Under the pieces are notes generated by a model, which saw nothing but the letters and a program-made list of their open reading frames with translations, searched no databases and was not told the origin of the DNA. DNA of 64,000 nucleotides from Paenibacillus timonensis (GTDB lineage Bacteria > Bacillota > Bacilli > Paenibacillales > Paenibacillaceae), in the NCBI RefSeq assembly GCF_009725205.1, contig NZ_WNZY01000018.1, positions 1 to 64,000 on the forward strand, read 5' to 3'. Below, one piece after another: positions 1-64,000 of the stretch. The number at the start of each line of letters is the position of its first letter. Position 1 is the stretch's first letter. Made by a program: the position numbers and the translations under genes.

Positions 1-16
1 AAGACAACAAAGTAAG

Positions 17-56
17 ATCGTCGGCCAGGAATAACCTCTCCTGGCTGACGATTTTT
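17..56 (+). terminator. Rho-independent terminator of an upstream gene
   Basis: A 13-base stem (17-29 with 40-52, one G-T pair) is followed by a run of T. It probably ends a gene lying to the left of the window; no coding end is visible here. Confidence 0.75.
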
Positions 57-83
57 CAAAAAACGAGGGTTTTTAAATGGAAA

Positions 84-124
84 GCTGTCCCTTAGAGTAG
101 TTTTTCAACTACTTTTGGGACAGC
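84..124 (-). terminator. Terminator of the downstream-facing membrane protein gene
   Basis: The arms GCTGTCCC (84-91) and GGGACAGC (117-124) enclose a second stem of AGTAG type. It lies just past the stop of the minus-strand gene ending at 138. The T tract on the minus strand is interrupted, so efficiency is uncertain. Confidence 0.6.
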
Positions 125-137
125 CCCTTTTGCTCGC

Positions 138-623
138 TTAATGGGACATCCCGGCCATGCCGCCGACGATTTCCGGATTGACCATCCCGAAGATCATGGC
201 GATGTGGGCGGCGATGAGGAATCCGCTGACGAGGACAAAGTGCAGCTTCAGCTTCTCGTCCTCGGAACGTTTGCGGCCAATGACGCCAAGTTCTAGCAGC
301 GCCAGCGGCAGCAGGAAGAAAGCCCCGCTCAGGTAGAACCCGACAGCCACGACGTCCACCCAGGTGTGCCATTCGCCGTTAACGGTCAAAGGAATGAACG
401 CCGTAGGGAACAAATAGAGGAAAATGCCGGTAAAATAAAGCCCTGCCAAGATACTGCAGATTTTATTGAAGGTGTTGAGGCCGCCCTGCCGCCCCCGGTT
501 AAACAAGATGATAAATTCGGTGACGGTGATCGTCTCTGCAAAGATAACGGGGATCGCCATGAATAAAATCAAGTTCCACGGCTGGTTATCCGCCAGCAAA
601 GACATGTAGTGCGTCATGCTCAT
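138..623 (-). CDS. Four-to-five-pass membrane protein of unknown function
   Basis: The 161-residue product is mostly hydrophobic, with membrane segments near residues 15-38, 55-75, 88-112 and 128-150, and a polar loop rich in charged residues near 113-127. The start ATG has a GGAGG ribosome site nine bases upstream. It resembles a conserved uncharacterised membrane protein family of paenibacilli (I believe the one listed as DUF6803, but I cannot check the number). The short tail after the last helix ends Met-Ser-His. It stands alone, divergent from the glycosyltransferase gene, so context gives no function. Confidence 0.7.
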   Translation of the reverse strand: MSMTHYMSLLADNQPWNLILFMAIPVIFAETITVTEFIILFNRGRQGGLNTFNKICSILAGLYFTGIFLYLFPTAFIPLTVNGEWHTWVDVVAVGFYLSGAFFLLPLALLELGVIGRKRSEDEKLKLHFVLVSGFLIAAHIAMIFGMVNPEIVGGMAGMSH

Positions 624-860
624 GTTTCGTTTCCTCCAAGTAGGTTATTTATTTCACGACCAATTCTACAGAGCAATTGTGTGGAAAGTATGGAGAACCC
701 GTGTGGATTTTATTGCCCGGATTCGTTGAAAAATCTGGGAATGTCGACTACACTATCGATAGTCTCTCATACTTTTTCGGACATCAACGCTATTACGGAC
801 ATAGAATACTCATATACGTGATTTCACTTTATTTCCGGCAAGCGGAGAGGTGGGGCAGCG

Positions 861-1955
861 ATGGGATTTTGGATCGTATTGGCAATCGGATGGATTGCGG
901 GAGTTATTCTGTTTCGAAAAATCGTGCTTCGCGAACGGGAGGAATCGTATCGCGGCACGGAAAAGGTATCGGTCATCATCCCGGCGCGGAACGAAGCGGG
1001 GAATTTGCCGCAGCTGCTGGGTTCGCTGCAAAAGCAAACCTATCCGCCATATGAAATCATCGTGGTGGACGATTTTTCCGAAGATGGAACTTATGACATT
1101 GCCGCGGATTACGGGGCAAAGGTGTTCCGCAACGAGGCATTGCCCCCCGGCTGGACGGGGAAAACTTGGGCGGTATGGAACGGATACCGGCAATCGACCG
1201 GCGAGGTGATCGCCTTCCTCGATGCCGACATCCGCTTGGCCCCCCGGGCGCTCGAATCGCTGCTGCAGGCGCGGGCCGAAGCCGGAGGCGTCATTTCCGC
1301 AGTGCCGTTTCATGTCACGGAGAAGTTTTACGAACGCCTGGCGTTGATTACCAACGTCCTGGGCGTATTTGCCTTTACGTCGCCGTTTGAGCTAAACAGC
1401 CCGCATAAAGGGCTATACGGCTCCTGCATCGTGACGACGCGCCGCGATTACGAGGCGATCCAGGGGCATGACAGCATCCGTTCGGAACTGCTGGACGATT
1501 TGAACCTCGGCGCCAAATTCCGGGCGGCGGGGCTCCGCGTAACCAATTTTCTCGGCGGCGGCCTCGTCTCCTTCCGCATGTATCCGAACGGGATTCGCAG
1601 CGAGCTGGAGGGGTTCGGCAAAGGCGCGGTGCTGAGCACCGCCAAGCTTCGGCCGGCCACCACGCTACTGGTGGCCGCGTGGCTGATCGGGCTGATCGCT
1701 TCCGAAGGCGCGTTGTTCCTTTGGAATACGTCATGGGCCTATCCGCTGCTGTTCGGGTATTTGCTGTATGCGGCGCAGCTTTATTTTCTGGTGCGTTATG
1801 TAGGGAAGTTCGGCGTGTTCATGCCTCTGCTTCACGTGTTGTCTACGCTCTTCTTTCTGGTGGTGCTGCTCTACTCGGCCTATCAGGTGGCGTTTCGCGG
1901 ATCGGTCACCTGGAAAGGCCGGGATGTGCAGGTAGGAAGCAGGGGAGATCGATGA
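861..1955 (+). CDS. Membrane-bound family 2 glycosyltransferase
   Basis: The product is a GT2-type transferase of 364 residues. An N-terminal membrane helix (about 3-19) is followed by the nucleotide-sugar binding start VSVIIPARNE, then DDFSEDGT, and the metal-binding DADIRL (DxD) near residue 120. Three or four membrane helices lie in the last 100 residues. The arrangement resembles CrtQ-like glycosyltransferases, which transfer a sugar to a lipid carrier or carotenoid acid. The stop codon overlaps the start of the PlsY-like gene (ATGA), so the two are translationally coupled and probably act on the same lipid. The acceptor cannot be told from the sequence. Confidence 0.8.
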   Translation: MGFWIVLAIGWIAGVILFRKIVLREREESYRGTEKVSVIIPARNEAGNLPQLLGSLQKQTYPPYEIIVVDDFSEDGTYDIAADYGAKVFRNEALPPGWTGKTWAVWNGYRQSTGEVIAFLDADIRLAPRALESLLQARAEAGGVISAVPFHVTEKFYERLALITNVLGVFAFTSPFELNSPHKGLYGSCIVTTRRDYEAIQGHDSIRSELLDDLNLGAKFRAAGLRVTNFLGGGLVSFRMYPNGIRSELEGFGKGAVLSTAKLRPATTLLVAAWLIGLIASEGALFLWNTSWAYPLLFGYLLYAAQLYFLVRYVGKFGVFMPLLHVLSTLFFLVVLLYSAYQVAFRGSVTWKGRDVQVGSRGDR

Positions 1956-2593
1956 TTCTATGGCTGGCTGTGGCTGAGTTCCTATGCGGGGCGTTGATGT
2001 TTTCCTATTGGCTGGGCAAGGCGGCGCGGAAAGACTTGAAGCACGTTGGGGACGGCAACCCTGGGGCATTCAACTTATGGCGGGCCGCCGGTTACCGCTG
2101 GGGTTTGGCAGGAATTCTGCTGGACTTCTTGAAGGGGTATGTACCTCTGGCGTTTCTGGTGGAATCGGGAATGCTGGGGCTGGATTATGGGATGACCATC
2201 GTCGCCGCCGCGCCGATTCTGGGCCACGCCTTTTCCCCGTTCCTCAAATTCAAGGGAGGTAAGGCGATCGCGGTGACTTTCGGCGTTTGGAGCGCGCTAA
2301 CCCGATTCGAGGCGGCGCTGGTCTACGCGGTCATTCTGGCGGTGTTGCTCGCGGCTTTTTCCTTCTATAAAAAGGGCAAATATGCGTCACGGGAAGCCGA
2401 CGGGCTCCAGGTTGTGGCGGGGATGGCGTTATTATCGATCTATCTCTTGGCTGCGGGCTACTCTCTAGCCATTTGGGGCGTATGGCTGGTGAACCTGTTG
2501 GTGATGGCTTACGCCAATCGGCAATCGATTCGGTCCTTCCTAACCGGAAAAGGCGGAGATCTCCCTCGTTCCGGTGATGGGGTAACGTTGTGA
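1952..2593 (+). CDS. PlsY-like glycerol-3-phosphate acyltransferase paralogue
   Basis: The start is placed at the ATG overlapping the previous stop, giving 213 residues. PlsY hallmarks are visible: GDGNPGAFNLWR (canonical GSGNxGATNxxR) near residue 30 and GHAFSPFLKFKGGKAIA near residue 88. There are about five to six membrane helices. PlsY transfers an acyl group from acyl phosphate to glycerol 3-phosphate. The coupling to a glycosyltransferase and the departures from consensus (F for T, A for G after the GGK) suggest a specialised paralogue rather than the housekeeping enzyme. This is inference. Confidence 0.75.
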   Translation: MILWLAVAEFLCGALMFSYWLGKAARKDLKHVGDGNPGAFNLWRAAGYRWGLAGILLDFLKGYVPLAFLVESGMLGLDYGMTIVAAAPILGHAFSPFLKFKGGKAIAVTFGVWSALTRFEAALVYAVILAVLLAAFSFYKKGKYASREADGLQVVAGMALLSIYLLAAGYSLAIWGVWLVNLLVMAYANRQSIRSFLTGKGGDLPRSGDGVTL

Positions 2594-2743
2594 TCGGTGC
2601 GGTTATCGAAGTTCCTTAAATACTTCGGAAGTATAGTTCTTATTACCCTGATTTTTTAGAGAAAAAATAACTTTTATGAAAATTTATATGATATTTTTTT
2701 CGCGCTAAAGACTCAATTGTATGAAGGCTTCTTCATCATGAAC

Positions 2744-2789
2744 ATTCCTTGTCCGATACTTATGTTCATCTGGGGCTCGGGCAAGGAAT
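2744..2789 (+). other. Long hairpin upstream of the DUF805 gene
   Basis: ATTCCTTGTCCGA (2744-2756) pairs with TCGGGCAAGGAAT (2777-2789), leaving about 20 bases of loop. No T run follows, so it is not a plain terminator. It ends 27 bases before the start of the next gene and could be a 5' leader structure. Confidence 0.45.
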
Positions 2790-2816
2790 CATAGGAAGAA
2801 GAGGGTGGCAAGTGAA

Positions 2817-3176
2817 ATGCAATGGTATTTGAAAGTGCTGAAAAATTATGTAGGGTTTCAAGGAAGAGCAAGACGTAAAGAATATTGGATGTTCGTACTG
2901 TTTAATATAATCGCAGCGTTTGTTCTAGGCTTCATCGGGGGGCTCATTAATCAATCCTTCGGCCTGATTCTAGGATACGTCTACGGCTTGGCCGTTCTAT
3001 TGCCTTCGCTCGCGGTTGCTGTTCGCCGGCTGCACGATACGGGTAGAAGCGGTTGGATGCTTTTACTGAGCTTGATTCCGCTTGTAGGTTCGATTATCGT
3101 GCTCGTATTCTTATGCATGGATAGCGAAGTGTCCGATAACCGATACGGATCCAATCAGAAAAGCATCGCAGCATAG
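2817..3176 (+). CDS. DUF805 family small membrane protein
   Basis: The protein has 119 residues from ATG 2817, preceded by GAGGGTGG at a spacing of 8; a GTG at 2805 would add four residues. The family signature is clear: WYLKVLKNYVGF at the start, GRARRKEYW near residue 20, and RLHDTGRSGW near residue 72, with about four membrane segments. DUF805 proteins are widespread inner-membrane proteins whose role is unknown. It appears monocistronic. Confidence 0.85.
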   Translation: MQWYLKVLKNYVGFQGRARRKEYWMFVLFNIIAAFVLGFIGGLINQSFGLILGYVYGLAVLLPSLAVAVRRLHDTGRSGWMLLLSLIPLVGSIIVLVFLCMDSEVSDNRYGSNQKSIAA

Positions 3177-3335
3177 TACATAACGAGTAGTTTTTTATCG
3201 ACATTGTTCCGAGCCCCAGAACGCTGTACTATATCTTTATTCTAGACCACAATTTCATTAAAATTCCATATCAAGTATATTGATCCAATTATTAGACATA
3301 CTATAAACAACTTGATACGGAAGGAGCAAAGCTGT

Positions 3336-3509
3336 ATGGATGCTACTCTAGGAGCGGATGAAGTTGTCCGCCGAATCAAAAGGTTGCAGAGTGATGGGGT
3401 TTCGCTAAGCAAAAAGCAGGTCAAGCAAAACGATCCGGAGTTAATGCGCAACGCTTTGTTTTATTTTCCCAGCTGGGAACATGCCGTAAAGAACGCCGAA
3501 GTTTTATAA
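3336..3509 (+). CDS. Small protein made of a single FPSW-type helical repeat
   Basis: The start ATG 3336 has GGAAGGAG nine bases upstream, giving 57 residues. Almost the whole protein fits one copy of a repeat with the pattern I-x(2)-L-x(3)-G-x-L ... A-x(3)-F-x-S-W-x(2)-A. That repeat usually occurs in tandem in DNA-associated proteins, including some homing-endonuclease-like ones. Here it occurs alone, so it may be a tiny DNA-binding or adaptor protein. A terminator follows, so it is an independent gene. Confidence 0.6.
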   Translation: MDATLGADEVVRRIKRLQSDGVSLSKKQVKQNDPELMRNALFYFPSWEHAVKNAEVL

Positions 3510-3522
3510 GGAACACCCTATA

Positions 3523-3577
3523 AACCAATTTGGGTTGGCCAAGAGAAGGCCATCGACCCAGATTGGTTATTTTTTTG
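3523..3577 (+). terminator. Rho-independent terminator
   Basis: The arms AACCAATT and GATTGGTT, with further pairing towards the loop, are followed by eight T. It separates the small repeat protein gene from the kinase gene. Confidence 0.85.
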
Positions 3578-3662
3578 CTGTTTATTTTCCGGACAAGGGC
3601 CGATATGATGGATATGTGGTTTAGTGTAAGCGATTAAAAAGATGAGGAAGCCTGGCGATCCG

Positions 3663-5378
3663 ATGAAAAAATACATTCCTTTCACTTACAAAATGTTGAT
3701 TCCCTACTTGCTGCTTGTGCTGTTGACGGACGCCATCATCGGCTACGTATCGTACACGATGCTGATCCAGTCCCGGACGGAGATGGCCGAGACGAACATC
3801 CGTACCGGCATGGAGCAGGCTCGGAACAACATCCGTTACCAGATGGACGAAATCCAGCGGATGTCGGACACTTTATTCAGCGATTTGGCCTTTCAGCGAG
3901 CGCTGCAGGCGAAAGGCGAACCCTATGACATTTATCTGGTGATGCTCGACGAGATTGTTCCGGAAATCACCGCTCCACTTAAGTTGTTTGGGAACGATAT
4001 CCGGCTGATGCTCTATACGCTGAACAGCGAGCTCAACATTGTGTCGGGCGATAATTTGGAAGAGCCGATCAAGGACAGCGATTATTACATCTTGCCGTTT
4101 GAGGATATCAAAGACAGCGCCTGGTATAAAGAGTTCAAGGATTCCGAACGAGACAACATTTGGTTACAGATCGATACCGATCAGCGGCTCGGGAATATCT
4201 CCCATATCCGCCGGCTGGTTTCGTACAGCGGTAACATGACCGTGATCGGTTACGTTCGCATCACCGCTTCCCTAGATGACTTATTTGGCGACTTCTCTAC
4301 CTTCCCCGTCGAGCAGGGGATCACCGTGCGATTGATTGATGTAGCCTCGGACGGCGCCCTGCTCTACCAACGGGGCAACGCCGAAGTGGGGGCCCCGCAT
4401 GACGACTATTTAAGCCTGCACGAACCGATTCCAGGATCTGATTTTGTCATTGAAGCGCTGGTTCCCAAAGCGTACCTGACCAAAGATGCCGGCAGGCTGC
4501 AGCGCGTAATTTTTACCGTATGCGGGATCAGCTTCATCGGTATGGCGTTTATCGGGTATATTGTGGCCCGGTTGTCCGGCCGGAAGATGAAGCGGATTGT
4601 TTGGCTCGTCCGCTCGTTTCAGGAAGGCAATTTTCAGAAGCGGATTCGCTTCTCGGGGAATGACGAATTCGTGCATATCGCCGACGCGTTTAACGTCATG
4701 GCCGCCAATATCCAGGGGCTGATCAACAGCGTGTACGTGCAGGGAATCCAGAAGAAACAAGCCGAGTTGGAGGCGCTTCAGGCTCAAATCAATCCGCATT
4801 TTCTGTATAATACGTTGTCGACGATTAGCAGTCTAGCTAATCTAGGCGAAACGGCTAAAGTGACGGACATGGTTCAGGGCCTATCGCGGTTTTACCGGCT
4901 GACCTTGAATCAAGGAAACGTGTTTACGCCGCTGGAGAATGAATTGATGCAGGTGGAGACTTATCTGGATATCCAGCGGGTGAAATACGCCGGCGCTTTT
5001 TCCGTCTACATGGATGTGGATCCGGAGCTGCTGCAGGTGCAGGTGATGAAGTTAATCCTGCAGCCGTTCGTGGAAAATACGTTTAAACACGCCTGGTTTG
5101 GCGAATCCATCGCGATCGTCATTACGGGGAAACGGCAAGGCGATAACCTGGAGTTGAAAGTGATCGACAACGGGATAGGGATGAAACCGGAAACGGCGCA
5201 GCGACTGTTAATCGGTCCAAGTCAATCCGGCGGATACGGGGTGAAGAACGTCAACGAACGGATCAAACTCCGCTACGGCGACAAGTACGGGATCCGTATC
5301 GCCAGCATCTACGGCGGCGGGACGACAGTTCAAATCGTTCTTCCGGCGAACCCCGAGGAGCTTCCATCCATGGAATAG
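3663..5378 (+). CDS. YesM-type sensor histidine kinase
   Basis: The product has 571 residues from ATG 3663, chosen because GAGGAAG lies upstream; an in-frame ATG at 3642 has no ribosome site. The order is: membrane helix (about 10-32), large extracytoplasmic sensor (about 35-280), second helix (about 282-305), HAMP linker, a His_kinase domain with the phosphorylated His379 in INPHFLYNTL, and a HATPase domain with DNGIGM and GGYGVKNV. YesM kinases sense extracellular sugars and phosphorylate a YesN-type AraC regulator. That partner is the next gene, and a galactan transporter and enzymes follow, so galactan-derived oligosaccharides are the likely signal. Confidence 0.9.
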   Translation: MKKYIPFTYKMLIPYLLLVLLTDAIIGYVSYTMLIQSRTEMAETNIRTGMEQARNNIRYQMDEIQRMSDTLFSDLAFQRALQAKGEPYDIYLVMLDEIVPEITAPLKLFGNDIRLMLYTLNSELNIVSGDNLEEPIKDSDYYILPFEDIKDSAWYKEFKDSERDNIWLQIDTDQRLGNISHIRRLVSYSGNMTVIGYVRITASLDDLFGDFSTFPVEQGITVRLIDVASDGALLYQRGNAEVGAPHDDYLSLHEPIPGSDFVIEALVPKAYLTKDAGRLQRVIFTVCGISFIGMAFIGYIVARLSGRKMKRIVWLVRSFQEGNFQKRIRFSGNDEFVHIADAFNVMAANIQGLINSVYVQGIQKKQAELEALQAQINPHFLYNTLSTISSLANLGETAKVTDMVQGLSRFYRLTLNQGNVFTPLENELMQVETYLDIQRVKYAGAFSVYMDVDPELLQVQVMKLILQPFVENTFKHAWFGESIAIVITGKRQGDNLELKVIDNGIGMKPETAQRLLIGPSQSGGYGVKNVNERIKLRYGDKYGIRIASIYGGGTTVQIVLPANPEELPSME

Positions 5379-5514
5379 CTTTGGGGAATCGAGCGATTCC
5401 AGACAGGAAATCGGTGAATTTGTATCGTTTTTCATTGCAAACCGCTATGTTCAGGGCAAAGAACGACAAGTATGCTCGAGTTAAGGAGCAAAAATACCAG
5501 AAGGAATGACGGCC

Positions 5515-7089
5515 ATGAATATCAACGTATTACTTGTCGACGACGAGGCAGTCGACCTCGAGTGGCTGCGCCGCAGGGTACTGAGCAGCGGATTGAACCT
5601 GCAGGTCGCTGCAACGGCCAATAACGGCTTTAATGCGCTCAAGGCGATGGAGCGGGAGCGGATCGATTTGATTCTGTCCGATATCCGCATGCCGATTATG
5701 TCGGGAATCGAGTTCGCCCGTAAAGCCAAGGAGATTCACCCGGGGGTCAAAATTTTATTTATCAGCGGCCACGAGGATTTTGAATATGCCAAAGAGGCGA
5801 TCAAGATCAGCGCATCGGGGTATTTGCTAAAACCCGTAGAAGATCAGGAGCTCTACAAAATGCTTGGCGAGCTGTGCGACGCGATCGAAGCTGAACGGGA
5901 TCAAGACCGAACGTTTACGGAGGCGCTTACACTCGTGAATGAGGAATTGCTTCTCCGCTGGTTGAATGAGATTTCTCCGGAGCAGGTGGAGGGCCATATT
6001 CGTGGATTTCTGCAGAACCTTTTCCAAAACGGTACGGCGGCGGCTCTCGTGGAAATCGACGATCTGGAGTGGAAGACCGGCGATATGCCGGAGGAGGAAC
6101 GGCGCAAGCAAATTCAGAAGGTTATGGCGTTCATCCAGCATTATACCAAGGAAATCAAGCTGGGCACGTTTATCGTCAGTCAACCGACACGGTTTGTCCT
6201 GCTCGCTTCCGTTCCGGAAACGGCGTTTCTGGAACTGCTGGAGGAGTTGATCCGGGCGATTCGGGGGATTTCCCCGTTCTCCGTGACGGTTGGGGTCGGA
6301 GGTTTCGCATGGGACGAAGAGGGACTGCGGGCTTCCTATCGACAGGCACAAGCGGCGCTCAGCGCCAAATGGCTGGTCGGCAAGGACCGGCTAATCCGCG
6401 AAAGCCGCGTGCACCCGGGCGAAAGCCGCTTTGCCGGGGCTCGGACAGACGAGATCCTTGAACGGATGCTGAAGGCGATTTTGCAATATGACCTTGTCAC
6501 GATCGACGACTGCTTGCTGGAGCTGTTCTACCAAGGTTCCCCGTTGGCCCAGAAGAACGATGTGTACGATTTGATCATCCGGATCACGACTCAACTGCAT
6601 GCCGATCTGCGCGAAATTAATGAGAATCTGTATGAGCTCTTGAAATGGGATTCGCACCAGCCGGTGCTGCTGTTCCAGTTCGAGACAATCCATGATATTA
6701 CGTCCTGGCTGCGGAAGCGGTTCTTCGAATTGTCCGAGCTGTTGTACGTGAAGAAGCAGAAGCAAAAACGCAAGTTGATCCAGGAGATCATGGTGTATGT
6801 CGAAAACAATCTCGAGCAAAAAATGACGCTGAAGGATGTCGCAGCCCATTTCGATTTCACACCTAACTATCTGGGATACTTGTTTAAGGAAGAAACGGGC
6901 CGTCATTTCACCGACTACCTGAACGAGCTCAAAACGAAACGCGTCTGCGAACTGCTGACCGATCCGACGCTGAAAATCTACGAAATCGCCGAGCGGATGG
7001 GCTACAAGAACATCATTTACTTTAACCGGCAGTTTAAGCAGGCGACCGGGATGACGCCCGGGGAGTACCGGAAAACGAACAAAATATAA
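5515..7089 (+). CDS. YesN-type response regulator with AraC DNA-binding domain
   Basis: The protein has 524 residues. ATG 5515 is preferred over 5506 because AAGGA at 5501-5505 sits nine bases before it. The receiver domain has LLVDDE and the phosphoacceptor Asp in LILSDIRMP (about residue 55), plus Lys in GYLLKPV. A long middle domain (about 130-400) precedes an AraC double helix-turn-helix at the C-terminus, ending MTPGEYRK. It should activate the following operon when phosphorylated by the preceding kinase. The 136-base gap between the two genes has a small GGAATC/GATTCC hairpin at 5385-5400. Confidence 0.9.
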   Translation: MNINVLLVDDEAVDLEWLRRRVLSSGLNLQVAATANNGFNALKAMERERIDLILSDIRMPIMSGIEFARKAKEIHPGVKILFISGHEDFEYAKEAIKISASGYLLKPVEDQELYKMLGELCDAIEAERDQDRTFTEALTLVNEELLLRWLNEISPEQVEGHIRGFLQNLFQNGTAAALVEIDDLEWKTGDMPEEERRKQIQKVMAFIQHYTKEIKLGTFIVSQPTRFVLLASVPETAFLELLEELIRAIRGISPFSVTVGVGGFAWDEEGLRASYRQAQAALSAKWLVGKDRLIRESRVHPGESRFAGARTDEILERMLKAILQYDLVTIDDCLLELFYQGSPLAQKNDVYDLIIRITTQLHADLREINENLYELLKWDSHQPVLLFQFETIHDITSWLRKRFFELSELLYVKKQKQKRKLIQEIMVYVENNLEQKMTLKDVAAHFDFTPNYLGYLFKEETGRHFTDYLNELKTKRVCELLTDPTLKIYEIAERMGYKNIIYFNRQFKQATGMTPGEYRKTNKI

Positions 7090-7110
7090 ACGGGTTTAAT
7101 AAACTTCACC

Positions 7111-7156
7111 GACCTTGCCCTCACCGGTATTTTTGCGGAGGCAGGTCTTTTCTATT
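7111..7156 (+). terminator. Terminator after the response regulator gene
   Basis: An imperfect stem GACCTTGCC (7111-7119) with GAGGCAGGTC (7138-7147) is followed by a T-rich stretch. It separates regulator transcription from the transporter operon. Confidence 0.6.
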
Positions 7157-7216
7157 TTCGGCAAACTTCGTCATCGTGGAATTTGTATTAGTTTTTGTTG
7201 TTTCGCTGAATCCCGG

Positions 7217-7239
7217 TCGAAAGCGCTCTCCACTATACT
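7217..7239 (+). promoter_or_regulatory. cre-like box and candidate -10 before the galactan transporter
   Basis: GAAAGCGCTCTCC resembles a CcpA cre box with two mismatches to WTGNAANCGNWNNCW. TATACT (7234-7239) could be the -10. No good -35 lies at the right distance, which fits a promoter needing the AraC activator. Confidence 0.45.
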
Positions 7240-7276
7240 GAAGAATATAGAGACAACCAAGAGGGGAGTTCGAAAC

Positions 7277-8197
7277 ATGAAGCAAAGCGGATTTTGGAAC
7301 GACGTAAAGAAATATAAAGTTCTGCTGCTCATGCTGACGCCGGCCGTCCTGTTCTTCCTGCTATTTGCCTATGTGCCGATGGCGGGGATCGTCCTGGCAT
7401 TCAAACAGTACAACTACACGGGCGGGGTGTTCGGAAGCCCGTGGAACGGGCTCGATAACTTCCGGTTTTTCTTCGATTCCGGAGATGCTTGGCGGGTAAC
7501 TCGCAACACGGCTTTATACAATATCGCCTTTATTGTGGTCAACAATGGGGTTCAAATTTTTGCGGCGATCCTGCTGTTCGAGGTGGCCGGCAAATGGTTC
7601 CGCAAAATTACGCAAACGGTGATGTTCTTGCCTTACTTCATCTCCTGGGTTGTCGTTGGCGCGATCGCTTATAACTTGTTTAACTTCGATTACGGTACGA
7701 TAAATGTCCTCCTGAATGCGATCGGGCTGGAGTCGATCGACATTTACAATACGGCCGCTTATTGGCCGGTCATTCTCGTCGTGGTATCGGCGTGGAAAAC
7801 GCTGGGCTACGGGACGATCATGTACCTGGCAGCCATCACCAGCATTGATACCGAGATGTATGAAGCCGCCGAAATCGACGGCGCCAATGTCTTCCAACGG
7901 ATTCGCAAAATCACGATTCCGAACCTCTATCCGACGGTCATCATTTTAGTGCTGCTGGCGATCGGGAATATTTTCCGCGGGGATTTCGGAATGTTCTATA
8001 ACATGGTTGGCAACAACGGCTTATTGTTCTCCTCGACCGATGTCATCGACACCTTCGTGTTTCGAATGCTCACGACCTCGAACGAGATCGGGATGTCCGC
8101 CGCGGCGGGATTTTACCAGTCCATTCTGGGATTCGCGACCATTATGCTCGCGAACTATGCCGTACGCAAATACGACAAGGACCGCGCTTTGTTCTAG
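7277..8197 (+). CDS. Sugar ABC transporter permease, LplB type
   Basis: The start is ATG 7277, with GAGGGGAG eight bases upstream, giving 306 residues; the frame is open further upstream but has no ribosome site. It has six membrane helices and the permease loop EAAEIDGANVFQRIRKITIP, which docks the ATPase. This is the LplB/YtcP class that imports oligosaccharides (CUT1 family). No ATPase gene is in the operon, so a shared MsmX-type ATPase is expected. The neighbouring enzymes suggest galacto-oligosaccharides as the substrate. Confidence 0.9.
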   Translation: MKQSGFWNDVKKYKVLLLMLTPAVLFFLLFAYVPMAGIVLAFKQYNYTGGVFGSPWNGLDNFRFFFDSGDAWRVTRNTALYNIAFIVVNNGVQIFAAILLFEVAGKWFRKITQTVMFLPYFISWVVVGAIAYNLFNFDYGTINVLLNAIGLESIDIYNTAAYWPVILVVVSAWKTLGYGTIMYLAAITSIDTEMYEAAEIDGANVFQRIRKITIPNLYPTVIILVLLAIGNIFRGDFGMFYNMVGNNGLLFSSTDVIDTFVFRMLTTSNEIGMSAAAGFYQSILGFATIMLANYAVRKYDKDRALF

Positions 8198-8257
8198 GTG
8201 TGGAAGAGCAACCGGATGAGTCATCAACACGATTAAAACGAGTGGAGGTTAACGCTT

Positions 8258-9193
8258 ATGAGCACGATGGTACCAAACTTGCAACCGGCCGCTAAGCCGG
8301 AGGCCCGTAAACGCAAATCGATGGACCGACTGCTGCTGCAGATTATCGGATATATTGCACTCACTTTGCTGGCAGTTTTCTGTCTCTTTCCTTTCATCTT
8401 GGTCATTTCCTCTTCCCTGACGGAGGAGAGCAAAATCATCGAGAATGGGTTCCAGCTCATCCCAACTGCGTTCTCGCTGGAAGCTTACGGCATCCTGTTC
8501 AAGTATCCGCAGGAAATGCTGAAGGCGTACGGCATCACGATTTCCGTCACCCTGCTGGGTACGCTGTTCGGGTTGTTCCTCACCTCGATGACAGCTTATG
8601 TGCTGGCACGCAAGGATTTTAAATGGCGCAGCCACTTCTCGTTCTTCTTCTTCTTCACCACGCTGTTCAGTGGTGGGCTCGTGCCGTGGTACCTGCTGAT
8701 TGTCAATTATCTCGATCTGAAGGATACGCTGATCGTGCTGATTCTGCCGATGCTGATGAACGTCTTCTACATTATCGTGATGAAATCGTTCATGAGCAGT
8801 ATCCCGGAGGCGATCATCGAGTCGGCCAAAATCGACGGAGCGGGCGATTTCTCGATCTTCCTGCGGTTTGTAATTCCGCTGTCGAAGCCGGCGCTGGCCA
8901 CCATTGGGTTGTTTATTGCCCTAGGCTACTGGAACGACTGGTATAATGCGCTCTTGTTTATCTCCAAATCCGACCTGATGCCGCTGCAGTACTACCTGTA
9001 CCGCTTGCTGGGCAACATGGATGGGATGCGCAAGGCCATGATGGCGGCGGGAGCTGTCGTCTCGTCGGATATCCCGACAGAGAGCCTGAAGATGGCTATG
9101 ACGATCGTGGCGACTGGCCCGATCATGATTGTGTATCCGTTCATCCAACGTTACTTCGTACAAGGCTTAACGATTGGTGCTGTGAAAGGATGA
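8258..9193 (+). CDS. Sugar ABC transporter permease, LplC/YtcP type
   Basis: The product has 311 residues, with a cytoplasmic N-terminus of about 28 residues, six membrane helices and the EAA-type loop ESAKIDGAGDFSIFLRFVIP. It ends in GLTIGAVKG, the usual end of LplC-type permeases. It forms the heteromeric channel with the preceding permease, 60 bases upstream. The solute-binding protein follows after an unusual 220-base intergenic element. Confidence 0.9.
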   Translation: MSTMVPNLQPAAKPEARKRKSMDRLLLQIIGYIALTLLAVFCLFPFILVISSSLTEESKIIENGFQLIPTAFSLEAYGILFKYPQEMLKAYGITISVTLLGTLFGLFLTSMTAYVLARKDFKWRSHFSFFFFFTTLFSGGLVPWYLLIVNYLDLKDTLIVLILPMLMNVFYIIVMKSFMSSIPEAIIESAKIDGAGDFSIFLRFVIPLSKPALATIGLFIALGYWNDWYNALLFISKSDLMPLQYYLYRLLGNMDGMRKAMMAAGAVVSSDIPTESLKMAMTIVATGPIMIVYPFIQRYFVQGLTIGAVKG

Positions 9194-9221
9194 CCTCGGG
9201 GTAAACCCGGTTATCACATAA

Positions 9222-9441
9222 AGGAGGCTCAAAAGTATCATCCTTTTATCACGAAGTAGGTCATGAAGCGAATTCGGCATCGAATCTTGAATTCAGCCGG
9301 GCCTAAGCAGATGCTTCCGAAGCATGTTTCCTGAAGAAACATTTCAGCTGCTCACGTAGCCTCCAGCTACGCTGCGCTGCTCAGTCCCTAGCTTCATCCA
9401 ACCTTCTTGGTGCTAAAAAGCTGAATCTTTTGAACTCTCAT
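9222..9441 (+). repeat. Structured intergenic element with imperfect inverted ends
   Basis: The whole 289-base gap between permease and binding-protein genes holds one structured unit. The left end GAGGCTCAAAAG (9224-9235) is an imperfect inverse of the right end CTTTTGAACTCTC (9427-9439). Inside are several stems: ATGCTT/AAGCAT near 9311, GTTTC/GAAAC near 9328, and GTAGC/GCTAC near 9355, plus two GAATTC boxes. No ORF fits. It could be a MITE-like or REP-like dispersed repeat, or an mRNA element that raises binding-protein output. Confidence 0.55.
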
Positions 9442-9482
9442 TAAACTTTTATTCCATCACAATTTTAGGGGGAACATCGGTC

Positions 9483-11069
9483 ATGAAACTGAAAAAGAAA
9501 GCAACGTTTCTAGTGGCTATGGTACTGGCGTTGACGACCTTGCTGTCCGCTTGCGGCGGCGGGAACAACAATGCGGGTAGCGGCAACACCCCGGACGCAG
9601 CGGCTCCGAACAACGCGGCGACCAATACGGCAACAACGGAAGGCACGGTAGACACGTCTCAGGAAGTCACGCTGAAACTGTTGATGGTAGGCAGTAAGCC
9701 GGCGGATTATGACGAAGTTTACGGCGAGCTCAACAAGCTGTTGAAAGAGAAAATCAACGCAACCGTCGAAACCGAGTTTCTCGATTGGGCCGACTGGACC
9801 CAGAAATATCCGTTGAAATTCGCAGCTAATGAGGATTTTGACATCGCTTACACCGCGAACTGGGCTTTCTATAACGACCAGGTGCTAAAGGGCGGTTTCC
9901 TGGAGTTGACGGACGAGATGCTGCAGAAGTACGCTCCTAAGACTTGGGAAGCGATGCCGCAAGCCTCTTGGGATCAATCCAAGGTGAACGGCAAGCAATA
10001 TATGGTGCCGAACAACAACCAAGAAGTGACCGACAAAGTCGTATTGGTTCGCGAAGACCTGCGCAAGAAGTACAATCTGGATCCGGTCAATAGCCCGGAA
10101 TCCTACGCCGCTTACCTGAAAGCGATTGGCGCGGGCGAGAAAGGAATCAGCCCGTTTGGTGCGAAGCCAGCCGACGGATGGAAATGGCATGAGCTGGATC
10201 AAATTTTGCTGGAGCAGCAAAATGAATGGAACCTGGTAGACTATAACTTCCCGCTGGCTTACAAATTGGACGATGCAACGGGGAAAGTCTTCAACGTATA
10301 CGATACGCCGGAATTCACTGAACTGATTAAGTATTATAAGGATTTGGCCGATAACAACGGCTGGTCCAAGAACATCGTGAGCAACAAAAACGACGTCTTC
10401 CAAGACATCAAAGCAGGCAAAACTTCCTCCTATGCGCAAAACCTGGGGACCATTTCGAGCAACGTCGGCGAAATCCGTCGCGATAAGCCGGAAATGGAAG
10501 TGAACATCGCCGATTTGACGCCGGACAAGAAGAAGATCGGGGCGATTTCCACGCAAAACGGGATGGCCATCCATGCGACTTCCAAAAATGTAGAACGTTC
10601 GCTGATGCTCATCGACTTGCTGCAAAACGATAAGGAAATCCACGACCTGACGATGTACGGCATCGCCGGCAAGCACTACGAGCCGATTGGCGATGACAAG
10701 TACAGCCCGGGACCAAGCTTCAACAACTACAACCTGTCGGGCTACTCCGTATGGGGCTGGAACTCGCTGCTGAACCGCACGGACTCTTCCTATCCGGAAG
10801 AAGGCAATCAAATGTTGGCCGACTGGCAGTCCAAAGTGTACCACTTCCCGCTGGAAACCTTCGTCTTTGACGATTCCAAAGTGAAGAACGAAGTGGCCAA
10901 CGTAGGTAATGTCATGCTGCGTTACGCAATCCCGCTGGAATACGGCCTGATCAAAGATCTGGAGAAGGGCCAAGCGGATCTGAACAAACAATTGCAAGCG
11001 GCTGGTCTGGATAAAATTCAACAAGAACTGCAAAGCCAAATCGACGCATTCCTTGCGGCTCAAAAATAA
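9483..11069 (+). CDS. Extracellular solute-binding lipoprotein of the galactan ABC importer
   Basis: The protein has 528 residues, with a signal peptide of about 20 residues ending in the lipobox LLSACGG (lipidated Cys near 24). An Asn/Ala/Thr-rich linker precedes the binding domain. It belongs to the large LplA-type family of sugar-binding proteins, longer than classical CUT1 binders. It would sit on the outer face of the membrane and pass oligosaccharides to the two upstream permeases. A strong terminator follows, so the glycosidases downstream may have their own transcript or depend on read-through. Confidence 0.9.
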   Translation: MKLKKKATFLVAMVLALTTLLSACGGGNNNAGSGNTPDAAAPNNAATNTATTEGTVDTSQEVTLKLLMVGSKPADYDEVYGELNKLLKEKINATVETEFLDWADWTQKYPLKFAANEDFDIAYTANWAFYNDQVLKGGFLELTDEMLQKYAPKTWEAMPQASWDQSKVNGKQYMVPNNNQEVTDKVVLVREDLRKKYNLDPVNSPESYAAYLKAIGAGEKGISPFGAKPADGWKWHELDQILLEQQNEWNLVDYNFPLAYKLDDATGKVFNVYDTPEFTELIKYYKDLADNNGWSKNIVSNKNDVFQDIKAGKTSSYAQNLGTISSNVGEIRRDKPEMEVNIADLTPDKKKIGAISTQNGMAIHATSKNVERSLMLIDLLQNDKEIHDLTMYGIAGKHYEPIGDDKYSPGPSFNNYNLSGYSVWGWNSLLNRTDSSYPEEGNQMLADWQSKVYHFPLETFVFDDSKVKNEVANVGNVMLRYAIPLEYGLIKDLEKGQADLNKQLQAAGLDKIQQELQSQIDAFLAAQK

Positions 11070-11082
11070 GTAAGCCAGGGTG

Positions 11083-11113
11083 AAAGGAGGGGACGCCCGT
11101 CCCCTCCTTTTCT
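11083..11113 (+). terminator. Strong terminator after the binding-protein gene
   Basis: AAAGGAGGGGAC pairs with GTCCCCTCCTTT around a five-base loop and leads into T residues. It is a possible partial terminator inside the galactan locus. Confidence 0.85.
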
Positions 11114-11159
11114 TTCATCATCACGTCGAATATAGATACGAAACGGAGAGGACGATTCC

Positions 11160-13232
11160 ATGAGCACAAAACCGATGAAATTTCCGCCGATTAGCGACAA
11201 ATTGCCGGTCTTCATGCACGGTGCCGACTACAACCCTGACCAATGGCAACACGATCCGCAGGTGCTGGCGGAGGATATCCGCTTAATGAAGCTGGCCCAT
11301 TGCAATGTAATGGCCATCGGGATCTTCTCCTGGGCTTCCCTGGAGCCGGAAGAGGGCGTCTACCAGTTTGAGTGGCTGGATCGCGTACTGGACACGTTTG
11401 CCGAGAACGGCATTTACGCTTGGTTAGCGACGCCAAGTGGTGCCCGCCCAGCCTGGATGTCCGAGAAGTATCCAGAGGTATTGCGCGTCGAGAAGAACCG
11501 GGTTCGCAACCTCCACGGCATGCGTCATAACCATTGCTTTACATCCCCCGTGTACCGGGAGAAAGTCACGCAAATGAACACCCGCTTGGCGGAGCGTTAC
11601 TCCAATCATCCGGCGGTGGTCGGCTGGCATGTGTCCAACGAATACGGCGGGGAGTGCCACTGCGACTACTGCCAGAATGCCTTCCGCGACTGGCTTAAGC
11701 GAAAGTACGGCTCGCTGGATACGCTCAACCGTGCCTGGTGGACGAACTTTTGGAGTCACACGTATACGTCTTGGTCGCAGGTGGAATCCCCAGCGCCGCA
11801 TGGTGAAATGATGGTACATGGGCAGAACCTCGACTGGCGCCGGTTCGTATCCGACCAGACGATCGATTTCTACAAGCATGAAATTGAACCGTTAAAGCGG
11901 ATCAGCCCGGACCTGCCTTGCACGGTGAATATGATGGACCTGTTCTATGGGCTGGATTACCGCGAGTTCGCGAAAGTGGTGGACGTCATTTCCTGGGACG
12001 CTTACCCGATGTGGCATGAGGCCGATTCCGACGCCGGTGTGGGTTCCTGGTTTGCCTTTAACCATGATTTGTTCCGTTCGCTAAAACAAAAGCCGTTTAT
12101 GCTGATGGAGAGCACACCGTCTCTTACGAACTGGCAGCCGGTCAGTAAGCTGAAGCGTCCAGGCATGCATAAGCTGTCCTCCCTTCAGGCGGTGGCACAC
12201 GGTTCCGATACAGTGCAATACTTCCAATGGCGCAAAAGCCGCGGTTCCAGCGAGAAATTCCACGGCGCCGTGATCGACCATGTCGGCCATGAGCATACGC
12301 GCGTATTTGAGGATGTTGCATCGCTGGGCCAAACGCTTGCTGGCTTAACGGAGGTGCTGGGTACCACCGTTCCGGCGGAAGCGGCCATCCTGTTCGATTG
12401 GGATAATCGTTGGGCGATTAATGATGCGCAGGGACCTCGTAACAAGGGCCTCCATTATGAAGAGACCGTCATGCAGCAATATCGCGCCTTGTGGGAGCTA
12501 GGCGTACCGACGGACATCGTCGGTTCGTTTGACGACTTCAGCGGCTATAAGCTGTTGGTCGTACCGATGGCTTATCTGCTGCGAGAAGAAACCGGAGCCA
12601 AGATGGAGCAGTTCGTGAAGGACGGCGGAACCTTGTTTGTCACGTATTGGTCGGGCATCGTTGACGAGAACGACCTCTGTCATCTGACCGGATTCCCGGG
12701 GCCGCTGCGCAAGACATTAGGCGTATGGGCGGAGGAAATCGACGGGTTGCATGACCATGACCGCAACGCTCTGATTCTGGGAGATGGGAATCCGCTGGGC
12801 CTCCGCGGTACGTATGAAATTCATGAGCTTTGCGAGCATATCCACGCGAAAGGCGCCAAGGTACTCGGCGTATACCGTGACGATTTCTACGCAGGGAAAC
12901 CGGTCTTGACGGTTAACGAGCTGGGCCAAGGCAAAGCGTATTATTTGGCCGCCCGCGTTAGCGATCTGGCCTTCTACGAGGCGCTATATGGCAAGCTCGT
13001 TCGGGACGCCGGCGTTCGTCGGGCGCTGGATGCCGAGCTGCCGGCTGGGGTTACCGCAACGTTGCGGACGGACGGGGCGCACGAATACGTCTTCGTGCAG
13101 AACTTCTCCGGCCGTGCCGCCTGCGTCGAGCTCGATCGCCGAAGCTATACCGATGCCGAAACCGGCCGGGCGGTAGAGGGTGCAATCGAACTGCCGGTCA
13201 ATGGTATCGCGATCTTGAAGTGCGAGGTTTAA
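11160..13232 (+). CDS. ganA: GH42 beta-galactosidase, cytoplasmic
   Basis: The product has 690 residues, the usual GH42 length, and no signal peptide. The order is a TIM-barrel, a trimerisation domain (about 395-600) and a small C-terminal beta domain. The acid/base is Glu161 in HVSNEYGG and the nucleophile Glu317 in MLMEST. Cys126, Cys166, Cys168 and Cys171 form the zinc site seen in many GH42 enzymes. The next gene encodes an endo-galactanase, so the substrate is most likely beta-1,4-galacto-oligosaccharide, as for B. subtilis GanA. The downstream gene begins four bases past the stop. Confidence 0.92.
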   Translation: MSTKPMKFPPISDKLPVFMHGADYNPDQWQHDPQVLAEDIRLMKLAHCNVMAIGIFSWASLEPEEGVYQFEWLDRVLDTFAENGIYAWLATPSGARPAWMSEKYPEVLRVEKNRVRNLHGMRHNHCFTSPVYREKVTQMNTRLAERYSNHPAVVGWHVSNEYGGECHCDYCQNAFRDWLKRKYGSLDTLNRAWWTNFWSHTYTSWSQVESPAPHGEMMVHGQNLDWRRFVSDQTIDFYKHEIEPLKRISPDLPCTVNMMDLFYGLDYREFAKVVDVISWDAYPMWHEADSDAGVGSWFAFNHDLFRSLKQKPFMLMESTPSLTNWQPVSKLKRPGMHKLSSLQAVAHGSDTVQYFQWRKSRGSSEKFHGAVIDHVGHEHTRVFEDVASLGQTLAGLTEVLGTTVPAEAAILFDWDNRWAINDAQGPRNKGLHYEETVMQQYRALWELGVPTDIVGSFDDFSGYKLLVVPMAYLLREETGAKMEQFVKDGGTLFVTYWSGIVDENDLCHLTGFPGPLRKTLGVWAEEIDGLHDHDRNALILGDGNPLGLRGTYEIHELCEHIHAKGAKVLGVYRDDFYAGKPVLTVNELGQGKAYYLAARVSDLAFYEALYGKLVRDAGVRRALDAELPAGVTATLRTDGAHEYVFVQNFSGRAACVELDRRSYTDAETGRAVEGAIELPVNGIAILKCEV

Positions 13233-13236
13233 GCCG

Positions 13237-14277
13237 ATGACGGGGTCCTTAATCAACGGGATGGACGTGTCGTTTCTAGACGAAATCGAAGCAGCCGGAG
13301 GGACGTTCACAGAGGACGGATCCAAAGAGGACTTGCTGGTCATTCTGCGGCGCAGCGGAGTCAACTCAATCCGGCTGCGGATCTGGAACGAGCCGCCTGG
13401 CGGGTTCTGCAATCTGGAACGGACACTGCTCATGGCAAAACGAATTAAGGCGTTGGGGATGCATTTTCTCCTGGATTTCCACTATTCCGACAGCTGGGCG
13501 GACCCGGCCAAGCAGTTCAAGCCGAAGGCGTGGGAGAAGCTTTCGTTTGACGAACTGGCTCAGGCGGTGGGCGATTACACTACGCAGGTACTGACTGCAC
13601 TGCAAGCACAAGGAACGCTGCCGGACATGGTACAAATCGGCAATGAAATCACCCCCGGGATGCTATGGGATGACGGCAAGGTGGACGGTGAATTCGATAC
13701 GCCGGAGCAATGGAAAAAGTTCACCCGGCTGGTCAAAGCCGGCACCGCCGCAGCCAAAGCGGTCGACTCTTCGATCAACGTCATGATCCATATCGACCGG
13801 GGCGGGGATTTGCCCGCCAGCGTGGCTTTCTATGAACGGTTCCAGGAGTACGGGGTCGAGTTCGATACGATCGGACTGTCGTTTTACCCTTGGTGGCACG
13901 GGACACTGGACGATTTGCGCGCCAATCTCGCGAAGCTGGCGACCACGTTTGGCAAGGAAATCAACGTGGTCGAAACGGCGTATCCCTGGACATTAGCGAA
14001 AGGGCCGATCCCGGAACCGATCGTCCACAGTCCAGAGCAAACCCATGCCGGTTATCCGGCTACGCCGGAGGGGCAAGCCGCATATCTACGCGATTTTCTT
14101 CAAATTATCCGAGATACGCCTGGTGGTTGGGGAGCCGGTTTCTACTGGTGGGAGCCGGCCTGGATTCCAGCCAAATCGGAGTGGTCCGTCGGACATGACA
14201 ATAACTGGGCCAACCTGACGTTATTTGATTACGAGGGACGTAAGCTGCCGGCGTTGGATGCGCTAATCCCCGTCTAG
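13237..14277 (+). CDS. ganB: GH53 arabinogalactan endo-beta-1,4-galactanase without signal peptide
   Basis: The protein has 346 residues and matches GH53 throughout. Glu137 in QIGNEITPG is the expected acid/base and Glu246 in NVVETAYPW the nucleophile; SFYPWWHGTLDDL is a family landmark. The N-terminus starts directly with the catalytic fold (NGMDVSFLDEIE), with no signal peptide. Secreted GH53 enzymes such as B. subtilis GanB do have one. It therefore probably trims imported galacto-oligosaccharides inside the cell, together with the GH42 enzyme, whose gene overlaps its ribosome site. Confidence 0.92.
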   Translation: MTGSLINGMDVSFLDEIEAAGGTFTEDGSKEDLLVILRRSGVNSIRLRIWNEPPGGFCNLERTLLMAKRIKALGMHFLLDFHYSDSWADPAKQFKPKAWEKLSFDELAQAVGDYTTQVLTALQAQGTLPDMVQIGNEITPGMLWDDGKVDGEFDTPEQWKKFTRLVKAGTAAAKAVDSSINVMIHIDRGGDLPASVAFYERFQEYGVEFDTIGLSFYPWWHGTLDDLRANLAKLATTFGKEINVVETAYPWTLAKGPIPEPIVHSPEQTHAGYPATPEGQAAYLRDFLQIIRDTPGGWGAGFYWWEPAWIPAKSEWSVGHDNNWANLTLFDYEGRKLPALDALIPV

Positions 14278-14307
14278 CTTACAGTCCTAAGCGTTCTGGA
14301 CTATAGG

Positions 14308-14356
14308 AGAGACTCATTCCTACTTGATTTGATGAGTAGAAATGAGTCTCTTTTTG
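14308..14356 (+). terminator. Terminator of the galactan locus
   Basis: A 17-base imperfect stem AGAGACTCATT.../...AATGAGTCTCT is followed by T residues. It closes the GH42-GH53 operon. Confidence 0.85.
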
Positions 14357-14492
14357 CTATGCCGAAAGGCCTAGTCACTCCTAAAAAATAGCCAAAAGGA
14401 TAGCAGGAATTATTTATTTTCATAGGGAATCCATTCAAGAATATAAAAATAATAGTAAATATGTAACGTCAAGGCGAAGGAGTTTGCGGTTC

Positions 14493-15962
14493 ATGAAAAT
14501 CTTCTATATTCTGATGTTTTTATCCCTTTGGTCTTTAGGTCTCGTTTTTTTGTTTCACCGCCGAAGAAGCCAACTTTGGATTGCTTTAACGCTGCTGCTC
14601 GGCGGGGCCGCCAGCTACGCCTTCGCGATGCATCTGACCATTATGCCGGTCGTTCATGGAGCCGAATGGCTGCCCGAAACGGTAAGTCGATGGCTCTATC
14701 TCACCACGGTGGTCGCTATGAACATTCATTTCTATCTCCTTCCCTTTACGTTCTTCATGGGCGGTTTATGGTTAAACGAGTCGATGGGGCTTCGGTTCAA
14801 GCAGGGGCTGTCGGTAATCGGCTTCGTTGGGGCGCTGGCCTTACTCCTTGCTCATTTGCGATTTGAACCCTGGAATACGTTTGAGGTCGAGCGATTTCGT
14901 TATTGGGACGGGATCTACGTGGTTCTGGGCTGCTATTTCTATTACCGCGCCTATGCCCGGGAAAAAGATGTGCAACTGCGGCGCGTCCGGAGAAGAATCC
15001 TGCTGTTTCCAATCATAATGATCTGGGCGTATACCAGCGATTATCTTGGCTTCGAATCATTAAAGCTGGGATGGTGGAGCCTTGAGCTGGAAAGCAACGG
15101 CATGTGGCATGGCAATGTGATCGTCATCTTAGGTGCCGTATCGCTCATTCTGTTCTACACGGTGCGTTACGGATTTCTGGGCATTAAACTGCGCATCGAA
15201 CGGGAACGTCTGGATTATTCCATTCGCACGCTGACGATGGGGGTATCGATTCTGAACCATACGATTAAGAACGAGATCCAGAAGATCGACTATTTGGCTG
15301 AAAAATGCAGTGTACTCCTCCAATCGGGACAGACCGGCAAAGCCGTCCATACGATCGAGCAGGTTCATGGGTTAACGCGTCATTTGCTACATATGGTGAA
15401 TCGAATCAAAGATAAAGCCGAGGATGTCGTCCTTGATGAAGGCGAATACGAAGTTGGCTCGTTGATGGATTCCGTGATCCAGTCGGCAGCAACGCTGGTG
15501 GAGAATCGTCCGGTATCCTTGTCCGCCGAATATGGAGCCGATGGCCGGCTGGTTTGCGATGCGGTTCATATCAGCGAAACGCTGTCCAACCTGATTCGCA
15601 ATGCCTTGGATGCCATGCCGTCCGGCGGGACGATCACCCTGCGTTCGGCCGCTTCGCGCCGAGATTTTCGGATCGAGGTCAGCGATACGGGGAACGGCAT
15701 TCCCCAGGAGTATATGTCCAAGATTTTCGAACCTTTCTTTACGACGAAAAAAAACGCCTTGAACTACGGTCTAGGTTTATCCTATTGCTCAAGCGTTCTC
15801 AGCAAGCATGGAGGCAAGTTAACCGTCTCGAGCGAACCTGGAAAGGGAACGACGTTCATCCTGCACTTTCCGGCGATTCGCTTTCGGCCGAGCCATCCTT
15901 CCCGCAGGCTGAAGGCAACCGGCAAGTTAAGGGCTTGGGCCGATCGGGCTAATCCATCTTAA
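14493..15962 (+). CDS. Membrane sensor histidine kinase beside the tail cluster
   Basis: The product has 489 residues from ATG 14493, with AAGGAG ten bases upstream; a TTG at 14484 is too close to that site. The N-terminal half has about seven membrane helices and little extracellular sequence, so it may sense a membrane or intramembrane signal. His256 in LNHTIKNEIQ is the likely phosphorylation site. The ATPase domain shows NLIRNALDAM, DTGNGIP and GLGLSYC. The final 14 bases overlap the end of the convergent response regulator gene, its probable partner. Transcription starts just after the galactan terminator. Confidence 0.85.
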   Translation: MKIFYILMFLSLWSLGLVFLFHRRRSQLWIALTLLLGGAASYAFAMHLTIMPVVHGAEWLPETVSRWLYLTTVVAMNIHFYLLPFTFFMGGLWLNESMGLRFKQGLSVIGFVGALALLLAHLRFEPWNTFEVERFRYWDGIYVVLGCYFYYRAYAREKDVQLRRVRRRILLFPIIMIWAYTSDYLGFESLKLGWWSLELESNGMWHGNVIVILGAVSLILFYTVRYGFLGIKLRIERERLDYSIRTLTMGVSILNHTIKNEIQKIDYLAEKCSVLLQSGQTGKAVHTIEQVHGLTRHLLHMVNRIKDKAEDVVLDEGEYEVGSLMDSVIQSAATLVENRPVSLSAEYGADGRLVCDAVHISETLSNLIRNALDAMPSGGTITLRSAASRRDFRIEVSDTGNGIPQEYMSKIFEPFFTTKKNALNYGLGLSYCSSVLSKHGGKLTVSSEPGKGTTFILHFPAIRFRPSHPSRRLKATGKLRAWADRANPS

Positions 15963-16536
15963 AGTGAGTCAGTTTATTCTTTATGCTGCGCAGCTGGGAC
16001 TTAATCGTATTGGTCGATTTATGCAATCGTTCGGAAATTTCCCGTTTACTAAGGCCGTTCTGGCGCAGGTCGAACACCTCGCGTTCCGTTGGCGATAACT
16101 CCATCAGCTGCATCTCGCTGCGCATAATCCCCGCGGCATCCGAATGGATGGAGGCGCGTCCGATCTGGGCTTCGCGAATCGCTTGCAGGATATCTTGATA
16201 ACTTGCCTTATTGATGTAATTAATGGCGCCGAGGCGAAACGATTTCATGATGACTTCCGCATCCGTGATGGAGGTCAACATAATGATTTTTACCGAATCC
16301 TGCAAGGGAAGCCGCAATACCCGCTCCGCCGCTTCGAGGCCGTCTAGCTGATTGCCCGTCAAATTGATGTCCATCAGCACGACGTCGATCTTCCGCCGAC
16401 CTGCGGCTTCAAGCGCTTCTTCCTTCGTGGCCGTCACGGCAACCACCTCTATATCTGGCTCATCGCTTAAATCCGCACTGATATGATCCCTCCAGAAGGG
16501 ATCGTCTTCCACCAGCATGACACGGATCGGCTCCAT
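15949..16536 (-). CDS. NarL/LuxR-type response regulator, candidate controller of the tail genes
   Basis: The protein has 195 residues. The receiver domain has VEDD at residues 9-12, phosphoacceptor Asp56 in VVLMDINLT, and INKAS. The C-terminal helix-turn-helix begins LSPTEREVFDLRQNGLSKRE near residue 145 and includes HKSTNTIKSQL. The ribosome site GAGGAGG lies just upstream. The gene is divergent from the tail cluster and convergent with the kinase, so kinase, regulator and tail genes form one block. An inverted repeat in the divergent promoter region is a likely binding site. Confidence 0.88.
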   Translation of the reverse strand: MEPIRVMLVEDDPFWRDHISADLSDEPDIEVVAVTATKEEALEAAGRRKIDVVLMDINLTGNQLDGLEAAERVLRLPLQDSVKIIMLTSITDAEVIMKSFRLGAINYINKASYQDILQAIREAQIGRASIHSDAAGIMRSEMQLMELSPTEREVFDLRQNGLSKREISERLHKSTNTIKSQLRSIKNKLTHFKMD

Positions 16537-16574
16537 TTCCCAGCCTCCTCTTACAGAAGTTTACAAGTAAGTCC

Positions 16575-16602
16575 AGTATAACAAACGATCGGATCCCTGC
16601 AA
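16575..16602 (-). promoter_or_regulatory. Sigma-A promoter of the response regulator gene
   Basis: On the minus strand TATACT (16580-16575) forms an extended -10 (TGT before it). TTGCAG lies 16 bases upstream. Confidence 0.55.
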
Positions 16603-16603
16603 C

Positions 16604-16645
16604 AGGATGATTTATCTTCACCCCCAGGTGAAGAAATTTCATCCT
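16604..16645. promoter_or_regulatory. 19-base-arm inverted repeat in the divergent promoter region
   Basis: AGGATGATTTATCTTCACC (16604-16622) is repeated inverted as GGTGAAGAAATTTCATCCT (16627-16645); 16 of 19 positions pair, with a four-base centre. Its centre lies about 56 bases before the predicted start of tail transcription and just upstream of the regulator's own -35. This is the expected place for an activator site. Confidence 0.6.
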
Positions 16646-16646
16646 A

Positions 16647-16674
16647 TTCGGCGTGTCGAGGAACCCCCTATAAT
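16647..16674 (+). promoter_or_regulatory. Candidate activator-dependent promoter of the tail cluster
   Basis: TATAAT (16669-16674) is a perfect -10. The -35 position holds TTCGGC, a poor match, so an activator is probably needed. The preceding inverted repeat ends two bases upstream. Confidence 0.5.
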
Positions 16675-16791
16675 CCGTAATGCGGCCGAATGGTCAGCTG
16701 AAGTGATCACAATGTGAAGAAACGGGGGATGAGTTTATACAAATACTCAGGAAGCGGCAGAAGGGTTTCGGCCCAAGGGAGGGATCGTGAC

Positions 16792-17247
16792 GTGCTATTG
16801 GCCGAGGAGGTTGGCGGTTTAACGGAGTTGATCACGAGAAGGTTCCCTGACTCTACGGTTCATTGGTTCCAAGAGCCTGCCGAACCTGTGGCCGGGGAAT
16901 TTGTAGTATTGCTGAAGCAGGAAGTCCGCAGGAGCGATTCGAGAAGCCATACGCTGCTCGAACGCCAATATGCGATCGGGTATTATGCGAGCACGGTGGA
17001 AACGGCGTTATATGAGATGGAGTCGCTCAGTCGATACGTGATGAACGAAAGTACGGATACAGACGAAGGAGCAAGTGCCGGGACGAAACCGATCCGGGTG
17101 GACTCATTTACGATAACCTCCGCCGAACCGCTGGAGAATGGCTTGCGGAAATGCCAGGGTACGCTGCTGGTTCAATCGCGTGAACCCGTTCGTTTCCGGT
17201 CGCAAGACAAAATCAAACATATGGAATTTCGCACGACAAACAACTGA
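16792..17247 (+). CDS. Tail terminator-like protein (DUF6838-like)
   Basis: The start is placed at GTG 16792 because AAGGGAGGG lies eight bases upstream; the frame stays open back to 16714 (GTG) and 16729 (ATG), but those have poor ribosome sites. This gives 151 residues. The pattern of a helix, then FPDSTVHWFQEPAEPVAGEFVVLL, then a long strand-rich tail fits the tail terminator/completion proteins that precede the sheath gene in PBSX-like clusters. Those cap the finished tube. The identification rests mainly on position and secondary structure. Confidence 0.6.
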   Translation: MLLAEEVGGLTELITRRFPDSTVHWFQEPAEPVAGEFVVLLKQEVRRSDSRSHTLLERQYAIGYYASTVETALYEMESLSRYVMNESTDTDEGASAGTKPIRVDSFTITSAEPLENGLRKCQGTLLVQSREPVRFRSQDKIKHMEFRTTNN

Positions 17248-17263
17248 AAGGTGGCATGAGGTC

Positions 17264-18322
17264 ATGGGTGGAACATGGGATACAACCAGCTTGCCGGTAC
17301 GGCCTGGCTTGTACATCAATTTCGTGGAGGCGGCCGCGGCGCAAATCAAAGGGGGCGCCCGGGGAACGGTGGCATTGCCGTTGTTCCAGTATGAGGGAGC
17401 TGGCGCAGGTCAATTTTTTACAGTGGAAAAAGAATCCGAAGCCGCCCAATGGTTCGGCGATGCGTTTGTGGAACCGATTCGCTTGACCCTCTTGGGAGGG
17501 GCGAAAGAGGTGCTCGTTTATACGGTGCCTGTACCGAGCGGCGGAGGGGATCCGGCCGCTGCCGATTTCACCGCGATTCGCGACGTATTTAGTACCCGGC
17601 ATTTTAACGTATTTGTTTTTCCAGGTGAAGTTCCTGCCAGTGAGCAGAAGGCGACGCTGAAATGGTGCGCGGACAGCCGCGAAGATGAAGGCAAACACTT
17701 CCTGACGGTATTCGGCGGAAAAGCCGAAGACGACCTGGATTCTGCGAAAGGCAACCAACGCAGCGTGGACCTGGCAGACGATTATGCCGTGAATTTAATC
17801 AGCGGCGTCAATATCGAAGGAACGGTATACAGTTCTGCGCGTTACGCCCCTTATATCGCCGGATTAATCGCCGGGACCGGAATCAACAAATCGATTACGT
17901 ATGCTCCGGTGTATGCAGGCGACGTGGCCAAACGGCTGCGCAATACGGAGATTCATGCCGCCTTGCAGAAAGGGTCGCTTGTCCTGGTTCATGACGGGGA
18001 GAAGGTCAAGGTGGAACAAGGCCTGGTCACGAGCCGCAAGAAGGTGCGCGCCATGCGGGCGCGTCAAGCGATCTCCACCGACATTACGAAGGCGGCCGCC
18101 GATGCTTATATCGGCAAGCTGGATAATAACGCCGATGGGCAAGCTGCGCTGATCTCGGCCGTGAAAGCTTATTTGGAACGGCTGGAGTTAAACAACGTGC
18201 TGACGGATATCGCGGTAACTCTGGATCCGGACCGGCAGTCGGAAGGCGACACCGTGTATTTGCTGATCGCCTTTACGGAGATCGACAGCATGGAGCGGAT
18301 TTTCCTGACGATCAAGGTATAG
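17264..18322 (+). CDS. xkdK: Contractile tail sheath protein, XkdK-like
   Basis: The product has 352 residues from ATG 17264 (AAAGGTGG nine bases upstream), with the typical short-sheath start WDTTSLPVRPGLYINFVEAA. It continues with the sheath core and the C-terminal domain, including SITYAPVYAGDVAKRL and ending MERIFLTIKV. Sheath subunits form the outer cylinder that contracts and drives the inner tube into a target. Its presence makes this a contractile, R-type structure and not a siphovirus-type tail. The upstream terminator-like gene ends 16 bases before it, and the tube gene follows. Confidence 0.92.
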   Translation: MGGTWDTTSLPVRPGLYINFVEAAAAQIKGGARGTVALPLFQYEGAGAGQFFTVEKESEAAQWFGDAFVEPIRLTLLGGAKEVLVYTVPVPSGGGDPAAADFTAIRDVFSTRHFNVFVFPGEVPASEQKATLKWCADSREDEGKHFLTVFGGKAEDDLDSAKGNQRSVDLADDYAVNLISGVNIEGTVYSSARYAPYIAGLIAGTGINKSITYAPVYAGDVAKRLRNTEIHAALQKGSLVLVHDGEKVKVEQGLVTSRKKVRAMRARQAISTDITKAAADAYIGKLDNNADGQAALISAVKAYLERLELNNVLTDIAVTLDPDRQSEGDTVYLLIAFTEIDSMERIFLTIKV

Positions 18323-18359
18323 GTAGAAGAGGAATTCAATCTCATGAGGAGGGGTATCA

Positions 18360-18794
18360 GTGCTGGATTCAACCCGAGTGATCAATGGAACTTTCGGATA
18401 TGTGTATTACGATGGCCGCTGGTTGACCAACGTTAAATCGGCCGAAGCCAACGTGGAAATTACCAAGGAGGAAATCAAACGGTCCGGTACGCGCTGGACG
18501 GCGCATAAAGTGACTGGACTCAGCGGATCCGGGACGATTACCGGATATAAAGTAACCTCCGAATTCGTCGAGCTCATCGGACAAATCGCCGATGACAAAC
18601 AAGGCGCATTTACGACGGAACTGATCTTGAAGCTGGAGGATCCGGAGTCCTACGGGGCTTACCGGGTTCGGTTGAAAGGGGTTACCTTCGACAAGATCCC
18701 GTTGATGCACTTTGAAGTCGGCTCCATCGTGGAGGAAGAGCTGCCTTTTAATTTTACCGGCTACGAATTGTTGGATAAACTCGTCGCGGAGTAA
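18360..18794 (+). CDS. xkdM: Tail tube protein, XkdM-like
   Basis: The start is GTG 18360, after GAGGAGGGG; 144 residues. The sequence INGTFGYVYYDGRWL and the later strand pattern fit the XkdM/FI family, which polymerises into the rigid inner tube. Stoichiometric tube and sheath genes are adjacent, as in PBSX. A 108-base gap without ORF follows before xkdN. Confidence 0.9.
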   Translation: MLDSTRVINGTFGYVYYDGRWLTNVKSAEANVEITKEEIKRSGTRWTAHKVTGLSGSGTITGYKVTSEFVELIGQIADDKQGAFTTELILKLEDPESYGAYRVRLKGVTFDKIPLMHFEVGSIVEEELPFNFTGYELLDKLVAE

Positions 18795-18902
18795 TGGGCG
18801 AGGCAGTGGGCGGGTACCCGGCGAATGCGAACCAGACCCCGGGTTCTCCGCTTTCCACCTCCGCCGCGAGGCATACACCATTTTTTAAGGAGATGAAGAT
18901 CG

Positions 18903-19301
18903 ATGGCGATTACGGATAACCGACAAAACAACGTGCTTCAAGCTTTGCTTGGGGCGGACAGTAAACCGAAAAAGGACGTTCCGATAAAACGGCTGGGCGT
19001 GGATTTTCAAATTCAAGCGCTGGACGGCAAAACGATTCACAGAATTCAGGAGCAATGCACTCACTTTACCGGAAAAGGATCCAAGCGGGAAAAAGTGCTC
19101 GACGATGAACAGTTCGGCGCCTTAGTCATCCAGAAAGCGTGCCTGATCCCGGATTGGTCCGCCAAGGAGCTGGTTGAGAAGTACGGGACGCCAACCGAAG
19201 CGATCCTCGGGTTGCTGCTGGCCGGCGAGATCGCCAAGCTGTCCGCAGAAATTTTGGAAATCAGCGGCTTCGACAGCGATGAAGATGAAATAAAAAACTA
19301 A
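18903..19301 (+). CDS. xkdN: Tail assembly chaperone, short form (XkdN-like)
   Basis: The zero-frame product has 132 residues and follows GGAGATGAAGATCG. It is the analogue of lambda gpG and PBSX XkdN, which binds the tape measure and recruits tube subunits during assembly. The last codons are ATA AAA AAC TAA, so a perfect A-AAA-AAC slippery heptamer sits directly before the stop. The acidic tail (DSDEDE) comes just before this site. Most ribosomes should stop here. Confidence 0.9.
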   Translation: MAITDNRQNNVLQALLGADSKPKKDVPIKRLGVDFQIQALDGKTIHRIQEQCTHFTGKGSKREKVLDDEQFGALVIQKACLIPDWSAKELVEKYGTPTEAILGLLLAGEIAKLSAEILEISGFDSDEDEIKN

Positions 19302-19489
19302 TTAAAGCGGGCGGAGAAGCCTTCTTGCTGCATCTGATCTTTCAACGCCATCACCTGCCGCCGGATGAGGTGTACAACAAGGATGAGAACGTGAAACGGT
19401 TTATGTACGCCTCGATGATGCTGCAATTGGAAGAGGAGGAGAAGGCGCGTAAGGAGCAGGAGAGAGCCGCCCGCAGGCAGAAGCCGTAA
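18903..19489 (+). CDS. xkdN: Tail assembly chaperone, long form made by -1 frameshifting
   Basis: A -1 slip at 19292-19298 joins the 132-residue zero frame to 63 more codons (19298-19486, stop TAA 19487-19489), giving 195 residues. The extension begins LIKAGGEAFLLHLIFQRHHL and ends in a highly charged helix. It has no ribosome site or start of its own, and it fills the gap to the tape measure gene exactly as lambda gpGT and PBSX-type chaperones do. In those systems the T part binds tube protein. Confidence 0.85.
19292..19298 (+). promoter_or_regulatory. Programmed -1 ribosomal frameshift site A-AAA-AAC
   Basis: The heptamer is in the correct phase (A19292, AAA 19293-19295, AAC 19296-19298) and the zero-frame stop TAA follows at once. 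GC-rich sequence a few bases downstream (GCGGGCGG near 19306, GCCGCC near 19364) could form a stimulatory stem. Confidence 0.85.
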
Positions 19490-19514
19490 AGGCTGAACAG
19501 GGGAGGCGAGGAGG

Positions 19515-21509
19515 TTGAGCTCATCGGCAGGCGGGAGCATTCCCGACTTTTCGAAAGCAACGTTAAACGACTTGAATAAGCTCAACAAAATGATGAGCCA
19601 GCTGCAAAGAACGACGTCCCAGCTTGAGCAGGTCAGCGGGTTTGCCCGCATCGGGAAAGAGTTGGAAGCGACGCAGAGCACCAGTGCTAAGGTGGCTAAA
19701 CAATTCGTTTCGCTGCAGCTGGCAACGGGCGCTACCGCTGGGGTCATGCGGAAGAAGCTGGCTGCGATGAAGCCGGCCGTCGACAACTTTATGCTGGATT
19801 TGTCTTGGGCGGTCAAGGCCAAGGCGGAAAGTGTATCCAAGGGGGCGAAGGCGCTTGGCAAGCCGTTTGCCGGGGTGTGGCAGAAGGTTCAGGACAAACG
19901 GGCTGCGGCGGCCAAGAAGAAGGCGGACGATGCTTTGGCTGCGCAGCTCGGGTTCCCGGTAGGGCCGAAAGCTCCACCGAAGCTAAAAGGGATGAAGCGG
20001 CTGCAAAATATCGCAGGTAACACCGCGATTCAGAACCTGCCGGAAGAGCGGAAGAAAATGCTCTCGTCTGCGGCCAGCACGGCAGGAGGTCTTCTTGGCC
20101 AACTGCAGGATCGGTCGCTTGCGGCAGCCAAGGAATTCAGCACGGCGGTTGGCACGCTGCGGGCGGCATCGATGGCCGGTCCTGGCCAAATGAAAGGTAT
20201 GGTCGCGTCTTTGCGAGAGCTAGGCGGGCAGGTGCCGCAAAATCTGAACGAAATCGCCAGTGTGATGGGAACGCTGAGCGGCAAAGCCAAACTTACGGGG
20301 ACAACGTTGACCGCAATGTCCAAAACAGTGCTGGACGCCTCACGGTTAAGCGGAGCAAACAGCGCTGAAGCAGCCAACGCGGCTGCTTCGGTCATGAGCG
20401 TTTGGGGGAAGAAAGCCGGCGAAGGGACTTTGATGATGGACCAGTTTTTCGCTGCGAGCCGCGTCAGCGGTGCGGGAATGGGCGATTTGCTCAAAAATAT
20501 GGGCTCGCTCGGCCTACCTTTGCAGCAGATGGGACTTAGTTTCGAGCAGTCGATGGCCTTGATGGCCAAATGGCAGTCCTCCGGATTAACCCCGATTCAG
20601 GATGCGCTCCGGAAGGATGTAAAGGGCGAAGGCCTTGCCGCCATTACCGCCAAGATCAAAGCGGCAGCAACCGAGTCGGAGGCTGCGGCTGTGGCTGCCC
20701 AATACTTTGGTCACAGCGTCAGCGGCGATCTGGTGGCCGCCCTGAAGAATGGGCAGGTTGAATTCGGCGGGGTGGTCGCTGCGATGAGTACAGCGGGCAA
20801 CGCGATTCGGAACCAGGCTGGCGAAGTCCAAACCTTCGGCGATAAATGGGATATGCTTCAGAACCGAATTACGGTCGCTTTGGCGCCGTTAGGGGAAGCG
20901 ATGTTGCCCCTCGGTGAAGCCCTGGCTTCCATCGTTGAAGTATTAACTCGAGACGGGGATATCGTGCTGGCTACGATCGGCTCCATAGCCGCCCTGCTGC
21001 TTGGCGTTTTTGCGCCGGCCTTATGGGCTTCCGCGGTGGCAGGATGGGCGGCCGTTGCGCCATTTCTTCCGATTATCGCCGCGGTCCTGCTGGTAGGGGT
21101 GGCTGTGGCGGGCTTGGCGTACGCGTTCAAGTATCACATGGATTGGATCGTCGAGCAGGTTAACAAAGTGAAGGATAAAATCAGCTCCTTCCTCAGCGTG
21201 TTCGATATTTTCAGCGGTGACGAGAATGGGGGAGCCGGCGGAAATACCGCGACATCGAACGGCGGTCCGCCGACGAGCCGTTATCACGGCATGTCCTATG
21301 TGCCTTACGACGGAATGATGGCCCGGCTGCACAAGGGTGAACGTATTATGACAGCCTCCGAGAACCGGGAATTCTCAAACGGGGCGAGTGGGGGAGCTGC
21401 CATATCGATCACGGGCAATACGTTTCATGTCCGCCAGGAATCCGATATCGATGCGATCGCTAGAGCGCTGGCCCGCGAAATCAAAGCGGCGGGAGGATTG
21501 ATGGCGTAA
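19515..21509 (+). CDS. xkdO: Tail tape measure protein, XkdO-like, short
   Basis: The start is TTG 19515 with GGGAGG eight bases before it; 664 residues, about half of PBSX XkdO. The N-terminal 150 residues are Lys/Ala-rich and helical. The middle has the phage-tail tape-measure pattern (GTLSGKAKLTGTTL; SGLGLPLQQMG-like region near 340). Two hydrophobic helices lie near 480-545, and a Gly-rich C-terminus carries MMARLHKGERIMTASENREF. Tape measures set tail length and occupy the tube lumen. At about 0.15 nm per residue this predicts a tail near 100 nm. No peptidoglycan hydrolase domain is visible. Confidence 0.88.
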   Translation: MSSSAGGSIPDFSKATLNDLNKLNKMMSQLQRTTSQLEQVSGFARIGKELEATQSTSAKVAKQFVSLQLATGATAGVMRKKLAAMKPAVDNFMLDLSWAVKAKAESVSKGAKALGKPFAGVWQKVQDKRAAAAKKKADDALAAQLGFPVGPKAPPKLKGMKRLQNIAGNTAIQNLPEERKKMLSSAASTAGGLLGQLQDRSLAAAKEFSTAVGTLRAASMAGPGQMKGMVASLRELGGQVPQNLNEIASVMGTLSGKAKLTGTTLTAMSKTVLDASRLSGANSAEAANAAASVMSVWGKKAGEGTLMMDQFFAASRVSGAGMGDLLKNMGSLGLPLQQMGLSFEQSMALMAKWQSSGLTPIQDALRKDVKGEGLAAITAKIKAAATESEAAAVAAQYFGHSVSGDLVAALKNGQVEFGGVVAAMSTAGNAIRNQAGEVQTFGDKWDMLQNRITVALAPLGEAMLPLGEALASIVEVLTRDGDIVLATIGSIAALLLGVFAPALWASAVAGWAAVAPFLPIIAAVLLVGVAVAGLAYAFKYHMDWIVEQVNKVKDKISSFLSVFDIFSGDENGGAGGNTATSNGGPPTSRYHGMSYVPYDGMMARLHKGERIMTASENREFSNGASGGAAISITGNTFHVRQESDIDAIARALAREIKAAGGLMA

Positions 21510-22168
21510 TGGCATCCCTGGAATTTTGGCTGAAGACGATCGATGAGAAGGAATGGCTATGGCTGCCGGTGAATCCGGAGCAAGTGTCGGTCAAAAGTTC
21601 GCACGGCTACGAGGATATCCAGGTTACGCAGCTGGGAGAATACACGGTCATCGGGGAAGCAGTCCTGAAGGAATATTCGTTTGCTTCCTTTTTTCCGCGC
21701 GACTACCACCCTGGATATTGCGAGTATGAATCCTTGCCTGATCCTTGGGCCACCGTGGAGAAGATCGAGGCCTGGATGAGAAGCCGGCGTCCGGTCCGCC
21801 TCGACATTACGGGAACCAAGCTCAAAGGCTTGGTGACCATCCGCTCCTTCCAGTACAGCGAACGCGCGGGGAATCCAGGCGACGTTTTTTTCGAACTGGA
21901 GTTGAAGGAGTACAAGGAAGTGCAGTTCCGTCAGGTGGAGACGTCCGGGTCAGGGAAAGCGATGGTGATTACGGGAGAATACCGCCCCGACACGAAGACG
22001 CCCCCGGCCTCCTATGTTGTCATCCCTGGGGATACGTTGTGGAAAATCGCGCAGCGGACGCTTGGCAACGGCGACCGGTGGAGGGAAGTTTACGCAGCGA
22101 ACATAGCCGTGATCGGTAAAGACCCGAACCGGATCGTTCCCGGCCAGAAGCTGGTGATTCCCTCATGA
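21509..22168 (+). CDS. xkdP: LysM tail hub protein, XkdP-like
   Basis: The protein has 219 residues. The N-terminal domain (about 1-150, FWLKTIDEKEWLWLPVNPEQV) matches the XkdP/gp53-like family that links tube end and baseplate hub. A C-terminal LysM domain (about 168-219) starts YVVIPGDTLWKIAQRTLG and ends PGQKLVIPS; LysM binds peptidoglycan. Start and upstream stop overlap as TAATG, and the next gene overlaps by four bases, so the tail genes are tightly coupled. Confidence 0.88.
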   Translation: MASLEFWLKTIDEKEWLWLPVNPEQVSVKSSHGYEDIQVTQLGEYTVIGEAVLKEYSFASFFPRDYHPGYCEYESLPDPWATVEKIEAWMRSRRPVRLDITGTKLKGLVTIRSFQYSERAGNPGDVFFELELKEYKEVQFRQVETSGSGKAMVITGEYRPDTKTPPASYVVIPGDTLWKIAQRTLGNGDRWREVYAANIAVIGKDPNRIVPGQKLVIPS

Positions 22169-23175
22169 GCTGGAGTGTGACCTACAAGGATCAGGAGCAA
22201 GACGTTTTTTTGGATCCCATCGTCAAATCCGTGAATTGGTCCGGCGATATCAAACAGGCCGCTCGCAAGCTGGTGGTTGAATTGTCCAATACCGGAGATC
22301 TTCGCGAACTGTACATGAAGCTCCAGAAAGGCGGGGAACTGCGCTTTCTCCTGGACGATCACGAGCTGTTTCGCGGCGTCTTGTTTGCCGATGAGATCGA
22401 CTCCAAAGGCCAGATGTCCCTAACGGCTTACGACGAAAACATCTACCTGACCAAGAGCAAGGATACGAAAATCTTTCGTGGTCAAACGGCCTCTGCGGTG
22501 GTGAAGCGACTGTGCAACGAGTTCTCCATTCCGATGGGGGAAGTTCAGGATACGGGTTACGTCATCCCGAAGCTGGTCTTGCGCGACAAGACCCTGTTCG
22601 AAATGATGGTGACGGCCTTAACCGAGTCCGAAAAGCAAAACGGGCAGCGATTCTGGATTACGTCGAGGGAAGGGAAGCTGCAGGTATTGGCACGCAAGGA
22701 ACAAAAGGGGAAGTGGGTGCTGGAAAACGGAGTTAATCTGCTGGGAGCCAGTTACTCGCAATCCATCGAAGAAACGCGCACCCAAATCAAGGTCGTCGGT
22801 GAGGACGGGAAAAAGAAGGAGCTGTCTGCCAGTGCCAAGGATTCGGCACTGATCCGGAAGTTTGGCATCATGCAGCATTTGGAGAAACCGGATCAGGCGA
22901 TGACCTCTTCGCAGATGGAGCAGCGCGCCAAGCAACTGCTTAAGGATTTGGCGACCATCGAGGATCAAGCCCGCATCGAATGTTTGGGGATCGCCGACGT
23001 TGTTTCCGGCTCGTGCGTGTACGTCAAGGAATCCGTAACGGGCATTCTCGGGGGTTATTACGTTTCGGCCGACGAACATCACTTCGAGCATGGCAAACAC
23101 ACGATGTCTTTAACCTTGTCGGCGACAGACGACATTCCCAAATTGGAATACAAGGAAGAGAAGGGGGCCGGTTGA
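22165..23175 (+). CDS. xkdQ: Baseplate hub protein, XkdQ-like
   Basis: The product has 336 residues and is similar to the PBSX XkdQ/phage D-protein group, whose members form the trimeric hub below the tube (gp27-like fold). Supporting features are the start WSVTYKDQEQDVFLDPIVKSV, the middle TASAVVKRLCNEFSIP and the strand-rich C-terminal half ending HTMSLTLSATDDIP. ATGA and TGATG overlaps on both sides show translational coupling. Confidence 0.85.
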   Translation: MSWSVTYKDQEQDVFLDPIVKSVNWSGDIKQAARKLVVELSNTGDLRELYMKLQKGGELRFLLDDHELFRGVLFADEIDSKGQMSLTAYDENIYLTKSKDTKIFRGQTASAVVKRLCNEFSIPMGEVQDTGYVIPKLVLRDKTLFEMMVTALTESEKQNGQRFWITSREGKLQVLARKEQKGKWVLENGVNLLGASYSQSIEETRTQIKVVGEDGKKKELSASAKDSALIRKFGIMQHLEKPDQAMTSSQMEQRAKQLLKDLATIEDQARIECLGIADVVSGSCVYVKESVTGILGGYYVSADEHHFEHGKHTMSLTLSATDDIPKLEYKEEKGAG

Positions 23176-23627
23176 TGGAACGCATCGAAGGCTCGGGAGC
23201 GAGCCAGCTTGTGCAATTAATCCGAGCCATCGGCTACAACTCGGACATTACCTTGGAATTGGCGACGGTGACGGCGCCGCCGCCTGAGCTGAAGATTAAG
23301 GTGGATCATATGAACGTGGAGCTGGAGAAGGACGATCTGATCGTGGCTCAGTCGTTAACGAAGTATAAGCGGAAGGTGAACGTGAAGAGTGAGGGAAAGA
23401 CGGAGGTGTCTTCCACATCCATCACTCAGGCATCCGTTTTGGTCGTATCAAGCGGGAGTGGTGAGATCACAAAATTCACTTCCTTTGGCATGTCCTCCGC
23501 AAATTTGACGGTACAAGAAGCCGAACTCGAATTCACGGATGAACTGAAGAAGGATGATCGTGTGATTGTGGCCGGCATTCATCAAGGGCAAACCTATCTT
23601 ATTTTGGATCGGGCGGTGATGTACTGA
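23175..23627 (+). CDS. xkdR: DUF2577-like baseplate protein, XkdR-like
   Basis: The start is ATG 23175, overlapping the previous stop; an upstream extension of the frame is not supported. The 150 residues are strand-rich (VDHMNVELEKDDLIVAQSL, then RVIVAGIHQGQTYLILDR), as expected for the OB-like DUF2577 proteins at this position in PBSX clusters. They are thought to take part in the spike/hub region. It is longer than the roughly 100-residue PBSX XkdR. Confidence 0.75.
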   Translation: MERIEGSGASQLVQLIRAIGYNSDITLELATVTAPPPELKIKVDHMNVELEKDDLIVAQSLTKYKRKVNVKSEGKTEVSSTSITQASVLVVSSGSGEITKFTSFGMSSANLTVQEAELEFTDELKKDDRVIVAGIHQGQTYLILDRAVMY

Positions 23628-24040
23628 TGGCGTTGTCTCCGCTGCAAAGAAGGGAGGAGCGTTATGAGGAAGCTAAGCCGACAACGCTCCCTTCCCGGAC
23701 CTACGCTCTCGATTTTGAAACGGGCCAGGTGATCGAACGGATCATTGATGGAACGGAAGCCGTTCGCCAGTTTATTCGCAAGGCGATTCAAACGGCGCGT
23801 TACCGATATTTGATCTACAACAGCCAGTACGGCTGCGAAATCGAAAGCCTGCTGGGCCAGGACATTTCCCAGCAGCTGCTTAAAAGCGAAATCACGAGGG
23901 TCATCACCGAAGCGCTGCGGGAGGATGATCGCGTCGCCTCAGTAGACCAATTTCAAATCGTTAGGGAGAACGATAAGCTGTTCGTGACCTTTACGGTTCA
24001 TACAACACAAGGGGCCGTTCGGCAGGAGGTGAGGATATAA
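23627..24040 (+). CDS. xkdS: Baseplate wedge protein, gp25-like (DUF2634, XkdS-like)
   Basis: The protein has 137 residues and belongs to the XkdS/DUF2634 family. Its core IRKAIQTARYRYLIYNSQYGCEIESL is the conserved stretch shared with gp25-like sheath-initiator proteins. It nucleates sheath assembly on the baseplate. The start overlaps the preceding stop by one base. Confidence 0.88.
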   Translation: MALSPLQRREERYEEAKPTTLPSRTYALDFETGQVIERIIDGTEAVRQFIRKAIQTARYRYLIYNSQYGCEIESLLGQDISQQLLKSEITRVITEALREDDRVASVDQFQIVRENDKLFVTFTVHTTQGAVRQEVRI

Positions 24041-24042
24041 AC

Positions 24043-25104
24043 GTGTTTGAACATCAGACGAAAGAAGCGATTTTGCAGCGGATGCGGGATGCTTCGCCGA
24101 AGGAAATCGATACCCGGCAGGGATCCATCACCTTCGATTTGCTGTCCCCTGCGGCCATTGAATTGGCGCATGCCTATATCGAGCTGGACCAGGTATTGAA
24201 ATTCGGCTTTGTCGGCCCGGATCAGCCTTCCGAGTATTTGGATCTCCGTGCCGGAGAGCTTGGATTAACCCGGCGTCCGAGTGTGAAGGCGGAAGGGAAG
24301 CTGGTGTTTACCGGTGATGATGATACGATCATCCCGGAAGGAACCGCCGTATCGACGGATGAAGAGGAAGCGGTCGTTTTTGTCACGGCCGAACCTGGGA
24401 TCATTCAGCAAAAGAAGGCGACGGTAAAGGCCGTGGCTGCCGTCGGCGGGAAACGGGGCAACGTGGATAAGGACCGAATCAAGCTGGTGCTGGGAGATTT
24501 GTCCGGGATCGTAACGGTGACCAACCCGGAAGAATTCGTAAACGGTGCGGAGACGGAATCGGATGAATCGCTGCTGGTTCGTTATTTCGACCGGGTACGC
24601 CGGCCTGCCACCAGCGGCAATGCTTGGCATTACCGCCAATGGGCGCTGGAAGTACGCGGGGTAGGCGACGTTAAGGTGTTCCCTGTCTGGAACGGCGGCG
24701 GAACCGTGAAGTTGTGCGTGCTGTCGGAGGATAAAATCGCCCCTAATCCGACCATCGTGCAGGATGTAAGGGAGGCCGTGGATGCCCGGCGGCCGGTAGG
24801 AGCTTCAGTCACCGTAGTTCCAGCCCAAGAAGTGAAAATCAATGTGACGGCGAATGTGACGTTGGCCTCAGGGGCGGTATTGGCGAACGTCAAGGCGTTG
24901 TTCAGCGAGAAATTAAAAGCGTTTCTGGCCGACTTGGCCTTCCAAAGCCCAGTGGTCCCTTATAACCGGATATTTGGCCTGCTTCTCGATATTGAAGCTG
25001 TTACGGACTTCAAGAACCTAACCATTAACGGGGCGGCCAATCAGAACTTGAATATCGGCGATGAGCAGGTTGCCGTGGCCGGGACGGTGAATTTTGTTGT
25101 CTAG
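24043..25104 (+). CDS. xkdT: Baseplate J-like protein, XkdT-like
   Basis: The start is GTG 24043, after GGAGGTGAGG; 353 residues. Baseplate J-like features are STDEEEAVVFVT, then AVGGKRGNV, then SDESLLVRYFDRVRRPATSGN (near 190) and a final strand-rich domain. It forms the wedges around the hub. The stop lies inside the start region of the next gene. Confidence 0.9.
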   Translation: MFEHQTKEAILQRMRDASPKEIDTRQGSITFDLLSPAAIELAHAYIELDQVLKFGFVGPDQPSEYLDLRAGELGLTRRPSVKAEGKLVFTGDDDTIIPEGTAVSTDEEEAVVFVTAEPGIIQQKKATVKAVAAVGGKRGNVDKDRIKLVLGDLSGIVTVTNPEEFVNGAETESDESLLVRYFDRVRRPATSGNAWHYRQWALEVRGVGDVKVFPVWNGGGTVKLCVLSEDKIAPNPTIVQDVREAVDARRPVGASVTVVPAQEVKINVTANVTLASGAVLANVKALFSEKLKAFLADLAFQSPVVPYNRIFGLLLDIEAVTDFKNLTINGAANQNLNIGDEQVAVAGTVNFVV

Positions 25105-25717
25105 TCCAAGCAAAGCCGTCATGGCACGAAATATCCAAAATGAGATGATGGATGATTTACCTGATTACTATATGCCGAAGGAAGCCGGCGGAAAGTTGGG
25201 CATCGTCGGTAATTTGATCACGCGCGAAGCTCGAGAGTTGATTGATCTCAATACCGAGATTCGGGAGGTGTTGGATCAGTTTTTTATCGATCGGGCGACT
25301 TGGGGGTTATCCGCTTGGGAAGCCGTTTGCGGCATTCCAAGCAACGAAGACAAACCTCTGGAGCAGCGGCGTTCGGTGATCAAGTCGAAGATTCGGGGAG
25401 CTGGAACCGTAACGCTGGCCGTGATCAAAGAGGTGGCGGATTCGTTTGAGAACGGGGAAATCCAGGTACAAGAAAATTTCAACCATTACGAAGTGGTAAT
25501 CACGTTTATCGGCAAACGCGGGGTTCCGCCAAATTTGCCGGATATGCAAAACGCGTTGCGTGAGATCGTTCCAGCCCATCTCCAATTGGTGTTCCAATTT
25601 ACCTATTTACGCTGGGAGGAGCTGGATTCCGCTGACTTAACCTGGGAGAAGCTCGATGCGCTTGATATGTCTTGGGACGAGTTGGAAGTATGGAAGCCGG
25701 GCGCAAAACGATCATGA
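25094..25717 (+). CDS. xkdU: DUF2313/YmfQ-like baseplate protein, XkdU-like
   Basis: The protein has up to 207 residues. The start is uncertain (TTG 25094, TTG 25097 or ATG 25121), because the gene overlaps xkdT. The helical N-terminal part and WGLSAWEAVCGIP match XkdU proteins, which attach fibres to wedges. The last 35 residues carry three short repeats around a WEEL/WEKL/WDEL core, common at the ends of such proteins. Confidence 0.82.
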   Translation: MLSSPSKAVMARNIQNEMMDDLPDYYMPKEAGGKLGIVGNLITREARELIDLNTEIREVLDQFFIDRATWGLSAWEAVCGIPSNEDKPLEQRRSVIKSKIRGAGTVTLAVIKEVADSFENGEIQVQENFNHYEVVITFIGKRGVPPNLPDMQNALREIVPAHLQLVFQFTYLRWEELDSADLTWEKLDALDMSWDELEVWKPGAKRS

Positions 25718-25742
25718 GGTTACCTAAGAAAGGAGAGTACTT

Positions 25743-26789
25743 ATGCCAAAACTGCCTAGCGGTTTAACTACATTTGAGCCGTCCGATACGGTCAGGAGAA
25801 CGGCTCAGAACGAAAATATCGAAGCGATCGATGCTTTATTTCGTGCGACGGGAGGCCATCGACATACCGGGAAATCCGGCGATGCACCGCAAATCGGCAC
25901 CGAAGGGATCGCAGTCGGGGCGGTAACGTCGGACCGGATCGCTTTATCCGCCATAACCGGGGATCGGGTCGCGCGGGAAACGCTATGCCGCAGGCATCTA
26001 AAATCCGGGCGACTCAGCGGCAACGTAGCGAAATACAAAAAGGTGACTGTGACCGCGGGTTCGGTCAGCGGCAGTCCGACAACGCCATATTATCAATACG
26101 GAGATCATTATTGGGCTTTATTCTCGGCTTATTCAACCTTTCCGCAATCGATGACCGTGGAGCTTGGGGCCGAATTTTCGGAAATCGAAGGAATCTGTTT
26201 CGACAATAATTGGGGCACTCCTCCCAAAAGCTTCTATGTCGAAATCAGCAGCGACAAAACGACATGGAAAAGAGCCTATGCCTATACCCGGCCTGCTGCC
26301 GAAGCATTGCCTAGATACCATCCATTTGATCAGTTGTTCGGCGGCTCGTATGTGCGGCTAACGGTTACGGAACCGGATGAAACATCAGGGAACTCGTTTG
26401 TTTCGGGATTTGGCGTGTTAAGCCGAGGGGCTCAGGAAAGCAGTCCGGATTTCCGGATCTATCAAGGATTATTGCAATTTCATAATGGATCGGAGTGGAA
26501 AGGCGTGGGGATCAAAAATGTTCAGCGAGGTTCGGCAAGCATTGCTTATTTTTATCCGAACGGAACGGGATCCACAGTGAGAGAGGTGACGATCTCCGCG
26601 GTAAACCCGCAGAAGACGTTCGTTAACATCACCACATCCGGGTTGTCTCATTGGTTCCAAACTTCTCCTATGATGGACGGTTCGGTTTGCGCAAGGTTGA
26701 TCGACAACAACAAATTACGATTTAACTTCTATGAGGGATTTTACGAGGCCTATGCGGAGATTTCCTGGGAGGTGATTGAGTTTGCCTAA
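25743..26789 (+). CDS. Tail fibre/receptor-binding protein with discoidin-like domain
   Basis: The product has 348 residues. The first 25 residues resemble fibre attachment regions (LPSGLTTFEPSDTVRRTAQNENI). GHRHTGKSGDAPQI holds the His-x-His type metal motif common in tail fibres. Residues about 95-230 look like an F5/8 type C (discoidin) carbohydrate-binding domain: TVELGAEFSEIEGICFDNN, FYVEISSDKTTWKRAY and YVRLTVTEPDE. The last 100 residues are strand-rich and lack a clear match. It is the best candidate for the part that chooses the target. Confidence 0.75.
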   Translation: MPKLPSGLTTFEPSDTVRRTAQNENIEAIDALFRATGGHRHTGKSGDAPQIGTEGIAVGAVTSDRIALSAITGDRVARETLCRRHLKSGRLSGNVAKYKKVTVTAGSVSGSPTTPYYQYGDHYWALFSAYSTFPQSMTVELGAEFSEIEGICFDNNWGTPPKSFYVEISSDKTTWKRAYAYTRPAAEALPRYHPFDQLFGGSYVRLTVTEPDETSGNSFVSGFGVLSRGAQESSPDFRIYQGLLQFHNGSEWKGVGIKNVQRGSASIAYFYPNGTGSTVREVTISAVNPQKTFVNITTSGLSHWFQTSPMMDGSVCARLIDNNKLRFNFYEGFYEAYAEISWEVIEFA

Positions 26790-27222
26790 TTACTATGCGC
26801 AGATTGATGAAGACGGCCGGGTGTACGCGGTGAGCGAATTGGCCGGGGAAGTCGAAGCGCCGAACCTGATCTCGGTCAGTGAGCAGCAATACCGGAGTGG
26901 AAACCTGCTGTTTACGCGGTACGCCGAAGGCAGCTTCACGGGGAATTTTGCCCGCATGGAGGCGGATAAGACGCAAATTCAGGCGAACGGCGAAGATACG
27001 GTAACGGTGAAAATCACCGTCGTCGATTGGCAGGGACAGGTGCAGAAGGAGTTTAACGAGGAGGTGGCCGTTGAACTAAACGGGGTACGACAATCCGTGA
27101 AGGCGGCGAAAGGCGTTGCGGAGGTCACGATCAGCAGCGATGAACCCGGGGCTTATGCCTTAAAAACAGTGGGTCTCGACCGCAACGGTGACTTAAAGGT
27201 GGTGGTCGTAGATGGCAACTAA
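26782..27222 (+). CDS. Small fibre-associated protein, XkdW-like position
   Basis: TTG 26782 is preferred as start because GGGAGGTGA ends five bases upstream; TTG 26776 would overlap it. The 146 residues have an N-terminal part containing YAQIDEDGRVYAVSELAG, a family feature of XkdW-like proteins. A C-terminal Ig-like/invasin-type strand domain follows (ANGEDTVTVKITVVDWQGQ, later DEPGAYALKTVG). It overlaps the fibre gene by eight bases and may serve as a fibre chaperone or tip. Confidence 0.7.
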   Translation: MPNYYAQIDEDGRVYAVSELAGEVEAPNLISVSEQQYRSGNLLFTRYAEGSFTGNFARMEADKTQIQANGEDTVTVKITVVDWQGQVQKEFNEEVAVELNGVRQSVKAAKGVAEVTISSDEPGAYALKTVGLDRNGDLKVVVVDGN

Positions 27223-27427
27223 GAAGCCGGCTGCCAGGGCGCATTTTCATATTCCAGCCGATCCGCTACGCGTGAAGGTGGAGGAGCTCCAACATAAATC
27301 CACTTATCGCAAGCAACAAAACCTCAAATCAACCGAGATCACCCTGGACTCTTTGTACGAAATGCTAAACGATATCCTGGAACAGCAGGCGCTGCTACTA
27401 ACGGCAATCCAGCGGTCGCAAAAGTAA
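27212..27427 (+). CDS. Small coiled-coil protein closing the tail operon
   Basis: The protein has 71 residues, overlaps the previous gene by 11 bases and follows GGTGGTGG. A Lys/Ala-rich start is followed by a predicted helix with heptad-like hydrophobics (ITLDSLYEMLNDILEQQALL). I recognise no family. It occupies the XkdX position but is longer than that protein. A terminator comes directly after it. No holin or amidase gene follows, unlike PBSX. Confidence 0.65.
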   Translation: MATKKPAARAHFHIPADPLRVKVEELQHKSTYRKQQNLKSTEITLDSLYEMLNDILEQQALLLTAIQRSQK

Positions 27428-27433
27428 AATGAA

Positions 27434-27468
27434 GCCATCTGCCCCTGCGGGGAGCAGATGGCTTTTTC
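27434..27468 (+). terminator. Terminator of the tail cluster
   Basis: GCCATCTGCC pairs with GCAGATGGC around a GC-rich loop and runs into five T. Confidence 0.9.
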
Positions 27469-27491
27469 TGGATTCACAAGATGAACTAGAA

Positions 27492-27529
27492 ATGAAAACG
27501 TTGACAATCTCCTAAGTTGGGATTATGGT
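27492..27529 (+). promoter_or_regulatory. cre box overlapping a sigma-A promoter of the first GH43 gene
   Basis: ATGAAAACGTTGACA (27492-27506) matches the cre consensus WTGNAANCGNWNNCW at all fixed positions. Its last six bases are the -35 TTGACA (27501-27506). A 17-base spacer leads to the -10 TATGGT (27524-27529). Confidence 0.75.
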
Positions 27530-27549
27530 GATGAAAACAAAATAAAATG

Positions 27550-27565
27550 TTTGTAATAAAGCAAA
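27550..27565 (+). promoter_or_regulatory. Candidate operator of the arabinan/galactoside island
   Basis: TTTGTAATAAAGCAAA; its TTGTAATAAA core starts 27 bases after the first base of the -10. Similar boxes sit at 28722, 34087 and 35268. Confidence 0.55.
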
Positions 27566-27610
27566 TATTTATTAGTCTTTCAGACGTAGTTCGAACTTAG
27601 GAGGGACAAC

Positions 27611-28576
27611 ATGGAGCAAAAAACATTTTCAAACCCGATTTTGTCAAACGGTGCCGACCCCTGGATCGTTCGGGATCCCGATGGAAGTTACTATATGTCG
27701 GTCACTTTAGGAGACCGCATCGCCCTATGGCACAGCCAAACGCTGAGCGGACTCGGTCAGGTTGAAGCGAAGACGGTATGGGTTCCTGAGCCCAACGGAC
27801 CTTTTTCCCGCAACCTATGGGCGCCGGAGCTGCACCGCATCGATGGACGCTGGTACATCTACTATACAGCCAACGACGGCGGGGGGGACGACACAAGACG
27901 CATCTGCGTGCTTGAGCTTACGGGCGATGATCCGATAAACGGTGAGTGGTGTTTTAAAGGCGCAGTGAATACGGAAGTTCCGGGCCTCGACGGAACCGTG
28001 CTCCAACATCAGGGGGAACTGTATTTCTTTTATTCTGGATACGGCCGCTTCCCTGATTACGGTTCGGCGATCTACGCTGCCCGGATGACCAATCCGTGGA
28101 CCTTAACCGGTCCCAATGTATTGATCACGGCTCCAACCGCGTCGTGGGAGAAGCAAGGCGGAATGGCGATTAACGAAGGGCCTGTCTTTTTGCGGCGCAA
28201 CGGGTGGATTTTTCTCGTCTTTTCGGCGAGTGCGACGTGGTCGGACGATTACTGCCTTGGGATGACGAGGATTCCGGAATCCGCAGACCTGCTTGACGCA
28301 AAGTCTTGGATCAAAGAGGAGGGTCCCGTCTTCGCTAAGCATCCATCCGCCGGAGTCTACGCGCCGGGACACAACAGTTTTACCGTATCCCCGGACGGAT
28401 CCGAGGATTGGATTGTTTACCACGCTTATGATTATTCCGATACGAATCAACAACGTTCGGCGGGTGCTCCCCGCAGTACAAGAATTCAAAGCTTTGGTTG
28501 GAAATCGAACGGGATGCCCGATTTCGGGATACCAACCGGCGTTGGCATCCTCATTTCCCGGCCTGCTGGCGAATGA
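27611..28576 (+). CDS. GH43 arabinosidase/arabinanase-like enzyme, cytoplasmic
   Basis: The protein has 321 residues, a single five-bladed propeller domain and no signal peptide. The catalytic base is Asp16 (GADPWIV), the pKa modulator Asp127 (GLDGTV) and the acid Glu189 (NEGPVF), the usual GH43 set. This group acts on alpha-L-arabinofuranosides or xylosides; the exact bond cannot be told. It sits alone behind its own catabolite-controlled promoter, next to an importer. It may therefore act on oligosaccharides brought into the cell. Confidence 0.88.
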   Translation: MEQKTFSNPILSNGADPWIVRDPDGSYYMSVTLGDRIALWHSQTLSGLGQVEAKTVWVPEPNGPFSRNLWAPELHRIDGRWYIYYTANDGGGDDTRRICVLELTGDDPINGEWCFKGAVNTEVPGLDGTVLQHQGELYFFYSGYGRFPDYGSAIYAARMTNPWTLTGPNVLITAPTASWEKQGGMAINEGPVFLRRNGWIFLVFSASATWSDDYCLGMTRIPESADLLDAKSWIKEEGPVFAKHPSAGVYAPGHNSFTVSPDGSEDWIVYHAYDYSDTNQQRSAGAPRSTRIQSFGWKSNGMPDFGIPTGVGILISRPAGE

Positions 28577-28666
28577 AACACATGGATATCGTTACAACTT
28601 TTTTGGAACTAATCTTATGTATTGAGATATGAGATGATTTCTTTAAATAAATCGATAACTATCCGT

Positions 28667-28704
28667 ATGAAAGCGTTGACATCGGATCGTGCGGGGATTA
28701 TAAT
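28667..28704 (+). promoter_or_regulatory. cre box overlapping a consensus sigma-A promoter of the importer operon
   Basis: ATGAAAGCGTTGACA (28667-28681) fits the cre consensus and contains TTGACA (28676-28681). After a 17-base spacer comes a perfect TATAAT (28699-28704). Confidence 0.85.
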
Positions 28705-28721
28705 CAACGCAAAGATACAAA

Positions 28722-28743
28722 ATTATTGTAATAAAACAATAAT
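28722..28743 (+). promoter_or_regulatory. Palindromic candidate operator
   Basis: ATTATTGT (28722-28729) and ACAATAAT (28736-28743) are perfect inverse arms around six bases. The core TTGTAATAAAACAA starts 27 bases after the first base of the -10, the same offset as at 27551. Confidence 0.6.
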
Positions 28744-28863
28744 ATTACTTCATGGTGGTCGATGTGTTTGTGGAGGGGTTTGAGTTCATGCGAAAGGGGC
28801 GGTGAGAAGAAGCAGTGGTCGCAGGGGTTCGTTGAGTTTGAGATTAATAAATGGGAGGATCCT

Positions 28864-30606
28864 ATGAATAACAAATCGAAACGTATCTTTGGTTTTCTTT
28901 TCGTTCTTATTCTAGCTATCTCTATGGTTACGGCGTGCAGCGGGGGCGGTTCAAACAAAGCTTCCGAGAACAATAACGCCGAGAAAGTCTCTGAAGAACA
29001 ACCAAACAACGAAGCATCTTTTACGGACATTAGTCAGGACATCCGCGGCAATACGGCGCCGACTCAGGATCAAATCAATGAGATCAATACGACGCTGAAC
29101 GATACCTATCTAGGCGACATCTTTGATGAGAAAATTCCGAACGACTACTCCGCTTATCCTTTCAAAGGGGATGTCACGCTGGATGTCTGGATGCCTGCCA
29201 ACCGCAACATCCCGGATATGAACAACCACGCCATTCAGAAGCAAGTGGAGAAATTGACGGGGATTAAAGTCAACTTCATCACTCCGCCGGTAGGACAGGA
29301 GGCAGATGCGTTTACTTTGATGATCTCTTCCGGTGACTTGCCGGACATCATCATCGAGCCTGGACGGTATCCGGGAGGTTTCGAGGCAGGCGTCAATGAT
29401 GGAGCGTATTTGGATCTTACCGATTTAATGGAGAAGAACGCGCCGAACTATAGCGCTTGGCGTAACTCCGACGAGACAAGAAGAAAAACGACGGTCACAG
29501 ATAGCGGGAAACTGCTTGGATTCTACGGCATTGCTCCTTATTCGGAATGGATGTGGTTCGGCATGCTGATCAAGCAGGAAGCGTTGGATAAAACGGGTCT
29601 TCCGGTACCCGAAACGATTGATGAATGGCACGCCTTCCTGACCAAAGCCAAGGAAGTGGGCTACAGCGAGCCGTTGAATTACGGATCCAACTACGGTCAG
29701 ATCTTTACCGGGATTCTGAATGGCGCTTATGGCGTGTGGGATTGGACCTTCTTGGACAGCAACGGCAAGGTAGCCTGGGGTCCCGCTCAACCTAAAGCGA
29801 AAGAATATTTGGCGATGATGCAGCAATGGAACAAAGAAGGGCTGCTGAACAAAGACTGGGCGACGGCCGACTTCAACCAAAGAATGTCCAGCGCCATTTC
29901 GGGCAAGACCGCTGTCATGATGGATTCGCCCGATACGATGTGGAGTTATTGGAAAGAACAGAACAATATCGACTTCGTTGGAGCACTGAACCCGGTACTG
30001 AACAAAGGGGATAAAGCCGCAACGACGTACAAGAACTTCAAACGGACGGGGACTGAAGCCGCGATTACGACCCAAGCCGAAAACGTGGAAGCCGCGATGG
30101 CCTGGCTGGATTTCGCCTATACGAAGAAGGGCTGGGAGATCTATAACTACGGTGAATACGGCACGGTTCATCTCATCGATGAGAACGGGAAACCATATTA
30201 CCCGGAAAACAGCTATATGTACAACGACCCGGATGACCAACCGGTCGCAGTTGCACTGGATAAATATCGTAGACACGTCTGGCCGGACATTCGCGATGAA
30301 CATAACTCCAACCCACTGATCGTAGCCAAAGGCAGCTACTCCGGGGAGATCCGGAAAGATTGGACTGAGAATATGGATACGAGCGCGGCCATGCCTCCGA
30401 TTTCGTTTACGAAAGAAGAAGCCTCACGGGAAGCGGAGCTGGGTAACCAATTGTCCACTCTGCGAGGAGAATATTTCGCCAAAATCATCAAAGGTGAGCT
30501 TGCGGTAGATGCATACGACAAATTCCTGGACGAAGCCAAAAAGATGGGGCTGGACGAATTCCTGAGTATTCATCAGGCCGCATTGGACCGTTATAACAAC
30601 AGATAA
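28864..30606 (+). CDS. Sugar-binding lipoprotein of the island's ABC importer
   Basis: The start is ATG 28864, with GGGAGGA upstream; an in-frame extension to 28762 lacks support. The 580 residues carry a signal peptide and lipobox SMVTACSGG (Cys near 21), then a long polar linker. The binding domain is of the LplA-like type, with VDIWMPANRN-like and GDLPDIIIEPG regions. It should deliver oligosaccharides to the next two permeases. Its gene is separated from them by a stable hairpin that could raise its level relative to the permeases. Confidence 0.9.
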   Translation: MNNKSKRIFGFLFVLILAISMVTACSGGGSNKASENNNAEKVSEEQPNNEASFTDISQDIRGNTAPTQDQINEINTTLNDTYLGDIFDEKIPNDYSAYPFKGDVTLDVWMPANRNIPDMNNHAIQKQVEKLTGIKVNFITPPVGQEADAFTLMISSGDLPDIIIEPGRYPGGFEAGVNDGAYLDLTDLMEKNAPNYSAWRNSDETRRKTTVTDSGKLLGFYGIAPYSEWMWFGMLIKQEALDKTGLPVPETIDEWHAFLTKAKEVGYSEPLNYGSNYGQIFTGILNGAYGVWDWTFLDSNGKVAWGPAQPKAKEYLAMMQQWNKEGLLNKDWATADFNQRMSSAISGKTAVMMDSPDTMWSYWKEQNNIDFVGALNPVLNKGDKAATTYKNFKRTGTEAAITTQAENVEAAMAWLDFAYTKKGWEIYNYGEYGTVHLIDENGKPYYPENSYMYNDPDDQPVAVALDKYRRHVWPDIRDEHNSNPLIVAKGSYSGEIRKDWTENMDTSAAMPPISFTKEEASREAELGNQLSTLRGEYFAKIIKGELAVDAYDKFLDEAKKMGLDEFLSIHQAALDRYNNR

Positions 30607-30634
30607 TTGCCGTACAGCCTGAAAGACATGAAAG

Positions 30635-30679
30635 ATAACGAGGGTGACCGAGCGTCAGTGAGCTTGGGCCCCTCGTTAT
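30635..30679 (+). other. Intercistronic hairpin between binding protein and permeases
   Basis: ATAACGAGGG (30635-30644) pairs perfectly with CCCTCGTTAT (30670-30679). Only a short T-rich stretch follows, so it is more likely an mRNA-stabilising or partial-termination structure than a full terminator. Confidence 0.65.
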
Positions 30680-30719
30680 TGTTTCAGAGAATTCGGAAAG
30701 AAGAGTAGGTGATTCGTTC

Positions 30720-31688
30720 ATGGAGATCGTCCGTAAATCAAGAAAAATCGCCCCCGCAGGGGCTCCGAAGCTCAATAACACAAGAAAGACGATCAAAAAG
30801 GATCTGAGGAAGAACTGGTTTGTCTACGTGCTGGCCATTCCGGTGGTCGCTTGGTTCCTTGTTTTCTGTTACGGTCCGATGTGGGGCGTTCTCATCGCCT
30901 TTAAGGATTATAAGCCGCTGCTTGGATTTGCCGAAAGCGACTGGGTCGGTTTCAAGCATTTCATTGATTTCTTTCAGGGGCCTTACTTTTGGAGGGTCAT
31001 CAAAAATACGCTTCTCCTGAATGTGTGGGGAATCGTGTTTGGCTTTACGGCCCCGATCATTTTGGCGCTGATGCTTAATGAAATCCGCGACGGTAAATTC
31101 AAGAAATCCGTACAAACGATCACGTATATGCCGCACTTCATTTCCTTGGTGGTCGTTTGCGGGATTATTCATATCTTCACGGCAGATGAAGGTGTCGTGA
31201 CGCAAGTTCTGCAGTGGATTACGGGTAAGGATTACACGTCGCTACTCGGGTACTCTTCCTTCTTTAGGCCGATTTACACGTTCTCCGGCATCTGGCAGAA
31301 CATCGGCTGGGACAGCATCATTTATCTGGCCGCGATGAGTTCGATCGATCCTGCCTTGTACGAGGCGGCAGAGATCGACGGCATCGGTAGAATCAAAAAG
31401 ATGTGGTACATTACGCTGCCGCAAATCACTCCGATTATCGTCATCCTGTTTATTTTTGCGATAGGCGGACTGATGGCTTCCGGATACGAGAAAATTATTT
31501 TGCTCTACAACCCTCTCACTTACGATACGGCGGACGTGATTGCCTCCTACGTCTATCGCAGGGGCTTGCGAGAGGCCAGTCTCAGCTTCTCAACCGCAGT
31601 CGGCTTGTTTAGTGCCATAATCAACTTTGCGCTGTTGTGGGCGACGAACCGAATCGCCAGACGCACTTCGGAGGTGAGCTTATGGTAG
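30720..31688 (+). CDS. ABC transporter permease, LplB type
   Basis: The product has 322 residues after AGTAGGTGAT. A basic cytoplasmic N-terminus of about 30 residues precedes six membrane helices. The ATPase-docking loop is YEAAEIDGIGRIKKMWYITLP near residue 220. It pairs with the next permease, whose start overlaps its stop. As in the galactan locus, no ATPase gene is present, which suggests a shared MsmX-like ATPase. Confidence 0.9.
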   Translation: MEIVRKSRKIAPAGAPKLNNTRKTIKKDLRKNWFVYVLAIPVVAWFLVFCYGPMWGVLIAFKDYKPLLGFAESDWVGFKHFIDFFQGPYFWRVIKNTLLLNVWGIVFGFTAPIILALMLNEIRDGKFKKSVQTITYMPHFISLVVVCGIIHIFTADEGVVTQVLQWITGKDYTSLLGYSSFFRPIYTFSGIWQNIGWDSIIYLAAMSSIDPALYEAAEIDGIGRIKKMWYITLPQITPIIVILFIFAIGGLMASGYEKIILLYNPLTYDTADVIASYVYRRGLREASLSFSTAVGLFSAIINFALLWATNRIARRTSEVSLW

Positions 31689-32635
31689 AGAAGGGGATGG
31701 CCTTGTCCGGTCGCAAAAAGCTGAAGTCCCGGCATTGGAAGCCGAGGTCGACCGGGGATCGCGTCTTTGACGCCATGAACTATACCTTACTGACGGCCAT
31801 AACGTTGATTTGCTTCTATCCATTACTGCATATATTGCTCGCCTCCGTCAGCAACCCAACGGCGCTTATGGCGCATAGCGGAATCTTATTAAAGCCGCTT
31901 GGATTCACGCTGGACGGGTATAAGCTGGTTTTTAAAGATAACAGCCTGCTGGTCGGATACAAAAATACGATCATTTACGTAGGGCTAGGCACGCTGGTCA
32001 ATATGGTCATGACGATTATGGGCGCTTTCGTCCTATCGAGAAAAGATCTCTACTTCAAAAATTTCATCATGATTCTGATCACGATCACGATGTTTTTTGG
32101 CGGCGGGTTAATTCCTTGGTTTCTATTAATGAAAGATATCCATTTGTATAACAATCTGTGGGCCATGATATTACCGACGGCGCTAAGCACATGGAATATC
32201 ATTATTTTAAGAACGAGCTTCCAGGCGCTGCCGGCTGAGCTGGAGGAAGCGGCAACCATCGACGGCGCGAGCCAGGCAGCCATTTTGATTCGCGTGATTC
32301 TGCCGCTGTCCAAGGCTACTTTAGCGGTTATTTTCCTGTACTATTTGGTGGGGAACTGGAACTCCTGGTTTAATGCGATGGTGCTGCTTAAAGATCGGGA
32401 GTTGTTCCCGTTGCAATTATTAATGAAGGAAATTTTAGTCGCCAACGACTCCACGGCAACAACGATCGGCAGCGCGGGCGGCGTTGTCATCGACAGTGCC
32501 CAAAGCTCGACCGCTTTCCGAGAACTGGTGAAATACTGTGCGATCGTCGTATCCACGGTGCCGATTCTAGTCGTATATCCCTTCTTGCAGAAATATTTTG
32601 TCAAAGGCGTCTACGTCGGGTCGATTAAAGGATGA
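31682..32635 (+). CDS. ABC transporter permease, LplC type
   Basis: The start is ATG 31682 (GGAGGTGA upstream), seven bases inside the end of the previous gene; 317 residues. Six helices, the docking loop EEAATIDGASQAAILIRVILP, and the end GVYVGSIKG typical of the LplC group. An upstream in-frame ATG at 31637 has no ribosome site. The next gene starts within its stop (ATGA), so importer and lipoprotein enzyme are co-translated. Confidence 0.9.
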   Translation: MVEKGMALSGRKKLKSRHWKPRSTGDRVFDAMNYTLLTAITLICFYPLLHILLASVSNPTALMAHSGILLKPLGFTLDGYKLVFKDNSLLVGYKNTIIYVGLGTLVNMVMTIMGAFVLSRKDLYFKNFIMILITITMFFGGGLIPWFLLMKDIHLYNNLWAMILPTALSTWNIIILRTSFQALPAELEEAATIDGASQAAILIRVILPLSKATLAVIFLYYLVGNWNSWFNAMVLLKDRELFPLQLLMKEILVANDSTATTIGSAGGVVIDSAQSSTAFRELVKYCAIVVSTVPILVVYPFLQKYFVKGVYVGSIKG

Positions 32636-34053
32636 GCATAAGAATGGAAAAAAGAAGATTCGGAAAAGCGCTGCTGCCTGCCATTTGTTTATTTCTCATT
32701 TCGCAGGTAGGGTGTACCGGCACCGGTGGTGCGAAACAGAGCGATTTCTATAATGTCTTGATGCAGGACGGGGCAGACCCATGGGTTTATAAGCATTCAG
32801 ACGGTTATTATTACTTCACGAAAACGACCGGCAGCGATGTCACGGTGTGGAAAAGCGCCAGTTTGACCGGCGTGGACGCAGCTCCCCGGAGGGTGATCCC
32901 GACGGGCGGCCACGGCATTTGGGCTCCCGAGCTTCATTATATTGAGGGAGCCTGGTATATCTACTACGCGATGGATGACGGGGACAACGTGAACCACCGC
33001 ATGTACGTGATGGAGAATACCTCCGCCGATCCCACCCAAGGCGTGTGGAGGCAAAAAGGGCAAATTACCGACTCGACCAACCGTTGGGCAATCGACGGTA
33101 CGGTGCTGCAGTTGGACGGAAAGTTGTATTTGATTTGGTCCGGCTGGGAAGGGGATGTCAATGTCAGTCAAAATCTATACATCGCCCATATGAGCAACCC
33201 CTGGACGATCGATTCTGAACGTGTGGAAATCGCTCGTCCGACCTACGCTTGGGAAACGAACCATTCCCCTCTGGTAAATGAAGGTCCGCAAGTAGCGGTT
33301 CGGAACGGAACCCTTAATCTTGTCTATTCGGCGAGCGGAAGCTGGACAAACGATTATTGCTTAGGGTTGATCACGGCTGAGGTTGGCAGTGATTTGCTGA
33401 ATCCAGACTCATGGCACAAGAGGGATGAGCCGATTTTCGTCTCCGGCAATGGGCTGTACGGCCCGGGTCACCATTCCTTCACCACGTCGCCTGACGGTAC
33501 GGAGGATTGGATCGTTTATCATGTAGCCAAATATAAGGATGCCGGCTGGAATCGGGAAGTGCGGGCGCAGTCTTTTACCTGGAATGAGGATAACACGCCG
33601 AATCTCGGCGTTCCCGTTGATCCGAACGTTCCGTTGACCTTGCCTTCCGGCGAGGTGGATCGTACTCGCTATGAAGGTGAGACGGGGATGTTTGGAGCTG
33701 GCGTGTCCGCGCTGACGAGCCCTTCGAGCTCCGGCGGGAAAGCCGTGGGGCGGTTCGAGTCGGAGGATGGCTATGCCGAGTACTCTGTTCAAGCAACGGC
33801 GGGAGAATATATCCTGTTGGCAAGAACGGCCAACGGGAGCGCTGCCGGAGAAGTATCTTACGTAGAATTAACCGTCAATTCAGAATCGCCCGTCACGCTT
33901 GCCGTCCTGCCGAAAGGCTGGGAAAATTGGGGGTTGTCTACCGCGAGAATTCAGCTGAAGGACGGGATGAACAAACTGCGGTTCACCAATGATCGAGGGG
34001 AGTTTGAGCTGGACTCCTTCGACATTATGCCGTTGATGGTTCCGAAACAATGA
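32632..34053 (+). CDS. Lipoprotein GH43 enzyme with C-terminal carbohydrate-binding domain
   Basis: The protein has 473 residues; ATG 32632 overlaps the permease stop and ATG 32644 is an alternative. A signal peptide ends at the lipobox SQVGC (Cys near 28), so the enzyme is tethered outside the membrane. The GH43 propeller (about 40-340) shows the base Asp in DGADPWVY, IDGTV and the acid Glu in VNEGPQV. Residues about 350-470 form a CBM6/35-like beta-sandwich (RFESEDGYAEYSV ... DSFDIMPL). It probably trims side chains before import. Confidence 0.88.
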   Translation: MSIRMEKRRFGKALLPAICLFLISQVGCTGTGGAKQSDFYNVLMQDGADPWVYKHSDGYYYFTKTTGSDVTVWKSASLTGVDAAPRRVIPTGGHGIWAPELHYIEGAWYIYYAMDDGDNVNHRMYVMENTSADPTQGVWRQKGQITDSTNRWAIDGTVLQLDGKLYLIWSGWEGDVNVSQNLYIAHMSNPWTIDSERVEIARPTYAWETNHSPLVNEGPQVAVRNGTLNLVYSASGSWTNDYCLGLITAEVGSDLLNPDSWHKRDEPIFVSGNGLYGPGHHSFTTSPDGTEDWIVYHVAKYKDAGWNREVRAQSFTWNEDNTPNLGVPVDPNVPLTLPSGEVDRTRYEGETGMFGAGVSALTSPSSSGGKAVGRFESEDGYAEYSVQATAGEYILLARTANGSAAGEVSYVELTVNSESPVTLAVLPKGWENWGLSTARIQLKDGMNKLRFTNDRGEFELDSFDIMPLMVPKQ

Positions 34054-34086
34054 TAAAATTTATGAATATTGATTTATTACAGCTTT

Positions 34087-34101
34087 TTGTAGTAAAGTCA
34101 A
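34087..34101 (+). promoter_or_regulatory. Candidate autoregulatory operator before the ArsR-like gene
   Basis: TTGTAGTAAAGTCAA resembles the boxes at 27551, 28726 and 35268 with one insertion. No convincing promoter could be assigned here. Confidence 0.4.
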
Positions 34102-34144
34102 GAAAGTAAGATCATTTATTGGGAATACGGATACGGAGGTTCCT

Positions 34145-35083
34145 ATGCTGGAAGTCGGTATACACGAACCGGATAAGCTGGTTCAGGTGGCTCACGCTCT
34201 TTCCACGCGTTCCCGCGTGGACATTCTTCGCTTGCTCAACACGCGGAGCATGAATATCATTGAACTTGCCGAGACGTTAGAGCTGCCTGTGTCAACGGTA
34301 GCGAATAACGTCAAGGTGCTTGAAGCGGCCAAGCTGATCAATACGGAATTGCTTCCAGCTGTACGCGGAGCGATGAAGGTGTGCAGCCGAAATTATGATG
34401 ATATTCTCATCTCCTTGAATACGAGCATCCGGACGTCGAAAGACGGGATGAAGTTTTATGAGGTCGAAATGCCGATTGGTCATTACAGCGATTGCGAGGT
34501 TCATCCAACATGCGGCATGGCGTCCAGCGAAGGGATGTTGGTTCGGGAAGATGAACCGGCCAGCTTCTACCACCCGAAGCATGTAGCGGCGCAGATTTTG
34601 TGGTTTCGCAAAGGGTATGTGGAGTACCAATTTCCGCTGGAGGTTCCGCAAAATGCACGAATACAATCGCTGGAACTGTCGATGGAAATGTGCTCGGAAG
34701 CGCCGAACTACGACAATGACTGGCCTTCGGATATCTCCGTTTGGATCAATGGCGTCGAGATCGGCATGTGGACGAGTCCAGGCGACTTTGGGGATCGGCG
34801 GGGCACATTAAATCCGTCATGGTGGGAAGACTGGACGACCCAATACGGCTTGTTGAAAACATGGCGAGTGGACCACGAGCGTACGACATTGGACATGCAA
34901 AAGATCTCCGATGTCGCTATTCATGATTTACAACTCAATCAACGGCCGAGTTTGCGGGTACGAATCGGCGTCAAGCCAGATGCGATCCATAAAGGCGGTG
35001 TTAATCTATTTGGGAAGCAGTTCGGCGATTACGATCAGGATTTAGTCCTTCAGGTCGCTTACACCCTTGATGATGAAACGTAA
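34145..35083 (+). CDS. ArsR-like transcriptional regulator with large C-terminal sensor-like domain
   Basis: The product has 312 residues. The first 95 are a winged helix of ArsR type: ALSTRSRVDILRLL, then IIELAETLELPVSTVANNVKVLEAAKLI. Classical ArsR proteins end there. Here about 215 residues follow, rich in strands and Trp, including PSDISVWINGVEIGMWTSPGD-like sequence and a Cys pair near 117-122. This looks like a beta-sandwich ligand domain and may sense a sugar. Similar proteins sit beside glycosidase genes in paenibacilli, as here. It probably controls the island's promoters. Confidence 0.78.
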   Translation: MLEVGIHEPDKLVQVAHALSTRSRVDILRLLNTRSMNIIELAETLELPVSTVANNVKVLEAAKLINTELLPAVRGAMKVCSRNYDDILISLNTSIRTSKDGMKFYEVEMPIGHYSDCEVHPTCGMASSEGMLVREDEPASFYHPKHVAAQILWFRKGYVEYQFPLEVPQNARIQSLELSMEMCSEAPNYDNDWPSDISVWINGVEIGMWTSPGDFGDRRGTLNPSWWEDWTTQYGLLKTWRVDHERTTLDMQKISDVAIHDLQLNQRPSLRVRIGVKPDAIHKGGVNLFGKQFGDYDQDLVLQVAYTLDDET

Positions 35084-35105
35084 ATCCAATTCCTGATATC
35101 ATTCA

Positions 35106-35138
35106 AACCATCGTTTCTTTCTGGAACGATGGTTTTTT
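35106..35138 (+). terminator. Terminator of the ArsR-like gene
   Basis: AACCATCGTT pairs with AACGATGGTT around eight bases, followed by T residues. Confidence 0.9.
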
Positions 35139-35207
35139 ATGTTTGCCAAACGATTAGTTACAAAAATACGGTAAAATAAAAATGCCTAATTTTACTGATA
35201 AAATGCG

Positions 35208-35245
35208 TTGCAAGCGTTGACAAGAGTGAGTTTCGGGGATATATT
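35208..35245 (+). promoter_or_regulatory. cre box overlapping a sigma-A promoter of the GH2 operon
   Basis: TTGCAAGCGTTGACA (35208-35222) fits the cre consensus and contains the -35 TTGACA (35217-35222). A 17-base spacer leads to TATATT (35240-35245). Confidence 0.8.
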
Positions 35246-35267
35246 TAGCTTAAATAATACAAGAAAT

Positions 35268-35281
35268 ATGTATTAAAACAA
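35268..35281 (+). promoter_or_regulatory. Candidate operator of the GH2 operon
   Basis: ATGTATTAAAACAA, similar to the other island boxes, starts 28 bases after the first base of the -10. It overlaps an inverted repeat TAATAC/GTATTA (35255-35275). Confidence 0.45.
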
Positions 35282-35317
35282 AAATTAATAAATATAGTCA
35301 GAGGGAGTGGGAAAATA

Positions 35318-37069
35318 ATGAATCCAAATTTGCGCAATGAATACCCCCGTCCTCAGTTTGTCCGCGACACATGGATGAGCTTAAACGGAGAATGGGAGTT
35401 TGATTTTGACGATCAAGGAATCGGTGAGCGGGAAGCCTGGTACGAGGGGCATGATTATAGCCGAAAAATCAACGTTCCGTTCTGTTATCAGAGCAAGCTT
35501 AGCGGCATCGGCGATCCAGCCGTACATGACCAGGTTTGGTACCGGAGAACGTTTGCCGTCCCGGAGGCTTACAAGGCCGGGCGCCTGTTGCTGCATTTTG
35601 GAGCCGTTGATTACGAGGCCAAAGTTTGGGTGAACGGCCAGTTGGTGGCGCTGCATGAGGGCGGACATACGCCGTTTACGGCCGACATCACCGATGTGCT
35701 CACCGAAGGGGAGAACATCCTTGTCGTGAAGGCGACGGACTACAGCCGCGATGTTTCTCTTCCGCGAGGCAAGCAATACTGGGAGGACCAGTCGGCGAGC
35801 ATCTTCTATACGCGGACAACCGGGATCTGGCAAAGCGTGTGGCTCGAGCCGGTTCCGGAGACGCGAATTGAGCGGATTCGGCTGATCCCCGATATCGACA
35901 AGAACGACATCGGTCTCGAGGTATTCTTGTCGGGTTACAGCGCGCTGGCCAAGCTGAGTATGAAAGCCGTCATCACTTTTAACGGGGAATTCGTTGCCGA
36001 GGATTGCTTCTCCTTGAGTCACGAGTCGGGACGACGGGATATTCACTTGGACGATTTTAATGACCATGGCCTCGGGCGTTGGTGGACGCCGGAACGGCCG
36101 AATTTATACGATTTTGAACTCACACTGCTGGTTGACGGAACGGCGGTGGATACGGTTCAAAGTTACTTCGGAATGCGCAAAATTTCCGTGGAAGCGGGCA
36201 AACTGCACTTAAATAATCGTTCTTATTATATGAAGCTGGTGCTGGATCAAGGATATTTTCCGGACGGCCTGCTTACCGCGCCAAGCGACGATGATTTACG
36301 CAAGGATGTGGAGCTGGTGAAGGAAATGGGGCTCAACGGGGTCCGAAAGCACCAAAAAATCGAAGATCCCCGTTATCTATACTGGGCCGACAAGCTGGGG
36401 CTGCTGGTATGGGGGGAGATGGCCAATGCCTACCGATTTACAGAACCCTATGTTGCCCGGGTAACGCGCGAGTGGATGCAGGCCGTCGAGCGGGATTTCA
36501 ACCATCCCTGCATCGTGGCTTGGGTTCCCCTTAATGAGAGCTGGGGCGTGACTAACATCCTGATCGATAAGCAGCAGCAAAACCACGCATTATCGCTGTA
36601 CCACCTGACCAAATCGCTGGATCCGACCCGGCCGGTCATTTCCAATGACGGATGGGAACTGGTCGCCACTGATCTCGTGACGATCCATGATTATGAGTGG
36701 CGCAAGGAGGTACTTGCCGAGCGGTATGCTGACGTCGAGACGGCTTTGGCCGCGCAGCCCGGTAACCGGATGATCCTGGTCCCCGGATTTCCTTACGAGG
36801 GGCAGCCGATTCTGGTCACGGAGTTCGGCGGGATTTCCTTTAAGGTAAATGAATGGGAAGGTTGGGGGTACTCGGGAGCGGCAAATGAGGAGGATTTTGC
36901 GCTGCGGCTGCAGAATGTTATCTTACCGATGCTGCAATCTCCGGTGGTTCAAGGCTTTTGCTACACCCAGTTTACGGACGTAGAGCAGGAAATCAACGGC
37001 CTGCTGACCTACGACCGCAAGCCAAAGCTGCCGCTCGAAACCATTCGTTCGATTGTAGCAGGATCCTAA
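35318..37069 (+). CDS. GH2 family glycosidase, cytoplasmic
   Basis: The protein has 583 residues with no signal peptide: jelly-roll sugar-binding domain (about 15-185), Ig-like domain (about 186-290) and TIM-barrel. The acid/base is Glu407 in VPLNESWG and the nucleophile Glu502 in LVTEFGG. It is shorter than LacZ and lacks the extra C-terminal domains. It is the compact GH2 type seen in plant-polysaccharide clusters, which may act as beta-galactosidase, beta-glucuronidase or arabinosidase. The substrate is unresolved. The MBL gene follows by 23 bases. Confidence 0.87.
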   Translation: MNPNLRNEYPRPQFVRDTWMSLNGEWEFDFDDQGIGEREAWYEGHDYSRKINVPFCYQSKLSGIGDPAVHDQVWYRRTFAVPEAYKAGRLLLHFGAVDYEAKVWVNGQLVALHEGGHTPFTADITDVLTEGENILVVKATDYSRDVSLPRGKQYWEDQSASIFYTRTTGIWQSVWLEPVPETRIERIRLIPDIDKNDIGLEVFLSGYSALAKLSMKAVITFNGEFVAEDCFSLSHESGRRDIHLDDFNDHGLGRWWTPERPNLYDFELTLLVDGTAVDTVQSYFGMRKISVEAGKLHLNNRSYYMKLVLDQGYFPDGLLTAPSDDDLRKDVELVKEMGLNGVRKHQKIEDPRYLYWADKLGLLVWGEMANAYRFTEPYVARVTREWMQAVERDFNHPCIVAWVPLNESWGVTNILIDKQQQNHALSLYHLTKSLDPTRPVISNDGWELVATDLVTIHDYEWRKEVLAERYADVETALAAQPGNRMILVPGFPYEGQPILVTEFGGISFKVNEWEGWGYSGAANEEDFALRLQNVILPMLQSPVVQGFCYTQFTDVEQEINGLLTYDRKPKLPLETIRSIVAGS

Positions 37070-37092
37070 AGATCAAGGAGTACCTTAATGAA

Positions 37093-37953
37093 ATGATGGA
37101 ACAGAAGCGAAAAGGAGCCGCATTCATCCGCGAGGTTGCGCGAACGGAACCCCCTCACGGAGCGTTGGCCATTTGGTATCTCGGTCAGGAGAGCGTGATC
37201 GTAAAAGGGGACGGGGTCACCATTTATGTAGATCCCTATTTCTCGGGCGATCTGGATGACGGCGATTGGCGGCGCACATTTCCCGCACCGATAACGCCGG
37301 AAGAGATTCAAGGCGTTGATCTTTGCTTGATTACGCATGAACATGATGATCATATGGATGCCAAGACGTTGCCTTGGCTGCATCGGAGCAGCCCGAAAGC
37401 GCCGATCGTAGCTCCGGCTTGCTGTAAGCCGGCACTGCTGGAGATGGGCATTTCCGCATCCGGGGTCATGACCGCGGATGACCGTCAGCCGATGGAGCTG
37501 TTTTCCAAGCTGCGATTGACGCCGATTGCAGCGGCGCACGAGCAATTGGAACGGGATACGGACGGCGGCCCCCGGTATGTCGGGTACGTCCTGGAGTTAA
37601 ACGGCGTGACGCTCTTCCATGCCGGGGATACGCTGGTTTATCCTGAATTGATCGAGCGTGTCGGCGCCCTGAAGCCGGACATCGCCCTGCTGCCGATCAA
37701 CGGGCGGGACTACTTCCGACGGCAGCGCGGGATCGTCGGCAATATGGATTACCGGGAGGCGGTACATTTCGCCCGGGAAATCGAGGCGGACACGGTCATC
37801 CCGCTTCATTACGACCTGTTTGCGGTGAATGCGGAGAAACCGGGGCACTTCGTAGATTATATGTATGAGCAGTTTCCCGAGCAGAAATGTCATGTCATGG
37901 CCCGGGGCGAGCGATTTGTATACGTTTCGCCGCGCGCATTCCTACAGCCGTAA
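37093..37953 (+). CDS. UlaG-like MBL-fold hydrolase
   Basis: The product has 286 residues from ATG 37093 (AAGGAG 11 bases upstream; ATG 37096 is possible). The metal motif THEHDDHMD (near residue 82) and later FHAGDT and PLHYD match the metallo-beta-lactamase fold of the UlaG group, which includes L-ascorbate 6-phosphate lactonase. Co-transcribed with the GH2 gene, it may open a sugar lactone or another product of the pathway. That is inference. Confidence 0.8.
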   Translation: MMEQKRKGAAFIREVARTEPPHGALAIWYLGQESVIVKGDGVTIYVDPYFSGDLDDGDWRRTFPAPITPEEIQGVDLCLITHEHDDHMDAKTLPWLHRSSPKAPIVAPACCKPALLEMGISASGVMTADDRQPMELFSKLRLTPIAAAHEQLERDTDGGPRYVGYVLELNGVTLFHAGDTLVYPELIERVGALKPDIALLPINGRDYFRRQRGIVGNMDYREAVHFAREIEADTVIPLHYDLFAVNAEKPGHFVDYMYEQFPEQKCHVMARGERFVYVSPRAFLQP

Positions 37954-37969
37954 ACGTTTGAAATGAAAT

Positions 37970-38005
37970 AGCCGACCAGGAGTTTTCATCCTGGCGGCTG
38001 TTTTA
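37970..38005. terminator. Terminator between convergent genes
   Basis: AGCCGACCAGGA (37970-37981) pairs with TCCTGGCGGCT (37989-37999) with one bulge, followed by T residues on the plus strand. Confidence 0.8.
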
Positions 38006-38105
38006 ATTTAGCAGGTTGATATGCTGGGGGCTCTGGATGGCCGTTTTACACCATTACGGATAATCATGTAAAGCTTCCGGACAGTGAGTGTTGACCTAAC
38101 ACCCC

Positions 38106-39083
38106 TCATGTCAAACCGTCAGCGGACCTTTCGTACAAGGCGACAATCGCCTGGGCCTCGGCCCTCACTCGCTCTCGCAGTTCCGGCGGGTCCAGCACCT
38201 CGATGTCCGGGCCGCCTGCCAGGACCACACCGCAAGCCCAGTCCAGCGTCTGGAAATCGACTTCCGTCTGCAACCAACCTTGATCGTTTGGCCCTTCTGT
38301 ATGGTTCACCTTGATAAATCGTTCTCTGCGCAGTCGGTTCAGCCCGGACTCGGTCGTCCGTACCCGGGCGAGATATCGGGGCAGCTCCGATTTGAAGCGA
38401 GTGGTCGATTGCTCCCAGTACGCTGCGAGATCAAATCCGTCCGGGCGAATGAACGTTTCCTCGAGGATGCGGGCTTCCTCCAGCCGGGAGATGCGGAATG
38501 TCCGAAGCTCGCCGTCCGGGTCCTGTTCGGCTGCCAAGTACCATACGTTTCGCTTGGCGATGAGCCCCAAGGGGAGCACGATACGCTGGACGACGTCCTC
38601 CTCTTTGCGGTAGCGAATCTGCAGCTTCCGCTGGGTCCATACCGCCTCCTGCACGGCGGACAACCAGGGGAAAGCCTCCTTCGAGGCGTGCCAACCGGCC
38701 CCATCGATATGGATGCGTTCGCGGATGAGCTCGGCATCCTGTCGAATCGGTGCGGGGGCGGCAGCCAGCAGCTTTTGGTAAGCAGCCTGAAAATCCCCAT
38801 GAATCCCGAGATCCTTCAACAGTTCGTTATGGTTCGTCAACAGCAGAGAGATGATTTCCTCCGGCCGCATGCCGGTCAGGTTCGTTCGGTAACTTTCCGC
38901 CAGCACCCAGCCGCCGCGGGAGCCGCGCTCTGCGTAGACGGGGATGCCCGCCGCGCTCAAGGCCTCGATGTCCCGGGCGATTGTCCGCTCCGATACCTCC
39001 AGGCGCTCCGCTAGCTGGCGCGAGCTCATCTTTCCACGGTTCTGGAGTAACAGCAGTAGATTTAGCAAGCGATCCGCGCGCAT
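38106..39083 (-). CDS. HTH-WYL transcriptional regulator (YafY type)
   Basis: The protein has 325 residues. The N-terminal HTH_11 winged helix runs MRADRLLNLLLLLQNRGKMS ... VSERTIARDIEALSAAGIPV. A WYL domain follows (about 135-215, with the WYLAAEQ triad), then a WCX-type extension. WYL regulators often respond to a nucleic-acid or nucleotide ligand. It is divergent from the SDR gene 136 bases away, which it may control. A GGAGG ribosome site supports the start. Confidence 0.9.
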   Translation of the reverse strand: MRADRLLNLLLLLQNRGKMSSRQLAERLEVSERTIARDIEALSAAGIPVYAERGSRGGWVLAESYRTNLTGMRPEEIISLLLTNHNELLKDLGIHGDFQAAYQKLLAAAPAPIRQDAELIRERIHIDGAGWHASKEAFPWLSAVQEAVWTQRKLQIRYRKEEDVVQRIVLPLGLIAKRNVWYLAAEQDPDGELRTFRISRLEEARILEETFIRPDGFDLAAYWEQSTTRFKSELPRYLARVRTTESGLNRLRRERFIKVNHTEGPNDQGWLQTEVDFQTLDWACGVVLAGGPDIEVLDPPELRERVRAEAQAIVALYERSADGLT

Positions 39084-39219
39084 GAAACTTCCTCCTTCGG
39101 CTGTAACATGGAATTTGGAATGATTATATCACAGATATAGGACAATAGATGTCATATATACTTTGTTATCCTACAAAGGCACGTGTGAATTTCAAGCTGG
39201 AAAGGGAGCGAATGTGACC

Positions 39220-40104
39220 ATGGACAAGAAACCATTAGAAGGAAAAGTGGCCGTTGTTGCCGGGGCAACGCGAGGAGCAGGCCGAGGGATTGCGGTTATG
39301 TTGGGAGCGGCCGGAGCGACCGTTTATTGCACTGGACGGAGCGTGCGGGGAGCGGCATCAGACATCGGTCGGACGGAGACCATCGACGAAACGGCGGAGA
39401 TGGTGACCGCACGTGGCGGCGTCGGGATTGCCGTACGCACGGACCATACGTCGCCGGAGCAGGTTAAGGCTTTGTTCGAGCGAGTGGAGAAGGAGCAGGA
39501 CGGACGCTTAGATCTTCTGGTCAACGATATTTGGGGCGGCGAAAGCCTCACCCATTGGAACACACCGTTCTGGGAGCAGCCGCTGGCCGACGGGTTGTTG
39601 ATGCAGGAGCGGGCCGTCCGAACCCATCTCATTACGAGCTACTACGGGGTGCCGATGATGATCAAGCGGAAGGAAGGGCTGGTCATCGAAATCACCGACG
39701 GCTCAACCTACAATTATCGTGGCAACGTGTACTACAGTTTGGCAAAAATCTCACCCATCCACCTAGCCGCTGCCATGGCCGAGGAATTGAAGCCGCATAA
39801 CGTGACCGCATTGGCGGTGACCCCCGGATTTCTGCGCTCAGAGCAGATGCTGGATTACTTTGGCGTCCAGGAAGCCAACTGGCGGGACGCCATTGAGAAA
39901 GAACCGCTATACGCCGAATCCGAAACGCCTTATTTCGTCGGGCAAGCGGTGGCTGCTCTAGCCGGAGATCCGAATGTGCGCGACAAAGCCGGTCGAGCGC
40001 TGACCAGTTGGGACCTGTCCGACGAATACGGGTTCAGCGACATCGACGGACGGAAGCCGCATTGGGGTAATTTTGCACGCGAGCGGGGATTGCCGGTGAA
40101 CTGA
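39220..40104 (+). CDS. Short-chain dehydrogenase/reductase
   Basis: ATG 39220 is chosen (AAGGGAG 11 bases upstream); GTG 39214 is an alternative and an upstream ATG at 39163 is unlikely. The 294 residues show the NAD(P)-binding GATRGAGRGIA near residue 17, NDIWGG in place of NNAG, and the catalytic YSLAK. It resembles a subgroup annotated simply as SDR oxidoreductase; substrate unknown. It is divergent from a WYL regulator. Confidence 0.87.
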   Translation: MDKKPLEGKVAVVAGATRGAGRGIAVMLGAAGATVYCTGRSVRGAASDIGRTETIDETAEMVTARGGVGIAVRTDHTSPEQVKALFERVEKEQDGRLDLLVNDIWGGESLTHWNTPFWEQPLADGLLMQERAVRTHLITSYYGVPMMIKRKEGLVIEITDGSTYNYRGNVYYSLAKISPIHLAAAMAEELKPHNVTALAVTPGFLRSEQMLDYFGVQEANWRDAIEKEPLYAESETPYFVGQAVAALAGDPNVRDKAGRALTSWDLSDEYGFSDIDGRKPHWGNFARERGLPVN

Positions 40105-40117
40105 GGACACACGAAAT

Positions 40118-40158
40118 GCGCGGGTGCAAGAGAGATTTCTCCTGCACCCGCGCTTGTT
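40118..40158. terminator. Bidirectional terminator between SDR and GH35 genes
   Basis: An 11-base perfect stem GCGCGGGTGCA (40118-40128) with TGCACCCGCGC (40143-40153). T or A tracts on either side are short. Confidence 0.75.
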
Positions 40159-40168
40159 GTGTTTCACA

Positions 40169-42511
40169 CTACTCGACCCGCGGCCAGAGACGTGCGGAAT
40201 AATGGGGAATGATCTGGATATCGTGGATTTTAGCAATTTCGATCCCTTCGAACCGTTCCACATAGGCTTGATTCACGAAGCTGTGCACTGTGCCTTGGCG
40301 CAGCGGCGTAACCGAAAGCTGCAGCGGATGGTTCTCCAACTCGTGACAGGCCTGCTTCAGTCCAATCTCCCAAGGTTGTCCGTAATGGATATGATCCGTC
40401 AGCATCCGGTCACCGAGGTAGGCGGCCGCCACGTCGCCGTCGTAATCCACCTTCAGCCATACGTCAGCAATGTCGTCCGGCCATTCGGCGGGAATCTCCA
40501 GCAGCACTGATCGGTCCGACAGGGAGGTGAGCTTCATCTCAGGCTGATAAGCCGGGAACTCCAAGGTGTACGACCGGAACAGCCCTTCTTCACTCTCGGT
40601 TTCCTGCAACTCCCCCGTGCTGCTCCATAATCCGGCTGATGGGTCAGGAGCGGGAAAAAGGGATAAGGTCACGTTGTTATGTCCTGGGGAGGTGCAAATT
40701 AGCTGCCCATCCTTCATCGCCAGATGGCTCGTGCTGAGGACGAGCGTATCTTGGCCCCACAGCCCGTCGAACCGATAAGTTTGCAACGCTTCTTCTCGGG
40801 TTAAGGTCACTAGTCGTACCGCTCTGCCCTCTGCCGTCTTAACGAGGATTTGGTGCTGTGGACCGGGCGTTGGGCGAACCATCCAATGGGCGTCATCTTC
40901 ACTTACAACGCCGCTGCCGTTGCCGGCTTCGACTGAAGATACTGAGGTTTTGCGAAGCACAATCTCGGGTTCCATCCCGTCATGGGCATAGAACACCAGC
41001 ACCGTTTCGTTCCCTGCTTCAAGCCGGGTCAGCAGCTGCGCGGTTGCGCTCGCAATGAACAATCCATCCAGCTTCAGGTTGAACGGCAGGATGACGCCAA
41101 GTCCGCTCTGAAGTGTGAGCTCGCCGGTATGAGGGAACAACGCCTTCCCTTGAGGCGTATCCAATTCAATTCGCAGCCGGCGATCCGGCAGCTCGACATG
41201 ATCCTGGAAATTGTTCAGGAACACAAATCCAGAACCGTCCTTTTGCCGAACGCACCAACGAACGTGCTCGGTATCCTCAGGGGTGATTGGCTCTTGACCA
41301 TCGGGCAGCAGGGTGCCCATCGGAGCTAACCATCGTCCGAAGGATTGCAGAAACAGCGAGATCGCACGGATACGATCATACGATTCGCCAACCCGACCGA
41401 ACTCGCCTAAAGGCGATTGATAATCGTAGGTGATTTTCGGTAAACCGGATTCGTTCAGGAACGTCTTTTGACCCACGGGATTAGAGCCGCCATGGTACAT
41501 GTAATACCCCAGCAAATTGCTGCCGCTTGCCAGCTTCACCAGTGTCATCGCTTCGACGCTGTCAGCCGGCACGTAAGGCCGGGCCTTGTAGCTGACCTGC
41601 ATACCGCCTGCCATTTCGCAATAGGCCACCGGGTACTCCATGCTGTCGTAATTCACTGGCTCGGCGGGTGTAACATGCAGATCCTGGAACAGATACTCCC
41701 GGCTCGGCGGTTGGTTTGGGATCCACGGCGTATAGGCGTACCCGGCGAGCATCGGTAACGTGCCCTCCTCTGGGACCGCTGCCCCGCCCCAAGCGGTTGC
41801 AGTGAAGAATAACGGACGGATTCCCACTTCCTCCGCAATCCGGCGTAATTCCGCCAAATGCTCGTTGCCTCCGGTTCCTGCGGTGACGTATTTGTCGCCG
41901 CTGTATCCCCAAGCGTCTAACGGCGCGCCGGCGTGCATATACTCGTTCTCCAGCTGCACGGCGATCACCGGGCCGCCTTCCTGATAATAGGTGCCTTGAA
42001 CTTGCCGTGAAATTTCGCGGTACAAACGTCTGGAAAGCGTTAAATATCGTTCATCATTGGAACGAACCTCCAACGGATAGCGGAATACCCAATCAGGGAT
42101 GCCGCCATTACGGACTTCGCCGTGGCAGAACGGTCCGATCCGTAAAATCAGCGGCAGCTCATGTTTGGCGCAGAGGTCAATGAAATGCCGCAAATTGCGG
42201 TTACCGCTCCAATCGAACACGCCTTCTTCTTCCTCGTGGTAATTCCAGAAAACGTAGGTTGCGACGAGATGAACGCCGCCGGCTTTCATTTTCAGCAACT
42301 CTTCCTCCCAATGCAAATAAGAGAAACGGGAAAAATGAAACTCCCCGACGACGGGAATAAAAGGCTCTCCGTTGCGGGTCATATAGAAGTTCGTAAATCC
42401 AAACGATTCTCCTTTGGGGTTGCTTCCCGCCTGCAGGGCAAGCTTGCCGGGACGGATCGTTTTGTTGGCTTGTCCGATATCGAGTTTTAAGACCGTGTTT
42501 GCGTTTTTCAT
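40169..42511 (-). CDS. GH35 beta-galactosidase, cytoplasmic
   Basis: The product has 780 residues without signal peptide, after an AGGAGG site. The GH35 barrel (about 35-360) has the acid/base Glu190 in QLENEY and the nucleophile Glu299 in YCEMAGG. Beta-rich accessory domains fill the rest, with a jelly-roll near the C-terminus. GH35 enzymes remove terminal beta-galactose. It is divergent from an AraC regulator, a usual pairing for a locally controlled glycosidase. Confidence 0.9.
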   Translation of the reverse strand: MKNANTVLKLDIGQANKTIRPGKLALQAGSNPKGESFGFTNFYMTRNGEPFIPVVGEFHFSRFSYLHWEEELLKMKAGGVHLVATYVFWNYHEEEEGVFDWSGNRNLRHFIDLCAKHELPLILRIGPFCHGEVRNGGIPDWVFRYPLEVRSNDERYLTLSRRLYREISRQVQGTYYQEGGPVIAVQLENEYMHAGAPLDAWGYSGDKYVTAGTGGNEHLAELRRIAEEVGIRPLFFTATAWGGAAVPEEGTLPMLAGYAYTPWIPNQPPSREYLFQDLHVTPAEPVNYDSMEYPVAYCEMAGGMQVSYKARPYVPADSVEAMTLVKLASGSNLLGYYMYHGGSNPVGQKTFLNESGLPKITYDYQSPLGEFGRVGESYDRIRAISLFLQSFGRWLAPMGTLLPDGQEPITPEDTEHVRWCVRQKDGSGFVFLNNFQDHVELPDRRLRIELDTPQGKALFPHTGELTLQSGLGVILPFNLKLDGLFIASATAQLLTRLEAGNETVLVFYAHDGMEPEIVLRKTSVSSVEAGNGSGVVSEDDAHWMVRPTPGPQHQILVKTAEGRAVRLVTLTREEALQTYRFDGLWGQDTLVLSTSHLAMKDGQLICTSPGHNNVTLSLFPAPDPSAGLWSSTGELQETESEEGLFRSYTLEFPAYQPEMKLTSLSDRSVLLEIPAEWPDDIADVWLKVDYDGDVAAAYLGDRMLTDHIHYGQPWEIGLKQACHELENHPLQLSVTPLRQGTVHSFVNQAYVERFEGIEIAKIHDIQIIPHYSARLWPRVE

Positions 42512-42630
42512 TGGGAAAACTGCCTCCTGAAGGATATAAGATCCGATGGATCATGTTGTATCTGGAAGTGGGCGTCCACATCGGTTATATTCATTTTAGA
42601 TGTTTATTGCCGGATGAAGGAAGAGAGGAT

Positions 42631-43503
42631 ATGGCTAAAAAACCGACGAATTATGCTATTAACGAGGAGCGCCCCTATGGAATCCTGATTTCCGGGCATT
42701 ATGCGGAAACCGCTGATTATTCGATTCACCGCCCACCCGATCCTGTTGGTTGGTTGCTGATGTATACGCTAACCGGAGAGGGTCAAGTTCATGTCGCCGG
42801 GGAAGTAGTTGCGCCATGCTGTCCAGGAGACGCGGTCATCCTGCTGCCCGGTTTGCCTCATCACTACAGCACGGCGGGAGCGAGGTGGGATTTTATTTGG
42901 GTTCATTTTATCCCGGACCCCTCCTTTCGCCCATGGTTGAACCTTCCGCAACAAACCGAGGGCATCGTCCGTTTACAGGTTGACGGCAGTCCTGGGCGTA
43001 ACGGCTTCGCCGAAGCCCTTCAGCGGATGGTTCGGTACAGCAGCTCGGGCGGAAACTCCGAGCTCCATCACCGATTGGCGGAGCTGGCGTTAGAGGAAGC
43101 GTTGTTGTTACTCCGCGCGGAGGTTGCCAAGGACAGCAACGAAGCCGCTATTGATCCAAGAATAGCCGATGTCGTCGGATATTTGCGGGAGTCTTATCGC
43201 GAGCGAGTAAGCATTCCGGACCTGGCCAAGCGCAGCTGCATGTCGCCTTCCCGGCTGTCGCATCTGTTCAAAGAGCAGGTAGGGGATACGATCATCGGCA
43301 CCGTCAACAAGATCCGCCTGGAAAAAGCATCCCAGCTGCTGGCCTTTACCACGCGACAAGTGGCGGAGATTGCCGGAGATGTCGGCATCGACAGTCCAGA
43401 CCATTTCGCTCGAATGTTCTGCCAGGTTTACGGGGAGACCCCGTCAGGATATCGCAAACGCAAGCGGGCCGGTCTTCAGACTGAAACTTATGGGAAAGGT
43501 TGA
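42631..43503 (+). CDS. AraC family regulator, likely controller of the GH35 gene
   Basis: ATG 42631 follows GGAAGAGAGG; the frame is open to 42499 but unsupported. The 290 residues have an AraC-binding cupin (about 20-150, with GDAVILLPGLPHHY) and a double helix-turn-helix ending DSPDHFARMFCQVYGETPSGYRK. Such proteins bind a sugar and act on a divergent promoter. The GH35 start lies only 120 bases away. Confidence 0.88.
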   Translation: MAKKPTNYAINEERPYGILISGHYAETADYSIHRPPDPVGWLLMYTLTGEGQVHVAGEVVAPCCPGDAVILLPGLPHHYSTAGARWDFIWVHFIPDPSFRPWLNLPQQTEGIVRLQVDGSPGRNGFAEALQRMVRYSSSGGNSELHHRLAELALEEALLLLRAEVAKDSNEAAIDPRIADVVGYLRESYRERVSIPDLAKRSCMSPSRLSHLFKEQVGDTIIGTVNKIRLEKASQLLAFTTRQVAEIAGDVGIDSPDHFARMFCQVYGETPSGYRKRKRAGLQTETYGKG

Positions 43504-43694
43504 AATAGCGTTAAGCCTTTACCTTATTGGGCCTAATTGAGCATCAACCACGTGAAATAGAGTGAATCATTCACCTTATTTCATAGGTGGAGCACGGAAA
43601 AGTGGTGTTTCGGAGTAAATAGCGTGATGAAATGTTCTTATAGCTCGATTTTAGCTGTAATTCTGCGAAATAAGATGATTTTATAACGCTATCT
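43503..43694. repeat. Array of four degenerate 26-base units in a convergent intergenic region
   Basis: Units start at 43503, 43555, 43617 (forward) and 43669 (inverted), so spacings are 52, 62 and 52. The shared pattern is roughly ARATAGMGTKA-N9-CTTATW. The second unit is itself nearly a perfect palindrome (TGAAATA...TATTTCA, 43553-43583). The stretch between the AraC and DUF2500 genes holds nothing else except the terminator. Confidence 0.65.
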
Positions 43695-43704
43695 TAGAAG
43701 GCAA

Positions 43705-43745
43705 AGGAGGTGCCCCAAAATCACACTTGGGACACCTCTTTTTGC
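43705..43745. terminator. Terminator between convergent genes
   Basis: AGGAGGTGCCCCAA pairs with TTGGGACACCTCT and runs into T residues on the plus strand; the minus strand also has an A/T-rich tail. Confidence 0.8.
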
Positions 43746-43751
43746 TTCCAA

Positions 43752-44192
43752 TTAGTACGTGCCGCTACTTGGACGTTGCGCCGTATCGCGCTCGAACGCC
43801 ACAATCCAATCGCCCTGGACGGCGGCATAACCGACATCGCCTTCGGCGACGAGGCCGTACAAATTCTTCACGTCTAAATATTCCTGACGGCTGCCGTTAT
43901 CAAACTCCAACGTGATGTAATAGTACGTCCGGGAAGAGGAGCTATGCATCGCGTTGTTATCATTCATGTGACTGGAGCTGTGCTTCACGTCCATTCGTTT
44001 AGAGACAATTCGCGCATATCTCGTATCCCGCGGGGAGCGGGCGTTTTTGGCGTAACGGACCCCATTGGAAACCAATAGCACAATGAAGATAACAAAGAAT
44101 ATGACCATAAATACGGGAACGATCGTAAACATAATATCGCCCCCGCCCCCGAAACCGCCTCCGCCAAACGGAGAGGGATCGAATCCACCCAT
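43752..44192 (-). CDS. DUF2500 family membrane-anchored protein
   Basis: The protein has 146 residues. A Gly-rich N-terminus (GGGGFGGGGD) is followed by one membrane helix (about 21-44) and a soluble beta domain with TARYARIVSKR-like and YYYITLEFDNGSRQEYLD stretches typical of DUF2500. Function unknown; probably a membrane-anchored protein. A strong GGAGG site precedes the start. Confidence 0.82.
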   Translation of the reverse strand: MGGFDPSPFGGGGFGGGGDIMFTIVPVFMVIFFVIFIVLLVSNGVRYAKNARSPRDTRYARIVSKRMDVKHSSSHMNDNNAMHSSSSRTYYYITLEFDNGSRQEYLDVKNLYGLVAEGDVGYAAVQGDWIVAFERDTAQRPSSGTY

Positions 44193-44282
44193 AGGTTCCG
44201 CCTCCTTTTCTTCCTTATATACGCGAAAAAGGAAATATTGTTTCAGGCTACCCCAAAACCTGGGTGGACGGACTTCCCTGGA

Positions 44283-44311
44283 TTGTGAACGAATACGAAT
44301 TGTGATAAACT
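44283..44311 (+). promoter_or_regulatory. Candidate hflX leader promoter
   Basis: TTGTGA (44283-44288), a 17-base spacer, then TAAACT (44306-44311). Each box matches consensus at four of six positions. Confidence 0.4.
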
Positions 44312-44343
44312 GGAATCACTATGAAAAGAACGGAGGGTTCCCC

Positions 44344-44385
44344 GTGTTGTACATTAAATTCCGTTTTACCACTTTGCGCGGCTAA
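44344..44385 (+). CDS. Putative 13-residue leader peptide of hflX
   Basis: GTG 44344 follows CGGAGGG at a spacing of six. The peptide would read MLYIKFRFTTLRG and stop at TAA 44383. Short leader ORFs with a strong ribosome site are typical of antibiotic-induced attenuators. The cationic, aromatic peptide might stall a ribosome. This is inference. Confidence 0.45.
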   Translation: MLYIKFRFTTLRG

Positions 44386-44406
44386 TTGAATACTGCCAAA
44401 GGCTCT

Positions 44407-44415
44407 GCACCTGTG
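44407..44415 (+). promoter_or_regulatory. Antiterminator arm
   Basis: GCACCTGTG is a perfect nine-base complement of CACAGGTGC (44562-44570), the left side of the hflX terminator, so the two structures exclude each other. Confidence 0.55.
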
Positions 44416-44558
44416 CAGGGCGAACGGGATAGGTGTGCTATGATAAAGGGAACCGCATGGAACCTTAGAATAGAATATGCCTGATTTGGCCGGGAACGCG
44501 AACGGGGATCGATATCCTCAGTTTGTGGGTTTCGGGCTGTTTTGGGAACCGTTTGCGT

Positions 44559-44591
44559 AAACACAGGTGCCGTGCCTGTGTTTATTTTTTT
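44559..44591 (+). terminator. Leader terminator directly before hflX
   Basis: AAACACAGG (44559-44567) pairs with CCTGTGTTT (44575-44583) and is followed by a run of T. It lies 22 bases before the hflX start, with no plus-strand gene upstream to terminate other than the leader. Confidence 0.8.
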
Positions 44592-44612
44592 CCTAAAGGG
44601 AGGAACTCAGAT

Positions 44613-45893
44613 ATGACGGAACAACAAACATTGGAGCAAAAAGCCATCTTGGTTGGCGTAAATTTGAATCATCAGGCGGATTTCGACTATTCCATGGAAG
44701 AGTTGGCTAATTTGACGGAGGCTTGCGACATTGAAGTCGTTGGCGTGCTTACGCAAAATCTGCCTAAGGTTACCCCGTCGCATTATATCGGCACGGGCAA
44801 AATCGAAGAGGTGCGGGCGCTCATGGAAGCGCACGAAGGGAATCTCGTCATCTTCAACGACGAGTTGTCCCCGTCGCAGCTCCGCAACCTGGAGTCCGAT
44901 CTGCAGTGCAAGGTCATTGACCGAACGCTGCTGATCCTGGATATTTTTGCGGAGCGGGCCAAAACCCGCGAGGCTCAGCTTCAGGTCGAGGTGGCCCGGC
45001 TGAAGTACATGCTGCCGCGGCTGATCGGGCTGCGGGAATCGCTAGGACGCCAGAGCGGCGGGGTCGGCACAAAGAACCGCGGTGCGGGGGAAACGAAGCT
45101 GGAACTCGACCGTCGGCGAATCGAGGAGAAGATCACCGCGCTCAGCCGCGAACTGGAGACGCTGGTTGCCCACCGCCAAACGCAGCGCAAGCAACGCAAG
45201 AAGAACGACGTGCCCGTCGTATCGCTTGTCGGGTATACTAACGCCGGCAAATCGACGATCATGAATGCGCTGCTGGAGACGTACAGTCCCGGTCAGGAGA
45301 AGCAGGTGCTCGAGAAGGATATGCTGTTCGCCACGCTGGAGACGTCCGTCCGCAATATCCCGCTGGAGGATAACAAGGCGTTTCTCCTGACGGATACGGT
45401 TGGATTTGTGAGCAAGCTGCCGCATCATCTGGTCAAGGCGTTCCGATCTACGCTGGAGGAGGTCTCCGAAGCCGATCTGCTGATTCACGTCGTCGATTAT
45501 TCCAACCCGGAATTTGCAAGGATGATCGAAATCACCCATCAGACGTTAAAAGAAATCGGCATCACCGATATCCCGGCGATCTATGCCTATAACAAGTCCG
45601 ATCGGACGGATCAGGCAATCCCTGACGTACAAGGAGACATCATCTATCTCGCGGCCAAACCTCGCATCGGGATCGCCGAGCTGGTGAATGAAATTCGCGG
45701 CCGGATTTTCAAAGACTACATCAAATGTACGATGCTGATTCCTTTCGATAAAGGATCGCTGGTGTCTTATCTGAACGAGCACGCCAATGTGCTGGATACG
45801 AGTTATGAAGCCGAAGGGACGAAGCTGGCTTTGGAGTGCCGGCAGAGCGACTACGGAAGATACCAGGAGTATGTGATCGAAGCGTCAGAATGA
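44613..45893 (+). CDS. hflX: Ribosome-associated GTPase HflX
   Basis: The protein has 426 residues from ATG 44613 (GGGAGGAA upstream). The N-terminal HflX domain has SPSQLRNLE and the Gly-rich GGVGTKNRGAGETKLELDRR. The G domain has the P-loop GYTNAGKST (207-215), DTVGF and NKSD. HflX splits stalled 70S ribosomes after stress, and some Bacillota paralogues (Listeria HflXr) give resistance to ribosome-targeting antibiotics. The attenuator-like leader fits induction by such drugs; whether this is a resistance type cannot be told from sequence alone. Confidence 0.92.
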   Translation: MTEQQTLEQKAILVGVNLNHQADFDYSMEELANLTEACDIEVVGVLTQNLPKVTPSHYIGTGKIEEVRALMEAHEGNLVIFNDELSPSQLRNLESDLQCKVIDRTLLILDIFAERAKTREAQLQVEVARLKYMLPRLIGLRESLGRQSGGVGTKNRGAGETKLELDRRRIEEKITALSRELETLVAHRQTQRKQRKKNDVPVVSLVGYTNAGKSTIMNALLETYSPGQEKQVLEKDMLFATLETSVRNIPLEDNKAFLLTDTVGFVSKLPHHLVKAFRSTLEEVSEADLLIHVVDYSNPEFARMIEITHQTLKEIGITDIPAIYAYNKSDRTDQAIPDVQGDIIYLAAKPRIGIAELVNEIRGRIFKDYIKCTMLIPFDKGSLVSYLNEHANVLDTSYEAEGTKLALECRQSDYGRYQEYVIEASE

Positions 45894-46022
45894 CGGGAGA
45901 TAGATAGGTGCCTGGGTCCGGGGCGATGCGCGGCGATCGTTTCGAAAACGGTTGTCGGATGAGTGGGGAAGACGTATAATAGCCCTCAAAACACGTCTTT
46001 CTAACAAAGGAGATCAACAAAC

Positions 46023-46493
46023 ATGTCCGATATGTTAGTAAAATTATACGATCTGCCCCCGTTCGAATCGGTGGAGCAGTACGAGGCGCGTACCGGGATC
46101 ACCATCCGCCGGGCCCTTGCCCCGGAGAAGCACGTGGTCTCGAAATGGGTGGGCGAGCACTTCGATATGCGCTGGGTCAGCGAATGCGAAGTGGGGTTCG
46201 CCCGCGCGCCGATTACCTGCATCATCGCCACGGAGAACGGCAAGCTGCTTGGGTTCGCCTGCTACGATACCACGATGAAAGGGTTCTTCGGACCGACCGG
46301 TGTCGATGAGCAAGAGCGAGGCCGGGGCATTGGCAAACAACTGCTGCTCTATACGCTCTATCTGATGCGAATGGACGGATACGGTTATGCCGCGATCGGC
46401 GGAGCGGGCCCGAAGGATTTCTACGCCAAGGCGACCGGCGCGGTCGTCATCGAGGGCTCGGAGCCCGGAATATACAAAGGGATGCTGCGATAA
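46023..46493 (+). CDS. GNAT family N-acetyltransferase
   Basis: The product has 156 residues. The acetyl-CoA binding motif is GVDEQERGRGIGKQLL (near residue 100), followed by YAAIGGAGPKDFYAK. The N-terminal 30 residues (DLPPFESVEQYEARTGITIRR) are typical of a small group of uncharacterised GNATs in Bacillota. Substrate unknown. A terminator overlaps its end. Confidence 0.87.
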   Translation: MSDMLVKLYDLPPFESVEQYEARTGITIRRALAPEKHVVSKWVGEHFDMRWVSECEVGFARAPITCIIATENGKLLGFACYDTTMKGFFGPTGVDEQERGRGIGKQLLLYTLYLMRMDGYGYAAIGGAGPKDFYAKATGAVVIEGSEPGIYKGMLR

Positions 46494-46511
46494 TGCAGCA
46501 TCCCTTTTTTT
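46478..46511 (+). terminator. Terminator overlapping the acetyltransferase stop
   Basis: AAGGGATGCTGC pairs with GCAGCATCCCTT and is followed by T residues. The left arm lies inside the coding sequence. Confidence 0.9.
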
Positions 46512-46521
46512 GTAGCCATTG

Positions 46522-46704
46522 TAACGGACTTCAGAGACGTTATTAGCAGCAACGGCACGTTTTCGTAAATCTAACGGACTGAGATAACGTTATTCTGCTC
46601 CAATGGGTTACCAATCCACTAACTGGAGCTGAATAACGGCATTGGGGTCCGTTACACCGGGAAATGTCTGGGAAATAGGCCAATAACGTCATTACGGTCC
46701 GTTA
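46522..46704. repeat. Array of four 23-base units, two direct and two inverted
   Basis: Every unit fits TAACGGAC-N8-CGTTATT exactly. Units start at 46522 and 46572 (forward) and 46632 and 46682 (inverted), so spacings are 50, 60 and 50. The central gap has its own inverted pair GCTCCA/TGGAGC. The array lies between two convergent genes. It is not CRISPR: spacers are unequal, orientations mixed and the units vary. Confidence 0.8.
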
Positions 46705-46744
46705 GCCGTTAACCTGCATAGCTCCCGTATAGCTTCCGCTCCCG

Positions 46745-48364
46745 CTAGACTGCCGGCAGCGTCACCTTGAAGGCCGTGCCCTGGCCCGGCGCGCTGTCGA
46801 CTTCGATGGCGCCGCCGTGGGCTTCGACGATCGATTGCGAGATCGACAGCCCAAGTCCGGCCCCGCCTTGACTGCGCGTGCGGGAGGCGTCGATGCGGTA
46901 AAACCGCTCGAACACATGCGGCAGATGCTCGGCAGCGATCCCGGGGCCGTTGTCCCGCACCTCCAGCTGGGCCCAGCTCGGCAAGCCTGATAGACGTACA
47001 GTGATCTTCCCTTGCCGTGGGTCGGTGTGCTGCACCGCGTTATGGAACAGGTTCAGAACCACCTGTTTGATCTTGTCGCAATCGCACATCGCGGTCAGCC
47101 CCGGCTGGAGTTCGAACCGCACCTCGCGCTCCCCGGCCAGCATCCGTAGATGCGGTTCCATCTCCGCGATCACCTCGTCCAGCCGCACTTGTGTCCGCTG
47201 GACGACCGGGGTTCGGTCAAGCTTGGCAAGCGTCAACAGGTCCTCGACCAGCTTCTTCATTCGCTGCGATTCGCCCAGCATGCTGTTCAACGCAGTGTGC
47301 AGCTGCTCCGGCCGGTTTGCGGCTCCTCGCAGCAACACCTCCAAGAAGCCGTGTATTGAAGTGAGCGGCGTCCGCAGCTCATGGGAAGCGTCGGCCACGA
47401 ACCGGCGCATCTGTTCCTTGGCTTCGCGCTCGGCTTCGAACGATTCCTCCAGCCGTTCCATCATCCCGTTAAAGGAGACGCCTAGCCGATCGATTTCCGA
47501 TTGGCCGGATGCGGCCGTGAATCGGTTGCCGAGATTGCCGGCATTCGTATCTTCCACGGTGTGCACCATTTGGTTCAGCGGCGTTAAGGCCCGGCGTAAG
47601 ATCGGCAGATATAGCGCTAGTCCGCCGGCTAGCGCCAGAAGAGAGAGTCCTACGAACGTCAGCAGTTGGCGCATCACGACTTCGCGCAGTGGCGCAGTAT
47701 AGGTGCCCATTTGTACGAGCCAGGATTTCTCGCCTTGTTCACCCGGCAAACCGACAGAACGAAAGACAACCAACTGTTCCTTTCCGTCCTCATCCTCGAT
47801 GACATGGTAACCCGTCGGACCCGGTCGCCCGAGCGTGTCTCCTTCGAACAAGGCGGCATATTCGGCATCGGTAAGACGGGGTGCAGCTACGCCGGATTCG
47901 GCGTTTAAGTCGATGAACCCGCTGTCGCTGTTGATGATTGCCAGCGAGGTGTCAGGGATAAACAATTGCGGAGGACGCCCGTCATTTTCTTCTCCGCCCC
48001 CTTCTCCGATACTGGGTTTATCGCCACTCGTCCCGATCCCGCCAGCATCCGCCTCCGGCTTCGGCGCGCCCCAATGCTCGGCGGGTTGCCCCGCCCGAGT
48101 GAATACGTCCCGGAGCGGGCCGCGCATCTGCGAGACCATCGTTTCGGCTTGGTTCTTATATAAGAAGTCTTTCATGATCACGTATTGAAATACACCGATC
48201 AGGATCAGGAGCGCGGCTAGCAACAGCAGGGATCGGGATAGCAGCTGAAAGCGAAGCGAGCTCGGGGAGAAGCGGCTTCGCAGCCCTCTGATCAACCGCT
48301 TCCCAGCGAAAGCGAACCGCTTTCCGCCAGTCTTTGTCCGGCTTCCGCCGGCAAGGGGCTTCAT
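46745..48364 (-). CDS. Sensor histidine kinase, OmpR-system type
   Basis: The protein has 539 residues: a basic N-terminus, a membrane helix (about 43-64), an extracytoplasmic domain with a Gly/Glu-rich stretch (about 65-230), a second helix (about 232-256), HAMP (RRALTPLNQMVHTVEDT), phospho-His328 in DASHELRTPL, and an ATPase domain with NLFHNAVQHT, DNGPGI and GGAGLGLSI. The start overlaps the stop of the response regulator gene (ATGA). Signal unknown. Confidence 0.92.
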   Translation of the reverse strand: MKPLAGGSRTKTGGKRFAFAGKRLIRGLRSRFSPSSLRFQLLSRSLLLLAALLILIGVFQYVIMKDFLYKNQAETMVSQMRGPLRDVFTRAGQPAEHWGAPKPEADAGGIGTSGDKPSIGEGGGEENDGRPPQLFIPDTSLAIINSDSGFIDLNAESGVAAPRLTDAEYAALFEGDTLGRPGPTGYHVIEDEDGKEQLVVFRSVGLPGEQGEKSWLVQMGTYTAPLREVVMRQLLTFVGLSLLALAGGLALYLPILRRALTPLNQMVHTVEDTNAGNLGNRFTAASGQSEIDRLGVSFNGMMERLEESFEAEREAKEQMRRFVADASHELRTPLTSIHGFLEVLLRGAANRPEQLHTALNSMLGESQRMKKLVEDLLTLAKLDRTPVVQRTQVRLDEVIAEMEPHLRMLAGEREVRFELQPGLTAMCDCDKIKQVVLNLFHNAVQHTDPRQGKITVRLSGLPSWAQLEVRDNGPGIAAEHLPHVFERFYRIDASRTRSQGGAGLGLSISQSIVEAHGGAIEVDSAPGQGTAFKVTLPAV

Positions 48365-49047
48365 GGCAGATCGACGCGGTAGCCCGCGCCCCGCAGCGTT
48401 CGGATCAGCCGATGCTCCTGATCATTCAATTTTTCGCGGAGAGAGCGAATGTAGACCTCTACGATATTCTCCTCGCCGCCGAAGTCGTAACCCCAGACTT
48501 TATCCAAAATCGTCGTTTTGCTCAAGACGATCCCATGGTTAAGCACCAAATATTTCAACAGTTCGTATTCGGTAGGGGATAATTCCAGCACTCGCTCCGA
48601 ATACGAAATTTCCTTGCGGCGATCGTTCAGGCGGAACGGGCCGATAGCCACTTCGCCGAACAGCGCCGGAAACTGATTGCGCAAGCGCGCACCGATCCGG
48701 GCCAGCAGCTCCTCGAAGCTGAACGGTTTAACAACGTAATCGTCCGCGCCAAGGGTCAGCCCCTTGACTCGATCCTCCACCTCATCCTTCGCCGTCAGCA
48801 TGATGATAGCCACGTTCTCGCCGTTCTTCCGCAGGAGCCGGCAAACTTCCCAGCCGTCCATCCCCGGCATCATCACGTCCAGCACGATGACGTGCGGTTG
48901 AAACTCGGCTGCGATCGCGACCGCGTTCATGCCGTCGCCGGCAGTACGCACCTCAAAACCTTCGTTTTGCAGCCCCAACTCGAGGAACTGTACAATATGA
49001 GGTTCATCGTCAACTAGCAGCACTTTTGCCCCTTTGACTTGGTTCAT
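48361..49047 (-). CDS. OmpR/PhoB-type response regulator
   Basis: The start is placed at ATG 49047, nine bases after AAGGGGG; an ATG at 49056 is too close. The 228 residues comprise a receiver domain (LVDDEP; phospho-Asp57 in VIVLDVMMPG; KPFSFEELLARI) and a winged helix with LSPTEYELLKYLVLNHG and EVYIRSLREKL. Partner of the coupled kinase. Confidence 0.92.
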   Translation of the reverse strand: MNQVKGAKVLLVDDEPHIVQFLELGLQNEGFEVRTAGDGMNAVAIAAEFQPHVIVLDVMMPGMDGWEVCRLLRKNGENVAIIMLTAKDEVEDRVKGLTLGADDYVVKPFSFEELLARIGARLRNQFPALFGEVAIGPFRLNDRRKEISYSERVLELSPTEYELLKYLVLNHGIVLSKTTILDKVWGYDFGGEENIVEVYIRSLREKLNDQEHRLIRTLRGAGYRVDLP

Positions 49048-49255
49048 TGAAATCATCCCCCTTGCGCCTATCCATTCGTTGTCAATCCAACGCTGATGTC
49101 TCCATTATGCGAGATGATGCTGAGCGTTTGCTGAATGCCGACTGAAGGTCGACTGAGCACCAAAGGAAAAAGTTCAGCTCTCAAAAGAGCCATGTGTTGA
49201 TCGTACCCGGTTTGTCCGGGGATGTAAATCGCAGAAGTCGCGCGGGGCTGCGCTC

Positions 49256-49285
49256 TTGATTGCTCCTCCGTTAATAAGCTATACT
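49256..49285 (+). promoter_or_regulatory. Sigma-A promoter of ppaC
   Basis: TTGATT (49256-49261), an 18-base spacer, and TATACT (49280-49285). Confidence 0.6.
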
Positions 49286-49320
49286 TTTGACATGAAATCA
49301 TGTTAAAGGGGAGTAATGAG

Positions 49321-50253
49321 ATGGAAAAAGTATTGATTTTCGGTCATAAAAATCCCGATACGGATACGATTTGTTCAGCGATCGCATATGCGGATCTGAA
49401 GTCCAAGCTGGGTTGGAACGTGGAGCCCGTGCGTCTGGGCAACGTCAATGGGGAAACGGCTTTTGCGCTGGAGCGTTTCGGTTTTGAAGCGCCGCGTCTA
49501 GTTGAAACGGTAGCCGGTGAAGTCAAGGATGTAATCCTGGTCGACCATAACGAGCGTCAACAAAGCGTCTCCGATATCGATCAGGTGCGTGTGGCCGAGG
49601 TCATCGACCATCACCGAATTGCCAACTTCGAAACGAGCGGACCGCTGTACTATCGGGCTGAACCGGTGGGCTGCACCGCAACCATTTTGAATAAAATGTA
49701 CAAAGAAAACGGCGTAGCCGTACCGGCCAACATCGCCGGCCTTATGCTGTCTGCCATCATTTCCGATTCCCTGTTGTTCAAATCGCCGACCTGTACCGAG
49801 CAGGACGTCGCCGCTGCGCGGGAGTTGGCCGAAATCGCTGGCGTCAACGCCGAGGAGTACGGACTGGACATGCTGAAAGCCGGAGCAGACCTCAGTGATA
49901 AGACGATCGAACAGCTCATTTCTCTGGATGCCAAAGAGTTCGAAATGGGCGGAGCCAAAGTGGAAATCGCTCAGGTGAACGCAGTGGATGTGAACGATGT
50001 CTTGTCCCGCCAAAGCGAAGTTGAGGCGGCTCTGAACGGCATCATCGCCAGCAAAGGTCTGGATCTGTTCTTGTTTGTCGTGACCGACATCCTGAACAAT
50101 GATTCCGTTGGTTTGGCTCTGGGGAAGGCAGCCGATGCAGTGGAGCAAGCTTATAATGTGAAGCTTACCGACAACAAAGCGGTGCTGAAGGGCGTCGTAT
50201 CCCGCAAATCGCAAATCGTGCCGGTGCTGACGGACATCTTCAATAAACGATAA
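49321..50253 (+). CDS. ppaC: Manganese-dependent inorganic pyrophosphatase, family II
   Basis: The product has 310 residues from ATG 49321. DHH-family metal motifs are present: GHKNPDTDT (His9, Asp13, Asp15), VDHNE (Asp75) and DHHR (His97, His98); the C-terminal DHHA2 domain has [12 protein letters not shown]. It hydrolyses pyrophosphate to phosphate in the cytoplasm and drives biosynthetic reactions. Length and motifs match B. subtilis PpaC. It is transcribed alone, with its own promoter and terminator. Confidence 0.95.
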
Positions 50254-50271
50254 TATTCTCTGAATGACCGA

Positions 50272-50300
50272 GAGCCTTGCCTGACGGCAAGGTTCTTTTT
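50272..50300 (+). terminator. ppaC terminator
   Basis: GAGCCTTGC pairs with GCAAGGTTC around six bases, followed by T residues. Confidence 0.9.
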
Positions 50301-50368
50301 GTTATGTAACTAGTCAAATTTTAAAGTATTCCGGGGCTGCAGGTAGGAAAGCCGAGCAATTCCCACAC

Positions 50369-50380
50369 TTAAGCGCTTAA
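50369..50380. promoter_or_regulatory. Perfect 12-base palindrome upstream of the SulP gene
   Basis: TTAAGCGCTTAA, about 57 bases before the predicted transcription start. It is a possible regulator site; the regulator is unknown. Confidence 0.4.
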
Positions 50381-50396
50381 ATGCAGGGTTGGAGGT

Positions 50397-50425
50397 TTGA
50401 GCGGCGATTCGATCTTTACTATAAT
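50397..50425 (+). promoter_or_regulatory. Sigma-A promoter of the SulP gene
   Basis: TTGAGC (50397-50402), a 17-base spacer, then TATAAT (50420-50425). Confidence 0.7.
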
Positions 50426-50485
50426 CTAGGACGTTGCGCGTTGCACCGGTCCTGTTTGTGATTTAAGAAAGAGGGGGATTTTTAC

Positions 50486-51940
50486 TTGCTTCATCATTTG
50501 AATATAAAACGGGTTTGGTTTTCCAACTCCCGAAGTGATGTGTTGTCCGGTCTGACGGTAGCTTTTGCCTTGATCCCTGAGGCGATTGCGTTCTCGATTC
50601 TGGCCGGCGTGAGCCCCATGGTTGGGTTGTACGCTTCCTTTAGTATCGCTGTCGTGATTGCGTTCGCCGGCGGGCGGCCGGGCATGATCTCTGCGGCTAC
50701 CGGCGCGATGGCGCTGCTGATGGGCGGACTCGTTCGCGAACATGGAATCGAGTATTTGTTTGCGGCCACGGTTTTGGCTGGGGTTTTGCAAATCATCATG
50801 GGTTATCTGAAATTGGGCCGATTCATCAGCTTCTTGCCGCATCCGGTGATGACCGGGTTTGTGAATGCATTAGCTATTTTGATTTTTATGGCGCAACTCA
50901 CCCATTTCGAGAAACAAGGTTGGCTGATGTACGGGTTAGTGGCGTTAACGCTCGCGATCATCTATCTATTTCCGCGATTGACCAAAGCGGTTCCTTCCGC
51001 CCTGGTTGCGATCATCGCGGTCTCCGTATTAACCATCTCACTGCATCTGGATGTGAGAACGGTCGGCGACATGGGCGCAATAACGTCAGCGTTGCCGGCG
51101 TTCCATCTTCCCGAAGTTGGAATCACCTGGGACATGCTGAAGACTATCTTCCCGGTGTCGTTGTCGCTAGCATTCGTAGGGCTGTTAGAATCGCTCATGA
51201 CCGCAACGCTGATCGATGAGATCACGGATACATCAAGTGACAAGAACCGTGAAATGAAGGGCCAAGGGTTGGCGAATATCGTGACTGGATTTTTCGGGGG
51301 GATGGCGGGCTGTGCTATGATCGGGCAGTCGATGATCAACATGAAATCCGGCGGTCGGACGAGGCTGTCGACGTTGGTCTCTGGCATGGGCCTTCTGTTC
51401 TTGGTCATCGTCTTAGGGGACGTAGTTCAACAGATTCCGATGGCGGCGCTTGTTGGCGTCATGTTTATGGTATCGATCGGCACCTTCGATTGGAATTCCC
51501 TGACATCGCTTCGCAAGGTTCCCGTGTCGGACGCCCTTGTCATGGTGGTGACGGTGGTGGCCGTGGTTGCGACGGATAACCTGTCCATCGGCGTGGGGAT
51601 GGGCGTCTTGCTCAGCGCGTTATCCTTCGCCTGGAAAATGGCCCGAATCCGGACTTCCGTCCGTGAGGAGCAAGGAGCCAAAACTTATGTCGTCGCCGGA
51701 CAGCTCTTCTTCGGAACGGTGAGTCATTTTCTGCAGGAGTTTGATGCAGCCGGCGATCCGCAGCGGGTGGCGGTGGACTTTTCGAAGTCGCATGTATGGG
51801 ATCAGTCGGCCGTGAACGCGATTTCGAAACTGATTCTCAAATATCATCAACTGGGCAAGGAAATCCGCATCATCGGATTAAACGAGGAGAGCACGAGACT
51901 GATCGAACGGGTAGGGTTATCTGCTCCTTCAGGGCATTAA
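50486..51940 (+). CDS. SulP family anion transporter with STAS domain
   Basis: The protein has 484 residues with a TTG start after GAGGGGG. It has 10-12 membrane helices, with the SulP signatures ALIPEAIAFSILAGVSPMVGLY near the start and TGFVNALAILIF near residue 130. A C-terminal STAS domain (about 400-484) ends GLNEESTRLIERVG. Members move sulfate, bicarbonate or other anions; this short bacterial type cannot be assigned further. Confidence 0.9.
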   Translation: MLHHLNIKRVWFSNSRSDVLSGLTVAFALIPEAIAFSILAGVSPMVGLYASFSIAVVIAFAGGRPGMISAATGAMALLMGGLVREHGIEYLFAATVLAGVLQIIMGYLKLGRFISFLPHPVMTGFVNALAILIFMAQLTHFEKQGWLMYGLVALTLAIIYLFPRLTKAVPSALVAIIAVSVLTISLHLDVRTVGDMGAITSALPAFHLPEVGITWDMLKTIFPVSLSLAFVGLLESLMTATLIDEITDTSSDKNREMKGQGLANIVTGFFGGMAGCAMIGQSMINMKSGGRTRLSTLVSGMGLLFLVIVLGDVVQQIPMAALVGVMFMVSIGTFDWNSLTSLRKVPVSDALVMVVTVVAVVATDNLSIGVGMGVLLSALSFAWKMARIRTSVREEQGAKTYVVAGQLFFGTVSHFLQEFDAAGDPQRVAVDFSKSHVWDQSAVNAISKLILKYHQLGKEIRIIGLNEESTRLIERVGLSAPSGH

Positions 51941-51951
51941 TGAACGACAAA

Positions 51952-51996
51952 AAAGGCTGTTCGCAGGGGATGAACCCTACGAGCAGCCTTTATCTA
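51952..51996. terminator. Bidirectional terminator
   Basis: AAAGGCTGTTCG (51952-51963) pairs with CGAGCAGCCTTT (51980-51991), with further pairing inside. It serves the SulP gene and the convergent minus-strand gene. Confidence 0.8.
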
Positions 51997-52002
51997 TATC
52001 TA

Positions 52003-52302
52003 TTAGAGGCGAAACCGCTCCAATTGATCCCAAAGCCCCTCTTCCCGCAGCACTTCCCGTTGTTTCGGCCCAATTAGGTCGAAATGGGGGAATGGCGAAC
52101 GGTGATGAATATATCGAGTGGGAAGGTCGTGGGCCTCACACCAGGCTTTGAGCCGCTCCAAATCGGAACAGCCGACCTTGGTGACCGTCTTGGCTTCGGG
52201 AAAACGTGGATCCAGCCAAAAATGAGTCAAGAATCCGATCTCTCCGCGGGCCACCGTCTGTTTCCATGCCTCCAATTCCTCTCGCGACACGCCGAATGCC
52301 AC
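52003..52302 (-). CDS. Conserved small protein, YneQ-like
   Basis: GTG start after AGGAGGAGGAAGG; 99 residues, soluble. The sequence MAFGVSREELEAWK ... GFLTHFWLDPRFPEAKTVTKVGC ... PHFDLIG matches, from memory, a conserved uncharacterised Bacillota family that includes B. subtilis YneQ. No catalytic motif is evident. It lies downstream of the TetR gene on the same strand with a 24-base gap, so they may be co-transcribed. Confidence 0.75.
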   Translation of the reverse strand: MAFGVSREELEAWKQTVARGEIGFLTHFWLDPRFPEAKTVTKVGCSDLERLKAWCEAHDLPTRYIHHRSPFPHFDLIGPKQREVLREEGLWDQLERFRL

Positions 52303-52326
52303 AGCCCTTCCTCCTCCTTTGCTGTT

Positions 52327-52944
52327 TTAGTTATGAATCCCTCTCCACAAAAAGGCAACGATCGCTTCAGCCGCCTGTTCCGCCGAAGGAAACAGCTTAT
52401 TCTTGTCGGCATATTGGCGTTCTCCCACCCGCAGCATAGAAACATAGAGATGGGCGACCAGGTTCGGGTCGCTGCAGACGATTTCGCCTGACTCGGCAGC
52501 TTGGGCAAACCCTTCGCGTAGCGTCTCGTACAGATCGTTTTCATGGCGGATTAAAGTCTCCTGCTGCTCTCCGGACAAATGATGCTGAATGTTGCGGAAC
52601 ATCTCGTCCATGTGAACCCGAGGGATTCTTAAATAGTTCATTGTAATTTGAAGTAGTCTCTCCCGAAACGTGCCGGGCTCTACCAGCAGCTTCCGGATCC
52701 GTCCGTTTACCCGCGCAAGCGTCGTTGCCACGGAGGCAACAAACAAATCTTGTTTGGTCGGATAATAATAATAGACGCTAGCTTTCGTGATCCCGCACTG
52801 CTCGGCGACCTCATTCATGGATACGGATTTATACCCCTTCTCCATGAACAAGAGGGACGCGGTACGCAGGATCTGCTCGGACGTCGCCATGGCGTCTGGC
52901 TGCTGGACGGGCCGTCCCAAGGAACGTTTATGCGGCTGGGTCAA
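52327..52944 (-). CDS. TetR/AcrR family regulator
   Basis: TTG start, 205 residues. The N-terminal helix-turn-helix reads ILRTASLLFMEKGYKSVSMNEVAEQCGITKASVYYYYPTKQDLF in sequence, the family standard. A divergent ligand-binding helical domain follows. It is divergent from the MMPL transporter gene, so it most likely represses that exporter until a toxic or lipid ligand is bound. Confidence 0.9.
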   Translation of the reverse strand: MTQPHKRSLGRPVQQPDAMATSEQILRTASLLFMEKGYKSVSMNEVAEQCGITKASVYYYYPTKQDLFVASVATTLARVNGRIRKLLVEPGTFRERLLQITMNYLRIPRVHMDEMFRNIQHHLSGEQQETLIRHENDLYETLREGFAQAAESGEIVCSDPNLVAHLYVSMLRVGERQYADKNKLFPSAEQAAEAIVAFLWRGIHN

Positions 52945-52998
52945 CCTTCATCACCTCGAGCAACTTGTACTGAGCAAACATTATATCATATTTTTTGT

Positions 52999-53027
52999 TT
53001 GATAATTAACCTTCCGGTATATATAAT
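52999..53027 (+). promoter_or_regulatory. Sigma-A promoter of the MMPL transporter gene
   Basis: TTGATA (52999-53004), a 17-base spacer, then TATAAT (53022-53027). Confidence 0.75.
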
Positions 53028-53038
53028 TAATATTCAGA

Positions 53039-53052
53039 GTGATGTAAATCAC
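53039..53052. promoter_or_regulatory. Inverted repeat over the MMPL transcription start
   Basis: GTGATGTAAATCAC, perfect five-base arms around GTAA, starts about five bases after the predicted transcription start. It is a likely repressor site for the divergent TetR protein; an Fnr/Crp-type site is the alternative. Confidence 0.5.
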
Positions 53053-53089
53053 GTGAGCCTACGATAAAGAAAGGGAGATGGAATCATAA

Positions 53090-55318
53090 ATGGATAAAAT
53101 ACTTGGTCGACTGTCCCAACTTGTGGCTGGCCGAAGATCCAAGTGGATTACGCTGGCCGTTTGGATTTTGCTTGCCGGCGGATTAAGCGCCGTATGGCCC
53201 AGCGTAAACTCGATGGAGCGGAACAATGCGGCCAATTTGGATGCGAACCAGCCCTCCGTGATAGCCGAACAGCTGGCGGAGCAGGAGTTCCCCAGCGACA
53301 GCGGCATTCCAGCCTTAACAGTCTGGACGCGGGAAGGCGGGTTGACGGATGAGGATTACACCCGCTTGCAGGAACTGACGTCGTATTTCACGGCTAATCC
53401 GTTGGAAGGGATGGAGCTAGTGCTCCCGCTCGAACAAATGCCGCTGCCGGCGCTCAAGCAACAGGCTTCCGAAGACGGCACGACGTGGGTGCTTCCGTTC
53501 TTCTTCGCCAAGGGGGCGGAAACCGATGTGATGAAGACCGGCATGGAAGAGATCCGCAGCCAAGCGGAGACGATCTTTGAGAAAGATCCGTTTGACGCTA
53601 AGCTCGGAGACCAGGGGCTTGTTGCCCGAGTGTCCGGACCGGCCGGAATTTCGATCGATGCAGTGGGGTTGTTCTCGAGCGCCGACGTTTCGCTGATGAT
53701 CGCCACCGTCTTGATCGTGCTGATTTTGCTGCTGCTTATTTACCGTTCGCCGATCTTGGCCATCATTCCGTTGATCGCCGTTGGTTTTGCTTACGGCGTA
53801 GCCGGACCGATCCTTGGCAAAATGGCGGAGCAGGGTTGGATTACCGTTGACTCGCAGGCCATTTCAATTATGACCGTGCTGCTGTTCGGGGCGGGAACCG
53901 ACTACTGTTTGTTCTTGATCTCCCATTTCCGGCAGCTGTTGACGGAAGAAAAGGAGAAGTCGAAAGCACTGGCCGCTGCGGTCAAAGGCTCTTCGGGCGC
54001 GATTGCCATGAGCGGATTTACCGTCGTGATCGCTCTGCTGGTGCTGCTGTTAGCCCAATACGGTTCGGTGCAGCGTTTTGGCGTCCCGTTTAGCTTGTCG
54101 ATCCTGATCATGGGGATTGCCAGCTTAACCCTTGTACCGGCGCTATTGGCTATTTTGGGCCGCGCCTCGTTCTTCCCGTTTATTCCGCGCACGCCGGAAA
54201 TGCAAACGGAACGGGCCAAACGCCGGGGGAAACCCAATCGCCATCCCAAGTCCAAAGCTTCGGCCGGTTGGATCGGCCGAACGGTAACGAAGCGGCCATG
54301 GACGATTTTTATCGTGACGACGCTGCTTCTGGGAGTATTGGCTTCTCAGGCGACCCGAATCGAATACACGGTCGACCTGCTCTCCTCCTTCCCGGAGGAT
54401 ACGCCTTCTCGGGAAGGATTTGCAGTGATCGCCGATAAATTTACGCCGGGGGAATTGGCTCCGGTTAAGCTGATGGTGGATACGGAAGGGAAGGACATCG
54501 ATCTGCAAGGCACGTTCAGCAGCTTGCCTTATGTCAGTCAGGTATCTACACCGGCCGATGGCAAGACCAACCCCGATATCCGGGCCGTTGAGCTGCAATT
54601 GAACGTCAATCCGTATTCCAACGAAGCGATGAAGCATATTCCAGAGCTGCGGCAGACGGAGGAAAGCCTGCTGGCGGACGAAGGTATCGGCGAACCGGAG
54701 AATAAGGTATGGATCAGCGGGCAAACCGCTACACAATACGATACTGAGAACACCAATGCTCGCGATACGAAGGTCATTATTCCGATCGTTATCGGTCTGA
54801 TCGCGTTGCTGCTGCTCGTCTATCTCCGCTCGATCGTCGCCATGGTTTACTTGATCCTAACTGTCGTATTATCTTATTTCGCCGCGCTCGGCATCGGTTG
54901 GGTTGTCCTCCACGACCTAATGGGTAACGCTGCGATCCAAGGGCTGATCCCGCTGTATGCGTTCGTGTTCCTGGTCGCGCTTGGCGAAGACTATAACATC
55001 TTCTTGATCTCGAGCATTTGGAAGAAACGTAAGGTGATGCCGCTGAAGGATGCGATCCGTGAAGGCGTCAATGAAACCGGGAATGTCATTACCTCGGCCG
55101 GTCTGATCCTGGCCGGAACGTTTGCGGTATTGGCCACGCTGCCGATTCAAGTGCTGGTACAGTTCGGTATCATCGCGGCAGTGGGGGTCTTGCTCGACAC
55201 GTTCCTCGTGCGTCCGTTCCTTGTGCCTGCCATCACGATGCTGCTCGGCAAAGCGGCCTTCTGGCCGTCTAAAGAAGGGCGTCTTGGGCAGGAGTCGGTC
55301 GAAGACACAGCCAAATGA
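53090..55318 (+). CDS. MMPL/RND family transporter, YdfJ-like
   Basis: The product has 742 residues with 11-12 membrane helices in two similar halves. Each half has a large extracytoplasmic loop after the first helix. LLFGAGTDYCLFLISHFRQ and VALGEDYNIFLISSIWKK are the paired MMPL signature stretches carrying the charged residues used in proton coupling. Such proteins export lipids, peptides or drugs. Control by the adjacent TetR protein suggests a detoxification role. A terminator follows. Confidence 0.92.
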   Translation: MDKILGRLSQLVAGRRSKWITLAVWILLAGGLSAVWPSVNSMERNNAANLDANQPSVIAEQLAEQEFPSDSGIPALTVWTREGGLTDEDYTRLQELTSYFTANPLEGMELVLPLEQMPLPALKQQASEDGTTWVLPFFFAKGAETDVMKTGMEEIRSQAETIFEKDPFDAKLGDQGLVARVSGPAGISIDAVGLFSSADVSLMIATVLIVLILLLLIYRSPILAIIPLIAVGFAYGVAGPILGKMAEQGWITVDSQAISIMTVLLFGAGTDYCLFLISHFRQLLTEEKEKSKALAAAVKGSSGAIAMSGFTVVIALLVLLLAQYGSVQRFGVPFSLSILIMGIASLTLVPALLAILGRASFFPFIPRTPEMQTERAKRRGKPNRHPKSKASAGWIGRTVTKRPWTIFIVTTLLLGVLASQATRIEYTVDLLSSFPEDTPSREGFAVIADKFTPGELAPVKLMVDTEGKDIDLQGTFSSLPYVSQVSTPADGKTNPDIRAVELQLNVNPYSNEAMKHIPELRQTEESLLADEGIGEPENKVWISGQTATQYDTENTNARDTKVIIPIVIGLIALLLLVYLRSIVAMVYLILTVVLSYFAALGIGWVVLHDLMGNAAIQGLIPLYAFVFLVALGEDYNIFLISSIWKKRKVMPLKDAIREGVNETGNVITSAGLILAGTFAVLATLPIQVLVQFGIIAAVGVLLDTFLVRPFLVPAITMLLGKAAFWPSKEGRLGQESVEDTAK

Positions 55319-55349
55319 CATACCGATTCGTGCGATAAAGTAAGAGTAT

Positions 55350-55398
55350 AGCACTTGGGGTTTCGCTGCTGTTGGCGAGGCCTCAGGTGCTTTTTTTT
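55350..55398 (+). terminator. Terminator of the MMPL gene
   Basis: A 17-base stem with several G-T pairs (AGCACTTGGGG... with ...CCTCAGGTGCT) runs into eight T. Confidence 0.85.
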
Positions 55399-55488
55399 AC
55401 AAAAGCGAGGGTTACATATTTCCTGTTCCCCGTCGCACAATAGGGGGATGGCAGGAACGAAGAAATTCGATGAAACGGGGGAAAGAGA

Positions 55489-56883
55489 ATGGTGAAGGTG
55501 GAAAACGCAGAGGGGAAAAAAGGAGATTTACGCTGGTGGCAACTCTCCTTGCTGGGAGTGGCTTCGACGATAGGCACCGGCTATTTTCTTGGGTCAGGCA
55601 TCGGAATCCGTATGGCGGGTCCATCCATCCTGATCGCGTTCCTGTTGGCTGCGGTTGGCACCTACACAGTGTTTGAGGTGTTGGCTCGCATGACTGCGGA
55701 TCGACCGGAGCAGGGATCCTTCCGTTCCTATGCGAAACGAGCCTTTGGACGCTGGGCGGGCTTTGGCAGCGGCTGGGTCTATTGGAGCTCGGAACTCCTC
55801 ATCATGGGCAGCCAACTCACCGCGTTATCCCTGTTCTCGCGTTTCTGGTTCCCCGGTGTGCCGATGTGGATCTTTGCGATCGGATATGCCGTGCTGGGGC
55901 TGGGTGTCATTTTACTCGGCAACAAGGTGTTCGATTCGATGGAAAATATCCTGTCGGTCATCAAAATTGCCGCGATCCTGATGTTCTTGGTCGTTGCGGG
56001 AGCCGCGTTAATGGGCTGGATTCCCGGAGGGGGCGGCAAAGCACCGGAATTCCCGCATACCGCGAAGACTTTTTTTCCAGCCGGGGGAATGGGCTTATGG
56101 TCGGGTTTCATCTTTGCGTTTTACGCTTTCGGTGGCATCGAGGTGATGGGGATGATGGCCATTCGGTTACGGGATCCGAAAGAAGCCCCGAAGTCCGGAA
56201 CGATCATGTTGCTGTTGCTCTCGGTGGTCTATTTGCTCTCGGTGGGGCTTGCAGTCACCATGGTTGCATGGAACGCTATCGACCCCAAGCGCAGCCCATT
56301 CGTTACGGCCCTAGGCAAATACCCGTTGCCCTTTATCCCTCATGTGTTTAACGGCGTGTTGATTGTCGCTGGTTTCTCCACGATGGTGGCCTCGTTGTAT
56401 GCAGTGACAACCATGCTAGTCACACTTGCGAAAGACAAGGATGCACCGCCGCTATTTGCCGGTAAGGCTTGGCGGGGGCGGCCGCTTTACGCCATCGGCT
56501 TAACCGCAGTTGGACTTGCGGCTTCCGTGGTGCTGTCTTTCGTGATGCCGGGGCGCATTTATGAGTACATTACGACCTCAGCCGGATTACTGCTGCTTTA
56601 TAACTGGTTTTTTATCTTGGTTACTTCAGGTAAGCTCCTCAAACTCAGTGCGTTTGGACAGATCAAACGATGGGGCGGTATGATCTTGATCGTATTGGCG
56701 GTGACAGGAACGTTATTTCATGATACGAGCCGGCCGGGCTTTTGGGGGAGTTTGGCGTTTGTCGGCGTGATCGGGATCGTGACGCTAATTATGCAGTTTG
56801 TCGTGTGGAAGCCGAAGAAGCAAGCCAAGCGGAGAGGGAGACAGGCCAAATCGCTGGTCCTGCGTCCCAAGCGGACGACGTAA
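55489..56883 (+). CDS. Amino acid permease, APC superfamily
   Basis: The protein has 464 residues and about 12 membrane helices. It opens RWWQLSLLGVASTIGTGYFLGSG-like, the conserved first helix of the APC amino-acid transporters, and has FAFYAFGGIEVMGMMAIRLRDP near residue 205 (helix 6 region). The C-terminus is basic. Substrate unknown; the type is close to GabP/RocE-like carriers. It converges with the LysE gene, three bases apart. Confidence 0.9.
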   Translation: MVKVENAEGKKGDLRWWQLSLLGVASTIGTGYFLGSGIGIRMAGPSILIAFLLAAVGTYTVFEVLARMTADRPEQGSFRSYAKRAFGRWAGFGSGWVYWSSELLIMGSQLTALSLFSRFWFPGVPMWIFAIGYAVLGLGVILLGNKVFDSMENILSVIKIAAILMFLVVAGAALMGWIPGGGGKAPEFPHTAKTFFPAGGMGLWSGFIFAFYAFGGIEVMGMMAIRLRDPKEAPKSGTIMLLLLSVVYLLSVGLAVTMVAWNAIDPKRSPFVTALGKYPLPFIPHVFNGVLIVAGFSTMVASLYAVTTMLVTLAKDKDAPPLFAGKAWRGRPLYAIGLTAVGLAASVVLSFVMPGRIYEYITTSAGLLLLYNWFFILVTSGKLLKLSAFGQIKRWGGMILIVLAVTGTLFHDTSRPGFWGSLAFVGVIGIVTLIMQFVVWKPKKQAKRRGRQAKSLVLRPKRTT

Positions 56884-56885
56884 AC

Positions 56886-57518
56886 TTATAGTCGCTCTGC
56901 AAGCAGCAAGGCGGCTTGATAGCCGAAATAAAGTCCGAAGCCGATCAAGGACACGCCGGACATTACCGAAACGAGGACCAAAATCCGGTTCGTGAGCAGC
57001 TTGCGGAACACGCTGGCAAACCCGGCCATGGTGAAATCCCAGAGCAGCAATCCAACGATAATGGCGCCGCTGTTCATGATCAGATCCTGGGTTTGCATAT
57101 TTGCTGACGCTTGAGCCAATACCGAACCGTAAATCCCTAGCCAGAATAAGATGGACAGCGGGTTGCTGACGGACATGAGAAATCCGGACAAAAACGAATT
57201 CCGCAGCGGCTCGCTGCCTCTCATTTCGCCCGCTGGGATTTTGCCGGCTTGCTTCAGGCTGTCGATCCCAATATAGGTGAGTACGAAGAAACCAAACAAC
57301 CAAAGGAAGGTTTTCATGAACGGGGTATTCAGGAAGTGAACCACGCCAAAATAAACGAGCAGCATGTACACCAAATCGGCAGAAAGGGCGCCAAGCCCAA
57401 CGAACCAGGCGTGCAGGAACCCGCCGCGAATGCCTTTGTCCAATTGAGCTGCATTCACCGGCCCGATGGGGGCGGATAAAGATAAACCAAGCAGTACATA
57501 GCTAAGAAAGCTGTTCAT
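56886..57518 (-). CDS. LysE family amino acid exporter
   Basis: ATG 57518 with GGAGGT upstream gives 210 residues; the longer frame to 57596 is unsupported. Six membrane helices, with the family start LLGLSLSAPIGPVNAAQLDKGI and FLSGFLMSVSNPLSILFWLG near the middle. LysE/RhtB proteins export amino acids or related small molecules. It is divergent from the MBL-TetR operon, whose twin operators lie between them and might also touch this promoter. Confidence 0.9.
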   Translation of the reverse strand: MNSFLSYVLLGLSLSAPIGPVNAAQLDKGIRGGFLHAWFVGLGALSADLVYMLLVYFGVVHFLNTPFMKTFLWLFGFFVLTYIGIDSLKQAGKIPAGEMRGSEPLRNSFLSGFLMSVSNPLSILFWLGIYGSVLAQASANMQTQDLIMNSGAIIVGLLLWDFTMAGFASVFRKLLTNRILVLVSVMSGVSLIGFGLYFGYQAALLLAERL

Positions 57519-57620
57519 TGCGAAACCTCCAACTGCTGAAATAAAATGAAGCTGCTTGTACAGCATATTCGGCCAGGCACGCTTGTACGACTTCAAAATA
57601 GGTGAAAACCTGTTTGCAAA

Positions 57621-57660
57621 ACTAATGGCATTAGTTTAAACTAAAACTAAAGGTATTAGT
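57621..57660. promoter_or_regulatory. Twin palindromic operators of the MBL-TetR operon
   Basis: ACTAATGGCATTAGT (57621-57635) and ACTAAAGGTATTAGT (57646-57660) are two near-identical palindromes with centres 25 bases apart, just upstream of the MBL start. They are likely bound by the TetR protein encoded in the same operon. Confidence 0.65.
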
Positions 57661-57684
57661 TAATGGGAAAGAGGCGATTATCTT

Positions 57685-58440
57685 ATGAAAATAACGAAGG
57701 TTGGACAGCTTCTGCAACTGTCGTTTATGCCCCGGTTGTTTCCGGTGAATTGTTATTTGGTGGAGGAAGAGGATGGCGTTACGCTGATCGACGCGGCTTT
57801 GCCGTATAGTTCCAAAGGGATCCTTCAGGCCGTGCAAGAAATCGGCAAACCGCTGACACGCATCATCCTCACGCATGTGCATGACGATCACGTCGGGGCG
57901 CTGGATGCCTTGAAGGCGAAGCTTCCCGAGGTAGCGGTGCATGTATCTGCTCGCGATGCGCGTTTGATGGACGGCGACGTTTCGCTAGATCCGGGCGAAC
58001 CGACCTCCCCGATCCGCGGCGGGGTACCGAAGAAGCTGATCACCCGAGCGGATGTCACGTTTACGGATGGGGATCGGATCGGTTCGTTGCTGGCCGTGGC
58101 GGCTCCGGGCCATACGCCGGGATCGTTTGCCTTGCTCGACACGCGCAGCGGCGCGCTTGTCGCGGGCGACGCCTTCCAAACCCGGGCGGGTATCGCGGTG
58201 AGCGGCACTGTTCGCCCGCTGTTCCCGTTTCCGGCGCTCGCCACCTGGCATAAGGAAACCGCGTTAGCGAGCGCCCGCAAGCTGGCCGGCCTAAAGCCAT
58301 CGCTATTGGCGGTCGGACACGGGCCGGTGTTGGAGCAGCCGGCCGCCGCCATAGCCAAGGCGATTGCGGCGGCCGAACGTGCACAAGGAACGGTGCAGCC
58401 AACAACTACACCGGCTGAGACCGGCCGGAAGGGGAATTGA
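57685..58440 (+). CDS. MBL-fold metallohydrolase
   Basis: The product has 251 residues. The metal motif THVHDDHVG (near 63), APGHTPGS (near 136) and AGDAF place it in the glyoxalase II-like group of MBL hydrolases. It is soluble with no signal peptide. Its substrate cannot be told. The TetR gene follows by two bases, so both are made from one operator-controlled transcript. Confidence 0.87.
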   Translation: MKITKVGQLLQLSFMPRLFPVNCYLVEEEDGVTLIDAALPYSSKGILQAVQEIGKPLTRIILTHVHDDHVGALDALKAKLPEVAVHVSARDARLMDGDVSLDPGEPTSPIRGGVPKKLITRADVTFTDGDRIGSLLAVAAPGHTPGSFALLDTRSGALVAGDAFQTRAGIAVSGTVRPLFPFPALATWHKETALASARKLAGLKPSLLAVGHGPVLEQPAAAIAKAIAAAERAQGTVQPTTTPAETGRKGN

Positions 58441-58442
58441 GC

Positions 58443-59012
58443 ATGTCGCCAAGAATCGGGATTGACAGCACGGCGGTGCTGATGGCTGCCGTAGATGTGG
58501 CAAACGCGGAGGGGTTGGAGGCCGTGACGATCACCTCGATCGCCAAGAAATTGGGAATTCGGCCGCCTTCTCTCTATAACCATGTGAGCGGCCTGGAACA
58601 AATTCGCACGGAATTGGCCATATACGCTCTAAATCGGCTTTATGAGCATATTTCGACTTCCACCGGTGAAGCAACGGGGAGAGCGGCGATCCACCGGTTT
58701 GCCAAGACGTATCTTGATTTTGCTTATGCATATCCCGGGTTGTACGATGCGGCGCAAGCCGCACCTGGTCCGGATCCGGCGTTGCAGGCAGCTGGAGGGC
58801 GCATCGTAGATCTGATCCTGCGTTATCTCGGCAGCTACTCATTAAGAGAGGATCAAGCCTTGCACACCGTGCGCGGGCTGCGAAGTCTGATTCACGGCTT
58901 CGCCTCCCTGGAACGTCGCGGCGCGTTTGGCTTGCCGCTCGAGTTAGGGGAGAGTCTGGAGTTCAATCTCAGCTTGTTCCTCAGCGGTTTGGACCAAATC
59001 ACGTCGTATTGA
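58443..59012 (+). CDS. TetR family regulator with WHG-type C-terminal domain
   Basis: ATG 58443 follows AAGGGGA; 189 residues. The helix-turn-helix is VTITSIAKKLGIRPPSLYNHVSGLEQIR. The C-terminal part (FAKTYLDFAYAYPGLYDAA) resembles the WHG domain of this subfamily. As the second gene of the operon it probably represses its own promoter through the paired ACTAAT palindromes. Confidence 0.9.
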   Translation: MSPRIGIDSTAVLMAAVDVANAEGLEAVTITSIAKKLGIRPPSLYNHVSGLEQIRTELAIYALNRLYEHISTSTGEATGRAAIHRFAKTYLDFAYAYPGLYDAAQAAPGPDPALQAAGGRIVDLILRYLGSYSLREDQALHTVRGLRSLIHGFASLERRGAFGLPLELGESLEFNLSLFLSGLDQITSY

Positions 59013-59082
59013 CAACGTTTTTTCGACTATGATACTTTAGGCTTGAACTACAGAGGATCGTCGGAACCGAGGTGAAGCATCC

Positions 59083-59349
59083 ATGGGCAAGAAGAAGGGA
59101 CGTTCCGGGCCAGGCACGCCGTCCAATCCGGCGGCGGATAAACCGGCTACGCTGAAGGATCTGCTTGGCGAGGATACGCTGGCCAAGCTGAAGGCGCAGG
59201 CTAATGAATTGAAGAAAGATGAGGAACGACGTCAGGAGGAGGCGCGCGTACGCAAAGAGGAAGCGCGTCGTGCCGAGCAGAAACGGCTCGACAATGATTT
59301 CGAACACCTGTTAAATACGAGCGAACTGGACTGGCACAAATATAAATAA
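59083..59349 (+). CDS. YqkE-like protein (DUF3886)
   Basis: The protein has 88 residues, is very hydrophilic and is dominated by a Glu/Lys/Arg-rich helix (about 30-75), likely a coiled coil. TLKDLLGEDTLAKLKAQANELK and the end SELDWHKYK are typical of the YqkE/DUF3886 family. Function unknown. Confidence 0.82.
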   Translation: MGKKKGRSGPGTPSNPAADKPATLKDLLGEDTLAKLKAQANELKKDEERRQEEARVRKEEARRAEQKRLDNDFEHLLNTSELDWHKYK

Positions 59350-59401
59350 AACGATGATACGACAATGGCGATGAAGCTATAGCAAAGAACGAAGGTATGG
59401 C

Positions 59402-59430
59402 GGCTCCTGGCAGCGGGAGCTTTTATTTTT
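59402..59430 (+). terminator. Terminator after the YqkE-like gene
   Basis: A short GCTCC/GGAGC stem is followed by a T-rich tract. Confidence 0.6.
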
Positions 59431-59458
59431 GCTTAAAAAGCGAAGGGAGCAACGGCGA

Positions 59459-59818
59459 ATGGAGCATATCGGGGCGTGGATCGTTTTTTTTCTATTCATC
59501 GTGGTATTGGGTTTGTTTAACCAAAAGTTCAAATATTCGGCCAAGCTTCGGGAATCTTATGAAGAGTTAACCTCGCTTTCGGAGCGGACTCGGAAAGGCC
59601 GGACGACGAAGGCGGATCTGGCACGCTGGGATGCCGCATTGGCGCGGCTGGAGAAGCATCCGAGCGAATATAACAAGTTGGATCAGGAAATCCGCCTGCG
59701 CGAGGCTTACGTCCGGTATTTGGAACAGCATTATCCGGAGGATGAGCGGCTTCCGGCGTTGCGTGAAGCGGCTGGATTCCAGAAGGACTCGGTCTGGGGG
59801 ATCAAGATGAGATCTTGA
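59459..59818 (+). CDS. Membrane-anchored hypothetical protein
   Basis: ATG 59459 has AAGGGAG nine to ten bases upstream; a TTG at 59429 would extend it but lies in the terminator. The 119 residues carry one N-terminal membrane helix (about 5-22), then a soluble helical region rich in charged residues (LARWDAALARLEKHPSEYNKL). I recognise no family. Confidence 0.6.
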   Translation: MEHIGAWIVFFLFIVVLGLFNQKFKYSAKLRESYEELTSLSERTRKGRTTKADLARWDAALARLEKHPSEYNKLDQEIRLREAYVRYLEQHYPEDERLPALREAAGFQKDSVWGIKMRS

Positions 59819-59886
59819 TTTTGACAGGTCAATAGGGTCATGATACCATGGTGAAGTCCAAAACTTTTGACATTCTGGTGGTGCCG

Positions 59887-60078
59887 ATGAACAATAAGAT
59901 CAAGCAGCTCCGGAAGCGACTGGGTTTAACCCAGAACGAGCTGGCCGCAGAATGCGGCGTGACGCGCCAAACGATCAATAGCGTGGAGAATAACCGGTAC
60001 GACCCGACGCTTGAGCTTGCATTCAGGCTTGCGCATATTTTGCAGACGAAGGTGGATGAACTGTTTATATATGAGTAA
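59887..60078 (+). CDS. Small XRE family DNA-binding protein
   Basis: ATG 59887, after GGTGGTG, gives 63 residues; an upstream ATG at 59848 is less likely. The whole protein is one helix-turn-helix: IKQLRKRLGLTQNELAAECG, then VTRQTINSVENNRYDPTLEL. It matches the small YozG-like regulators often paired with a membrane protein. Here its end overlaps the start of the deformylase gene by eight bases. Confidence 0.88.
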   Translation: MNNKIKQLRKRLGLTQNELAAECGVTRQTINSVENNRYDPTLELAFRLAHILQTKVDELFIYE

Positions 60079-60652
60079 ATTCAACCGCGATTACATCATT
60101 ACGATGGATGACATTGTTAGAGAAGGGGAACCTATTCTTAGAGTGGTGACGGAACCCGTCAGTGTTCCCCCAACCGAGGAAGACCGCGAGGAAATGGCGG
60201 CGATGTTGCAGTTCCTGAAGAACAGCCAGGATCCGGAGATGGCGAAAAAATACAAGCTGCGCGCAGGAGTGGGATTATCGGCGAACCAGATTGGGCTGAA
60301 CAAGCGGATGTTTGCCGCTTTACTGACGGACGAGAACGGTCAGGATCGGCCGATCGCCATGTATAATCCGAAGATCATCAGCCATTCCCAGGCAATGACG
60401 TATTTACCGGAGAGCGAAGGCTGCTTGTCGGTGGATCGGCCGGTGCAGGGATTCGTACCGCGTTATGAGAAGGTTCAGATCAAAGCCTGCGATGAGGCGG
60501 GCAACGAGGTTAAGCTGCGTTTCAAAGGTTTTGACGCCATCGTGATGCAGCATGAAATCGACCATTTGAACGGTATCATGTTTTATGATCATATCAATAC
60601 GGAGCATCCGTTTAAGCTGCCAAGCGGCGTGACGATCTCCAGTTTATATTGA
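60071..60652 (+). CDS. def: Peptide deformylase
   Basis: The product has 193 residues. The three PDF motifs are present: [10 protein letters not shown] (residues 66-75), EGCLS with metal ligand Cys118, and QHEIDH with His161, catalytic Glu162 and His165. The length and the insertion ([21 protein letters not shown] region) are typical of type 2 Gram-positive deformylases. It removes the formyl group from new proteins. No ribosome site precedes the start, so translation is probably coupled to the XRE gene it overlaps. Confidence 0.93.
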
Positions 60653-60704
60653 GGATCCGCACAGCCAGAAATATAGATTCGAAAAAACGAACGGAGGAAT
60701 TCCC

Positions 60705-61385
60705 TTGTCCACTCATTCCCAATCCATTACTGCCATGATCGATCATACCCTTCTGAAAGCGGACGCCGGACGCGCCGCCATCATTAAGCTGGCTGAAGAA
60801 GCTAAGCAATACGGCTTCGCTTCCGTCTGCGTTAACCCGACTTGGGTGAAGACCGCTGCGGAGGTCTTGAAAGACACTCCAGTGAAAGTCTGCACCGTGA
60901 TCGGCTTCCCCCTGGGTGCTTCGGCTCCGGAAGTAAAGGCGTTTGAAGCCAGCCATGCCATTTCCGAGGGGGCCGGCGAGGTCGATATGGTCATCAACAT
61001 CGGTGCGCTTAAAGACGGTGACGACGAATTCGTCCGCCGCGATGTCGCCGGGGTTGTCCAAGCTGCTGCCGGGAAAGCGCTGGTGAAGGTTATTATTGAA
61101 ACCTGTCTGCTTTCCGACGAGGAGATTGTCCGGGCCAGCAAGTTATCCGTCGAAGCCGGAGCCGATTTCGTCAAAACATCAACCGGATTTTCGACTGGCG
61201 GGGCGACGGTGGAAGCGGTCGAGCTCATGCGCAAAACGGTGGGTCCAAACGTCGGCGTGAAGGCGTCTGGCGGCGTGCGTTCGCTGGCTGATGCCGAAGC
61301 GATGATTAAGGCGGGGGCAACGCGCCTGGGCACGAGTGCCGGTGTGGCTATCGCCCAAGGGCAAACCAGCCAAAACAGCTATTAA
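60705..61385 (+). CDS. deoC: Deoxyribose-phosphate aldolase
   Basis: TTG start after GGAGGAA; 226 residues, the usual length. The Schiff-base Lys157 lies in [11 protein letters not shown], with Lys186 in VGVKASGG and Asp94 in GEVDMV completing the catalytic set. It splits 2-deoxyribose 5-phosphate into glyceraldehyde 3-phosphate and acetaldehyde in nucleoside breakdown. The gene is not beside other deo genes here. Confidence 0.95.
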
Positions 61386-61434
61386 GACAAGGTCCGGCCT
61401 TGGCCGGCTCAAGAAGGCTACATGAGGGAGAAAC

Positions 61435-61477
61435 AGGGTGCTATTCCAGAGCGGGTGTGGAAATAGCACCCTTTTTT
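61435..61477 (+). terminator. deoC terminator
   Basis: AGGGTGCTATT.CCA pairs with TGGAAATAGCACCCT (one mismatch) and runs into T residues. Confidence 0.88.
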
Positions 61478-61574
61478 CGTTGATCCAAACTTTTTATGGA
61501 CGCTTTCCGTTACAGCTACAGATGCCTCCCGCGGAAGGCGTCACTTGATAAAACGCTTGGAAAAGAGGAACAGT

Positions 61575-62462
61575 ATGATACAAATTGATCATTTATCCAA
61601 AAAATATACGCGCGGCGGTCTAGCGCTAGATGATGTCACCTTAACGCTAAACGAAGGTATGGTGGGGCTTCTGGGCCCCAATGGTGCCGGGAAATCGTCG
61701 CTGATGCGCATATTGGCCACGCTCACGCCACCTACTTCGGGCGAGGCGACGCTGTTTGGCGTCTCGCTGCGCCAGGCGGAGGAGATCCGCCGCATGATCG
61801 GTTATCTCCCTCAGCAATTTCAGGTTTACCCGCAGCTGACGGGGGTAGAATACCTCGACTATGTTGCGGTGATGAAAGGAATGACGGACAAGAAGAAACG
61901 CAAAGCGGAGATTGAGGCTCTTCTGGAGCAAGTAAATTTGCAGGATAAGGCGCGAAAAAGAGTGCAGACCTATTCCGGCGGCATGAAACGCCGACTCGGC
62001 ATTGCCCAAGCGCTGCTGGGTTCGCCGCAGGTCCTGATCGTGGATGAGCCCACGGCTGGACTGGATCCCGAGGAGCGCGTCCGCTTCCGCAATCTGTTGA
62101 CCCGCTTCAGTCTGGGACGGATCGTGCTGCTGTCGACGCATATCGTTGCCGACATCGAAAGCAACTGTCGCCAAATCGCCGTCCTCGATAAAGGGAGAGT
62201 CAAGCTGTCCGGGGAGTTATCCGAGCTGCAAGAGTTCGGACGCGGCAAGGTGTGGGAGGTTCGCCTAAGCGAGAGCCAGTTTGCCCGGCTTGATCCGATG
62301 TCCGTCGTGTCCACGCGTCCGACGGGAGGCGGCCTGTTGTGCCGCATGATCGGCGAAGCGCCGCTGGAGGTAGCCCAAGAGGCCGCGCTCGTTCCACCAA
62401 CCCTGGAGGACGGGTATTTGGCCCTGCTGCGAACGGGCTTGATGGAAGGGGCGGCTCGGTAA
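61575..62462 (+). CDS. ABC exporter ATP-binding protein
   Basis: ATG 61575 follows AAGAGGAA; the open frame to 61545 is not needed. The 295 residues contain Walker A GPNGAGKSS, Q-loop LPQQFQVYP, signature YSGGMKRRLGIAQ, Walker B VLIVDEPTAGLDP and the switch His in LLSTHIV. A C-terminal domain of about 80 residues follows. It belongs to the CcmA/ABC-2 exporter type. Its stop overlaps the permease start (TAATG). Confidence 0.92.
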   Translation: MIQIDHLSKKYTRGGLALDDVTLTLNEGMVGLLGPNGAGKSSLMRILATLTPPTSGEATLFGVSLRQAEEIRRMIGYLPQQFQVYPQLTGVEYLDYVAVMKGMTDKKKRKAEIEALLEQVNLQDKARKRVQTYSGGMKRRLGIAQALLGSPQVLIVDEPTAGLDPEERVRFRNLLTRFSLGRIVLLSTHIVADIESNCRQIAVLDKGRVKLSGELSELQEFGRGKVWEVRLSESQFARLDPMSVVSTRPTGGGLLCRMIGEAPLEVAQEAALVPPTLEDGYLALLRTGLMEGAAR

Positions 62463-64000
62463 TGGACAAATGGAGACGTCTGTTTCAATTCGAGCTTCGC
62501 ATGCTGTTCGGAAACCGGTGGCTGCTGGGTTTGCCGCTCGTGTTCGGCCTCCTCGTGTTCTGGAATCTTGAACGGCTACCAGGACGTGAAATTTTGTTTT
62601 TTCAACGTTCGTACACCAGCCTGACGCTGCTGCACACGATGAGCCTGGGGCTGACGATGCTCCTTGGCGTGCTGACGATCCGTCGAGACATTCGCCGTAC
62701 CTCCTATGAATGGAATGGGGCGCTGCCGGTGTCCTATATGTCCAGGATTTCAGCGAAATATATGGCAGGGGTACTGTATTTCACGATATTTTCGGTGCTG
62801 GCCGGCGCCGCGTTCGTCTGGAACTCCGCGAGGATGGACGTAGCGTTTACAATCACCCGGGAATTTGCGGTTTATTATCTGCTAACCTTCGAGGTTTCCT
62901 ATCTGGTGACCTTGGCGCTGGCGATGCTGCTCGCCATTTGTATCGCCAATCGGGCCGTCTATTTGATCGCTTTTTGCGCCTGGATGTTTGGAACGTTCTT
63001 TCTGGATATGTTCCTGTTGGACCGTAACAAATGGTACGTGCTGCGTACGTTCCATCTCAATCAGCTGTTCGTGACCGGGGATTCCGATGCCGAAACCTGG
63101 GGCATTCGCCTGATCGCAGACGAACTGGCGGCCTCCCGCTGGTTTGTACTGGCGTTTACGCTACTGCTGTTGACGGCGGGCGTGCTCCTGCTCAACCGGT
63201 TGCGCCCGACTGCCTTTCGCCGAAGCAATTGGGTGGCTGGAGGTTTAGCCCTGCTGCTGGCGGCCGGAGCCTTTATCCCCTACCTCTCCATTTGGGGCGA
63301 ACGTTATGCCGGATTGCATGAGAAACTCAGAGATCCTGCCGTTAAGACGGTGGAAGCGATCCAAGACCAGAAAGTCGAAACGTTTCAGATCGAGAAGTAC
63401 GATATCCACTTGCAACGGGAGTCAGATGATCGGTTGAAAATCAAAACAGCGCTGCAAATTCCGGCAGGCCAGTTAACAGGACGCGGCGAGTTGCTGTTCA
63501 CGCTCAATCGTACGTTCCATATAGAACGGTTGGCGGTGTCGGGTTCTCCCGTTCCGTTCACGCATGAGGGAGAGAAGCTTACGGTCCAATTATCCGCTCC
63601 TTTGACCGCAGACAAGACCGTCCAAGTCGAGATGGAATATACTGGAAAGGTTATGGATTACGTGGCACAGAATTATACCGAGGGATCCTACTTGGCTTTT
63701 GTTAAGGGGGAGAACGTTTTCCTTCCCGGCTATGTCGCATGGTATCCACTGCCGGGGGATTTTCCGGTTTATATGAAGAACAGTTACGAGGATTCTTTGC
63801 AGGTGGCGGCCGATTATGGCGGCTGGCGCCTTCCGCCCGCCCATTTCCGTATCTCCACGTCCGGGTTTGCATCCAAGCTGTACGGAAATCTGGATCAAAA
63901 GGAACAGACTCGCGAAGGCCAAGTGTTCGAAGGCAAATCGACGGCGTTCGTCCGCTTTTACAGTGGGGAGTTTGAAGAAGTGAGCAACCCGAAGCTGCCG
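62462..64000 (+). CDS. ABC-2 type permease with large extracytoplasmic domain, cut by window end
   Basis: The frame is open from ATG 62462 to the end of the window (513 codons seen). Six membrane helices fill the first 270 residues or so (for example LLGLPLVFGLLVFWNL, then VSYLVTLALAMLLAICIANR). From about residue 290 the sequence becomes soluble and strand-rich (VEAIQDQKVETFQIEKYDI ... VQVEMEYTGKVMDYVA). It resembles the N-terminal part of an M1-peptidase-like domain, as in permease/M1 fusions. The possible zinc site would lie beyond the window. Confidence 0.75.
   Translation, partial: MDKWRRLFQFELRMLFGNRWLLGLPLVFGLLVFWNLERLPGREILFFQRSYTSLTLLHTMSLGLTMLLGVLTIRRDIRRTSYEWNGALPVSYMSRISAKYMAGVLYFTIFSVLAGAAFVWNSARMDVAFTITREFAVYYLLTFEVSYLVTLALAMLLAICIANRAVYLIAFCAWMFGTFFLDMFLLDRNKWYVLRTFHLNQLFVTGDSDAETWGIRLIADELAASRWFVLAFTLLLLTAGVLLLNRLRPTAFRRSNWVAGGLALLLAAGAFIPYLSIWGERYAGLHEKLRDPAVKTVEAIQDQKVETFQIEKYDIHLQRESDDRLKIKTALQIPAGQLTGRGELLFTLNRTFHIERLAVSGSPVPFTHEGEKLTVQLSAPLTADKTVQVEMEYTGKVMDYVAQNYTEGSYLAFVKGENVFLPGYVAWYPLPGDFPVYMKNSYEDSLQVAADYGGWRLPPAHFRISTSGFASKLYGNLDQKEQTREGQVFEGKSTAFVRFYSGEFEEVSNPKLP

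Follow-up and report, generated by a model that had tools for sequence, protein, structure and literature searches.

A headless contractile tail operon without a linked lysis cassette, adjoining a two-component system, in Paenibacillus timonensis

The usual description of R-type tailocins is of particles induced by the SOS response and released by lysis genes of their own, so that their production is suicide. A stretch of 64,000 nucleotides of Paenibacillus timonensis (contig NZ_WNZY01000018.1, positions 1 to 64,000; hereafter the window) encodes a complete headless contractile tail without adjacent lysis genes. This raises the question of whether and how such a particle would leave the cell. 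On balance, we lean towards a domesticated, signal-triggered tailocin-like particle: a myophage tail module from terminator to fibre that has neither head genes nor a linked lysis cassette and has come under the control of a two-component system.

According to Pfam and PHROGs, positions 16792-27427 form a full contractile tail operon with its genes in phage order (Table 1), and the closing terminator proposed in the initial annotation was recovered as a hairpin with a T run. That annotation took 16792..27427 as the unit; this holds for the tail operon, but the left part with the kinase, regulator and operator had been missed. The kinase-to-tail unit starts at 14484 and would be a domesticated cassette of ~13 kb. 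Among the nearest genes scanned, GH42, GH53, the kinase and the regulator lie to the left of the tail operon, and GH43 and a solute-binding protein to its right. A genome-wide search found one sheath in this genome.

Table 1. Features of the kinase-to-tail cassette, in positions of the window.
Feature	Position	Strand	Basis and remarks
Membrane sensor histidine kinase	14484..15962	+	PF02518 (HATPase_c); at least four hydrophobic N-terminal segments (hydropathy)
LuxR/NarL-type response regulator	15949..16536	-	PF00072, PF00196; convergent to kinase, divergent from tail
Putative operator, nested inverted repeat	16604..16645		Common to regulator and tail operon; conserved in 9-locus alignment
TATAAT -10 of tail operon	16669..16674	+	24 nt 3' of operator
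Tail terminator/collar protein	16792..17247	+	AlphaFold model and Foldseek; 5' of sheath in head-bearing relatives too
Tail sheath, short form, 352 aa	17264..18322	+	PF04984, PF17482; diffocin CD1363 (354 aa) among the sequence matches in the PDB
Tail tube	18360..18794	+	PF09393; top PDB match is diffocin CD1364
Tail assembly chaperone, XkdN-type	18903..19301	+	PF08890
Tape measure protein, 664 aa	19515..21509	+	PF10145, TIGR01760
XkdP-like LysM tail protein	21509..22168	+	PF01476, phrog_380
Baseplate hub, YqbQ/XkdQ-like	22165..23175	+	PF24032
DUF2577 baseplate protein	23175..23627	+	PF10844, phrog_579
Sheath initiator, gp25-like	23627..24040	+	PF10934
Baseplate J-like wedge protein	24043..25104	+	PF04865
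gp48-like baseplate protein	25094..25717	+	PF10076
Tail fibre with CBM32/discoidin-like (F5/8C) glycan-binding domain	25743..26789	+	PF00754
Ig-like protein	26776..27222	+	PF18565, sub-threshold PF02369
Last gene, 71 aa, coiled-coil-like C-terminus	27212..27427	+	No family assigned
Terminator hairpin, 14 pairs	27432..27464		T run after it on + strand; scanner put hairpin on - strand

The product of the first tail gene had no match in sequence family searches. Its AlphaFold model (mean pLDDT 81) matched tail terminator and collar proteins in Foldseek, including the collars of diffocin and R2-pyocin. For the sheath, the most probable start is 17264 rather than 17138, where the listed reading frame begins. 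Directly upstream of the chaperone stop lies AAAAAAC (19292-19298), after which the frame stays open to 19489; this site, also present in at least nine relatives, suggests a putative -1 frameshift.

At the other end of the operon, alignment showed the N-terminal ~85 residues of the fibre to be conserved and its middle to be variable. Its model (pLDDT 70, pTM 0.47), unreliable over the first 90 residues, contained a CBM32-like domain according to Foldseek. A variable fibre with such a predicted domain fits a role in targeting. The Ig-like protein is probably part of the fibre, because the two are fused in P. timonensis. Profile searches returned no family for the last gene. Of the 16 cassettes, 14 have a clear homologue of it, and there is a weak one in L089 and L090, the two most divergent cassettes, which come from another genus.

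Among the operon proteins, Pfam and PHROGs gave no match to capsid, portal, terminase, integrase, repressor, holin or AAA+ families, and head, packaging and integration genes, by which a myovirus prophage is recognised, were found neither in nor adjoining the operon. The initial annotation was correct in listing the phage families as missing. It was also correct in reporting no endolysin: PHROGs labels the LysM protein 'endolysin', and Pfam finds nothing in it beyond LysM and a Dit-like match below threshold, so that we rejected it as a hidden lysis gene for lack of a catalytic domain. No linked lysis cassette was found in the window. The genome-wide search for lysis and head genes covered three holin families (PF05105, PF10960, PF04531) and one capsid family (HK97, PF05065); all had zero matches in this genome, with positive controls in other genomes. 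Standard extracellular contractile injection systems (Afp/PVC/AlgoCIS type) have an AAA+ ATPase in the cluster. Because no AAA+ domain matched among the operon proteins, that assignment is not supported, in line with the initial annotation. Type VI secretion systems are recognised by a membrane complex and ClpV, and the general Pfam scans of the unit showed neither.

What might control the operon instead of a phage repressor is indicated by the genes to its left. Upstream sequence was available for 15 related Paenibacillaceae cassettes, and in 13 of them the kinase and regulator are linked to the tail; the cassettes L095 and L096 lack the pair. In all 13 cassettes with the pair, the right half of the operator matched at 16-18 of 18 positions (the best of 200 shuffles reached 13 or 14), where the 18-mer was picked after viewing the same loci, scoring was non-blind and the shuffles preserve base composition only. 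The TATAAT lies 23-24 nt downstream of the operator in the same 13 of 13. No -35 consensus was reported for it, and the promoter scan listed no promoter-like site at this position. In this genome, the full 29-mer has a single occurrence when up to three mismatches are allowed, and no further copy stood above the reversed-pattern control; an unlinked lysis gene under the same operator was rejected on this ground.

Of 16 non-tail loci, 10 have this operator next to the same regulator according to relaxed inspection and scoring; a strict expression had missed them because the spacer differs there. The predicted operator therefore looks like a real footprint. Its target-side half is absent in L083 and L084 and in the more distant L091-L094. 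Kinase and tail protein distances correlated at r 0.84-0.92 over 13 cassettes; this is a weak indication of co-inheritance, because r falls to 0.39-0.51 in a nine-cassette subset. LexA-like boxes in the window were at chance level, i.e. there was no signature of SOS-type control. Relatives of the kinase adjoin exported GH44/CBM3, SLH-anchored and Big_7 proteins. Elsewhere, then, this two-component family sits beside exported, glycan-binding and S-layer-anchored proteins, and here it would drive a contractile tail whose fibre is CBM32-like.

A decaying prophage remnant is highly improbable: head and lysis genes are missing and two related genomes have the site without the cassette, but tail reading frames are intact in sister species, operator and spacing are kept across genera, and dN/dS is low. 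In comparisons with P. mellifer and P. rubinfantis (dS 0.19-1.0), the 11 genes from terminator to gp48 had a dN/dS of 0-0.14, and the fibre, Ig-like and last genes one of 0.12-0.20, values that indicate purifying selection. The decay that the initial annotation had named as evidence against a domesticated particle was thus not seen. Identity in P. timonensis is ~72% over the kinase-to-tail block and ~87% over its flanks, indicating that the block was swapped as a unit between conserved flanks. Neither this exchange nor the cassette-free sites figured in the initial annotation. Homologues of the GH43 gene lie ~15 kb beyond the cassette in F. phaseoli (77%) and ~12 kb beyond it in P. faecis (74%), and hence the cassette contexts may be one rearranged neighbourhood rather than independent insertions.

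The locus has the structural features of R-type tailocins, namely a contractile tail that is complete with sheath, tube, baseplate and fibre, a terminator/collar cap and no capsid or packaging genes, which supports the initial proposal of a domesticated R-type tail without linked lysis cassette. Two typical but not strictly defining traits are missing: a linked lysis cassette, and SOS-type or phage-repressor control, in place of which there is the two-component pair. Diffocin of Clostridioides difficile is similar in its short sheath, its tube as top PDB match, its collar fold and the lack of a head. However, diffocin is described as an SOS-induced, lysis-released product of a 25-gene cluster (PMC6088184), whereas here we found a two-component system and no lysis gene in the window. 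The PBSX-like tail-like bacteriocins of Bacillus and Brevibacillus share the Xkd-type gene set and order, but the Brevibacillus locus, as presented in PMC9406221, encodes an amidase together with a BhlA holin and was induced by mitomycin C. Solvent-producing clostridia likewise have domesticated R-type structural cassettes, and PMC10538166 counts 'two component regulators' among the functions possible for their regulatory modules. In contrast to the cassette here, that account gives them a lysis module in virtually all cases and 20-27 regulatory genes with an integrase or resolvase. The order of the tail genes is also the same in Sporosarcina phage Lietuvens, Brevibacillus phage MRSA107 and a Fontibacillus phaseoli prophage (L031), whose sheaths are 54, 63 and 62% identical, respectively, but they carry portal and/or head genes together with lysis or peptidase genes.

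An alternative explanation might be an ordinary R-type tailocin whose lysis system lies elsewhere (autolysins, or an unlinked holin or lysin), perhaps still partly linked in some relatives. We consider this unlikely. In its favour, the operons of L089 and L090 close with a gene of peptidoglycan-binding/C39-peptidase type (at 16684-17892 in L090) that overlaps the last tail gene by ATGA and was scored endolysin-like by PHROGs, making its product an endolysin-like candidate; no holin was seen beside these cassettes. Lysis genes also lie downstream of the fibre in head-bearing relatives, and other tail loci of the genus have them (L041; an endolysin in L035). The two proteins scanned from the class-3 locus L037 had no PHROGs match. 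Against it stand the absence of the three holin families from this genome, the lack of an extra operator site, and tblastn, which did not find the C39 gene in the remaining cassettes. When downstream genes were scanned singly, the first gene after the cassette was unrelated to lysis in 14 of 16. The flank scan covered 84 of 91 flanking reading frames plus two controls from L031, leaving out one of L022 and three each of L089 and L090; no capsid family was seen adjoining the related cassettes among the 25 most frequent of 76 and 97 families, where single matches could be hidden. Hence, the earlier expectation that relatives would lack linked lysis and capsid genes held for the capsid families listed and for lysis in 14 of 16 cassettes, but not for the candidate in L089 and L090.

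It is similarly doubtful that the particle stays with the producer and acts on its own membrane or surface under stress. Contractile injection systems of Streptomyces offer a precedent, described as cytoplasmic, unreleased and tied to cell death under stress (PMC10066040); they are likewise Gram-positive and contractile but of a different lineage, and are likened here by description, not by sequence. The finding that 14 of the 16 cassettes have no lysis gene beside them and the apparent membrane sensor control, with the envelope-related neighbours of the sensor's relatives, would agree with this. Yet, Pfam recognised no membrane anchor or effector gene in the operon, and the fibre variation resembles that of a receptor-binding protein aimed at other cells. 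Rather improbable, too, is a sensor-triggered device of a Gram-positive cell without a release programme, which would act within or at the surface of the producer or its dying siblings and not as a lysis-released bacteriocin.

For the favoured signal-triggered tailocin-like particle, comparison establishes gene content and order, conservation of the operator and of the -10, purifying selection, variation of the fibre and block exchange. We infer that the membrane kinase would sense an outside or envelope cue and phosphorylate the regulator, which would bind the nested repeat and turn on both its own gene and the tail operon. Headless contractile tails with a cap, ~100 nm long as estimated from the 664 tape measure residues, would then assemble in the cytoplasm. 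Possibly, they exit when cells die by a route outside the cassette, such as autolysis, mother-cell lysis or attack by another phage, and released particles would kill bacteria with surface glycans that match the fibre.

A conserved tail without lysis cassette, under membrane sensor control, would be a departure from SOS induction and release by own lysis, and the question of release becomes testable in a culturable genus. The operator offers a handle, since an active form of the regulator should turn the particle on without DNA damage. Moreover, the block swap and the cassette-free sites provide a natural comparison of carriers and non-carriers.

The initial annotation had placed the tail operon correctly but overlooked the histidine kinase and response regulator upstream of it, which extend the unit.

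Features of the tail cassette and its putative control region in the window
Feature	Position	Strand	Remark
Histidine kinase	14484-15962	+	upstream of the tail operon
Response regulator	15949-16536	-	convergent with the kinase, divergent from the tail
Nested inverted repeat (operator)	16604-16645		between regulator and tail; kept in the 9 loci aligned
Tail operon	16792-27427	+	phage gene order; family matches (Pfam, PHROGs) for all but the first and last gene
Hairpin	27432-27464		closes the tail operon

We compared 16 such cassettes, the window included. Nine came from 40 genomes of the genus (baseplate J identity 65-95%), two from a scan of named genomes (Gorillibacterium timonense L045 and P. 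vini L047) and four from family-wide searches (L089, L090, L095 and L096, the last being the P. arenilitoris locus also numbered L052). L025 ends inside the tape measure, which leaves 15 with upstream sequence; 13 of these carry the kinase-regulator pair in the same arrangement beside the tail. The pair is missing from the upstream sequence of L095 and L096, and the closest regulator match in the P. arenilitoris genome is 37%. An AAA/LuxR-type regulator (L095:5443-7461) takes its place in L095. Among 394 genomes of the family, the tube is found at 83% identity or higher in 13 and at E<=1e-50 (all matches) in 23, and the regulator at E<=1e-45 in 45.

The right half of the operator, taken as an 18-mer, scored 16-18 of 18 in all 13 cassettes with the pair, a scoring that was not blind because the 18-mer was picked after viewing the same loci; among 200 shuffles that kept base composition, the top score was 13 or 14. 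TATAAT follows the operator after 23-24 nt in all 13. A more independent check comes from other genera, where 18 orthologs of the regulator were retrieved, 16 of them with no tail nearby within the stretches read. The same element (16-18 of 18) is present at 10 of these 16 loci and missing at six (L083, L084, L091-L094). Seven proteins near non-tail regulators were scanned, some of them not the first gene past the operator: a cytochrome P450, two GH44/CBM3 enzymes, a Big_7 protein, a copper amine oxidase N-terminal-domain protein and two SLH-anchored proteins, one of which belongs to L084, a locus without the target-side operator half. The pair thus belongs to a broader family of regulators that stands beside several kinds of gene, the tail being one, and the nested repeat looks like the footprint of this family. 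At L077-L082 and L085-L088, in other Paenibacillaceae, the two-component family and operator adjoin cytochrome P450, GH44/CBM3 and Big_7 genes. Within its own genome, the 29-mer operator occurs once (<=3 mismatches), and the 18-base version (<=2 mismatches) in five places, two of them inside this operator, versus three for the reversed control.

The genome comprises 5.12 Mb in 81 contigs and has a single sheath gene; base 1 of its contig 9 is the first base of the window. After its first gene, the operon encodes sheath, tube, XkdN-type chaperone, tape measure, LysM protein, YqbQ-type hub, DUF2577, sheath initiator, baseplate J, gp48, F5/8C fibre, Ig-like protein and a 71-aa protein. The first gene (16792-17247) had no match in family searches. 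Its predicted structure (pLDDT 81, pTM 0.71) groups in a structure search with tail terminators and collars (diffocin collar 8v3t_L, E 2.3e-5; monocin cap 9j1j_A; R2 pyocin collar 6u5f_A; lambda gpU), and the modelled product thus falls among the terminator/collar type. At 352 aa, the sheath belongs to the short type (diffocin CD1363 has 354 aa); its top-scoring PDB sequences are longer phage sheaths. AAAAAAC at 19292-19298, directly before the chaperone stop, is likewise present in the 9 relatives whose context was displayed, and the -1 frame stays open to 19489; a -1 frameshift product of the chaperone gene is probable. Of all loci compared, only these cassettes have the 71-aa last gene (27212-27427), and its product has no family match and no homologue in L031, a Fontibacillus phaseoli prophage.

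The operon proteins gave no match to head, packaging, integration, repressor, holin or AAA+ families. The gene following the tail, identified in all 16 cassettes, is GH43 in four (window, L022, L023, L027), a fatty acid desaturase in two (L025, L047), a glyoxalase in two (L028, L095), a class A penicillin-binding protein in L052/L096, and in single cassettes MarR, an FG-GAP/SLH protein, PfkB, or, on the opposite strand, SNF2 helicase and XRE. In L089 and L090 it encodes a 285-aa protein (79-81% identity between the two) with peptidoglycan-binding and C39-like peptidase domains, rated by PHROGs as an endolysin owing to its binding domain. In L089 its start overlaps the preceding stop (ATGA). 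Its C39-type relatives in phage records, 10 of the 12 matches listed, share 27-40% identity; tblastn did not find the gene in the other 14 cassette loci, and no holin was recognised in L089/L090. Only in a single genus does this gene (L089:17035-17892, L090:17032-17892) close the operon. Thus 14 of 16 cassettes are without a lysis-type neighbour, as originally claimed for the window, and one branch has a candidate wall enzyme, residual lysin or effector inside the operon.

Other tail loci of the genus served as positive controls: past the fibre genes of L041 lie holin-like, endolysin and holin genes, and L035 has an endolysin. L040 and L041 (G031:C10:3006000-3042059) are two different contractile tail loci in tandem, with baseplate J genes ~13 kb apart and a single lysis cassette at the end of L041.

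Across 11 genes from terminator to gp48, dN/dS against P. mellifer and P. rubinfantis was 0-0.14 (dS 0.19-1.0), for instance 0.015 and 0 for the tube and 0.057 and 0.037 for the sheath. The fibre had 0.198 and 0.175; its first ~85 residues are conserved and its middle, similar to CBM32/discoidin glycan-binding modules, is variable. In a comparison genome of P. timonensis, in which Ig-like domain and fibre are one fused protein, the cassette occupies the same site, with DNA identity of ~72% in the block versus ~87% in the flanks, shifting within 13452-14113 on the left and, on the right, at roughly 27100-27550. Over most of the block, synonymous divergence reaches saturation or a value of about 2; it is 0.76 in the chaperone, 0.88 in the last gene and 0.51-0.65 in GH43 and GH42.

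The cassette sits within a galactan/arabinan-type sugar cluster (GH42 and GH53 at 11160-14277; GH43 and solute-binding protein at 27611-30606); P. timonensis has a truncated GH53, and P. rubinfantis has none. In two genomes (G019, G003) both the cassette and GH53 are absent, and only ~0.9 kb separates the homologous parts around GH42 and GH43; homology stops at 13227 and restarts at 27490 and 27521, reflecting either loss or a never-filled site. Head-bearing relatives show where such a tail module comes from. In Sporosarcina phage Lietuvens, tail genes in the same order are preceded by terminase, portal and capsid and followed by holin and endolysin; L031 encodes an M15-type endolysin besides minor and major head proteins; Brevibacillus phage MRSA107 combines portal and head with a peptidase rated endolysin-like.

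The single features have some precedent, because passages of two papers describe certain eCIS loci entirely without lysis cassette and conserved regulatory genes (PMC10598620), and 'two component regulators' among possible functions of clostridial tailocin regulatory modules, with lysis modules in virtually all genomes (PMC10538166). Among the papers listed in our literature searches, judged by titles and abstract openings, none dealt with a tailocin under two-component control, and we did not find there the constant association of these features with one shared operator, swapped between genomes as a unit. One rival explanation is a device that acts on its own cell and is not released. Another is release by lysis genes encoded elsewhere; a genome-wide search of three holin families (PF05105, PF10960, PF04531) and one capsid family (PF05065) gave 0 matches, and control genomes gave matches. 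Most likely, the cassette encodes a tailocin-like particle that would be made in response to a signal from outside or from the envelope and be freed as cells die by other means.
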